Assembly (NCBI GenBank): GCA_016860985.1
Contig: BOKM01000001.1
Location: forward strand, 284,185 to 317,715
Length of the DNA stretch: 33,531 nucleotides
Reading direction: 5' to 3'
From: Patescibacteria group bacterium
GTDB taxonomy: Bacteria; Patescibacteriota; Dojkabacteria; GCA-002793355
Shown here: piece by piece, positions 1 to 33,531 of the stretch
Layout of the letters: each line of letters opens with the position of its first letter
Position numbering within the stretch: position 1 is the first letter of the stretch
Program-made: the position numbers and the translations under genes
Notes under the pieces: generated by a model
What the model was told of the DNA's origin: nothing
The model's database searches: none
What the model saw: the letters and a program-made list of their open reading frames with translations, nothing else

Positions 1-1
1 G

Positions 2-193
2 CGCCAAAAGTACAGCCTCATCGGACTGCTCTTACCAAAAGAATATCAGACTATTCCCTTAAGAAAAGAATTGCATCAGGCGATGAAATTAGGTGTCTCG
101 GCACTTATGTTCCCAGACAATAACACCACATTTATTTACGGTGATTCAATTGCACTGGCGCAAAGTATTGTGTCGCTTCAGTTAGGAAAATAG
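2..193 (+). CDS. C-terminal part of an unknown protein (cut by window edge)
   Basis: An open frame enters from the left edge and stops at TAG 191-193, giving 63 residues (ending SIVSLQLGK). The fragment is a plausible folded C-terminus with alternating hydrophobic strands and helices and no low complexity. I do not recognise the family from so little. It converges on the minus-strand gene ending at 221 with only 27 bp between the stops. A short imperfect repeat (AAAATC/GATTTT, 206-231) is the only thing in that gap. Confidence 0.55.
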   Translation, partial: RQKYSLIGLLLPKEYQTIPLRKELHQAMKLGVSALMFPDNNTTFIYGDSIALAQSIVSLQLGK

Positions 194-220
194 CTGAATA
201 CCTTTAAAATCGGTTTGTTT

Positions 221-895
221 CTAATGATTTTCGACGGAAACGTGCAAATATAATTGATTCATAACCGCGAGTGCTGGCTCACCAGCCAAGATTGCAGTAC
301 ACATTTTTTTAATAAGTTGAGAGGGAATCTCGTCGATTGTTAGTTCGTTTCCCGCTGGAGGAGTAATCTGTGCCTGACGATGAACAATTCGTGGGGACAT
401 ATCTGCTGCGAGTGTAAGTGTAATTGAACCAAACGGACTTACGTGTTTTGTCTCTCTTGTGCCAAATTCGATAACGGTTGAAATATGATCGTGGTAAAGT
501 GACTTGGTTTCCGTCGTTTTTATATACGAGACATGTTGATTCTCATCTCCCGATACCAGTTTAACTGTCGTGTAAATTCCTGGAACCATCACCTCATCTG
601 CGGGTTGCGACGCATAAACAGAGAGGAAACAAACATTTGAATCTCTTTCCCACTGCGTCTGAAGCCCTGCAGAAAACACGAGGGGATTATCGGCTGCTCC
701 GGCGTTGTAATATTTCCACGCTAATTCATCTATCTCTTCCTGTGTGAGTCCTGTATTTTCTAGAATAACGTAGGCCTCTTCGGCAGCTGTTTTTGTATCA
801 AAACGTTCAGAAAGTCCAGGCTCCATGCGAACGACCTCACGAAGTTGAGTAAAAAGCTTTGCTTGCGGTTCGGTCGGTGAATCTGGGGTTGTCAT
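221..895 (-). CDS. Unknown protein, member of a local three-gene family
   Basis: A 224-aa soluble protein of unknown function. It has no signal peptide, no membrane segment and no recognised catalytic motif. The N-terminus is Pro/Thr-rich, followed by a helical part (FDTKTAAEEAYVILENTGLT, around residues 32-51), a beta-rich middle, and a C-terminal helix containing ALAVMNQLYLHV. The same layout (an F-D/A-A...L...G helix near the N-terminus and an A-L-x-x-M/L-x-Q helix near the C-terminus) recurs in the next two minus-strand genes, so I infer that the three are diverged tandem paralogues. It lies 10 bp downstream of the 906-1490 gene and is probably co-transcribed with it. No Shine-Dalgarno sequence is visible; the bases before the ATG are A-rich. 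Confidence 0.8.
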   Translation of the reverse strand: MTTPDSPTEPQAKLFTQLREVVRMEPGLSERFDTKTAAEEAYVILENTGLTQEEIDELAWKYYNAGAADNPLVFSAGLQTQWERDSNVCFLSVYASQPADEVMVPGIYTTVKLVSGDENQHVSYIKTTETKSLYHDHISTVIEFGTRETKHVSPFGSITLTLAADMSPRIVHRQAQITPPAGNELTIDEIPSQLIKKMCTAILAGEPALAVMNQLYLHVSVENH

Positions 896-905
896 GTATT
901 TTCTA

Positions 906-1490
906 TTATTTTTGTTGCATACCTGCGACTTGTGCGAGCAACGCGAGCGGTAAGGCGAGAGAATCTGACTTAGGAAGTTGCTGTCTTACTTCTGCAAAGC
1001 CCTGCGCTTGCGGGTAATCACCATCAATACACATAACAGGAGGTTCATCATGATAATAGCATGCGAGCTCGAATGGAGATTGCTGGTGAGTGTGCCCACT
1101 AAGAATTGTTGCAATTGGCATATCGTTATTTGCATTTCTGGTTTGAGTCACTTGAAAAGCATGGAGTCCTTCGTATTCGTACCCGTCGAGGGCATTAAAA
1201 CAAACCTGAACTGTATTTTGTCCGTTTTTTAAGGGGCTAAACGACAGTGTGACCATTCCCCCTTCTGTGCTGAAAAAGCCAATAATCGCTGGTTGCGTAT
1301 CAACATGGCGGATACGGTATGGGCTGTCTCCGATTTTCCACGAAACATGGGTGTCTTCTGCAACACCAAGTGCCGCTAATACTTCTTTTGCGTTTCGTTC
1401 AACGACTTCTGCGTCAAAAACAGTAGTGGTTAGGGCTAATTCTTTTGCTTTTTGTGCTTGTGGGCATGGGGTTGGTTCGGTTGGTGACAT
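906..1490 (-). CDS. Unknown protein, member of a local three-gene family
   Basis: A 194-aa soluble protein of unknown function. The N-terminal segment VFDAEVVERNAKEVLAALGV (residues 24-43) and the C-terminal LALPLALLAQVAG helix resemble the corresponding segments of both flanking minus-strand genes. The middle is predicted beta-rich and contains SGHTHQQSPF, but the His residues are not arranged as in any metal site I know. A TATAGT hexamer on the minus strand (1517-1522) lies 26 bases before the ATG and could be a -10 element with a short leader. The gene ends 10 bp before the start of the 221-895 gene. It is the shortest and most Gln-rich of the three. Confidence 0.8.
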   Translation of the reverse strand: MSPTEPTPCPQAQKAKELALTTTVFDAEVVERNAKEVLAALGVAEDTHVSWKIGDSPYRIRHVDTQPAIIGFFSTEGGMVTLSFSPLKNGQNTVQVCFNALDGYEYEGLHAFQVTQTRNANNDMPIATILSGHTHQQSPFELACYYHDEPPVMCIDGDYPQAQGFAEVRQQLPKSDSLALPLALLAQVAGMQQK

Positions 1491-1542
1491 TGCGATTTCG
1501 GTTAATTATGTCCCATACTATACCATTTTCGCGAAAAAATGG

Positions 1543-2220
1543 CTATTCCCCCGCTTCTGGAGTAACGACTTGGCCCTGAGTCATGAGTGCAAAAACCGTT
1601 TCGGAAAAATTGTCTTGCCGTATTTGCTGAAGAAACGAAGCCAAAGGAGTGTCTTTTACTGCCTCAAATACCTGCTCCTGAAGCTCCGGAGCACGACCAC
1701 GTAGAGGTGCCCAATCGTAGGTCAGTATTTTGTTGTCTGACGTCGTACCAACGGTTAAGATTCCTGCTGTTTTTCCATCGTTATATGTAATTGCTACTTG
1801 CCGTGGGTCTTCTTGATTTATGCGACGTTCCGCCGTTTTTGTAGCCTCAAATCGAATCTTTCTTATTGACTGAGGAATATCGTTTGCTGTTGCAATCACA
1901 ACTGCGTAATTTCTTGGCACAAAGGGACCAATACCAAACGGGGCAGTAACACCAACAACAATGTTAAACAGTGGATACGAGAGAGGTTCGGAAATAAAGC
2001 CCCCTACACCCTTCTTTAACTCACTCCATTGCCAATGGCAGGAATGAATATCTTCTTGCATGCCAAGCAAATCAAAGGCACGTGTCGCCAGTTTTTGTAC
2101 GAGGGTTACATTTTGAGGGTGAATAAGCCAATCATCTTCGATTGCTTGTGCAAATAAACTGTCGGGTGGAAATTCACTCAGTTTTCTGAATTCATCTTCT
2201 CTTGTTACTGCTGCACTCAT
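1543..2220 (-). CDS. Unknown protein, first of the local three-gene family
   Basis: A 225-aa soluble protein of unknown function, the promoter-proximal member of the three-gene set. It has the shared N-terminal helix (LVQKLATRAFDLLGMQEDI, about residues 40-58) and the C-terminal ETVFALMTQGQV helix. The middle includes a hydrophobic stretch (YPLFNIVVGVTAPFGIGPFV, about 81-100) that is too Gly/Pro-rich for a convincing membrane helix. It diverges from mutS across a 106-bp intergenic region. A possible extended -10 (TGGTACACT) on the minus strand lies about 30 bases before the ATG. Function unknown; a coding gene is very likely because the frame is long and the neighbours share its architecture. 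Confidence 0.8.
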   Translation of the reverse strand: MSAAVTREDEFRKLSEFPPDSLFAQAIEDDWLIHPQNVTLVQKLATRAFDLLGMQEDIHSCHWQWSELKKGVGGFISEPLSYPLFNIVVGVTAPFGIGPFVPRNYAVVIATANDIPQSIRKIRFEATKTAERRINQEDPRQVAITYNDGKTAGILTVGTTSDNKILTYDWAPLRGRAPELQEQVFEAVKDTPLASFLQQIRQDNFSETVFALMTQGQVVTPEAGE

Positions 2221-2268
2221 AATTCGTTTTTCAACTCAGTATTTGAGTGTACCAGATTAGGCAAGTTG

Positions 2269-2320
2269 TTTACTATAAGACCAACACGTTTGTATAATAA
2301 AGGAATTTTCGTGCTACAAT
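2269..2320 (+). promoter_or_regulatory. mutS promoter region with an extended -10 abutting the start codon
   Basis: An extended -10, TGCTACAAT (2312-2320), ends 6 bases before the mutS ATG, which predicts a leaderless or nearly leaderless transcript. A second possible promoter just upstream is TTTACT (2269-2274), an 18-bp spacer and TATAAT (2293-2298); that one would give a leader of about 22 nt. No Shine-Dalgarno sequence sits at a useful distance from the ATG. Confidence 0.6.
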
Positions 2321-2326
2321 CTCGGT

Positions 2327-4912
2327 ATGACCGAAACTAAGCCACTAATGGCGCAATACGCGGCTATTAAGGCAGAATACAAAGACGCGGTACTCCTTTA
2401 CCAAATGGGCGACTTTTTTGAGTGTTTTTACGAAGATGCCGAAAAAGTGTCAGAAGTTCTCGGACTTGTGCTTACCAGCCGGTCAAAAGACAAAACGAAT
2501 GCACCGCCAATGGCTGGCTTTCCGCAAAAGGCGTTAGATGACTATCTCCCCAAACTTATCGCAGCAGGCGTAAAGGTTGCCGTGGCACGTCAGATGGAAA
2601 ATCCAAAGAATGCCAAAGGAATTGTAAAACGAGCCGTTACCGAGGTAATTACGCAAGGAACCATCGCCACACAAGAAGAACTCCTTTCAAAAGACAAAAA
2701 CTACATTGGATGTGTTCATACCGATGGCAAACAGTTTGGAATCGCCTTTGCAGATATTTCTACAGGTGAGTTTAAGGTTTACGAGGGGAAGCTTGAAGAA
2801 GCGCCCGAATTAGTGGAGCATTTACAACTTAAAGAATTACTCAAGTCTTCGAAAGATCAACAACATTACGCAAACGCCGGAAATACCGTAATTCAGCCAC
2901 TAGAGCATACCCTCTTTCACGTCGAAAAGAGCACCTCGACACTACTGTCTCACTTTGGTGTACCAAACTTGGACCCACTTGGACTAGCTGAATATCCACT
3001 TGCCACCACAGCAGCGGGGGTACTCCTCACATATTTTTCTGAAACGAAAAAAACTGAACCAAAGCACGTAACCACCCTCGAGTATTTTAATCCAAGACAC
3101 TCGCTCCATGTTGACCCTACCACCCAGAAAAATTTAGAACTTTTTTACAACCTTAAAACGCATAAATTAGAGGGTTCACTTTTTGGCACGCTCGACGAAA
3201 CCAAAACCGCCCTGGGCCACCGCTTACTATATGAGTGGTTATCCTTCCCCGAAACAGACCCGCTAGAACTGAATAAAAGGTACGACATCGTGGACATTTA
3301 CATGAAGCAGTCAGCCTTATTTACCGAACTGGAATCGCTTTTGCACCGCTACCCTGACCTACAACGGTTAACAAGTGCGCTTGGGCTTGGCCGAATTCAC
3401 CCTAAACACCTCTTGGTAATGGCCGACGCCGTCGAAAAAGGAATTCAAATAAATGTGTTGCACCAAAATGTACCCCTCTCCTCTGTTTTAGACGAAACAC
3501 AAAAGTTAAAATTAGAGGCCTTTACTAAAAAAGTTCGCGACACCATTTCTAGTGACGCTATCCGCCCCACCTATATCGCACAAGGGTACAATACCGAGCT
3601 GGACCGACTGGTCGAACTGTCAACAAATGGTGAACAGTACATTAAGGACCTTTACCTAAAAGAAAAAACAGTTTCGAACCTTCCTGGATTAAAACTGAGC
3701 TTTAACAATGTATTTGGCTATTCGTTTGAACTATCACGCGTTCAAAGTGCCAATGCCCCCGAACATTTCATTAAAAAGCAGACCTTAGTGAATACCGAGC
3801 GATACATTACCGAAGAACTGAAAAAGCTCGAAGGACAGGTACTCTCCGCCCGTGATCAGGTACAAATCCTAGAAAGTGAATTATATGCCACACTGCTGGC
3901 AGAGCTACAAAACTACGTCGCAGCATTATCAAAGCTTGCCCAATGTATTGCCCAGGTAGATGTTTTTCACAGTTTTGCCCACTCAGCCCTCACAAGGCGA
4001 TACACACGGCCAACACTCACCACCACCGACCGAACACTGCATTTAGAAGGAATGCGCCACCCAGTAGTAGAAAAAACCGTAAACGAATTTGTACCAAACG
4101 ACCTAACCATAACCAAAGAAAGCAATTTTTTGATATTAACCGGACCAAACATGGGTGGAAAATCGACGTTTGTTCGACAGATTGCCCTACTCCAAATTAT
4201 GGCGCAGATTGGGTCTTTTGTTCCTGCTGCCAAAGCAACAATGCCCCTGGTCGACAAGGTATTTGCCCGAATTGGCGCGTCTGACGACATCTCGACCGGA
4301 AAGAGCACGTTTATGGTTGAACTTTCAGAAGTTGCGTATATTGTGTCGCAGGCAACCGAGCAATCTCTGGTTATTTTAGACGAAGTAGGCCGAGGCACCA
4401 GCACGTATGAGGGAATTTCGTTGGCGTGGGGCATTGCGCAGTACATTGCCAATCAGATTGGCTGCACCACCATTTTTACGACTCACTTTAGAGAGCTGAC
4501 CGATTTAGAAGATTTGTCACCAAAGTTTATAAACTACAAAGTTAACCTTAAAGAAGAAAACGACTCAATATACTTTTTACACACGGTAACCAGAGGCCGA
4601 AGCGACAAGAGTTACGGTATTCAGGTAGCAAAACTCGTAAACTTACCTCGAGAGATTATCGACACCGCATTTGAAGTACTCAATAGCTTTGAAGCAAAAG
4701 CTCTTAATGTGGAGTTGCAGCAAGAAAAGGCAGAACCAGCACAAACAAGCAGAAAATCGGCAGGCCAACTCGACTTCTTTAGTGCCGTACAAACCGTAGA
4801 AGTAGAAAGCGAAAAGAGTAAAAAACTACAAGAACTACTCGATGCCATAGACCCCAACACCCTTACCCCCATCGAGGCCTTGGTACTGGTGGAGAAGATG
4901 AAAAAGTTGTAA
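2327..4912 (+). CDS. mutS: DNA mismatch repair protein MutS
   Basis: Mismatch-recognition ATPase that binds mispaired or looped bases and recruits MutL. Its 861 aa is the normal length for bacterial MutS. The N-terminal mismatch-binding domain carries the Phe-x-Glu motif in GDFFECFYEDA (about residues 28-38). Connector, lever and clamp domains follow. The ATPase domain has Walker A GPNMGGKST at 606-614, then a STFMVELSE segment, Walker B LVILDEVGRGTS and the TTHF switch. The C-terminus keeps the conserved tail EALVLVEKMKKL. Everything needed for activity appears intact. No mutL is in the window. The next gene begins 9 bp downstream and is probably in the same transcript. Confidence 0.98.
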   Translation: MTETKPLMAQYAAIKAEYKDAVLLYQMGDFFECFYEDAEKVSEVLGLVLTSRSKDKTNAPPMAGFPQKALDDYLPKLIAAGVKVAVARQMENPKNAKGIVKRAVTEVITQGTIATQEELLSKDKNYIGCVHTDGKQFGIAFADISTGEFKVYEGKLEEAPELVEHLQLKELLKSSKDQQHYANAGNTVIQPLEHTLFHVEKSTSTLLSHFGVPNLDPLGLAEYPLATTAAGVLLTYFSETKKTEPKHVTTLEYFNPRHSLHVDPTTQKNLELFYNLKTHKLEGSLFGTLDETKTALGHRLLYEWLSFPETDPLELNKRYDIVDIYMKQSALFTELESLLHRYPDLQRLTSALGLGRIHPKHLLVMADAVEKGIQINVLHQNVPLSSVLDETQKLKLEAFTKKVRDTISSDAIRPTYIAQGYNTELDRLVELSTNGEQYIKDLYLKEKTVSNLPGLKLSFNNVFGYSFELSRVQSANAPEHFIKKQTLVNTERYITEELKKLEGQVLSARDQVQILESELYATLLAELQNYVAALSKLAQCIAQVDVFHSFAHSALTRRYTRPTLTTTDRTLHLEGMRHPVVEKTVNEFVPNDLTITKESNFLILTGPNMGGKSTFVRQIALLQIMAQIGSFVPAAKATMPLVDKVFARIGASDDISTGKSTFMVELSEVAYIVSQATEQSLVILDEVGRGTSTYEGISLAWGIAQYIANQIGCTTIFTTHFRELTDLEDLSPKFINYKVNLKEENDSIYFLHTVTRGRSDKSYGIQVAKLVNLPREIIDTAFEVLNSFEAKALNVELQQEKAEPAQTSRKSAGQLDFFSAVQTVEVESEKSKKLQELLDAIDPNTLTPIEALVLVEKMKKL

Positions 4913-4921
4913 AAAATATAA

Positions 4922-6001
4922 GTGGATAGTACAAAAAAGCAAGCGATACCATTTTTCACGATTATTACTTTTAACCTTTTGTGTGTATTCGTAATGGTGT
5001 TATTCAACAACACATCCACAATTCAGGTTCAAGAAATCGTAATATCAATAACATTAGCAATAAACATTGCAGCAATATTTATTTTCAAAGATGCAAGATT
5101 ATCCATATCCTTAACCGTAATTTCAGCGCAAACATTACTTTTGGTTGTTTGGGGAAATTCTATTCCATACATTCATTTAATAACGGTTATACCTTACTAC
5201 TTACTACTTAATACGAGCCTCAAAAAACATACTGGCAAATACCTATTCTTTCTAATATTTTTAACATGTTTTGAAATAGTTGGATTTATTCCGATTGATA
5301 AATCCGCACCAACTGAGGTCGGTCCATATAATTTAGTTATGATTCTCTCTTTGCAACTACTATCGTACAAAATATTTCACGAGTTTGAATCATTGTTGGT
5401 TACTGTTTCAAAAATTGAGTTTCTTGGATTTAGAGATTTAATTGAATCGACATCCTTAAACTTTCTCCAGATAACGATTGCAAATGGGCTTTATATTGCG
5501 ACGATATCACATATGCTAAATAATTTACTCCAAAAGATTGCATGTGGAGTTTTGCCAAAAATGCGGGAAATTAAAATCATTAAATTGCTTGGGAGCTCTG
5601 AGAGAACTACAACTACGAAACGTTTAGCTCTTAGTAGTATTCTTTCGAATTTAGACATTACATCGAGCACCAGCTTTCAGAATGTATCATTACCAATAAA
5701 CTTGGCAAAGCTATTATTCGTAATTCTTTGGAATATTCGTATGAACTATGACAAGGATGACTTTATATGCTCAATTGATGTAAAGCCGGATTATTTATTA
5801 GTTTCGTTTCAATCTGAAAACTCCAACACTGCAGAACCCAGCCTAATTGATAATAGGAACCTAGGAACGATGAAACAACTTCTCAACATACTAAAGCTTG
5901 GATCAATTGATACCGACAACGATGTTTTGTTTAAAACAACGCTTCGCTTTACTCATACGTCTCCAACCACTCCCCCCACTAACCCACCCAACAACAGATA
6001 A
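4922..6001 (+). CDS. Polytopic membrane protein resembling a degenerate histidine kinase
   Basis: A 359-aa protein read from a GTG 9 bp after mutS; an in-frame ATG at 4994 would cut off the first membrane helix. Residues about 8-150 contain roughly six hydrophobic segments. A two-helix stretch follows (about 165-245) in which SHMLNNLL (H197) closely resembles the phospho-acceptor H-box of NtrB-type kinases. The C-terminal part (about 255-345) has the outline of a HATPase_c domain: an N-box-like segment around LLFVILWNIRMN, and LGTMKQLLNILKLGSI where GLGL..iv..hgG is expected. The Gly-rich ATP-lid motifs (DxGxG, GxGL) are missing. I infer a sensor-like protein that may have lost kinase activity; a standard search would probably call it a hypothetical membrane protein. 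Base composition looks more AT-rich than mutS. Its Pro/Thr-rich tail overlaps the opposite gene by 49 bp. Confidence 0.75.
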   Translation: MDSTKKQAIPFFTIITFNLLCVFVMVLFNNTSTIQVQEIVISITLAINIAAIFIFKDARLSISLTVISAQTLLLVVWGNSIPYIHLITVIPYYLLLNTSLKKHTGKYLFFLIFLTCFEIVGFIPIDKSAPTEVGPYNLVMILSLQLLSYKIFHEFESLLVTVSKIEFLGFRDLIESTSLNFLQITIANGLYIATISHMLNNLLQKIACGVLPKMREIKIIKLLGSSERTTTTKRLALSSILSNLDITSSTSFQNVSLPINLAKLLFVILWNIRMNYDKDDFICSIDVKPDYLLVSFQSENSNTAEPSLIDNRNLGTMKQLLNILKLGSIDTDNDVLFKTTLRFTHTSPTTPPTNPPNNR

Positions 6002-6378
6002 AGCCGTGTAATATCGCCGTTTCTTGCTGCTTGTGCCATATTTTTAAGTACCTGCGGTACCTGCTCCCGTAGTTCTGATACTCGTAGCAATTCCTGTTCT
6101 TGCATTCGCAGCACAAACGTTTGGTGAAGCAAAGGATCGCCTGCTAACAGTTCTTTTCCACATCGTTGCAACACATATCGGTATAACTCGCGTACTTGTT
6201 CCTTTATCTGTTCTAGAGAATTACCCTGTAAGTTAACTGCGGTTACAGAAATCTGTTCACAATAATTCGACAATCCTACTTTTTCGCTCTGGGACTCCCC
6301 TTTTGTGGCATATGTTTTCAAATTACCCCAATGTATCGACAAATATCGTTGTACAGTTGCTGGGTCGGGCTGCTTCAT
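5953..6378 (-). CDS. Unknown small protein
   Basis: A 141-aa protein of unknown function. It is mostly helical, with a long Gln/Glu/Leu-rich central region (about residues 50-110) that could form a coiled coil. A Gly/Val/Leu-rich C-terminal tail (LYLLLGGLVGGVVGDV) may be a short membrane-associating segment. It converges on the upstream membrane protein with a 49-bp overlap and diverges from the ATPase-like gene at 6454. In the divergent region a minus-strand TATAAC lies about 30 bases before its ATG. I found no family match; confidence that it is a gene rests on length and composition. Confidence 0.65.
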   Translation of the reverse strand: MKQPDPATVQRYLSIHWGNLKTYATKGESQSEKVGLSNYCEQISVTAVNLQGNSLEQIKEQVRELYRYVLQRCGKELLAGDPLLHQTFVLRMQEQELLRVSELREQVPQVLKNMAQAARNGDITRLYLLLGGLVGGVVGDV

Positions 6379-6385
6379 TACTCTT

Positions 6386-6412
6386 TTGCTTTCAAGTTAT
6401 TACTGTTATAAT
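6386..6412 (+). promoter_or_regulatory. Probable promoter for the 6454-8428 gene pair
   Basis: A perfect extended -10, TGTTATAAT (6404-6412), has a weak -35 candidate TTGCTT (6386-6391) 15 bp upstream. The predicted start near 6419 would leave a leader of about 35 nt before ATG 6454, so this transcript would not be leaderless. No Shine-Dalgarno sequence precedes the ATG. Confidence 0.55.
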
Positions 6413-6453
6413 TTCACACTGTTCCCGTATTTTATTGACTGTATTGGACAACT

Positions 6454-7476
6454 TTGGACATGGATTATCTTGCGCAGTACGAACACGGGCTCCCTTACTT
6501 TGATTCCGACCTATCTACCGTACGTTCTGCAATAGAAAAGAAGCAGTGTGTGGTGCTTTGCTCCGCTTACAAAATGGGCGACCGGCGCTTTCTTGACTAC
6601 CTGTATCACCACATTTCTCACGAAGATCACCTTGATGTGTACTACGACAAAGAGAATCTCTTTACCGCTTCTACCCTCGAAAAAATTCAAGAGAAAACGA
6701 CTACCCGAACCAAAGTTGTACTGCTACCTTGGTATTTTCGTAAGCTTACCTCTTTTACCCGTACCTTTTTACAACTTATGCGCGACAGGCGGGCAACCTT
6801 TCTTTCTGTCATTATCATGGAACCCTCCTTCTTTGATGCTCCTGAAAAGTTCTTTACTGATACCAACCTCCCTATGCAGGTTATACTTGCACGAAAACCC
6901 CTCGACAAAGAGAATACCCTCTCACTCCTCCATATTCGTGAGAACCTTGCAGATACGCAAATTGCCCCCGAAACCCTCTCCCAAGTTTACGCACTGTCTG
7001 GTGGCCATATCGGCTTAACCAAACGGCTTTTCACCCTCGCAACCCAAGGAGAACGACTAAAGTTACCTGCGCTACTCTTTGACCCGGCCCTTCGCGCAAC
7101 ACTTTTGAACTTAGAACTACAGTACCGCACACTTTCTAAAGAAACCTGCAAAAAAATTGGGCTCCTTACCCATGAGGGAGGCATTGCAATTCCACTACTT
7201 CGTGCCTTTATTCAAAGTATCACCGAAGAACTCTCCGATACCCTTACCCCACTGCAACAAAAACTACTAGAGCTCTTTCTCTCTCGTAACGGCGAATTAG
7301 TGACAAAGGAAGAAGTTCACGAAATTATGGACCCAGAGCGTGAATATTCGCTGTGGGCAGTGTATAAAAGCATTGCCCGTTTTTCAAAGGCAGTTGCAAA
7401 GCAATATGTGGTAAAAAATGTGAGTGGAAAAGGGTATGTATTAGTTAAAAGGAACCCCGATGCGCCACTATTCTAG
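6454..7476 (+). CDS. Degenerate STAND/AAA-like protein with C-terminal winged helix
   Basis: A 340-aa protein. The N-terminal part has the strand-loop-helix layout of a P-loop ATPase (VVLCSAYKMGDRRFLDYL, about 33-50; the loop is 36-47), but the Gly-Lys-Thr residues of Walker A are absent. A Walker-B-like strand (TKVVLLPWYF) and a sensor-like strand (LSVIIMEPS) follow, as in STAND/AAA domains. Residues 264-333 look like an OmpR/PhoB-type winged helix: LTPLQQKLLELFLSRNG, a recognition-helix region, and a hairpin ending SGKGYVL. I infer a DNA-binding regulator whose nucleotide-binding domain has lost catalysis. An alternative start is Met3. Its last 17 bp overlap the next gene, indicating co-translation. 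Confidence 0.75.
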   Translation: MDMDYLAQYEHGLPYFDSDLSTVRSAIEKKQCVVLCSAYKMGDRRFLDYLYHHISHEDHLDVYYDKENLFTASTLEKIQEKTTTRTKVVLLPWYFRKLTSFTRTFLQLMRDRRATFLSVIIMEPSFFDAPEKFFTDTNLPMQVILARKPLDKENTLSLLHIRENLADTQIAPETLSQVYALSGGHIGLTKRLFTLATQGERLKLPALLFDPALRATLLNLELQYRTLSKETCKKIGLLTHEGGIAIPLLRAFIQSITEELSDTLTPLQQKLLELFLSRNGELVTKEEVHEIMDPEREYSLWAVYKSIARFSKAVAKQYVVKNVSGKGYVLVKRNPDAPLF

Positions 7477-8428
7477 CCCTCCGGTCATTCCTCCTGAAAT
7501 ACGAGAAGCGCACGGACCACGCATCTTTTTGCCTGACTTGCTTGCAGCAGATGTCATGCTTTCTCACACCTACCCACGCAGAACCTACGAGCAAATTTCG
7601 TCAGAACTGACACAAGAAGAACGCACGCAAATGGGGTTTGAGCTCCTTTCAAGTGCAATACCAACACTAACCTGGGCACCTACAAATAGCATTGTACTGT
7701 GTGGACCACCAGCGTCTGGTAAAACAACACTTGCCGCCACGCTCCAAAAATCGCTCCGGCACATGCGACACAAGCCAACAGCAGAGGGGATGAGTAAAAA
7801 CTACGCGGTTCAAGAACATGTCGGTAATCCACTTGAGGAATATCTGGATACGCTCGAGAGCTTTTCCTTTGCTCGTGCAAAAGAAGCCCTAGCAATGAAC
7901 GAAAAGCTTGGACGGCAGCTTCACTCCTTAAGCAGCGGGGATATCTTAATTGGGGGAATTCTACAGTCGTTTGTCACGCTTTGTGCCTACTGCCATACCT
8001 ACTCAGTCGACCAAGTAACGGGGCAACTCGTAATACCCGACTCACTTATGAATATCACCCTCTTTCTTATGACACAATGGGCACCACGAGTATTTGTATT
8101 CGTTGATGCACCAAAAGCAATCAGGCACGAAAGAGCTTTTGCGCAAGGGCAACTAAATGCTCTTGAATACGAGAAAAGAAAAATCCCCTTTGAACACGAC
8201 AGCCTCTTACGAGAATTGACCATCAGTACCTTGCAACGTATGCAACAGTTTGCTCACGAAAGAGGCCTTCTGTTAGACCTTTTATACCATTCCACCGAAC
8301 CAACCTGGCAACAAGTTCCTGCACAGTTTCAGGCAATTTCTACAGTAGAACAGCTTTCGCACACAATATATCAATTACAAGACCATCATGCATTCGCCGA
8401 ATATCTACAGAAAATGGAAGCCTTGTAG
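7460..8428 (+). CDS. P-loop NTPase, possibly a small-molecule or nucleotide kinase
   Basis: A 322-aa protein with an intact Walker A, GPPASGKTT, at residues 82-90 after a roughly 75-residue N-terminal extension. A strand VFVFVDAP followed by an Arg-rich helix (IRHERAF, about 211-227) matches the LID-side pattern of nucleoside/nucleotide kinases, where a D-x-P strand precedes Arg residues. The middle (about 110-205) is helical and may hold the substrate. The substrate cannot be named. The ATG lies inside the end of the preceding gene, with an AAGGA about 7 bases upstream as a possible weak ribosome binding site. The pairing with the degenerate ATPase/winged-helix protein suggests a joint role. 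Confidence 0.75.
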   Translation: MRHYSSPPVIPPEIREAHGPRIFLPDLLAADVMLSHTYPRRTYEQISSELTQEERTQMGFELLSSAIPTLTWAPTNSIVLCGPPASGKTTLAATLQKSLRHMRHKPTAEGMSKNYAVQEHVGNPLEEYLDTLESFSFARAKEALAMNEKLGRQLHSLSSGDILIGGILQSFVTLCAYCHTYSVDQVTGQLVIPDSLMNITLFLMTQWAPRVFVFVDAPKAIRHERAFAQGQLNALEYEKRKIPFEHDSLLRELTISTLQRMQQFAHERGLLLDLLYHSTEPTWQQVPAQFQAISTVEQLSHTIYQLQDHHAFAEYLQKMEAL

Positions 8429-8436
8429 TTTTTAGG

Positions 8437-8442
8437 TATAAT
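8437..8442 (+). promoter_or_regulatory. -10 element for the VanY-like gene
   Basis: A perfect TATAAT ends 5 bases before ATG 8448. No good -35 is seen at 16-18 bp. The position predicts a leaderless mRNA and matches the pattern at other gene starts in this window. Confidence 0.6.
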
Positions 8443-8447
8443 GCTCC

Positions 8448-9875
8448 ATGAGCAAGACCAACACGTATATTCTTTTTTCCCTTTTGCTCGCAATACTCAT
8501 GACATTTTTACTCGAATGGCCGTTTTCGCCTTTGAATAAAGCTATTGCATGGACTGCACTTAAAACGGGGAGATACACCACAATTGAACAATCGGGAAAC
8601 TACGTCAAAACACTTTTGGGAGGTTCAGACCTTACACCAGAAAAGATCAAGACACTTCCCTTTTTTAGCATTACCGACACGACCAAAGAGATAACCGACA
8701 CAACAATTCCATTTTCGGTTCTTACATTTGAGAATACGTATTTCCCGAAAGATTTTTCCTATTTGTTCCCCTCTGGTCAAGATGGAATTTACGAAACAGA
8801 AGCACATACCCTACTGCTCGATAATCGAGAAGTTGCCAATTACCTGGTAAAAGGCAAGGTGCTGCGCGAGCCAATTACACAGATTGTGTACAACGGTTCC
8901 AAAGAACATACCCCGCTTATCAAAGAACTTGAAACGAATTGGAAAACACTCGCTACTGCACTAACAAAAAAAGAAAAACCGACCGCAGAGCGACACCTGA
9001 CCGCAGCGGAATATGAATTGCTATCAAAAACGACGGCACTCTCGGACTTAAGTTACCGACTCGATGCGTCAATAAAAATCTCGCTTGAACCGGGGTTGGA
9101 AACGGACATCTCTGTACAAGTTGGGACCGTAGAGGTAAAGCAAAAAAATTGCACGGTAACTGCAGATATTCCCATTCTCTTCTTAAAGGATCAGCAGCTT
9201 TATGTGTTTGACAAAGTATATACCGCACTCGCCTCGCTTTGCGCAAAACCAAAAGCAACGAGTGGACTACTTAATTGTAGCAACTGCTGGTTAGCCCCCG
9301 TAAGTAAACAGTTTTCGTTGCGTTCCAGTTATATTCCTTATGTAGTTTCAACAGGGCTAAACGGGGGTGGTTATGTAACGCCAGATACCAAGAAGGCACT
9401 TGCAAAGCTTTTTACCGCAGCAAAAGAAAATGGTGTGACCTCCATTCGTGTTTCGTCTTCGTATCGTTCATATAAAACGCAGGAATCACTCTTCAACTCA
9501 TACGTGAACAACGAAAAAAAGAATGGTTTAAGCACCACACAAGCCATCGAAAAAGCGAACACTTACTCCGCCAAACCTGGTTACTCCGAACACCAGCTTG
9601 GTACAACCGTTGATCTTATGGCATGCGCGTACCCTTGTAACTTCTATGACTCGGCAAACACGCCACTTTACAACTTTCTTAAGAAAAATGCGCATTTGTA
9701 CGGCTTTGTAATCTCGTATCCCAATGGCTCACAACCCTATACTGGTTATGTGTACGAGCCCTGGCATGTTCGATATATTGGGGAAACCTATGCAAGAGAA
9801 CTCTACAACCGAGGATATCTGACTAAAAAAGGCTTTTATCTGTATCAGTTTTTGGTGGAGAAGGGAAAGTATTAA
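8448..9875 (+). CDS. VanY-family D-alanyl-D-alanine carboxypeptidase, membrane-anchored
   Basis: A 475-aa predicted cell-wall peptidase that would remove the terminal D-Ala from peptidoglycan stem peptides. The N-terminal hydrophobic helix (about residues 7-23) reads as a signal anchor with the bulk outside the membrane. About 280 residues of unassigned extracellular region come next; it contains four Cys that could form disulfides (including CSNCW). The C-terminal VanY domain keeps both zinc motifs: SEHQLGTTVD (S380, H382, D389) and EPWHVRY (E437, H440), and it begins with the SSYRSYKTQ segment typical of the family. The catalytic set looks intact. The gene has its own -10 box and its stop overlaps the convergent 706-aa gene by 4 bp. 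Confidence 0.93.
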   Translation: MSKTNTYILFSLLLAILMTFLLEWPFSPLNKAIAWTALKTGRYTTIEQSGNYVKTLLGGSDLTPEKIKTLPFFSITDTTKEITDTTIPFSVLTFENTYFPKDFSYLFPSGQDGIYETEAHTLLLDNREVANYLVKGKVLREPITQIVYNGSKEHTPLIKELETNWKTLATALTKKEKPTAERHLTAAEYELLSKTTALSDLSYRLDASIKISLEPGLETDISVQVGTVEVKQKNCTVTADIPILFLKDQQLYVFDKVYTALASLCAKPKATSGLLNCSNCWLAPVSKQFSLRSSYIPYVVSTGLNGGGYVTPDTKKALAKLFTAAKENGVTSIRVSSSYRSYKTQESLFNSYVNNEKKNGLSTTQAIEKANTYSAKPGYSEHQLGTTVDLMACAYPCNFYDSANTPLYNFLKKNAHLYGFVISYPNGSQPYTGYVYEPWHVRYIGETYARELYNRGYLTKKGFYLYQFLVEKGKY

Positions 9876-11992
9876 AAAATTCCTGCTTTTCTAAGCGAAC
9901 CTCTGCCTTTTTTCAAAAAGTCTTCATATTCTTCTAGTGATTGCCTTCTAGAATGGTGTACGTCCGTGTATTTCGAATTGCTGGTTCCGCCCTCTTTTGG
10001 CATATACACTTTTTCGAGTTCAAGTGCCGTTGATTTACTCTGATTCGAGCTATTGATATTCTGTTTCAGTACATCACCAAACAGCTCGTGCATAAGCGAA
10101 TAACCGATACACGGGACGACAAGTGGTCTATTTTTATATTTTCTTTTTATAGCACCAAAAAGAGCTCGTGAAAGCTCTGCTCTGTCCATTCCTTCGAAGT
10201 TATCGTGCATTTCAGAGACAATGGGCACACCTCTCTGCAGAAGTGGATTCGCGCCAACTTGGGTTCGTATATCTTCTTGTATCCAGACAATATCGTATCC
10301 AAAGAGACCTAATGTCGGAACAACCCCCGCGTTTTCGTATAAGCGCCTAATCTTGTCACTAAATTCGAGCGCCCATTCGGTATCTCCAATAACGCGAGTG
10401 AGCGATTCATAATCCATTGTTTTGATAAATTCTTCGAATGCTGCCTTTTCTTCAGGAGTCAATTCAACAGTTCTCGATTGCTCTATATGAGCGTTCCCAA
10501 CCAATTCCTCAAGCCGACCGTTACGGTTTGGAATTACTCTATCTTGTGCCCAAAGAATACCCAGTTCTGGATGGAACCAAAATCGATTTTCCGTGTCTCC
10601 TAGTTTCAGTAAAGGCATTACAGCCCACTTTCCGTCCTTTGGCGGGGTGAATTCTAGCGGATTTACATTTCTGTCGATGATAATTCCTTGTTTTGTTGAA
10701 GTACCCGAACGGTGAGCAAATGTTCCGAATTGAGTATAGTCTAAGCCCAAGAATACGCCATCATTAATGACCTCCTCGTATGGGCTTCCATCTGGTCTAT
10801 TCACTACATATCTCAACAAAGGATAGGGCAATCCTGCGAATTTTGCTTCGAGAGCGGGGGTAACTTTACTTTCAAACTTCTGAATATAGGGGAGTGTCAT
10901 TCCAAGAAAATCGAGCCCATATGATTTCACTGCTTTAAGTACAGCGCCAAATTGTTCTGGAGTCACATTGATTGGGTGCCCCTCATCACCGAGTGATTGC
11001 ACCAGAACGCCAACAGACGTCAAAAGTTCTACCAGATTCCCTACAACAACTGAGTTTTTAGGAAGTCGTGCAGCTCTAAAGGCTTCATGGACTTCGTCTT
11101 GTATCTCTTGCTCGTGGCTACTGAGTATTTTTTGCTTTGCTCGTCGGTCATCTTTAACCAGGAATTCAGTACCTTCTTGGACGTCTGACGCTATGTCAAA
11201 AACTGACATTCCCAAAGTTTGCCCTAGTCTTGCCACATTTGACTTCATGGTATCAGCAGGTGAGACTTCATCCCATAAAGCAAGCTGCAACCCTCGCAAC
11301 GAGAAGTATTTCATGATATCTGCACCGCCTTTTTCGAACGTGTTTCGAATTCTTCCAATCGTCGAAATACCTGGAGTTACAATAGTCATCGCGCCATCAC
11401 GGCAAGCACACAAGAATGGACGTATTTCTTCATCTCCAATGTTTTTGTATAACTGAGTGAGAAAAAGATTAACAGACATATCATCAACAACAGCTCCTGG
11501 TGGCATTGATCTTCCTACAACAGCGCCTTCTTCACTCTCTTCAAATTCTTCTGGAATATTTTGAGGAAACCACAAGGGGGCTGCTGCTTCTGTTTGCAGT
11601 CCAACTGCCACTTTCCTGTTCTTTCGTTCGTGGTATATTTCTTTTACATTGCTTGGATATACACAGAAAATTGGCCCCATTCTTGTTTCTTCTTCTGTAA
11701 TAAGAGTGGTTACTTGCGCACCTAACCCAGGTTCCCTCCGTAGCATTACCTCTTCAAAATGCCCTCTTTCTGGGTTACCTCGTTTATACATATATCGAGC
11801 ATATACTGGCCCGCCTTTTTCATTCGCAATAGCTTGAAACGTTTCGACTTCAGGTAGAAATGCCTCTAAGACCTTGCGTTCAGAGTCCAACAATTTTTCT
11901 TTAAGATTTGTATGTCGTGTTACCGTCGTAGAACACTCGGCAAGTTTTTTTACCTCAATAGCTTTTTCAACAACTGCGATATCTCGTTGCAT
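9872..11992 (-). CDS. Large unknown soluble protein (706 aa)
   Basis: A 706-aa protein that I do not recognise. It has no signal peptide or membrane helix. The composition is that of an ordinary globular, mixed alpha/beta protein: charged helical N-terminus (1-60), a region with several aromatic/Gly loops (60-220), a helical stretch around 265-330 (including a DDRRAKQKILSSHEQEIQDE segment that could be a coiled coil), and a beta-rich half containing WFHPELGILWAQDR. The C-terminal 70 residues are Ser/Lys/Arg-rich and look disordered. No nucleotide-binding or metal motif stands out. It has its own -10 element and lies 50 bp downstream of the 159-aa unknown gene, so the two may also be co-transcribed. 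Confidence 0.85.
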   Translation of the reverse strand: MQRDIAVVEKAIEVKKLAECSTTVTRHTNLKEKLLDSERKVLEAFLPEVETFQAIANEKGGPVYARYMYKRGNPERGHFEEVMLRREPGLGAQVTTLITEEETRMGPIFCVYPSNVKEIYHERKNRKVAVGLQTEAAAPLWFPQNIPEEFEESEEGAVVGRSMPPGAVVDDMSVNLFLTQLYKNIGDEEIRPFLCACRDGAMTIVTPGISTIGRIRNTFEKGGADIMKYFSLRGLQLALWDEVSPADTMKSNVARLGQTLGMSVFDIASDVQEGTEFLVKDDRRAKQKILSSHEQEIQDEVHEAFRAARLPKNSVVVGNLVELLTSVGVLVQSLGDEGHPINVTPEQFGAVLKAVKSYGLDFLGMTLPYIQKFESKVTPALEAKFAGLPYPLLRYVVNRPDGSPYEEVINDGVFLGLDYTQFGTFAHRSGTSTKQGIIIDRNVNPLEFTPPKDGKWAVMPLLKLGDTENRFWFHPELGILWAQDRVIPNRNGRLEELVGNAHIEQSRTVELTPEEKAAFEEFIKTMDYESLTRVIGDTEWALEFSDKIRRLYENAGVVPTLGLFGYDIVWIQEDIRTQVGANPLLQRGVPIVSEMHDNFEGMDRAELSRALFGAIKRKYKNRPLVVPCIGYSLMHELFGDVLKQNINSSNQSKSTALELEKVYMPKEGGTSNSKYTDVHHSRRQSLEEYEDFLKKGRGSLRKAGIF

Positions 11993-11998
11993 ATATGT

Positions 11999-12004
11999 AT
12001 TATA
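11999..12004 (-). promoter_or_regulatory. -10 element for the 706-aa gene
   Basis: A perfect TATAAT on the minus strand ends 6 bases before the ATG at 11992. No convincing -35 is present. Its position predicts a leaderless transcript. Confidence 0.55.
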
Positions 12005-12042
12005 CCCTCATGTTACTTCTATTTCCTGACATAAATGTGACA

Positions 12043-12522
12043 TTACGCGGTCATTTTTAGTCGCAACGGTTTGTATGGCGCATGCTCGGCTTCTGTTCGC
12101 AACTCTCGCTTTTCGTCTTGCAAATGAATGCCAATATCTGCCAAAAGATCCAACCTTGCATGTATTTCTTCTTCCGGGAGTCGATAATATGGATACGGAT
12201 CGTCATCTCTGTATGCCCACTCTTTAATTTCGTACCCAAGCAACGAATTTTTTAACGTATCGAGCGGATATATTCGATGTTTCCATTCATCAATATGCTG
12301 GTGAATATGCTCCAGATATTCAGGGTATCGAGCAACAATATCCAAGAAATCATCTTCATCTCCGAATGTGCGTAAAAGCAACATCGCATCGAGCAAGTAA
12401 CGAATCGAACCATCTTTGCCTGAAAGCACACGACTGAATTCTTTTTCGAAATTTTCAATTTGTTCGGCGACTTCTCCTTCTATCATGATGGAATTGCCGC
12501 GGAGGTCCTTTAGTAATCTCAT
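12043..12522 (-). CDS. Unknown protein (159 aa)
   Basis: A soluble, acidic, largely helical protein of unknown function. The frame is open from a TTG at 12537, but ATG 12522 (MRLLKDLRGNSIMIEG) is the better start because the preceding residues fall in an A/T-rich leader. The segment LRGNSIMIEGEVAEQIENF resembles a short beta hairpin followed by a helix. Asp/Glu-rich stretches (FGDEDDFLDIV, YRDDDPYPYYRLPEEE) occur in the middle and C-terminal parts. Its upstream region contains an inverted repeat at 12539-12593. It precedes the 706-aa gene in the same direction, so a shared function is possible. Confidence 0.7.
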   Translation of the reverse strand: MRLLKDLRGNSIMIEGEVAEQIENFEKEFSRVLSGKDGSIRYLLDAMLLLRTFGDEDDFLDIVARYPEYLEHIHQHIDEWKHRIYPLDTLKNSLLGYEIKEWAYRDDDPYPYYRLPEEEIHARLDLLADIGIHLQDEKRELRTEAEHAPYKPLRLKMTA

Positions 12523-12538
12523 ATTTTTATGCTGCAAA

Positions 12539-12593
12539 CAGGAGGCAAGAAAGGTATAAAACGCTTGAACGAAACTCTCTTCCCTGCCTCCTG
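12539..12593. repeat. Inverted repeat with a 37-nt gap
   Basis: CAGGAGGCA (12539-12547) and TGCCTCCTG (12585-12593) are exact inverted copies. The pairing continues imperfectly inward (GAAAG-type bases against CTTTC-type). It lies just upstream of ATG 12522 on the minus strand. In that transcript the hairpin would hold an AGGAGG, the only strong Shine-Dalgarno-like sequence nearby, in its 5' arm. Function unknown; it may be a regulatory leader structure. Confidence 0.5.
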
Positions 12594-12594
12594 A

Positions 12595-12614
12595 ACGGCT
12601 CAGCCGTTTTTCTT
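12595..12614 (+). terminator. Short terminator-like hairpin on the plus strand
   Basis: A 5-bp stem ACGGC/GCCGT with a TCA loop (12595-12607) is followed by a plus-strand T-run (TTTTTCTT). No plus-strand gene ends here, so what it would terminate is unclear; the annotated genes on both sides are on the minus strand. Confidence 0.35.
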
Positions 12615-12631
12615 ACCCAGCATCATCCATT

Positions 12632-12802
12632 TTACTTCACATAGATTGTGATCGTTCCTTTCGGCATTTCATCTCCGTGACGGAGGACCTTATATCCAAC
12701 ACTTTTCAGCGTAACTGTGCTTCCAACTTGCGGAAGTTTGTTTCGCGGATATTTGCCGGACCCGACCTTTGTTCCGTCTTCGGTTTTGAATTTAACGTTC
12801 AT
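12632..12802 (-). CDS. Small unknown protein (56 aa) with a strong ribosome binding site
   Basis: A 56-aa reading frame from ATG 12802 (MNVKFKTEDG) to TAA 12632. A GGAGG lies 6 bases before the ATG, which is the only textbook Shine-Dalgarno at proper spacing that I found in this window. The protein is basic (several Lys/Arg), beta-rich and Gly-containing, ending TITIYVK. It has no membrane segment or Cys. It could be a small OB/SH3-like barrel or a nucleic-acid-binding protein, but this is only a guess from composition. A minus-strand TACACT (12822-12827) lies 19 bases before the start codon as a candidate -10. It diverges from the aminotransferase gene across a structured intergenic region. 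Confidence 0.65.
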   Translation of the reverse strand: MNVKFKTEDGTKVGSGKYPRNKLPQVGSTVTLKSVGYKVLRHGDEMPKGTITIYVK

Positions 12803-12827
12803 CTTGAGCCTCCATGTAAGTAGTGTA

Positions 12828-12998
12828 CCTAGACGTGGATTGGCATTGCTGCCCTAGGATTTGGGATGCCCACGCAAACATACGTCCAATACATGAACAT
12901 ATCTTTGCGTGGTTCCCTGGTGCTGCTGAGTGCCTGCGAGAATTGCTTCATCAACAGGCGAATGTCAAAGTACTTCATCCCGCGAGGGAGAAATACTT
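12828..12998 (+). ncRNA. Candidate structured RNA region (several stem-loops)
   Basis: Four possible stems follow one another: CCTAG (12828-12832) with CTAGG (12854-12858); CCACGCAAA (12870-12878) with TTTGCGTGG (12904-12912); GCCTG (12932-12936) with CAGGC (12955-12959); and a hairpin at 12968-12998 of about 13 bp with one bulge and one mismatch, closed by a GCGA tetraloop. I looked for hallmarks of tRNA, SRP RNA, tmRNA and RNase P RNA and found none. The strand is not certain, since perfect stems read on both. The region is otherwise non-coding between divergent genes. Confidence 0.3.
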
Positions 12999-13039
12999 CG
13001 TATTATAGGTCATTTTGCAATAATTGTGAATACCTCATA

Positions 13040-13068
13040 TTGCAGTCGTATTACCGAATTGATACAAT
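13040..13068 (+). promoter_or_regulatory. Promoter of the plus-strand aminotransferase gene
   Basis: TTGCAG (13040-13045), a 17-bp spacer and TACAAT (13063-13068). The -10 ends 4 bases before ATG 13073. This position decides the start codon: the longer frame from 12866 would place the promoter inside the coding region. Confidence 0.65.
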
Positions 13069-13072
13069 ACCT

Positions 13073-14230
13073 ATGCAATATTCCTCCGAATTGGTGGGCA
13101 GAATCGAAGCTTCTCCAACTAAAAAACTAAAACCAATAAAACAAGCACTGCTTGCACAACAAGTACAACTGATTGACTTTGCAGATGGAGAACCAGAACT
13201 TGGCATTTCGAACGAAACGCGAGAGGCAATTGCAAAAAGCCTAAAGGAGGGGCATTACAAGTACAGCGCAGCACAAGGATCACAACCGCTGCTGCGCACG
13301 ATTGCAGAAATTCGTCACGTTCCTATCGACAATATCGTTATTGGCTATGGCGTTAAGCACCTTTTTTACTCGTTACTGCAAACCTACTGCAACCCTGGGG
13401 ACGCAATACTGATGTTACAACCCAACTGGATGATTTATGCGCAACAAGCAAAAGCTCTTGGAATTAGCGTAACTAACTGCCCCGTACGCAACGGTTCATT
13501 TGATATCGACTTTGATTTATTAGAAAAGCTTCTGGCCGAAAACCCAAATATTCGACTTATCGTAACCAGTACCCCCAACAATCCAACAGGTAAGTGCTTA
13601 TCGCAAAAAGAAAAGCAACAACTGCTCGAAATCGCAAGCAAAAAAGAGCTGCTTCTTGTACTGGACGAAGTATTCAGAGACTTGTTACCAAGTGGTGGAA
13701 AACTAGAGAACACACCCTTTTCAGAAAACCTTATTTCAATAACATCTTCAAGTAAGAGCTACGGAATGACGGGTTTTCGAATTGGATACTTGCTCGGACC
13801 TGAGCCAGTGGTGAGCAATATCACGCAATACCTCTACCTTACAGTTACAAATGTGCCCGAATTCATTCAAGATGCTTATAAAAGTGAACTGCAAAACAGC
13901 GCTCGATTAGTGGAAAATGCAGCCCATATACGGCATAAACAAGAAGTCATGGAAAAGGCCATCGACGCATGTACCTTTATCTCCAATACCCCACACCAGG
14001 GCGGTATATGCATGTTTCCCAAGATTTCATATCCAAATGGTATAGATGAATGGCAACTTGCAGAAAAGCTAATGTCAGAAGCACATGTCGCGATTGTTCC
14101 TGGAATTGCCTTTTCGTACCCTGGGTATATACGACTTAATTACGCACACCTTTCTGACTCCGACATTACTGAAGGCATTCAACGTATCGAAACGTATTTG
14201 GTTAAATTGAATCAAAATATACGTGAATAA
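13073..14230 (+). CDS. PLP-dependent class I/II aminotransferase
   Basis: A 385-aa fold-type I aminotransferase of the aspartate aminotransferase type, transferring an amino group between an amino acid and a 2-oxo acid. Visible motifs: TSTPNNPTG (about 165-173) with the cofactor-binding Asn, LDEVF (D198; the usual Tyr is Phe), the PLP Lys K228 in SSSKSYGMTGFRIGY, and PGYIRLNY near the C-terminus with the carboxylate-binding Arg. The frame is open upstream to 12866, but a promoter immediately before ATG 13073 and the lack of any family similarity in the extension support the shorter protein. It is a distant paralogue of the aminotransferase at 17159-18313. The substrate is unknown. The next gene overlaps it by 8 bp. 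Confidence 0.93.
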   Translation: MQYSSELVGRIEASPTKKLKPIKQALLAQQVQLIDFADGEPELGISNETREAIAKSLKEGHYKYSAAQGSQPLLRTIAEIRHVPIDNIVIGYGVKHLFYSLLQTYCNPGDAILMLQPNWMIYAQQAKALGISVTNCPVRNGSFDIDFDLLEKLLAENPNIRLIVTSTPNNPTGKCLSQKEKQQLLEIASKKELLLVLDEVFRDLLPSGGKLENTPFSENLISITSSSKSYGMTGFRIGYLLGPEPVVSNITQYLYLTVTNVPEFIQDAYKSELQNSARLVENAAHIRHKQEVMEKAIDACTFISNTPHQGGICMFPKISYPNGIDEWQLAEKLMSEAHVAIVPGIAFSYPGYIRLNYAHLSDSDITEGIQRIETYLVKLNQNIRE

Positions 14231-14840
14231 GTTTTATGTATTGCTCGCAGGTGACAACGCTGGAAAGTCTACTGTACTCAACTACTTTTTAGAGAGACAA
14301 GATTGGCAAGTCGCATCCTACGATGCAGTTAATGTTCCAGAAGAATACCGTATTATTCGCGATATCGATGACTCGATGGAAACACACACGCTCAAATACT
14401 TTCCCCAATTTTCGACTGAATTTAAGTCCAGCCTTTACGCGCCGTACATCTACTATCTTCGAGATCAAGTTCAAGAAAAGCTAAAAACTGGCAATGTACT
14501 CTGTAACTCCTACTACTACAAAATACTCGCCAAAGATTTTCTTCAAGGGGGAGATAACCCTTCTTTTCACAACGAATGGAGAAAACTCCCCAAACCCGAC
14601 AGGATTCTTTTTCTTGATACTCCACCAGAAGTTGCTGCAAGCAGAATTGAAGATATCTTCTCTCTTTTTTCAAACGAATACGAAGGAGAAGTCCCTTCTG
14701 TCACGGGTTTTGTAAGTTTTCAGCACAAACTGAAAGAACGAATGCTCTACGAAACAAAAGACATTCCAACAGTCTTTCTGCCTGGAGATAAATCTGTTGC
14801 CGAGATTCTTACAGCGCTCGAACAAGCACTACAGGAGTAA
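14223..14840 (+). CDS. Thymidylate-kinase-like P-loop kinase
   Basis: A 205-aa protein starting at a GTG that overlaps the aminotransferase stop, so probably translationally coupled. Walker A is GDNAGKST (10-17). The strand ILFLDTPPEVAASRI matches the D-x-P-P-E-x-x-x-x-R pattern of thymidylate and related nucleoside monophosphate kinases. Where TMK has the D-R-Y/F substrate-binding motif, this protein has NSYYYKILAK, so the substrate is probably not dTMP. It may phosphorylate another small molecule in the pathway encoded nearby. It converges on the M20 peptidase gene with 28 bp between them. Confidence 0.8.
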   Translation: MNKFYVLLAGDNAGKSTVLNYFLERQDWQVASYDAVNVPEEYRIIRDIDDSMETHTLKYFPQFSTEFKSSLYAPYIYYLRDQVQEKLKTGNVLCNSYYYKILAKDFLQGGDNPSFHNEWRKLPKPDRILFLDTPPEVAASRIEDIFSLFSNEYEGEVPSVTGFVSFQHKLKERMLYETKDIPTVFLPGDKSVAEILTALEQALQE

Positions 14841-14868
14841 TACTTAAGTTTTTGACGTTACTTCTCGC

Positions 14869-16185
14869 TTACTCTCCAAGGAACGCTTCGCTGAAACGTA
14901 AACCTTTTTCGATAAGGTCAACTCTGTAGTTTTCTCCAACAGCGTGCATTCGACAATCTTCGTTTGCTAAAGGAAGCAAAACTTGTGGAATTTTAAAGAT
15001 GTCGTCAATCAAAGTAACGATCGGCAATCCACCTCCACAATACTTAAAGATTGGCTCTGTGCCGTATACTTCGGCAAGGATTCCTCGTGCCTTTTCGACG
15101 TACTCGCTGTTTGTGTTAAGCTTAATTCCATCGTATGGATCACTATATTCGACAGTCACATCGGCATACGAAGGTGCAAGTTGCTTCATGTATTCCGCAA
15201 ATTTTTTCGCAAGTTCCTCTGGATTCTGATTCTTTACAAGTCGGAAGTTGATTTTTGCTACTGCCTTAGAGGGTACACTGTTTCGGTAACCTTCCCCGAC
15301 ATACCCTGACTGCATGCCTGTAATGACAACCGCTGGGCGCAAACCGACTTGCGTATAAAAGTCATATCCATCAAGACTAGTCAGCTCTTTTGCCCCACTC
15401 AAATTCTTGTATTCCTCGAGTGTAAATGGAATTCGCTTGTTATTTTCGATATCTTCTGGCGCAATTTCAAGCACATCATCATAAAAACCTGGAATTGTTA
15501 CTTTTCCGTTTACAAAGAGTTTACCGAGCATTTCGGATAATACTAAGGATGCCATTGGAACTGCCCCACCAAACAAGCCAGAGTGTAAATCTGTTGTTGA
15601 CGTAACTACCGTTGTAGTTGAGTTAAACCCACCTCTGAAACCAGTTTCTAAGGTTGGGATACCTGCAGTAATTTCTCCATCAGAAATGAGTGCAAAATCC
15701 GACTTTAGGGTTTCGGCATAGTCGTGCATAAATTGCGTAATATGTGGTGAGCCCGTTTCTTCGTTCCCTTCGATCATAAACTTTACGTTGTACTTGAGCT
15801 TTCCTGCCTCAATAAGGTCGAAAACGGTTGCAGTATGAATCATAAACTGCCCTTTGTTATCAACCGCTCCACGTCCGTAGATTCGCCCTTCTTTTTCGGT
15901 AAGCCCGTACGGATCAGTCTCCCAGCCATCAGAAATATCTGCAGGTTGGATATCATAGTGACCATAAATAAGTACAGTTTTTGCTTCAGGAGAAACGACA
16001 TACGAGGCAATAATAATTGGATTGTCATACCCACGCGCGACTGTAACCGTAAAGCCATGTGTTTTATAAAGATTTTCTAGAAAAGAAACTATTTTTTCAA
16101 CTTCTGGCTGGTAAACCGCATCGGTTGAAATACTCTTATAAGCAACGGCTTCTTTTAATAGTCCGAGATATTTTTGATAGTTCAT
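14869..16185 (-). CDS. M20 family metallopeptidase (dipeptidase-like)
   Basis: A 438-aa di-zinc hydrolase of the M20 family (carnosinase/PepV/ArgE type). All expected ligands are visible: H76 and D78 in YGHYDIQPAD, D109 in GRGAVDNKGQ, catalytic/bridging E142-E143 in EGNEETGSP, D169 in ISDGEI, and H414 near the C-terminus. The dimerisation (lid) domain lies around 185-300. Such enzymes cut dipeptides or N-acyl amino acids. As the last gene of the minus-strand operon it may process a precursor or recycle a peptide; it could also be a plain housekeeping dipeptidase. A 29-bp gap separates it from the gene before it. No signal peptide, so cytoplasmic. Confidence 0.95.
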   Translation of the reverse strand: MNYQKYLGLLKEAVAYKSISTDAVYQPEVEKIVSFLENLYKTHGFTVTVARGYDNPIIIASYVVSPEAKTVLIYGHYDIQPADISDGWETDPYGLTEKEGRIYGRGAVDNKGQFMIHTATVFDLIEAGKLKYNVKFMIEGNEETGSPHITQFMHDYAETLKSDFALISDGEITAGIPTLETGFRGGFNSTTTVVTSTTDLHSGLFGGAVPMASLVLSEMLGKLFVNGKVTIPGFYDDVLEIAPEDIENNKRIPFTLEEYKNLSGAKELTSLDGYDFYTQVGLRPAVVITGMQSGYVGEGYRNSVPSKAVAKINFRLVKNQNPEELAKKFAEYMKQLAPSYADVTVEYSDPYDGIKLNTNSEYVEKARGILAEVYGTEPIFKYCGGGLPIVTLIDDIFKIPQVLLPLANEDCRMHAVGENYRVDLIEKGLRFSEAFLGE

Positions 16186-16214
16186 AAGTAGTGAATTAGA
16201 TAAAGTTAATTATT

Positions 16215-17150
16215 TTATATTAATTGTTCGAATATTTCACTTTTCCGTTGTTCTCTTAATAATGCTCCTCCTAGCTCTGCAAATTTTTTATTATTTGAGG
16301 GGATACCTTTTAGGTTAAACCCTTCTGCACGATGTAACAGCAGTAAGCCAATATATCGCATATAACGTGACTTATCCGATTCATCGAAAGCCAAGTCAAC
16401 AAAGCATTTTTCTGTAAAGTGGCCAATACGTTGATAAACTTCACTATTCTTTGAGGCTATTGCATACAAAAGCAAGTGTGATGCGAAATATGCAGGATCA
16501 TATACTCTATCTCCCCAAAATGCTTCTTCAAAATCGATAAGTTTAAAGGTATCTTCTGATGGAGAAACAAAGATGTTTTTAGGAGACAACCCACTGCAAT
16601 TTACAACTTTTCCACCTTTTTCGGCATCTTGAAAGAGTCTATCGATAGCATCTTTATATTGCGACGGCACAAATAATGAACGGAGCGCTTTTGTGGTTTG
16701 CTGGTTATAAAAGAAAGGTATCTTTTCACTTGCTTCTTTCGATTTTTCTCCTTTTTGCACAAGAAAACTGACAAAAGCTTCCATAAACCTAACAGTCGGG
16801 ACATATCCTGATAATAGTAAATCATCAAAAATGACATGTGATCCACCTACTCGATCTAGTGCCAAAATTCCTTGAGTTGAGTCATAACCATACACTTTTG
16901 GCACATAGCTTTTATCAATACTCTCTAAGAAGGCATACATAGAAGCCTCCGTTTGAACCCTTTTCATAGGATATAGAGGCAAAGAGGGATATGGCTGAAA
17001 CTCCTTGTTAACCTTTACGACTACTTCTTGTGCATGATTATTTTTAAGTAAGCATACGTAAGCACCGTATCCTAGCACCTTTTCGATTTCCATGGCACGA
17101 AAGCCCAACTTTGCTGCGTACGTTTTTGCTTGTTGTGTATACATTTCCAT
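16215..17150 (-). CDS. APH/choline-kinase-fold protein lacking the catalytic Asp
   Basis: A 311-aa protein with the aminoglycoside/choline phosphotransferase fold. The N-lobe has a Gly-rich strand (LGYGAYVCLL) and the ATP-contacting Lys in EVVVKVNKE (about K46). The C-lobe metal-binding segment is intact: LIDFEEAFWGDRVYDPA (D206). The catalytic loop, normally H-G-D-L-x-x-x-N, reads C185-S-G187-L-S-P-K-N192, so the His and the catalytic Asp are replaced while the Asn is kept. I infer a pseudokinase or an enzyme with altered chemistry. It lies 8 bp downstream of the aminotransferase and is co-transcribed with the rest of the operon. Confidence 0.88.
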   Translation of the reverse strand: MEMYTQQAKTYAAKLGFRAMEIEKVLGYGAYVCLLKNNHAQEVVVKVNKEFQPYPSLPLYPMKRVQTEASMYAFLESIDKSYVPKVYGYDSTQGILALDRVGGSHVIFDDLLLSGYVPTVRFMEAFVSFLVQKGEKSKEASEKIPFFYNQQTTKALRSLFVPSQYKDAIDRLFQDAEKGGKVVNCSGLSPKNIFVSPSEDTFKLIDFEEAFWGDRVYDPAYFASHLLLYAIASKNSEVYQRIGHFTEKCFVDLAFDESDKSRYMRYIGLLLLHRAEGFNLKGIPSNNKKFAELGGALLREQRKSEIFEQLI

Positions 17151-17158
17151 CTTGCGTG

Positions 17159-18313
17159 TTATTGAGTTATCAATTTTTTTGTTTCTTCAACCAACAATTT
17201 CATACCTTCTTGAATCTCAGAAAGTGTACTGTTACCGACTGAAATTCGTACATATCCAGGCATACCAAAAGCACTTCCTGGTAACATTGCAATTCCCTTT
17301 GTTTTAAGCATGTGTAAACAGTATTCTGAATCAGAAAGCCGCATAACTGGTAACTTTGGAAAGAGGTAGATTGTCGCCTTCTCTTGAGCAAGCTCAAAAA
17401 GATTAGCCTTTTTTAAGGCAGCATATGCCTCGTTATATCGTTGCTCTAGTTCTGCTTTGTAATCCGATTGAAAAGTCTTGTGACGTACCACATCAACCCA
17501 GATTTTCTGAGCGTAAACGGGCACATTTGAAATTGTCTGTGAGTTAACGGAGATACACTGTTTTACAAACGTTTTGTTTGCGACAATATATCCCAAGCGA
17601 AAACCAGACATGCCGTGCGACTTGCTTGGTGAACCAACAATGTAAAGAGATTCGACTTGCGCATCACTCACGAGTGAACGCATAGAAACGAATTCATTCC
17701 CAGAAAATACTAAATCACCATACACTTCGTCTGCAATGACGAGCATTCCGTATTCTTTTGCTATCTTTAGTATTTGCTGTAATTCTTCTCTAGAATATGT
17801 ATACCCGCTTGGGTTATTAGGATTATTGATAAGAATTGCACGTGGTTTTTGTAAGGTTTCAATATATTCACGTAATTTCTCAGGGTTAATCTGCGGTGAT
17901 TCACTTTCAAACACACGGCAGTTTGCACCCACAACTTCAATTTGTGATTTGTAAGTCGACCAATACGGAGCAACTACAACAACATCGTCACCCTCGTTAA
18001 AGAGCATGAGTGCTAATGTGAAAAGTGCCTGCTTCGCACCTGCAGAAATAACGATTTCTTCGGTTGTCACTGAATACTTAACTGCGAGGTACGACAGAAT
18101 ACCTGAATCGCCTTGAGAAGAACCGTATTTGTACCACCCAGCTTTTTCAAAGTAGCGTGGCATCTGCGAAACAATATCACTGGGGAGCGCAATGTTTACA
18201 TCACCGTGATCGAACTTATAGACTTTCTTGCCCTGAGCTTCCAGCTCCTGAATCAAAGGTTTAAATTGTTTAGTTTCGGAGGGCCTTATTTTTTCCATCC
18301 TTTGCGCAAACAT
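17159..18313 (-). CDS. PLP-dependent class I/II aminotransferase
   Basis: A 384-aa fold-type I aminotransferase of the aspartate aminotransferase type. Motifs: AGAKQALF, LINNPNNPSG (161-170), ADEVYGD (D195, Y198), the PLP Lys K231 in SPSKSHGMSGFRLGY, and PGYVRISVG near the C-terminus. An alternative start is Met6 (MEKIRPSETKQF). In this operon it could aminate the product of the PEP-mutase-like enzyme, a 2-oxo acid. It shares the general family and a similar size with the plus-strand aminotransferase at 13073, but differs in the DEVY/DEVF position and in residues around the active site. It lies 11 bp after the upstream gene. Confidence 0.94.
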   Translation of the reverse strand: MFAQRMEKIRPSETKQFKPLIQELEAQGKKVYKFDHGDVNIALPSDIVSQMPRYFEKAGWYKYGSSQGDSGILSYLAVKYSVTTEEIVISAGAKQALFTLALMLFNEGDDVVVVAPYWSTYKSQIEVVGANCRVFESESPQINPEKLREYIETLQKPRAILINNPNNPSGYTYSREELQQILKIAKEYGMLVIADEVYGDLVFSGNEFVSMRSLVSDAQVESLYIVGSPSKSHGMSGFRLGYIVANKTFVKQCISVNSQTISNVPVYAQKIWVDVVRHKTFQSDYKAELEQRYNEAYAALKKANLFELAQEKATIYLFPKLPVMRLSDSEYCLHMLKTKGIAMLPGSAFGMPGYVRISVGNSTLSEIQEGMKLLVEETKKLITQ

Positions 18314-18324
18314 GCCACACTCAA

Positions 18325-19026
18325 TTAATTAATATAACCATAAAGTAAAAACTCTCTTCCGTACGTTTCTTCTACGTCGACTCTGCAATACGTTTCGTGG
18401 TGTATCTCTTCTGCAGTTTCTTCTGAGGGAACCGCCCGCAAAACGAGTGATACCGAGTCGTCTAAACCGATTTTTCCCGTAATATATCCCTCAGATACCA
18501 CATGAGAGGCATGGACCAATACTCGGGAAAAAGGCAGCCCGTAATGAAAGACAGTCACTTTCTTTGTGGTACCCGACGTACCTGCAAGGACATACTGTTC
18601 AGACTCAACAGGCAATTGCAGATTTGGATTCCAAACCGTTAAGAGTGAGCGAATCCCTTGCATTACCTTGCCATCACCTAGTGTCGTCATTGACAGATGT
18701 TTTCCCCCAAACTGAAGCTTTTTATCGTAGATCTTTCTCACTTTCTCTGGGTTTCCATTCAAAAAATACATCCGAGTAAAGGCAGAAAACCACTTACGAA
18801 GTGTCTCGCTTGCTTGAGAAGAAATCATCTCCCTGAGCGTATGGAGATATTCACTCCAAGAGAAAGTTTCGATTACAGTGATTCCGTAGAACATAGGAAT
18901 CGAATCTAGATTTTTGTTAACCCAGATTCCATCTTTTTGTTCGAAGAAGTAGTCAAATCCCTCGTTGTACCCTTTTTTCTTGATTGCTGCATCAAAATGC
19001 GCAATCCGTTCGTTTTGTGAGTTCAT
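18325..19026 (-). CDS. Unknown protein of the biosynthetic operon
   Basis: A 233-aa protein of unknown function. I place the start at ATG 19026 because it forms a 4-bp ATGA overlap with the stop of the methyltransferase gene; the longer frame back to 19119 runs inside that gene. The N-terminal half is helical and aromatic-rich (FDYFFEQKDGIWV, WSEYLHTL). The C-terminal half is beta-rich (EQYVLAGTSGTTKKVTVFHY, VSLVLRAVPSEE). No catalytic motif is recognised and no signal peptide is present. Its tight coupling in the middle of the operon argues that it takes part in the same pathway. Confidence 0.8.
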   Translation of the reverse strand: MNSQNERIAHFDAAIKKKGYNEGFDYFFEQKDGIWVNKNLDSIPMFYGITVIETFSWSEYLHTLREMISSQASETLRKWFSAFTRMYFLNGNPEKVRKIYDKKLQFGGKHLSMTTLGDGKVMQGIRSLLTVWNPNLQLPVESEQYVLAGTSGTTKKVTVFHYGLPFSRVLVHASHVVSEGYITGKIGLDDSVSLVLRAVPSEETAEEIHHETYCRVDVEETYGREFLLYGYIN

Positions 19027-19739
19027 TTTCTTGCAATGATATAACCATATGTAAGCCACGGTGCAGTAAATTTCGATTCTAATACCGTTAAGCCCGCATC
19101 CTTGATGAAGTTCTCCCACATCTGTTTAGTCGCCATATATTCGCCTTGCTTCTTGATAATCTTTTGGCAAAAATCTACCTCTCTCCAAAACTGTGAAATC
19201 CCTACATTTACAAGGCCGTTCAATGCTTTTCGCGCGTAGATACTCATAATTGATAACGGGTGAGCCTGGCTCTCAAACATTGTCTCTCCGAGCACAAACA
19301 AGCCGCCCTTTTTTATACCGTTTGCAATTTTTTTGACCATTTGTCCTTTTTCTTCATGGACTATGTGGTGCAAACTAAACGATGCCATAATCACGTCGTA
19401 AGATTCTGGCTCGATTTCGAGTTCTTCAAAATTTGCTTTAACTGTGGTGAGTTTTTCCGATGGTTTACCCGCATCTTTCCACCTCTTTTCTACCGCCTGT
19501 AACATTTCCTGAGAGACGTCCACTGCTACGATATCTGGTGACGAAAAAACTTCATCAGCAAACATAGCAAGAATCCCCGTTCCTGTGCCTAAGTCCATAA
19601 CTCTCTTCACGTTGTTCTCATGAACGACTGCCGCCGTTCGTGCAAACATCTCCTCTACCATTTTTTGGTATTGTGGTACTTTATTTAAAAAGTACTCTTT
19701 TGCCCATTCGTCAAAGAATTTTTCTTGAACGTAATCCAT
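19023..19739 (-). CDS. SAM-dependent class I methyltransferase
   Basis: A 238-aa Rossmann-fold methyltransferase. Motif I is MDLGTGTGIL (48-57). The acidic residue that binds the SAM ribose is D74 in VAVDVS. Motif IV is DVIMASFSLHHI (115-126). The long N-terminal helix and the C-terminal region with several aromatic residues would form the substrate pocket. The substrate cannot be read from the sequence. It sits 3 bp after the synthetase-like gene and overlaps the next gene by 4 bp, so it is firmly part of the operon. Confidence 0.92.
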   Translation of the reverse strand: MDYVQEKFFDEWAKEYFLNKVPQYQKMVEEMFARTAAVVHENNVKRVMDLGTGTGILAMFADEVFSSPDIVAVDVSQEMLQAVEKRWKDAGKPSEKLTTVKANFEELEIEPESYDVIMASFSLHHIVHEEKGQMVKKIANGIKKGGLFVLGETMFESQAHPLSIMSIYARKALNGLVNVGISQFWREVDFCQKIIKKQGEYMATKQMWENFIKDAGLTVLESKFTAPWLTYGYIIARK

Positions 19740-19742
19740 AAG

Positions 19743-20840
19743 TTATAAAAATAAGTTATATAAAAGCGACTGTTGTTCTGTCACATCAAACATTCGGTTT
19801 TTCATTATCATCTGTGCAACCCACGGTGGAGATACAAACGTACCATCAAATTTTTTATGTGGAAAAGGAATTTCCGCATTTAAGGCTTCGCGTCTCCACC
19901 CCACACGATTTAATACAAAACGTGCTTTTTGAGTGTATTTTTCAAGATCACGATACTCAAAACTTTTCGGAATAAAACCCAGGTAGTAAAACCGGAGTCC
20001 AAGCGAAATTTCATCTTGGGTGTACCCTTTATCTTGAAGGAACGCTAATACTCTTCCAAGTGAATATTTTTCCCATCCGCCATGTCGGCTTGAAAGTGCT
20101 TTACCCTCCAATAAAATCCTGTTAGTCTGAATTTTGTACACTTTATGTCCCAATTTTTCTAAGACACGTTGGAGAATAAAGAAGTCTCCAAGTAGCTCAT
20201 CATCAAACACAAATACAAATACATCACCATTTTTTCGAAGCGCAAGTAACTCACGAAGCATAGTTCCGAGATAGTTATAATCCGAGAGTACCGAAGAGCA
20301 CAAATGCCGTAATTTAATCCCTTCGTCAGTAAGGTCTATATAAACATTTTCTCCCTGCTTCCGTGAATCAAGAACCATCGATATTTCTTTTAGCTTTTCG
20401 ATTACCTCTTCTAGAGAAATGTCGAAAGGTACCGCCTGCGTCAACCCAGGATTATACATACGAAGGAAGCTGTGCTGTTCCACCCATTCAGGAAGAATCG
20501 CCCTGTAATACGAGTTACCAGACAAGCTTTCTTCTCGTTCTTTACGCATCTCGGTAATTTTTCCCTGCGATAATGCATAGCCCTCATTGGTCATCTGCAC
20601 GTAGGCACCTCCGACTTCTTCTGCATTAGTGACAGAGAGTTGTTTTGACTCAATGTATTGCTCGAGCTTTAGTACTTGCGGCGTGACATCCATCCGTAGC
20701 CTATTGTATGGATAAACAACATCTGCTCCCTTTGCTTTTAAGCCGCGGTAAAGGCAGTCCACATACAACAAGTGCCGAACGTGCGTTGGCGTTAACGGCT
20801 TAGTTGGAGCGATGTGAATTGGATAAATAACGTATCTCAT
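19743..20840 (-). CDS. Stand-alone class I aminoacyl-tRNA synthetase-like protein
   Basis: A 365-aa protein with features of the HUP-fold class I synthetases. The N-terminus, IHIAPTKPLTPTHVRHLLYV, has an H-x-x-H (H20, H23) where HIGH is expected, and the following helix and G-A-D-V strand fit Cys/Glu-type enzymes. Residues 247-254 are KALSSRHG, like the KMSKS/KLSKRHG loop, followed by a helical bundle (LRFYYLGFIPKSFEYRDLEK) as in CysRS. No anticodon-binding domain follows, and the middle (60-200) does not resemble a normal synthetase. I infer an adenylate-forming ligase or carrier-loading enzyme of the pathway, comparable to MshC in mycothiol synthesis. It overlaps the PEP-mutase-like gene by 4 bp. 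Family assignment is from motif inspection only. Confidence 0.7.
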   Translation of the reverse strand: MRYVIYPIHIAPTKPLTPTHVRHLLYVDCLYRGLKAKGADVVYPYNRLRMDVTPQVLKLEQYIESKQLSVTNAEEVGGAYVQMTNEGYALSQGKITEMRKEREESLSGNSYYRAILPEWVEQHSFLRMYNPGLTQAVPFDISLEEVIEKLKEISMVLDSRKQGENVYIDLTDEGIKLRHLCSSVLSDYNYLGTMLRELLALRKNGDVFVFVFDDELLGDFFILQRVLEKLGHKVYKIQTNRILLEGKALSSRHGGWEKYSLGRVLAFLQDKGYTQDEISLGLRFYYLGFIPKSFEYRDLEKYTQKARFVLNRVGWRREALNAEIPFPHKKFDGTFVSPPWVAQMIMKNRMFDVTEQQSLLYNLFL

Positions 20841-21655
20841 GCCGACATTGCCTCGAGCTCTTTAACCTTATCTTCGCCTGTGATTGCAAGAATTTCGGAA
20901 ATCGGTGCAATTTCTTTTTCAATTGGAGCACTTGTTCCTGCTTCGAGAATCCTTGGTAACGTTGTTTCCAGCGCTCTTTTAATTGTTCTGACGGTATGAT
21001 TGGCATAGATGACCAGATCGTAGCCATTTGACTCAAGCTCTGCCCTTGTAACTTGCGGGTATTTTGAAGGTACGGAAACCAACTTCGTTTTTCCCTTCCA
21101 GAGTTTTGAAAATTCAAAAATTTCGTCTGGAGTGGACTGTTTGGAGTGTGGCATTACATAATCTGCACCCGCATCAGCATAAATAGTTGCCCTGCGAAGT
21201 GCCTCTTCTACCCCCATTCCCTGAATCAAGGCCTCCGTTCTTGCTACCACAAATTCATCTGGACCATTAAAAATTCTCTTTGCCATAACAATCTTTCGTG
21301 CAAACGCTTGTGCCTCTTCGAGCAAACGAGTTCCTTCGTAAAAACTGTTTTGTTTTGGAAAGATATTGTCTTCGATACAGACTGCTTTTACACCAGCTTT
21401 TTTCAGTTCTTGAAAGTAATAAAATACATTGACCTCGTTACCGTATCCAGAATCACAGTCCATAAGAACCGGAACCGAGCTGTTTTCAACCATTTCTTTC
21501 GCCACGCGTAGAACCGAATCGAACGATACGATAGACGCGTCTGGTAAACAATATGCTGTTGAAATTTCTAGAGAAGATCCCCATACCAAATCGAACCCCA
21601 AGCTCGATACGATCTTTGCGGTAAAGGCATTGTGCGCTGCTATTGCTGTTTTCAT
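20837..21655 (-). CDS. PEP mutase / isocitrate lyase superfamily enzyme
   Basis: A 272-aa TIM-barrel enzyme close to phosphoenolpyruvate mutase and phosphonopyruvate hydrolase. Matching segments: WGSSLEIS (25-32; the usual SG is SS), the metal-binding DCDSGYGN (D66, D68), the gating-loop region EDNIFPKQNSF (95-105), VARTEAL, and IYANHTVR near the C-terminus. The PEP-mutase signature is EDK-x5-NS; here the Lys is Asn97, while Asn103-Ser104 are kept. PEP mutase makes phosphonopyruvate, the entry to nearly all phosphonates; the hydrolase splits it to pyruvate and phosphate. The K-to-N change leaves the exact reaction open. First structural gene of the operon; the next gene overlaps it by 4 bp. 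Confidence 0.9.
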   Translation of the reverse strand: MKTAIAAHNAFTAKIVSSLGFDLVWGSSLEISTAYCLPDASIVSFDSVLRVAKEMVENSSVPVLMDCDSGYGNEVNVFYYFQELKKAGVKAVCIEDNIFPKQNSFYEGTRLLEEAQAFARKIVMAKRIFNGPDEFVVARTEALIQGMGVEEALRRATIYADAGADYVMPHSKQSTPDEIFEFSKLWKGKTKLVSVPSKYPQVTRAELESNGYDLVIYANHTVRTIKRALETTLPRILEAGTSAPIEKEIAPISEILAITGEDKVKELEAMSA

Positions 21656-21660
21656 TTTTT

Positions 21661-21666
21661 GTTGTA
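21661..21666 (-). promoter_or_regulatory. Possible -10 element of the biosynthetic operon
   Basis: TACAAC on the minus strand ends 5 bases before ATG 21655, the same arrangement as at other gene starts here. It follows the terminator at 21676-21699, and no good -35 is present because the terminator occupies that place. If this is not a promoter, operon expression would depend on read-through from the small gene upstream. Confidence 0.4.
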
Positions 21667-21675
21667 TTAAATAAA

Positions 21676-21699
21676 AAAACCTCCCTTGCGGGAGGTTTT
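21676..21699 (-). terminator. Strong bidirectional rho-independent terminator
   Basis: A perfect 10-bp stem AAAACCTCCC/GGGAGGTTTT with a 4-nt loop (TTGC on the plus strand). The minus strand continues with three more T's. It lies between the 52-aa gene and the PEP-mutase-like gene, 20 bp before the latter's ATG, so it can act as an end for the small transcript or as an attenuator for the operon. Confidence 0.85.
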
Positions 21700-21723
21700 A
21701 ACTTTCTTTTAATTAGAGTTAAT

Positions 21724-21882
21724 CTACCCCCCGGCTATTGCAGTAAAAAGGACAAAGAGTGCAATAGAAAGATAACGCTTTGCCCAATGCATACAGGAGG
21801 TAAGTGAAGCAACTTGTAACGCCAACAAAGCAGACGACTGCTCTAGAACAGAGGGCTGAGTTGTTGTTGCAACTGCTAACAT
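21724..21882 (-). CDS. 52-aa protein with C-terminal membrane helix, own promoter and terminator
   Basis: A 52-aa reading frame from ATG 21882 (MLAVATTTQP) to TAG 21724. The first 30 residues are small, polar and Ser/Thr/Ala-rich; WAKR (33-36) precedes a hydrophobic segment YLSIALFVLFTAIAGG that ends the protein, which fits a tail-anchored or single-span small membrane protein. It contains one Cys (C30). A near-consensus promoter lies directly upstream and a strong terminator follows 25 bp after the stop, so it forms a complete transcription unit. I do not recognise a family. It could be a stand-alone small protein or a leader peptide for the operon that follows. Confidence 0.6.
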   Translation of the reverse strand: MLAVATTTQPSVLEQSSALLALQVASLTSCMHWAKRYLSIALFVLFTAIAGG

Positions 21883-21891
21883 GATAAACGA

Positions 21892-21920
21892 ATTGTATAG
21901 AGAAAAAAACGAAGTGTCAA
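21892..21920 (-). promoter_or_regulatory. Near-consensus promoter of the 52-aa gene
   Basis: On the minus strand: TTGACA (21915-21920), a 17-bp spacer, and TACAAT (21892-21897). The -10 ends 9 bases before ATG 21882, so the mRNA would begin about 3 nt before the start codon. It is the closest match to a sigma-70 promoter in the window. Confidence 0.8.
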
Positions 21921-21942
21921 GCTCGACTAATACGCCCTACCC

Positions 21943-22680
21943 TTAATTCCAAGAAAAATCCCATCGAACGGGTATTTTATTCATAACCTTTTCTTTCCGT
22001 GCATACGAAGAAAACACATCTCGCCTTTCGAGTTTCGACAAAACAAAGGCGTACATAAAGAGTGCCTCCTTTGAAACATGCTGTAGCATTGAGGGGCTAA
22101 CCAAGCGGTTAGCATCTCCTTGGTATATGCGCGAGAGTGCTGCCATAACCGCGTTTAGTAAATAATCTTGCTGGGCTTCATTACACACATATTTCCTTGC
22201 TGACTTCCGTACGTCGTCTAGAATTCCATCGTTGGCACACTCGTTTAGCACCTCATACTCTGCTGTTCGTTCAATAACATGCTGTGCAGGTTTTCTAGAT
22301 GCGAACGTTTTTACTAAGTCGCGAGAGGCAACATTCACTTTGTAAATCAACGGAATTGAGTAGTCTTTAATAAATTCCTTCCAACTATTTGGGCTGAATT
22401 GTTGTAATTGGTTTTTGGTAAACTCTAGATAATAGCCAAAACGTTCTAGCTCATGCTCGAATATACCACTTCGTCTAGATTCATGAGGAAAAAGATATGA
22501 AAATCCTATAATTGCTCTTAGTTTTCTATCTGCAATGCTGAGTGTTTTCGCACTGAGATCGGCAGCTGTATCACGTTCTCGCTTAGCAGAAAAAAGCGAC
22601 CCTACCTCTTGATAAATTTCTGCGGCACCAAAGCCATCTAGATGTTTTTCTGCTTTAGCTGGAGCGACATTAAGTCCCAT
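21943..22680 (-). CDS. Unknown helical protein (245 aa)
   Basis: A soluble, helix-rich protein of unknown function. The frame is open to 22746, but I choose ATG 22680 (MGLNVAPAKAEKHL) because a TATAAT ends 4 bases before it and the extension would overlap that promoter. Notable are an Arg/Lys/Glu-rich helix around SAKRERDTAADLSAK and a C-terminal part rich in aromatic and basic residues (RWDFSWN end). No nucleotide-binding motif or membrane helix is visible. It lies downstream of the XRE regulator in the same direction and upstream of the 52-aa gene. Confidence 0.75.
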   Translation of the reverse strand: MGLNVAPAKAEKHLDGFGAAEIYQEVGSLFSAKRERDTAADLSAKTLSIADRKLRAIIGFSYLFPHESRRSGIFEHELERFGYYLEFTKNQLQQFSPNSWKEFIKDYSIPLIYKVNVASRDLVKTFASRKPAQHVIERTAEYEVLNECANDGILDDVRKSARKYVCNEAQQDYLLNAVMAALSRIYQGDANRLVSPSMLQHVSKEALFMYAFVLSKLERRDVFSSYARKEKVMNKIPVRWDFSWN

Positions 22681-22684
22681 AGTT

Positions 22685-22713
22685 ATTATACACTTCAATT
22701 TACTCCTCTTCAA
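22685..22713 (-). promoter_or_regulatory. Promoter of the 245-aa gene
   Basis: On the minus strand: TTGAAG (22708-22713), a 17-bp spacer and a perfect TATAAT (22685-22690), which ends 4 bases before ATG 22680. This predicts a leaderless transcript and supports the shorter start. Confidence 0.7.
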
Positions 22714-22772
22714 GTTTGTGGTGAATACGGTAAAACCATATGCCACAAGCTATGTACCGTCCCAGCACTCTC

Positions 22773-23396
22773 TTAAAACTTTACAACCCACTCCACTACT
22801 TTTGCGAGAACGTTTGCTTTTAACTCTGGCATATACTGCGTAACTTGAACCAGATTATTCACAACAGTTAGTACAAGTGAATGCTCATCTAGTTCGTCTG
22901 TAACCAACGTACAAACAAGTATGCCCCGAGGCAATAACACCCCTGCAGCGATTCTAATTTTAGAGTCAGGTCCAAGTTTGATTGCAAATTTTTCAACCGC
23001 GGTTCCGTCATCGTATAGATACATCCCTTGCTCTAGTTGAGATAACATTCGAACGAGTTCAGCTTTTGAGGCAGGTATTGTCGAAATAATTGGTAAGAAG
23101 ATTGATTGCAACCGCTCTGAACTTGAATCGCGAAAGTTTGAAAATATTGGAGCTGCACCAAAAAACGTTCCCATTGGAACTTCGAGTGCAAAGGCAAGTT
23201 CTTGCAATTTGTTCAGCGCAGAAGACTTACCTCGCTCATATCTGCTAATCATCTCCCACGTGACGCCTACTTTTCGAGCAAGCTCTACTTGAGATAAATT
23301 CTTTTTTTGTCTTTGATCTCGAATTATTTCTCCAATCTCTTTGTCAGTCATGCCCCACTTTACGAAACCATCTTTCTTCTCGCTATGAATTGGCAT
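22773..23396 (-). CDS. XRE-family transcriptional regulator
   Basis: A 207-aa DNA-binding protein. Residues about 20-75 are a Cro/CI-type helix-turn-helix: IGEIIRDQRQKKNLSQVELA, then WEMISRYERGKS, with the usual hydrophobic spacing. The C-terminal part (about 85-207) is a separate domain. Its segment FAIKLGPDSKIRIAAGVLLP, a later VNNLVQVTQY, and ANVLAKVVEW recall the beta-rich S24/LexA-like fold of CI-type repressors, but no convincing Ser-Lys catalytic pair can be assigned. Target unknown; the downstream gene at 22680 and the cluster behind it are candidates. An alternative start is Met16 (MTDKEIGEII). Confidence 0.9.
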   Translation of the reverse strand: MPIHSEKKDGFVKWGMTDKEIGEIIRDQRQKKNLSQVELARKVGVTWEMISRYERGKSSALNKLQELAFALEVPMGTFFGAAPIFSNFRDSSSERLQSIFLPIISTIPASKAELVRMLSQLEQGMYLYDDGTAVEKFAIKLGPDSKIRIAAGVLLPRGILVCTLVTDELDEHSLVLTVVNNLVQVTQYMPELKANVLAKVVEWVVKF

Positions 23397-23441
23397 TTCG
23401 TATACTTACAAAAAACTTTCAATTTTAACCAGACAAAGGGT

Positions 23442-23447
23442 TACAAT
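23442..23447 (+). promoter_or_regulatory. -10 element before the possible 80-aa gene
   Basis: TACAAT ends 5 bases before ATG 23453. The same spacing occurs at several well-supported genes here. No good -35 is visible. Confidence 0.45.
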
Positions 23448-23452
23448 ATTAC

Positions 23453-23695
23453 ATGAAACAGTATTCTATACGCGCAAGAAAGCTCATGTATTTTCGCCTA
23501 CTCGCACTACTCGACTCGCTCTGGAATCAGAATTTTCAGCAGCACAAAAAGCTCGACAGAACAAATATCTTCCTGTTACAAAACGTGCAGAAAATTACTG
23601 AGCAGCTGGCGCTTCTGGAGCAACTACCTTTACCCCAACATCAATTCGCGCGACCTCATTTGGAACGTATCGAGCCCACTCAGGAAGCCACGTAG
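23453..23695 (+). CDS. Possible small protein (80 aa)
   Basis: An 80-aa reading frame, basic and helix-prone (SIRARKLMYFRLLALLDSLW, QNVQKITEQLALLEQL), with no recognised family. The -10 element directly before it supports a real transcript. Against it: the last 101 bp overlap the 3' end of the opposite 653-aa gene, and the final residues look like the shadow of that gene. It is the only coding candidate in the 198-bp space between the XRE gene and the 653-aa gene. Confidence 0.4.
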   Translation: MKQYSIRARKLMYFRLLALLDSLWNQNFQQHKKLDRTNIFLLQNVQKITEQLALLEQLPLPQHQFARPHLERIEPTQEAT

Positions 23696-25556
23696 GATAG
23701 AACTTTACTTCTGGTTGCTGCGCGAGCGCAGGGAGCGCAGAAAGGTAGGAGAGCATCTCAGGCCATTTTTTGCCTGCAACGTCATTTCGAATTTTTTCAA
23801 TATCCAAACGAGAGGTAGCTAAGCCACTTGCAGAAAATGCAATTGTTACTTTGTCATCCTTTTCTACCGTAACCTTATCAACTTTAATTGAAAGTGAATC
23901 AATGGTAGTTCTGGCAGCATCATCCGCAGAGAGATTCTTTTCTGCCTTGTACTTGTCAAGTAATAAACGCTCTGCCAATTTGGTGAGTGATTCGGAATGA
24001 TAATAAAGCGCAGTTGTGTTAATGAACATTGAAACTGAGGGGTCTTCTTCCCCTTCTTTGACCTCAGCACCAACAGCAGGCGAGATAACCGGTTTACCTT
24101 TTACCTCTGTCTTTAAAGAATCCTTAATAAACTCAAATCCTTTATCTTGATTCATGTAAGAGAGATCTGCTTCTGCTTGTTTGGCCAACTCTGTTTGCAA
24201 TTCTTTAGTTGCTTTGTCGACATCCTTTTGCCCAACAACGGTAAAGGTTCTCTTCGTTCCACCCGTAAAGGCAGCTGCATTTTGCCCTGATAACGTTGGA
24301 AAACCTGACACGGCAAAAATACTGCTTGCAGGAAGGTTATAATCTTCTCCAATTTCTGTAGCAGTTACTGAAACTGGGGCACTAACATCGACTACAACCG
24401 CGGCACCTGATACAACAAACTTCTTGCCACCAGATGTAACCAACGTACCTACAGGAACGTTCTTCGGTGCAGGATCGCTATTGATTACCGTAATAGTACC
24501 TGTAGCTTTTGTTCCGTCTGAACCAGATTCTGTTGCAGTAAACGATTGTGCGCCATTTTTTTCGATTTTCTCTTTGGTCATCTGAATTTCCTTTCTATTG
24601 ATATCAAAACCAGTCACCGCCGAAGTTGCAAGTACCTGGTCCGTAACCGCCATTGCGGTAGATTGAACTTTAAAATCAACTCTAACTTTCGGGAAATAAA
24701 CATAATACGCTGCAAAAACGCCGACTGTGGCTATAATTGCGCCGATAAAACTAAATAACAAAAACTTTGCTAAGGCACCCATTGGTTTCTTCACTTTTGT
24801 TAGTGCTGAACCAACTTTCTTTGGAACGATATCTGGATGGAAGGTGTTTATTTCTTGCGGTGCTACCGAGGTGTTTGCTGAAAGAGGAGCAGCAGCTTTT
24901 TTCGGGCCAAAAAAGGAGTTTCCTGATGATTTTTTTACAAGCTTTGAAAAGTCCATACCCGTAATATTTTGGTTTGCAAGTTTTTCAAGTTGCGACGGTG
25001 GTGTTTGTACAGGTGGAGGTTCAATAAATTTTTCAGGGATTTTTTGCACTTCTTCAGCTTGAGGTTCTGTTTGAGAGGTTTCTTGTACTTCTTCGCTCAC
25101 TACCTTACCACCTGCAGTAACGATTTCAGGAATAGGAAGATGTTCTGGAATCGGCGCCATGTACTCGACTTTCTTTTCAAGATGTTTGGGTAATCCTTTT
25201 TGCGAGTTCATTCCTGCTTGTGTTTGCTTGTATTCGTCAAATTGCTGTACTACAGTTTGCCACACGTCGACTGTTACCGCCTCTTGCGAAACTGATGCGA
25301 TAAATCCAGCTTTTTTGGCGAGTTCGTAACCACTCCCCTTTGGAACAACCAGTACCATTCTTTTTCCTTTTTCGTAGGTCTTCTTTCGAAGTGCTTTTAA
25401 TCCGATCGGGCTATTTGCAAGATCGTTACCTTCGGGCAAAACAAGCATTATGAAGGCAGCTTCTACTTTTGTAATTGCATCGAGAATTAGATTAATATCG
25501 TCATCGATGGTTGCGTTAATTTTTACTACTTTTTTTTCTGGTACTGCGTCTATCAT
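23595..25556 (-). CDS. Single-pass membrane protein with baseplate-J-like region
   Basis: A 653-aa protein in three parts. Residues 1 to about 100 form a small alpha/beta cytoplasmic domain (VEAAFIMLVLPEGNDLANS, KRMVLVVPKG). About 100-260 is a Pro/Glu/Gln-rich linker. One membrane helix follows at about 264-289 (FLLFSFIGAIIATVGVFAAY), and the rest is predicted outside. The outer region contains a baseplate-J/gp47-like pattern: TGTITVINSDPAPKNVPVGT, then VTATEIGEDYNLPASS. Proteins of this type are common in Patescibacteria and may belong to a cell-surface or pilus-related assembly. It starts 2 bp after the FtsA/PilM-like gene, so the two are probably partners. Confidence 0.85.
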   Translation of the reverse strand: MIDAVPEKKVVKINATIDDDINLILDAITKVEAAFIMLVLPEGNDLANSPIGLKALRKKTYEKGKRMVLVVPKGSGYELAKKAGFIASVSQEAVTVDVWQTVVQQFDEYKQTQAGMNSQKGLPKHLEKKVEYMAPIPEHLPIPEIVTAGGKVVSEEVQETSQTEPQAEEVQKIPEKFIEPPPVQTPPSQLEKLANQNITGMDFSKLVKKSSGNSFFGPKKAAAPLSANTSVAPQEINTFHPDIVPKKVGSALTKVKKPMGALAKFLLFSFIGAIIATVGVFAAYYVYFPKVRVDFKVQSTAMAVTDQVLATSAVTGFDINRKEIQMTKEKIEKNGAQSFTATESGSDGTKATGTITVINSDPAPKNVPVGTLVTSGGKKFVVSGAAVVVDVSAPVSVTATEIGEDYNLPASSIFAVSGFPTLSGQNAAAFTGGTKRTFTVVGQKDVDKATKELQTELAKQAEADLSYMNQDKGFEFIKDSLKTEVKGKPVISPAVGAEVKEGEEDPSVSMFINTTALYYHSESLTKLAERLLLDKYKAEKNLSADDAARTTIDSLSIKVDKVTVEKDDKVTIAFSASGLATSRLDIEKIRNDVAGKKWPEMLSYLSALPALAQQPEVKFYPTWLPEWARYVPNEVARIDVGVKVVAPEAPAAQ

Positions 25557-25558
25557 GT

Positions 25559-26809
25559 TTAGTACGTCCCCAAATAATTAAGATGTGGCAAACGGAGCAC
25601 GTCCCAGTAGAATTTTGCCAAAGATGCGGGCGTCACATCATACGGATGAATTAGAAGTCCACTTTTATCGTATACTTTATCCAATTTGTCAGGAGTCACA
25701 AGAGTAACCTTTGGCAACCGTTTAAACGGCAAATGTTTATGCCAAGGGAACGCAAGTATTGCCTCTTTTAAGTCTGGGAGCATTGCACCACCACCACAAA
25801 GGTAAAACTGAGGTGGAAAATCGGGAACATTTTCAAATTCCTCCATAGCAACAACTAAGGCATCGAGCCATAATTGCACATCTGGTGCAAGCAATCTTCG
25901 TACCTCGTCACGCAAATCTTGCGGTAAGTCTCCTGTAGAGTATTTAATTTTTCGGCCTTCGGCAATTGTATAACTTACATCCATTGCTTGGGCAATTTTC
26001 TTCGTAAAAGCTCTACCACCAAACGCATACATTTGTGTCTGAATCGAATCTCCGTTTTGAACAAGGGCAACGTCGGTAGTACCACCACCAACATCAATGA
26101 AAATCGCCGAAAATTGCGAATCCCAACTGCCTGCAAATGAACGAGAAACGGCAAAAGGTTGTGTTACGATTGACGCAATTTCTACATCAAGTGATTTCGA
26201 AATTTCTCGAAGTGTTCTAATATAGGTTTTTGGGGCAAAAGAAGCATAAAGGTTTAAGACCACTTCGTCTACGCTTAGTCCAACTATTGTATCGACTTTT
26301 CTGCCATCTGCGAACATACCTGTTACTGTAATTTGTAACACTTCGACGTTATCTTCTGTGGTATCAAGGCGTTTTGCAAGCTCGCCTTTTCCTTTGGTCA
26401 GAATATCGCTAATCACATTTTCAACAACAGTATTTGCCTCTGCTTCGGAGATTTTCTTTTTAGAATCGTTACCGCGCTCATATGAAACTCGAATCGAAAT
26501 TCCATTAACAAGTTCTCCTGCCATACCAAGAACCATTTTCGAAGGAACTTCGTTTGGCTCAAGCTTTTCTACAAGCTTTTGAATGCAAAGCCGTGCATTT
26601 TCGGTTACCACTTCAGGGTTGAGTATCATACCGCTTCGCATTGCGTGCGTTTGCTGTGTTACTTGATACGAGGACCAAATATCGACGCCAAGATTAGACA
26701 TCGAAAAGAGTAAACCCTTCATTACTTCGGTTCCAATATCAAGAGAGAGCAGGTACTTACTGGAAGTTTCTTTCTTTTGTTGCCCTCCAAAAAGGGAGAA
26801 AAGCTTCAT
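25559..26809 (-). CDS. FtsA/PilM-like actin-fold ATPase
   Basis: A 416-aa protein of the actin-like ATPase superfamily. The phosphate-1 motif is LLSLDIGTEVMKGLLF near the N-terminus; the phosphate-2 motif is AIFIDVGGGTTDVALV; the adenosine motif is FYLCGGGAMLPDLKE. An SHS2-like subdomain is inserted around 80-190. PilM and FtsA act at the inner membrane as assembly platforms for type IV pili or the division ring. Pairing with the single-pass 653-aa protein suggests that role here rather than division. I use ATG 26809 (MKLFSLFGGQ) because an extended -10 ends 5 bases before it, instead of the start 5 codons upstream. Confidence 0.88.
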   Translation of the reverse strand: MKLFSLFGGQQKKETSSKYLLSLDIGTEVMKGLLFSMSNLGVDIWSSYQVTQQTHAMRSGMILNPEVVTENARLCIQKLVEKLEPNEVPSKMVLGMAGELVNGISIRVSYERGNDSKKKISEAEANTVVENVISDILTKGKGELAKRLDTTEDNVEVLQITVTGMFADGRKVDTIVGLSVDEVVLNLYASFAPKTYIRTLREISKSLDVEIASIVTQPFAVSRSFAGSWDSQFSAIFIDVGGGTTDVALVQNGDSIQTQMYAFGGRAFTKKIAQAMDVSYTIAEGRKIKYSTGDLPQDLRDEVRRLLAPDVQLWLDALVVAMEEFENVPDFPPQFYLCGGGAMLPDLKEAILAFPWHKHLPFKRLPKVTLVTPDKLDKVYDKSGLLIHPYDVTPASLAKFYWDVLRLPHLNYLGTY

Positions 26810-26814
26810 AGCAC

Positions 26815-26823
26815 AGTATATCA
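26815..26823 (-). promoter_or_regulatory. Extended -10 of the FtsA/PilM-like gene
   Basis: TGATATACT on the minus strand (TG at 26822-26823, TATACT at 26815-26820) ends 5 bases before ATG 26809. It predicts a leaderless transcript covering this gene and the 653-aa gene. Confidence 0.55.
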
Positions 26824-26860
26824 CAGAAGAATATAAAGTATTACGCGCTGCCCTTACGAA

Positions 26861-28528
26861 TTACCCTTCTCGAACCACATCGACTGCAAGCACAGGATAT
26901 CTTCCAAGTTTTTTGTGGAAATAAACACCTAGTACCGCATACACAGATTTTTTAACTGCCTTATCATCTTTCATTGATGTGATATTGTTCGAGAGACGTT
27001 GCTTAAGCGAGTTCATGACTTCTTGTGTCACATCTGCTTGAGCAAACCCTTTTAGATTCACCGTAAATTGTGGCTTCTGTCCCTTTCTTTCGACGACAGT
27101 AACGGCACAAACACCATCACTAGCCATAGCTTTTCTATCTGCAATAAGAGGCTCGTTTGTTGGGAGCATCGTTTTTTCAATCACTTTTACTTCTTCGACT
27201 TCAAGCTTTTTCTCTTGGACCATAATTCCATCTTTGAAACTAAAGACGCCACCTTCTACCGGTACAAATATTGAAGATTCTGGAATTCCTGCCTCGCTGA
27301 GTACCAGCCGGTGTTGTGAGGCAAAGGAGGTAAAACCGTGCACCGGAATGTAATACTTAGCATTGAGTGCTTTTGCCATGGTAATCATATCTTCTTGATT
27401 CGGGTGACCACTAACGTGCACGTTCATTAACTTACTATTCACAATTCGCGCACCTCTACGGGCAATTGCGTCCATAAGCTTTTGAACTTCGAGTACATTA
27501 TTTGGAATAATGCTTGAAGACATAATGACTGTGTCTGTCTTTTTGATTGAAAGGAAAGAGTGCTTATTATTCGCGATACGAGTGAGAGAGGCCATTGGCT
27601 CACCTTGGCTTCCTGTCGTTAGAATAATCAATTGGTTATCTGGAATCTTGTCCAAATCTTTTCGGCTTACCAATACCCCATTTTGTGGGTGAATGTAACC
27701 GATTTTGGTTGCAATTTTGATATTGCTTTCCAAACTTCGTCCTGTAACCAACACTTTCTTATTCAATTTCTTTGCTGCTTCAATTACACCGCCGAGGCGA
27801 GTAACAAGCGAAGAGAATGTTGCAATAATAGTTCTTCCTTTTGCTTTCTTAATGATATCCATAAGGTTTTCAAGAATTTCGGACTCGCTCTTTGATTTTC
27901 CAGGTTCAAAGGCATTCGTTGAGTCGGCAAGTGCGACCAAAACCCCTTTGCGACCTAATTCTTCTATCTTGTGCATTTCTGTCGGCTGCTCGTTGATTGG
28001 ATGTGGGTCAAGTTTGTAGTCGCCGGTATATACTACTCTTCCTTCTGGAGTTTCAATACAAACACCATATGCCTGTGGAATACTGTGCGTGACGTGGAAG
28101 AAGGAAACTTTAATATTTCCGAACGTGAGTACGTCATCTTTTCCTGTTACAAATAACTTTGTGTGTTTATCTTTTTTGGCTTCAACCAATTTCTCTTTTA
28201 AGTATTCAACAGAAAATGGACTTCCGTACACAGGTGGATACCCTAATTCATCAATCACAAACGGAATACCTCCAATATGATCAAGGTGGGCGTGAGTTAC
28301 AATGATTGCTTTAATTCGCTTTTTATTCTGTTTCAACCACTCAAGTGGTGGAAGCAAATAATCGACGCCGTAACTCTCTCCGGCAGGAAAGGTAACGCCA
28401 TAATCGATAACGAAAATATCATCGTCATATTCGACGACGTATGAGTTTAGTCCTACCGTTTCGGCACCGGACAAGGGAATAACTCGCAACCCTTTATTTT
28501 TTGTTTCTTTATTCATATTTTTATACAT
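26861..28528 (-). CDS. rnj: Ribonuclease J
   Basis: A 555-aa metallo-beta-lactamase/beta-CASP nuclease that degrades and matures RNA with endo- and 5'-3' exonuclease activity. The metal motif HAHLDH is at 79-84 counted from 28528. Later ligands lie in FFHVTHSIPQ and YTGDYKLD. The beta-CASP motifs include IATFSS, MSSSIIPNN and HVSGHPNQED. A C-terminal domain follows (about 450-555), and the length is normal. The start is ambiguous: ATG 28528 or ATG 28516 (MNKETKNKG), the second preceded by TATAAA. The neighbouring PNPase suggests an RNA-processing region. The product is cytoplasmic. Confidence 0.96.
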   Translation of the reverse strand: MYKNMNKETKNKGLRVIPLSGAETVGLNSYVVEYDDDIFVIDYGVTFPAGESYGVDYLLPPLEWLKQNKKRIKAIIVTHAHLDHIGGIPFVIDELGYPPVYGSPFSVEYLKEKLVEAKKDKHTKLFVTGKDDVLTFGNIKVSFFHVTHSIPQAYGVCIETPEGRVVYTGDYKLDPHPINEQPTEMHKIEELGRKGVLVALADSTNAFEPGKSKSESEILENLMDIIKKAKGRTIIATFSSLVTRLGGVIEAAKKLNKKVLVTGRSLESNIKIATKIGYIHPQNGVLVSRKDLDKIPDNQLIILTTGSQGEPMASLTRIANNKHSFLSIKKTDTVIMSSSIIPNNVLEVQKLMDAIARRGARIVNSKLMNVHVSGHPNQEDMITMAKALNAKYYIPVHGFTSFASQHRLVLSEAGIPESSIFVPVEGGVFSFKDGIMVQEKKLEVEEVKVIEKTMLPTNEPLIADRKAMASDGVCAVTVVERKGQKPQFTVNLKGFAQADVTQEVMNSLKQRLSNNITSMKDDKAVKKSVYAVLGVYFHKKLGRYPVLAVDVVREG

Positions 28529-28570
28529 AATTTACAATAACTTTTTTATTTATATTTAGTGGGGGGCACG

Positions 28571-29698
28571 TTAACCTAATACACCAAGATCTTCTGGAAG
28601 ATATCGCTTCACATTTTCTGGAGTAATAACAACAGATGGCACTTCTCCCGTAATAATTTGGTACGCGACCTTACGAGCGAGGTTGTTCATGGTTCGCTCT
28701 AACTGTCGAATACCGGCGTCGTACCCCATTGGCCTAACAATAAGTGGCCACGCTTCGTCTGAGATTCTTAATTGTTGCTCGTTCATTCCAGTTTCTGCAA
28801 TTACACGAGGCATGACATACGATTTCGCAATTGTAATCTTTTCGTCGTCTGAGTAACTGGTAAAACGTATTATTTCGAGACGGTCGAGCAAGGCAGCGCT
28901 AATCGTTCCCAAGGTGTTTGCGGTAGTTATAAAGAAACACTTTGAAAGATCGACTGGATAGTTGATATAACGATCTACAAACGACTCGTTCTGCGCCGGG
29001 TCGAGGATTTCGAGTAAGGCTGCCATAATGTCGTTTCGGAGTGATTCAATACCGCTTGCCTTATCAATTTCATCGAGCACAATAACAGGATTAAGCGTTC
29101 CCGCCTGTCGAATCGCTTGAATAATAAGGCCCGGTTCAGCATCTGGGTTTGAACGAGCGGAACCACGGAGTTGGGCAATACTTCCGAACGCAGCGAGAGA
29201 GATACGCACATATTTTCTCCCTAGGGCGTTTGCGATAGATTTTGCAATTGTCGTTTTACCCAAACCCTGCAACCCAACAAAACAAAGGACTGGAGGGCGA
29301 AGATAAGTGGTAGTCATACCTCTTACTTCGGTGCTTTGCGATTGCTGCTTATGATCTTCTTTTAACTTCATAACTGCCATATAGGCAAGAATACGCTCTT
29401 TTACTTTGCCTAGTCCGTAGTGATACTTATCGAGTTCGTCTCTGATTTTTGCGAGATCGAGACTGTCAGAAGACATTGTTTCCCATGGAATATGAAGCAC
29501 CCAATCAACATAGCGTGCAGTCGACTCGAATTCAGTTGAGTAACTGCCCTTTTTAGCCATACGAAAGACTCGGACAATCATTTTTCGCCCTTCATCTTTG
29601 AGTTCAGTCGGAACCTTACTATTTTCTAATTTCTCCAATAGTTCGGTAATATCAGAGTATGTTTGTGATTGTGCTTCGAGTTGGGAAAGATCAGCCAT
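28571..29698 (-). CDS. Lon-type AAA+ ATPase without N-terminal or protease domains
   Basis: A 375-aa protein that aligns by eye with the central part of Lon. The helical neck RYVDWVLHIPWE and HYGLGKVKERIL (62-104) come first, then Walker A GLQGLGKTT (142-150), Walker B VIVLDEID (205-212), sensor-1 TTAN (258-261), the Arg finger in LLDRLE (R273) and sensor-2 (GIRQLERTMNN). Normal Lon has about 780 residues, with a substrate-binding N-domain and a C-terminal Ser-Lys protease. Here the protein ends soon after the AAA+ lid, and the 42 bp to the next gene hold no protease remnant, so this is not a recent frameshift. It probably acts as an unfoldase or remodeller, perhaps with a separate partner. 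Confidence 0.9.
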   Translation of the reverse strand: MADLSQLEAQSQTYSDITELLEKLENSKVPTELKDEGRKMIVRVFRMAKKGSYSTEFESTARYVDWVLHIPWETMSSDSLDLAKIRDELDKYHYGLGKVKERILAYMAVMKLKEDHKQQSQSTEVRGMTTTYLRPPVLCFVGLQGLGKTTIAKSIANALGRKYVRISLAAFGSIAQLRGSARSNPDAEPGLIIQAIRQAGTLNPVIVLDEIDKASGIESLRNDIMAALLEILDPAQNESFVDRYINYPVDLSKCFFITTANTLGTISAALLDRLEIIRFTSYSDDEKITIAKSYVMPRVIAETGMNEQQLRISDEAWPLIVRPMGYDAGIRQLERTMNNLARKVAYQIITGEVPSVVITPENVKRYLPEDLGVLG

Positions 29699-29744
29699 AA
29701 CAGTATAGTTTTATCATTTCTTGAACAGATTGGCAACGAAATAT

Positions 29745-29770
29745 CGGCGCCACACGCTCGTGTGGCGCCG
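29745..29770 (-). terminator. GC-rich hairpin after pnp
   Basis: A perfect 11-bp stem CGGCGCCACAC/GTGTGGCGCCG with a 4-nt loop lies 9 bp after the pnp stop and before the Lon-like gene. On the minus strand it is followed by ATATTTCGTT, a poor T-tract. It may terminate transcription or protect the 3' end against exonucleases. Confidence 0.65.
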
Positions 29771-29779
29771 AACACTTCA

Positions 29780-31888
29780 TTAAACTGCCTGCTTCAATGA
29801 CAATTTGAGTCTCCCCATATCGTCGACACCAACGACTTTAACACGAACTTTGTCGCCTGGTTTTACGATTTCGTTTGGATCCTTAACAAACTTGTCTGCA
29901 AGTTCAGAAACATGGATAAGCCCTTTGCCTTCCAAATCGCCACGAACTATTTTACAGATTGAACCAAAGGCTCGGTTTTCAAGAATCATACCATCGTATA
30001 CTTCTCCGACTTTAAATTCTTCGAAGATTGAATCGATTAATTCACGCGCATAAGCTCTGGCAGAGGCTGGAGCTCCAAATATTTCTACAGTGCCGTCATC
30101 CTTAATGTTTAAGTCCATTCCAGAAAGTCTGGTAATTTCCTTAATCATTTTTCCACCTGGGCCAATCAACTTACCAATCTTTTCTGGATCGATATTGATT
30201 GTCTCAATTTGTGGTGCAAACTCGGAAAGTTGTTGTCTTGGCCCCGGAATTGTTTGCTTCATAAGGTCCAATACTACTGTTCGCCCAACTTTTGCGGCAT
30301 CGATTGCTTGTTCGATAACTGCATAAGGGATGCTATAGCGCTTGGTATCCATTTGGATTGCGGTAACACCAACTTCGGTTCCGGCGACTTTAAAGTCCAT
30401 TTCACCAAAGAAGTCTTCCGTTTCGGCAATGTCAGTAAGCAAGTGATATTTTTCGAAAGTATCATCTGCAATAACTCCAACAGAAATACCTGCAGCTGGT
30501 CGCTTAATTGGAACACCCGCGTCCATAAGTGCCATACAGGCGCCACTGATTGATCCCATTGAGGTTGAACCAGCTTCGGTCATAATTTCACTGACAACAC
30601 GAATCATGTAAGGGAATTCCTCTTGTGAAGGAATAATTCGCTCAATTGCCTTTTCGCCCAATGCGCCGTGCCCGATATCTCGACGTCCTGGCTTGTATGC
30701 CATTCTGCCTGGTTCACCATATGCATATGGAAGACCACTATATTCATGAATAAAGTGAATGAGTCCTTCTCCACTTGGGTCTTCGGTCGATTGTGACTTT
30801 GCTGGAGAGGCAAGTGTTGCAACAGAAAGCAAATGAGTATCACCTCGCTTGAATACGGCAGAACCGTGTGCTCGTTTTAACAAGCCTACCTCTGCAGAGA
30901 GTTGTCGGATTTCATCGAATTTTCGGCCATCGATTCTGTGACCTTCTTCTAATACTGCGGCGCGAACCATTTTCTTCTGCTCTTTATCCATTGCAGCAAG
31001 AATATGGAACCACTTTACTTCTTCGTTGTCTTTAAACTCTTCGGTCAATTTTGTTGCAAGTGCTTCTAATTTCTCTTTACGACCCTTTTTCTGTGGATCG
31101 CTAACTGCGTTCTTAAGCTCTTCCATATAGGCTGATTCGACTCTTTCAATCACAACCTCAGGAATTGATTGCATTGCGCCTTCTTTTTTAGCGATTCCAA
31201 ATTGCTGTGCAAATTCCCTCTGTGCTTTCCAGAGTATTTCTGATTGCTCTTTTGCAAATCGCAAGCTTTCTTTTACCAAGTCTTCAGCGACTTCTGGCAT
31301 ATCGGCATCAAACATGGTTACACCATTTTTGTCCAAGCCAACAAACATATTCATTGGAACTTCTTTTTCGACTGCTTTTAGTGAAAGTGCGGTAACATCA
31401 ACTGGATTAACATAGGGCTTTCCGTCTTTCAAAGAGATTCTCAAACCTGAGAGTTCACCTTCAAATGGTAAATCTGATGACATACAAGCCGCGACTGCAG
31501 TGTTAAAAGCAAGTGTTAAGGGATCATATTGTGGATCGTATGAAAGGACAGTGACATAAACTTGAACTGTATCCAAAAGATTCTTTGGGAATCGAGGTCG
31601 AATTGCGCGGTCAATAATTCTTCCTTTTAAGGTTGCTTCTTCGGTTGGAAATCCTTCTCGCTTGTTGTATGGAGAAGACATAATCTTTCCGGAAGCAAAG
31701 TACTTTTCTAGATATTCTACTTGTAATGGAAAGAAATCAGAGTCTTCTTTTGCTGGACCACGAAGAACAGTAACCAAAACGGCGCTGTTCCCCCAGGTTC
31801 CGTAAATAGAGCTGTCGCACAAATGTGCAAACTTTTTGTAATGCCAAGTCATTGTTGAACCGGCAAATTCGAACGAAAATTCATTCAT
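29780..31888 (-). CDS. pnp: Polyribonucleotide nucleotidyltransferase (PNPase)
   Basis: A 702-aa phosphorolytic 3'-5' exoribonuclease, normal in length. Two RNase PH domains flank a helical linker. The second carries the catalytic-site segments GRRDIGHGALGEKA and EDFFGEMDFKVAGT. A KH domain with GPGG loop follows (EKIGKLIGPGGKMIKEI), then a C-terminal S1 domain (VYDGMILENRAFGSICKI to LKLSLKQAV). It acts as a trimer in mRNA turnover. It lies downstream of rpsO in the classical order, but a strong terminator separates the two, so it probably has its own promoter just before the ATG. Confidence 0.98.
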   Translation of the reverse strand: MNEFSFEFAGSTMTWHYKKFAHLCDSSIYGTWGNSAVLVTVLRGPAKEDSDFFPLQVEYLEKYFASGKIMSSPYNKREGFPTEEATLKGRIIDRAIRPRFPKNLLDTVQVYVTVLSYDPQYDPLTLAFNTAVAACMSSDLPFEGELSGLRISLKDGKPYVNPVDVTALSLKAVEKEVPMNMFVGLDKNGVTMFDADMPEVAEDLVKESLRFAKEQSEILWKAQREFAQQFGIAKKEGAMQSIPEVVIERVESAYMEELKNAVSDPQKKGRKEKLEALATKLTEEFKDNEEVKWFHILAAMDKEQKKMVRAAVLEEGHRIDGRKFDEIRQLSAEVGLLKRAHGSAVFKRGDTHLLSVATLASPAKSQSTEDPSGEGLIHFIHEYSGLPYAYGEPGRMAYKPGRRDIGHGALGEKAIERIIPSQEEFPYMIRVVSEIMTEAGSTSMGSISGACMALMDAGVPIKRPAAGISVGVIADDTFEKYHLLTDIAETEDFFGEMDFKVAGTEVGVTAIQMDTKRYSIPYAVIEQAIDAAKVGRTVVLDLMKQTIPGPRQQLSEFAPQIETINIDPEKIGKLIGPGGKMIKEITRLSGMDLNIKDDGTVEIFGAPASARAYARELIDSIFEEFKVGEVYDGMILENRAFGSICKIVRGDLEGKGLIHVSELADKFVKDPNEIVKPGDKVRVKVVGVDDMGRLKLSLKQAV

Positions 31889-31896
31889 TATTTGTA

Positions 31897-31905
31897 ATTA
31901 TTACA
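31897..31905 (-). promoter_or_regulatory. Possible extended -10 of pnp
   Basis: TGTAATAAT on the minus strand (AATAAT at 31897-31902, TG at 31904-31905) ends 8 bases before ATG 31888. It matches an extended -10 at five of six hexamer positions. A TATATA further upstream is an alternative. Confidence 0.4.
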
Positions 31906-32011
31906 CTTATATACTTCTCAGATGATACTACGCAATGCAAAAAGATAAAAGTCGATACATTTACCACGTTAAAGTAATGGAAAAAGAATATACAGAAAAA
32001 GGCTAATTAAA

Positions 32012-32041
32012 AAAGTATAAAGTCGCAAGACTTTAAACTTT
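32012..32041 (-). terminator. Rho-independent terminator of rpsO
   Basis: A 13-position stem with one T-T mismatch (arms 32012-32024 and 32029-32041), a 4-nt loop and, on the minus strand, a following T-run. It begins 20 bp after the rpsO stop and separates rpsO from pnp. Confidence 0.85.
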
Positions 32042-32060
32042 ACACATTAACCTTCGGCTA

Positions 32061-32330
32061 TTATTTTCTAAGTCCAAGAACTTCAATGAGCTTTGCGTAG
32101 CGGGCTTCGTCCTCGTTCTTGAGGTATGCCAACATTCGCTGTCGTTGCTTAACAAGCTTAATAAAACCACGTCGTGAATGGTGGTCTTTGTTGTGCTTGG
32201 TAAAGTGATCAGTCAAGCGTTGAATACGTACAGTCAACAAAGCGATTTGCACTTCTGGCGAGCCGGTGTCTGAATCTGAGAGTCCAAACTTTTTAATTAC
32301 GGCTGTTTTTTCGTCTTTTACAAGTGCCAT
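32061..32330 (-). CDS. rpsO: 30S ribosomal protein S15
   Basis: An 89-aa primary-binding protein of the 30S subunit that contacts 16S rRNA. The conserved segments are all present: [39 protein letters not shown] and [13 protein letters not shown]. The length is standard. It has its own promoter with a leader of about 54 nt and its own terminator. In other bacteria S15 represses its own mRNA through leader structure; this leader could form two small hairpins (TCATC/GATGA and AATC/GATT), but no clear match to a known S15-binding motif is seen. No Shine-Dalgarno precedes the ATG. Confidence 0.98.
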
Positions 32331-32390
32331 TGTGGCAAAATAATCAATATTAGATTTCGCTTCATCAACGAGGATGAGTGCTGTGGGTAT

Positions 32391-32419
32391 ATTGTAACAC
32401 AGGAAAAATGCGAGTGCAA
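32391..32419 (-). promoter_or_regulatory. Promoter of rpsO
   Basis: On the minus strand: TTGCAC (32414-32419), a 17-bp spacer and TACAAT (32391-32396), with an extended TGT just before the -10. The predicted start near 32384 gives a leader of about 54 nt, unlike the leaderless genes elsewhere in the window. Confidence 0.75.
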
Positions 32420-32454
32420 TACCTTAATTGACACTTTGTGATATACTCCGCACC

Positions 32455-32474
32455 AAAACGAACGCTACTCGTTC
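32455..32474 (-). terminator. Weak terminator-like hairpin after the 32474 gene
   Basis: A 5-bp stem GAACG/CGTTC with a 5-nt loop overlaps the stop codon of the gene ending at 32474 and is followed on the minus strand by GTTTTGG. Short stem and short T-tract make it a weak candidate. Confidence 0.4.
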
Positions 32475-33531
32475 TAGGTAATACTCTCTCGCATCTTCTT
32501 CGCAATTGCAGCAAAGTCTAAACCGGTTGGTTGTCGATTCACTTTTTGTGCGGGTGGAATTGGTGTGAATACAGGGGCAGACGATACGGGAACTTCAACA
32601 GGTGTTTGAGTACTCATATTTGCAGGCAAGTCGATGATCTCACCGCTATCAAGTTCTGCGTCTTCTGCATCTTCAGAAACACTGACACGCTGCAATACTT
32701 CGTCTAAGCTTGGATTCATTGGAATAGAAGGGCTTTCTGCAACAGTTGTACTCGGTTGTGGCTGTTGTGGAATTTCAATTAATGTTGTTTCTGGAACAAT
32801 TGGCTGCGCAACCTGTGGCACAATGGTTGCACCAACATTTGTATTTGCGTATGTTTGAATATGTGACGGAAGGAACTCTTCTTTCGCTGCAATTCTCGTT
32901 AAGTCTCTTGCAAGTTTTTCAAGAGAGACACCCTCTACCAGTCCACCGGTCAAGTGTTCGGTTTTTGGAAAACCAAACTTGATTGCAATTTGTTTCACTA
33001 CTTCTGCCTCACCATTTACAAAAACGTGCTGTAATGTAGATGAATCTTCAATTACAACCAGCACTTGCTTAACTTGCTGATATTTTGGTAAATAGTACAA
33101 CGCAGTTACGATATCTTGTGCAGTAACGCCAAGTTGCATCTTTTGCGCTTGTGTAACAGTAAAGAGAATTGTTTCGCCTTGAGATGATTTTTGTGCCGAT
33201 TGTAATATTTGCTGAACAATACGGTTCTGCGTCCCAAAATCTCCGGAATATAGCGAAGCCATTCTCCCAGAATCCATTGAGGCATCAGCTATTTTTGCTA
33301 GATATTCGTATCCTTCTTTATCAAGATATTCATGTTGCTGAGCAGAAGTCATAATACTCTGAACAAATAGCGTGACAGTTTCTCTTTGAGCAGCCTCTAG
33401 ACCAGCATTTTCTGTAAGTATCTCAATAATTTCTCGTAAGGTCTTATCTTCTTCTTTTTCAATGACGGTAACTGCGGGGATATAGGAGAGCTTTTCGGCG
33501 AGAATTGGTTGAAGCGCGTAAGTCCCTGTGA
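32474..33531 (-). CDS. Unknown protein, 5' end beyond the window
   Basis: The frame has no stop up to the right edge, so the gene continues outside; at least 351 residues are present. An ATG at 33352 lies inside the frame, but about 59 upstream codons read as normal protein (including LREIIEILTENAGLEAAQRE), so it is probably not the start. The folded part (to about 33 kb down to 32.85 kb) is alpha/beta with a Gln-rich helix; a Pro/Val/Thr-rich, probably disordered linker follows, with a conserved-looking end GLDFAAIAKKMRESI. The short helix at the very end resembles a docking peptide; the similar GMDFSKLVKKS occurs in the 653-aa protein's linker. Family unknown. Confidence 0.75.
   Translation of the reverse strand, partial: TGTYALQPILAEKLSYIPAVTVIEKEEDKTLREIIEILTENAGLEAAQRETVTLFVQSIMTSAQQHEYLDKEGYEYLAKIADASMDSGRMASLYSGDFGTQNRIVQQILQSAQKSSQGETILFTVTQAQKMQLGVTAQDIVTALYYLPKYQQVKQVLVVIEDSSTLQHVFVNGEAEVVKQIAIKFGFPKTEHLTGGLVEGVSLEKLARDLTRIAAKEEFLPSHIQTYANTNVGATIVPQVAQPIVPETTLIEIPQQPQPSTTVAESPSIPMNPSLDEVLQRVSVSEDAEDAELDSGEIIDLPANMSTQTPVEVPVSSAPVFTPIPPAQKVNRQPTGLDFAAIAKKMRESIT

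What the first reader, a model, noticed from the sequence alone, without database searches (positions are those of the whole stretch)
14869..21655. Seven-gene operon that looks like an undescribed biosynthetic cluster
The genes from 21655 to 14869 are on one strand with 4-bp overlaps or gaps of at most 29 bp. They encode a PEP-mutase-superfamily enzyme, a stand-alone class I synthetase-like protein, a methyltransferase, an unknown protein, an aminotransferase, a kinase-fold protein and an M20 peptidase. Seen: motifs and spacing. Known: PEP mutase opens phosphonate pathways, and an aminotransferase can convert phosphonopyruvate to phosphonoalanine. Inferred: a pathway of carbon skeleton formation, amination, adenylation and methylation. 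Such a cluster would be unusual in a reduced genome.
Basis: partly seen in the sequence, partly recalled or inferred. Interest (0 to 1): 0.9.

Follow-up and report, generated by a model that had tools for sequence, protein, structure and literature searches.

The report
Island operon with ArgRS-derived enzyme
A tiny-genome bacterium carries, at one variable spot in its chromosome, an imported gene set that probably builds an unusual amino-acid-like compound; it includes a cut-down relative of arginyl-tRNA synthetase that this search otherwise found only in uncharacterised gene clusters of Streptomyces-type bacteria.

Summary
In detail: seven genes lie head to tail at 21655-14869 (-). Relatives show the locus is a genomic island: in one family member the flanking genes vanY and HTH touch, and the PEP-mutase and synthetase are absent from all sampled relatives. 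The synthetase-like protein has an ArgRS fold without the N-terminal domain, with HIGH changed to TPTH and the arginine-binding Asp lost, so it is probably not an ArgRS. It and the 'unknown' gene (DUF6182) occur together in 26 of 27 actinomycete loci, mostly beside GH3, an HMG-CoA-reductase/phosphotransferase fusion and a P-loop kinase. The first enzyme is PEP-mutase-like with catalytic residues kept, but reads EDN-X5-NS instead of the marker EDK-X5-NS; two other Patescibacteria enzymes beside decarboxylase-like genes share that change. An aspartate-aminotransferase-type enzyme fits the known phosphonoalanine branch. Most likely product (inferred): a methylated, carboxyl-activated phosphonoalanine-like amino acid or peptide. 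M20 also occurs at this site in a same-genus genome, so it is a weaker pathway member; the kinase-fold protein lacks its catalytic Asp. Biosynthetic reading partly supported; product unproven.

The parts
20837..21655 (-). PEP-mutase-like enzyme (P0001, 272 aa)
   Evidence: PF13714 160 bits; D58, D85, D87, E114, K120, N122, S123, R159, H190 (Mytilus numbering) kept, K116 to N; nearest solved: phosphonopyruvate hydrolase and PEP mutase
19743..20840 (-). Stand-alone ArgRS-derived ligase-like protein (P0002, 365 aa)
   Evidence: AlphaFold pLDDT 86.8; the 14 best PDB fold matches are all ArgRS, best E 2.8e-9; 26 actinomycete relatives
19023..19739 (-). SAM-dependent class I methyltransferase (P0003)
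   Evidence: PF13649 64 bits; DLGTGTG motif seen in the sequence
18325..19026 (-). DUF6182 protein (P0004), start at internal ATG
   Evidence: PF19680 54.3 bits, cut-off 25; profile of the actinomycete copies hits at 44 bits; fold not resolved
17159..18313 (-). Aspartate-aminotransferase-type PLP enzyme AT1 (P0005)
   Evidence: PF00155; best solved relative is an aspartate aminotransferase, E 1e-47
16215..17150 (-). APH/kinase-fold protein without the catalytic Asp (P0006)
   Evidence: PF01636 22.5 bits, just under cut-off 23.2; HGDFSPKN of a relative reads CSGLSPKN here
14869..16185 (-). M20 dipeptidase-like enzyme (P0007); pathway membership less sure
   Evidence: PF01546, carnosinase-type; 39% identical homologue at the same site in G002
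13073..14230 (+). Second aminotransferase AT2, convergent (the listed ORF starts at 12866)
   Evidence: PF00155; 28% identical to AT1; start re-set by inspection
14223..14840 (+). P-loop thymidylate-kinase-like protein
   Evidence: PF02223 23.9 bits, cut-off 27; only a weak match to the actinomycete TMPK profile
21892..21920 (-). Promoter-like site TTGACA-17-TACAAT
   Evidence: 11 of 12 consensus positions
21724..21882 (-). 52-aa leader ORF, nearly leaderless from that promoter
   Evidence: coding status unproven
21676..21699 (-). 10-bp terminator hairpin about 20 nt before the first gene; possible attenuator
   Evidence: read-through is inferred
9872..22772 (.). Island between vanY (8448-9875) and the HTH gene (22773-23396), absent in G001
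   Evidence: vanY and HTH homologues are convergent and overlapping in G001 (L089)

Best explanation
This is a laterally acquired small-molecule biosynthetic operon in a variable chromosomal locus. Proposed mechanism: (1) the PEP-mutase-like enzyme converts PEP to phosphonopyruvate [family-level inference]; (2) AT1, perhaps also AT2, transaminates it to phosphonoalanine or a close C3 amino acid, pulling the unfavourable first step [by analogy with PnaD/PnaA]; (3) the ArgRS-derived enzyme, which keeps the Lys before HIGH and the second His of HIGH but not the N-terminal tRNA-binding domain or the arginine-binding Asp, adenylates the carboxyl group and passes it to a small-molecule or peptide amine, with DUF6182 as partner or acyl-transfer subunit [inference from fold, residues and linkage]; (4) the methyltransferase caps the product; (5) the M20 enzyme trims or remodels the amide or peptide. 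Shown here: gene content, linkage, island status, the ArgRS-type fold, the conserved partnership with DUF6182. Not shown: any chemistry.
For: Tight operon. PEP-mutase catalytic residues kept, including N122 of mutases rather than Thr of the hydrolases; tree places it outside the hydrolase clade, which has support 100/99. The K116N change is shared with Patescibacteria enzymes G340 and G428, which lie beside a split TPP-decarboxylase pair and an aldehyde dehydrogenase (Pfam run on G340 only). AT1 is of aspartate-aminotransferase type, as is PnaA. Synthetase-like protein: ArgRS fold, invariant PTKP Lys and His20, no KMSKS Lys, YxxxD Asp replaced by I/V/M/A in all 27 rows. DUF6182 beside it in 26 of 27 actinomycete loci. 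Each found in 1 of 380 genomes of the phylum, together. Empty site in G001.
Against: Strict PepM marker EDKX5NS not met, and the NCBIfam equivalog cut-off not reached (249.9 against 319.55 bits). No ATP-grasp ligase, decarboxylase or exporter recognised in the window. No actinomycete locus carries the PEP-mutase together with the synthetase, so the two are linked only here. M20 may belong to the older locus.
Confidence: 0.48

Rival explanations
1. [quoted passage not shown]
For: EDK to EDN, deep long branch (1.73 changes per column), equivalog cut-offs missed. The actinomycete users of the synthetase + DUF6182 pair have HMG-CoA reductase instead of PEP mutase.
Against: Nearest families are PEP mutase and phosphonopyruvate hydrolase by a wide margin; H190 and N122 are kept, whereas the carboxyphosphoenolpyruvate mutase outgroup has Glu and Cys there.
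Confidence: 0.2
2. Several unrelated cargo genes gathered in a variable locus: no single pathway, with M20, aminotransferases and kinases serving peptide and amino-acid scavenging.
For: The same site in G002 holds a different set: aminotransferase, NUDIX, methyltransferase, M20. The APH and TMPK genes are not clear orthologues of the actinomycete ones.
Against: Overlapping or nearly abutting genes over the whole seven-gene run; synthetase and DUF6182 are co-inherited across phyla.
Confidence: 0.2
3. A phosphonoalanine catabolic operon: aminotransferase plus phosphonopyruvate hydrolase, releasing phosphate.
For: Aminotransferase next to a hydrolase-type gene in Tistrella, Pseudosulfitobacter and S. 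alkalisoli; best solved match is a hydrolase.
Against: Asn, not Thr, at the discriminating position, and placed outside the hydrolase clade; no uptake system recognised in the window; synthetase, methyltransferase and DUF6182 have no place in it.
Confidence: 0.07

Closest known systems
Phosphonoalamide biosynthesis (pna genes; PnaD PepM + PnaA aminotransferase), PMC11867202
   Same: PEP-mutase-type enzyme with an aspartate-aminotransferase-type enzyme and no decarboxylase in the window
   Different: Peptide bonds there are made by ATP-grasp ligases; here none was recognised and an ArgRS-derived protein is present. The PepM motif is EDN instead of EDK
Actinomycete cluster synthetase-DUF6182-GH3-HMGR/APH-TMPK (L003-L029; no published description found)
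   Same: Homologous ArgRS-derived protein (24-33% identity) and DUF6182, in a short operon
   Different: HMG-CoA reductase and GH3 there; PEP mutase, aminotransferases, methyltransferase and M20 here; kinases only similar at superfamily level
Patescibacteria PEP-mutase operons G340 and G428 (L068, L069)
   Same: Closest PEP-mutases (44% and 39%), same K116N change, an M20-type peptidase nearby (Pfam on G340)
   Different: They have a split TPP-decarboxylase pair, aldehyde dehydrogenase and carbamoyltransferase-like genes; no hit to the window's synthetase, DUF6182 or aminotransferases
MshC and other stand-alone class I synthetase-fold ligases
   Same: Class I synthetase-fold ligase working outside translation; MshC is among the fold hits
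   Different: MshC is CysRS-like; this one is closest to ArgRS and has no intact HIGH motif

Membership tests
PepM (phosphonate marker enzyme) | Superfamily membership and catalytic residues | tested here: met
   PF13714 160 bits; residues kept
PepM (phosphonate marker enzyme) | Perfect EDKX5NS motif | tested here: not met
   EDNIFPKQNS; criterion from PMC12723261
PepM (phosphonate marker enzyme) | TIGR02320 equivalog score of at least 319.55 | tested here: not met
   249.9 bits
PepM (phosphonate marker enzyme) | Forms phosphonopyruvate from PEP | not testable with these tools
   needs an enzyme assay
Phosphonopyruvate hydrolase | TIGR02321 score of at least 374.4, Thr at the 122 position, inside the hydrolase clade | tested here: not met
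   211.2 bits; Asn and outside the clade
Arginyl-tRNA synthetase | Class I ArgRS catalytic fold | tested here: met
   Foldseek top 14 are ArgRS
Arginyl-tRNA synthetase | HIGH motif, Arg-binding Asp, N-terminal tRNA-binding domain | tested here: not met
   TPTH; I/V/M/A in place of Asp; alignment starts at ArgRS column 122 of 582
Arginyl-tRNA synthetase | Charges tRNA-Arg | not testable with these tools
   needs an assay
DUF6182 (PF19680) | Score over the gathering cut-off | tested here: met
   54.3 against 25 bits
Phosphonoalamide-type pathway | PepM-type enzyme plus AAT-type aminotransferase | tested here: inconclusive
   Both types present, but the PepM motif is imperfect and AT1 was not compared with PnaA itself
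Phosphonoalamide-type pathway | ATP-grasp peptide ligases | tested here: not met
   none among Pfam hits of the window genes
Actinomycete synthetase-DUF6182-GH3-HMGR/APH-TMPK cluster | Synthetase and DUF6182 | tested here: met
Actinomycete synthetase-DUF6182-GH3-HMGR/APH-TMPK cluster | GH3 and HMG-CoA reductase | tested here: not met
   no such Pfam hit in the window
Actinomycete synthetase-DUF6182-GH3-HMGR/APH-TMPK cluster | Orthologous APH and TMPK | tested here: inconclusive
   profile match 9 bits for TMPK, none for APH

The most novel reading that the evidence does not exclude
The ArgRS-derived enzyme plus DUF6182 is a portable, tRNA-independent carboxyl-activating module not described so far, serving an HMG-CoA-reductase/GH3 pathway in actinomycetes and a phosphonoalanine-type pathway in a Patescibacterium: a way of making phosphonate amides or peptides without ATP-grasp ligases, in a reduced-genome, probably host-dependent bacterium.
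Probability: 0.33. Interest if true: 0.82.

Novelty: new variant of a known kind. Interest (0 to 1): 0.62.

Why it matters
If right, an ArgRS-derived enzyme family with DUF6182 as partner activates amino or hydroxy acids in uncharacterised clusters of Streptomyces, Actinoplanes, Actinomadura and relatives, and a Patescibacterium with a 1.06-Mb genome has taken it up with a PEP-mutase. That would give DUF6182 and the ArgRS-like family a testable function, and show that bacteria with reduced genomes can carry a specialised-metabolite pathway in a swappable locus, perhaps used against or towards their hosts.

Tried and rejected
Single-sequence scan of genome contigs with the synthetase: no relative; a two-sequence alignment then found 26. 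Viral contigs: none. DUF6182 fold: pLDDT 55, no match, so no fold is claimed. Idea that the genome lacks a normal ArgRS and uses this protein instead: dropped, because the fetched end of the main contig and the small contigs show runs of N, withheld sequence. Idea that all four of synthetase, DUF6182, APH and TMPK are one orthologous module: weakened, only the first two hold up. Anti-phage defence reading: only the methyltransferase matched, to part of one PADLOC model. Riboswitch in the leader: no Rfam hit. Mobile-element signs at the island ends: no tRNA, no recognised integrase, no flanking repeat. Literature on the actinomycete cluster: none found in the library searched.

Full report
OBSERVATION. 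The seven genes are present as described, on the minus strand from 21655 to 14869. Distances are -4, 3, -4, 11, 8 and 29 bp. The fourth gene must start at the internal ATG at 19026. Two further genes, an aminotransferase (ORF 12866-14230, likely start 13073 by inspection) and a thymidylate-kinase-like gene (14223-14840), overlap by 8 bp and converge on the operon, so the cluster may have nine genes.

FAMILIES. Pfam and NCBIfam: PEP_mutase; nothing for the synthetase-like protein; class I methyltransferase; DUF6182; aminotransferase I/II; a match just under the APH cut-off; M20 dipeptidase.

THE SYNTHETASE-LIKE PROTEIN. One plasmid of Streptomyces sp. NBC_01435 encodes a 30% identical protein. 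The alignment of the two found 26 further loci, all in actinomycetes (Streptomyces, Kitasatospora, Actinoplanes and Paractinoplanes, Actinomadura, Saccharothrix, Mangrovihabitans). The family profile matches ArgRS weakly by sequence (E 0.013); the AlphaFold model (pLDDT 86.8, pTM 0.85) matches ArgRS strongly by fold, with the 14 best PDB matches all ArgRS, best E 2.8e-9. The HMM-HMM alignment is collinear from ArgRS column 122 of 582 to 530, so the N-terminal domain is absent and the C-terminal part shortened (this alignment alone has a probability of only 12%, so the fold match carries the weight). In all 27 rows the first His of HIGH is Thr or Leu, the second His and the PTKP Lys are invariant, the KMSKS Lys is absent (SSRxGGW), and the Asp of the arginine-binding YxxxD is replaced by I, V, M or A. 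From memory of ArgRS structures, a Lys just before HIGH compensates for a missing KMSKS Lys in some ArgRSs; the invariant Lys14 sits there. The protein therefore looks like an ATP-using ligase that does not recognise arginine; this is inference.

PARTNERSHIP. In 26 of 27 actinomycete loci DUF6182 lies with the synthetase, often with overlapping stop and start codons; GH3 is present in 26, the HMG-CoA-reductase/APH fusion and the TMPK-like kinase in 25. Saccharothrix (L004) has synthetase + DUF6182 + GH3 without HMG-CoA reductase, so the synthetase + DUF6182 pair is the portable part. In the phylum of the window each of the two occurs in 1 of 380 sampled genomes, the same one. The window's APH and TMPK genes are not clear orthologues of the actinomycete kinases, and the APH-like protein reads CSGLSPKN where relatives have H-x-D-x-x-x-x-N, so its catalytic Asp is gone.

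THE PEP-MUTASE-LIKE ENZYME. It keeps the metal- and substrate-binding residues known from the Mytilus enzyme, with Asn122 of mutases rather than Thr of phosphonopyruvate hydrolases. It breaks the strict genome-mining marker EDKX5NS (PMC12723261) by one residue. Two other Patescibacteria enzymes (G340, G428) share that same change and sit beside a split TPP-decarboxylase pair and an aldehyde dehydrogenase, so this change does occur in phosphonate-type operons; in those two, however, Asn122 is Cys. In a tree of 21 sequences the window enzyme is deep and long-branched and outside the hydrolase clade (100/99), with its exact place unsure. AT1 is of aspartate-aminotransferase type, the type that PnaA uses to turn phosphonopyruvate into phosphonoalanine (PMC11867202).

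ISLAND. In G001, of the same family, the homologues of vanY (window 8448-9875) and HTH (22773-23396) are convergent and overlap slightly, so about 12.9 kb is extra in the window genome. In G002, of the same genus, the site holds an M20 homologue (39%), a methyltransferase, a NUDIX gene and, on another contig after HTH, an aminotransferase, without the synthetase or the PEP-mutase. The locus therefore swaps gene sets. M20 is in part a feature of the locus, although M20-type genes also lie near PEP-mutases in Priestia and G340. Base composition of the cluster matches the flanks.

CONTROL REGION. A near-consensus promoter (21920-21892) stands about 10 nt before a 52-aa ORF (21882-21724), followed by a strong terminator hairpin (21699-21676) about 20 nt before the first gene. 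That gap is too short for another promoter, so read-through or attenuation is inferred. No Rfam family matches.

MECHANISM AND VERDICT. The best reading is PEP to phosphonopyruvate to phosphonoalanine or a close C3 amino acid, activated by the ArgRS-derived enzyme with DUF6182, methylated, and possibly trimmed by M20. Gene content, linkage, island status and fold are shown; all chemistry is inferred. Absence statements refer to one genome per species and to a sample of the phylum; parts of the held genome are masked, so absence of other genes from it, including a normal ArgRS, cannot be concluded.

Noticed in passing
L068:8503-14495 and L069:8247-14276 (G340, G428): Operons in two other Patescibacteria: PEP-mutase with the EDN motif, split TPP-decarboxylase pair, aldehyde dehydrogenase, unknown protein, carbamoyltransferase-like gene, HAD; in L068 an M20-type gene and a TauD dioxygenase lie alongside. 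Possibly a phosphonoacetyl-type product.
   Followed up: partly
L003-L029: Conserved uncharacterised actinomycete cluster: ArgRS-like protein, DUF6182, GH3, HMG-CoA-reductase/APH fusion, TMPK-like kinase; no paper found in the library.
   Followed up: partly
L004:5827-11829: Saccharothrix variant with the ArgRS-like protein, DUF6182 and GH3 but no HMG-CoA reductase; methyltransferases and an M20 gene nearby, so the pair serves more than one context.
   Followed up: partly
L056:137-8825: Priestia megaterium plasmid operon with ornithine carbamoyltransferase, two ATP-grasp proteins, split TPP enzyme, M20 and a PEP-mutase (EDKX5NS intact).
   Followed up: no
window 9872-11992: 706-aa protein in the island with no Pfam, PHROGs, PADLOC or plasmid match.
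   Followed up: partly
L090:1-2607 and L091:7241-10235 (G002): Same genomic site in a same-genus genome holds a different set (aminotransferase; NUDIX, methyltransferase, M20), split by a contig end.
   Followed up: partly
L071:1922-3681 (G260): A carboxyphosphoenolpyruvate-mutase/methylisocitrate-lyase-like enzyme overlapping a gene that looks like a branched-chain-type aminotransferase in another Patescibacterium.
   Followed up: no

Follow-up and report, generated by a model that had tools for sequence, protein, structure and literature searches.

What is a protein that resembles a class I aminoacyl-tRNA synthetase (aaRS) doing inside an operon of apparently biosynthetic genes, and from which synthetase does it descend? 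The window analysed here, a stretch of 33,531 nucleotides from a Patescibacteria group bacterium, carries such a gene as a real and intact open reading frame of 365 residues on the minus strand. The gene has a start/stop overlap of 4 nt with the upstream PEP-mutase-like gene, and the methyltransferase gene begins a few bases 3' of it; Pfam matches to both neighbours confirmed the setting described in a first-pass annotation. On the minus strand, the gene order is PEP-mutase-like, aaRS-like, methyltransferase, DUF6182, aminotransferase, APH-like kinase and M20 peptidase. Beyond the peptidase, a second aminotransferase gene and a thymidylate-kinase-like gene lie on the plus strand. The features are as follows:

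21676..21920, minus strand: attenuator-like leader, just before the PEP-mutase-like gene
20837..21655, minus strand: enzyme of the PEP mutase / phosphonopyruvate hydrolase family (PF13714, E 9e-47; TIGR02320, 250 bits, below the cut-off of 319.6)
19743..20840, minus strand: aaRS-like enzyme, ArgRS-related class I catalytic domain, 365 aa (key residues K14, H20 as the last His of the HIGH position, Y190, and S250-S251-R252-x-G254-G255-W256)
19023..19739, minus strand: SAM-dependent methyltransferase (PF13649, E 1.8e-17)
18325..19026, minus strand: DUF6182 protein, 233 aa (PF19680, E 1.6e-14; start codon and methyltransferase stop codon share the overlap ATGA)
17159..18313, minus strand: class I/II PLP aminotransferase (PF00155, E 8e-57)
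16215..17150, minus strand: APH-like phosphotransferase, a weak match (PF01636, 22.5 bits, just below the cut-off of 23.2)
14869..16185, minus strand: M20 family peptidase/dipeptidase-like protein (PF01546, E 6e-24)
14223..14840, plus strand: thymidylate-kinase-like P-loop kinase (PF02223, E 4e-5, below the cut-off)
12866..14230, plus strand: second class I/II aminotransferase, whose gene overlaps that of the kinase (PF00155, E 7e-50)

The aaRS-like protein had no match in Pfam, NCBIfam, PADLOC or PHROGs, and a phmmer search against the PDB returned noise only. Its structure was predicted with AlphaFold2 from the alignment of its family, less the row from the plasmid collection, giving a model (pLDDT 86.4, pTM 0.84) that is poor only in the last ~55 residues. 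The predicted structure has the class I Rossmann/HUP fold, as the first-pass annotation had claimed: Foldseek and VIA-align matched the model to ArgRS, CysRS, MetRS and LeuRS. Foldseek placed ArgRS first (2zue, E 2.4e-9) and CysRS next (2.2e-7), followed by MetRS, PyrN and MshC. With VIA-align, the model reached Z 21.0 against ArgRS (322 residues aligned, 4.1 A), 19.1 against CysRS (279 residues), 17.9 against MshC (280 residues), 16.0 against MetRS and 15.1 against PyrN. The absence of a HUP fold, which would have counted against the first-pass annotation, was thus not observed; that the motifs lie around a common active site was judged indirectly, from the superposition on ArgRS. Cyclodipeptide synthases were not among the fold matches listed, which does not show that a likeness is absent. 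About 110 residues follow the motif at the KMSKS position, of which 311-365 have low pLDDT; the structural alignment extends to ArgRS residue ~525. The model corresponds to a class I catalytic fold, apparently without the full architecture of a tRNA synthetase, within a biosynthetic operon.

Descent from CysRS, or from the CysRS-derived mycothiol ligase MshC, had been proposed at first. CysRS and MshC do have the same fold as our protein, as their Z-scores show. At the sequence level, CysRS stood for this idea in the profile comparison; MshC was compared by structure. In profile-profile comparison (hhalign), the family scored 47.0 against an alignment of 30 ArgRS sequences, over 240 columns and with both signature motifs in register, and 17.6 against CysRS, which is the level of shuffled alignments. 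As controls, 30 column-shuffled ArgRS alignments scored at most 18.8, a reversed ArgRS alignment 19.2, four unrelated cassette families at most 24.1, and four class I synthetases of the same genome at most 23.0, the last being a weaker comparison made with single sequences. The top PDB sequence match of the family profile was the P. horikoshii ArgRS; the match is weak (E 0.34), yet both motifs align: the two share the lysine before HIGH (VNPTKPLHMGH versus TPTKPLTPTH), and SxRxGxW is in register. Moreover, no Cys occurs among the invariant or near-invariant columns of the 26-sequence family alignment, and no zinc site of the CysRS/MshC type is therefore apparent. By three methods (Foldseek, VIA-align and profile comparison), the closest relative of the aaRS-like protein is ArgRS, not CysRS or MshC, and a CysRS/MshC-derived ligase now seems very improbable.

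The signature motifs of ArgRS are kept only in part. The ArgRS motif N-x-x-K-x-x-H-x-G-H aligns with A11-P-T-K14-P-L-T17-P-T19-H20, which puts the HIGH position at T17-P18-T19-H20, within PTKPLTPTH; the sequence there is TPTH and keeps the last His only. K14 and H20 are kept in all 26 family members, the first His of HIGH is replaced by Thr (Leu in five members), and the Gly by Thr in 25 of the 26 and by Ser in the other. The H-x-x-H at 20-23 had earlier been taken for the HIGH motif; H20 is indeed invariant, but position 23 is Gly in 25 members and H23 is unique to the window protein. At the KMSKS position, ArgRS K-M-S-S-R-x-G aligns with A-L-S250-S251-R252-H-G254, and the family reads xxSS[R/K]xGGW, with the ArgRS-type SSRxG part kept and the lysines not. 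The segment KALSSRHG (247-254) was thus correctly placed at the KMSKS position, but the two lysines of that motif are not conserved across the family, and ArgRS K376 aligns with A248. A lysine ahead of HIGH is a feature of ArgRSs without the KMSKS lysine. Judging from these alignments, the invariant K14 and H20 and the conserved S250-S251-R252-x-G254 would retain part of the ATP-handling apparatus; ATP use may nevertheless be lost or altered, because the HIGH Gly, its first His and the KMSKS lysines are replaced.

By alignment, the putative amino acid pocket differs as well. We take the arginine ligands of yeast ArgRS to be E148, N153, Y347, D351 and Q375, which by motif correspond to E123, N128, Y312, D316 and Q340 of the ArgRS in L052. 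In the alignment, E123, N128, D316 and Q340 become Y6, A11, M194 and L216, and Y312 is kept as Y190; across the family, the five putative sites hold Ala, Thr, Tyr, Ile/Val and Leu/Ile. With four of the five putative ligands replaced and the Tyr alone kept, arginine is an unlikely substrate.

The aaRS-like gene had been called an orphan, a description that no longer applies. Among plasmids, tblastn detected a single homologue, carried by a Streptomyces megaplasmid (30% identity, E 4e-29), and a two-sequence alignment used as query found 26 loci in actinobacterial genomes; the plasmid and the genome scan together make 27 actinobacterial loci, some of which are closely related. In the 26-sequence alignment, the window protein shares 25-29% identity with the other 25 members and has all 42 invariant columns, a conservation far beyond chance. 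Invariant positions include P12, T13, K14, P15, H20, D28, Q55, Y80, W119, D158 and D169, and further R178, N189, Y190, R196, D213, D219, R241, G254, G255, W256 and R283. The window protein departs at sites otherwise held in 25 of the 26 members (W26, W60, W107, H109, P110, R114, G164, R172 and P176), which suggests that its substrate is different.

In the Actinobacteria, the gene belongs to a cassette of five: aaRS-like, DUF6182, a GH3 acyl-adenylase, a fusion of HMG-CoA reductase with an APH-type kinase, and a thymidylate-kinase-like (TMPK-like) protein (L008:13932-20755 and L011-L034). All five genes are present in 25 of the 27 loci; counted singly, DUF6182 and GH3 each occur in 26, and the HMG-CoA reductase with its APH-like domain and the thymidylate-kinase-like gene each in 25. 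Cassette genes are usually close together on the same strand, and the wider neighbours vary. Actinoplanes sp. TFC3 has two aaRS-like copies (L010 and L025), of which the L010 copy adjoins GH3, without DUF6182, HMG-CoA reductase or the thymidylate-kinase-like gene alongside. DUF6182 is thus a near-obligate partner of the aaRS-like gene. Its predicted structure is poor (pLDDT 60), and a fold search with it gave no match. A literature search, which misses most subscription journals, found nothing relevant to the cassette, to DUF6182 or to this ArgRS-related family. The window shares with this cassette the aaRS-like family and DUF6182, as well as APH-type and TMPK-type kinases at the level of fold family only: the window APH-like kinase has no specific kinship to the cassette APH domain, and the kinase at 14223 has motif-level similarity only to the cassette TMPK-like protein. 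Neither GH3 nor HMG-CoA reductase was among the Pfam matches of those window proteins that were scanned; instead, the window has the PEP-mutase-like enzyme, the methyltransferase, two aminotransferases and the M20 peptidase. Conversely, a PEP-mutase motif was not seen in the DNA examined around each of the 27 actinobacterial loci.

How this gene set is placed in the genome was addressed by comparison with relatives. It lies on an island of ~13 kb (9876..22770) that is missing from relatives. In one of them (G003), the homologues of the flanking genes 8448-9875 and 22773-23396 are direct neighbours, and the segment 9876-22770 was therefore either inserted here or lost in G003. In a relative of the same genus (G002), two genes come after the HTH gene, one for a 274-aa protein and then, at the contig end, one for an aminotransferase; by eye, the 274-aa protein may match the window gene 21943-22746, in which case the right edge of the island could be nearer 21900. 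The aminotransferase-like gene of G002 (L105:11001-12233), two genes beyond the island-bordering HTH gene and at the contig end, may represent another biosynthetic insert at this site, which could itself be a hotspot. The GC content of the island (0.414) is like that of its flanks (0.430 and 0.416); transfer, if any, would therefore have been old or from a donor of similar composition. Protein and profile searches found no homologue of the aaRS-like protein in 56 relatives or 378 genomes of the phylum, and none was found in viral contigs. DUF6182 was not found in the relatives and was absent from the other 143 genomes searched. The thymidylate-kinase-like gene (14223..14840) is the only such gene seen in the genome, and none was found in seven family relatives. 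At the left end of the island, the minus strand encodes a 706-aa protein (9872-11992) with no Pfam, PHROGs or PADLOC match.

The genome comparison gave one further result: no ArgRS was found in the assembly of this genome (G000), yet all seven family relatives have one. The aaRS-like protein could then be a minimal or replacement arginyl-tRNA synthetase. This is extremely improbable: the assembly is in 5 contigs and ~91% complete, so that a gap is a simple and probably the correct explanation for the missing gene; the putative arginine ligands are mostly replaced, as described above; most tRNA-binding parts appear to be missing from the protein; and the other members of its family sit in biosynthetic cassettes.

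The leader and the PEP-mutase-like gene lie upstream of the aaRS-like gene. The leader (21676-21920; no Rfam match, folding z-score -3.2) has a strong promoter-like match, TTGACA-17-TACAAT (21920-21892), a 52-codon ORF (21882-21724) that ends in a G-run, and a terminator-like hairpin (21699-21676) just before the PEP-mutase-like start codon. The PEP-mutase-like enzyme matches the phosphonopyruvate hydrolase 2dua and the PEP mutases 5unc and 1m1b about equally. Its loop, EDNIFPKQNS, differs from EDKxxPKxNS by one substitution, Lys to Asn at the third position; at the site of hydrolase Thr118, the loop has Asn, as PEP mutase does. C-P bond formation by this enzyme is plausible.

We propose that the aaRS-like protein is a tRNA-independent, ATP-using ligase of a specialised-metabolite pathway, descended from ArgRS and no longer part of translation, a reading to which we give close to even chances. 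As a stand-alone catalytic domain, it would activate an acid with ATP to an acyl-adenylate and then transfer the acyl group to a small molecule, by analogy to PyrN and MshC; DUF6182 would perhaps act in the transfer or in the step that follows activation. Arginine is probably not the acid. A negatively charged substrate, phosphorylated or phosphonate, would be a good fit to the invariant K14, R178, R196, R241 and R283; in this genome, the PEP-mutase-like enzyme and the aminotransferases could provide one, and the pathway here is probably phosphonate-linked. That HIGH and KMSKS are both degenerate, with the HIGH Gly and first His replaced and the KMSKS lysines not conserved, is the main reason why our confidence in a ligase stays near one half; the presence of a separate adenylate-forming enzyme, GH3, in the actinobacterial cassette also speaks against it. 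A more specific picture, which we regard as doubtful, is that of a new lineage of ArgRS-descended natural-product ligases, forming with DUF6182 a two-part module that is joined to differing precursor enzymes and that here links another acid or an amine to a phosphonate amino acid, itself a product of the PEP-mutase-like enzyme and an aminotransferase, yielding a phosphonate metabolite.

The same degenerate motifs can be accounted for in other ways. If GH3, found in 26 of the 27 actinobacterial loci, carries out the adenylation, the aaRS-like protein could be a transferase acting on a ready-made activated substrate (an acyl-adenylate or an acyl-phosphate from a cassette partner) or on another nucleotide, as the lack of a HIGH Gly and of conserved KMSKS lysines would allow. 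We consider this unlikely, since the window protein keeps every family-invariant residue, yet no GH3 accompanies it among the window proteins scanned. Degeneration of both motifs would also be expected of an enzyme that has lost adenylation and moves an aminoacyl group from a charged tRNA to a small molecule, in the manner of cyclodipeptide synthases or of the IleRS-like SbzA (PMC6331615). SbzA, however, keeps a multi-domain architecture, whereas with ~110 residues after the KMSKS position most of the anticodon-binding part would be missing from our protein, and K14, H20 and SSRxGG are still conserved; such a transfer is quite unlikely. Last, the near-obligate pairing with DUF6182 (26 of 27 loci) and the degenerate motifs would fit a non-catalytic regulatory or assembly subunit of DUF6182, comparable to HisZ, a known non-adenylating aaRS paralogue (PMC9437257). 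Across phyla, at 25-29% identity, K14, H20, Y190 and SSRxGGW vary little or not at all; retained active-site chemistry is the better fit to this, and a HisZ-like role is improbable.

The proposed ligase can be placed among known relatives. Its likeness to the ArgRS catalytic domain (PF00750; PDB 2zue, 6ao8) extends over 322 residues of fold and to the lysine before HIGH, the last His of HIGH, the Tyr after the central strand and SSRxG at the KMSKS position. It differs in the replaced first His and Gly of HIGH, the lost KMSKS lysines and four of the five inferred Arg-binding residues, and in being a much shorter protein without a Pfam match that is not encoded by a housekeeping gene. MshC, the mycothiol cysteine ligase, resembles our protein in being a short enzyme of class I aaRS fold and is a precedent for small-molecule ligation without tRNA (PMC9736012), but it comes from another aaRS lineage, CysRS, and keeps its KMSKS motif (PMC9736012). 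The aaRS-like family has no conserved Cys. The MetRS-like domain of PyrN (pyrazomycin; PDB 9l8v) likewise has the class I aaRS fold; it is encoded in a natural-product cluster and forms an ester with ATP and without tRNA (PMC8664883); by analogy, it would be the closest mechanistic model. PyrN is MetRS-derived and has a cupin partner, whereas our protein is ArgRS-derived and has DUF6182; neither the island proteins covered by the Pfam scan nor the core cassette included a zinc cupin partner. Another MetRS-plus-cupin system, that of Aravind et al. (PMC2922099), belongs to a different family. SbzA (altemicidin/SB-203207) is another aaRS-like enzyme recruited to a biosynthetic cluster, in this case a multi-domain IleRS-like enzyme that uses Ile-tRNA (PMC6331615).

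The class I aaRS-derived biosynthetic enzymes compared here thus come from CysRS (MshC), MetRS (PyrN) and IleRS (SbzA), and no ArgRS-derived biosynthetic enzyme is named in a review of aaRS duplications from 2022 (PMC9437257). Recruitment of the class I aaRS fold to biosynthesis is already known; an ArgRS-derived branch with DUF6182 as near-obligate partner appears to be new. The family, its conserved partner and the five-gene cassette found in many actinobacteria offer a testable route to a new enzyme and probably to a new class of compounds, and the location on an island of a ~1 Mb genome suggests that chemistry of this kind can spread to bacteria that are seldom mined for natural products.
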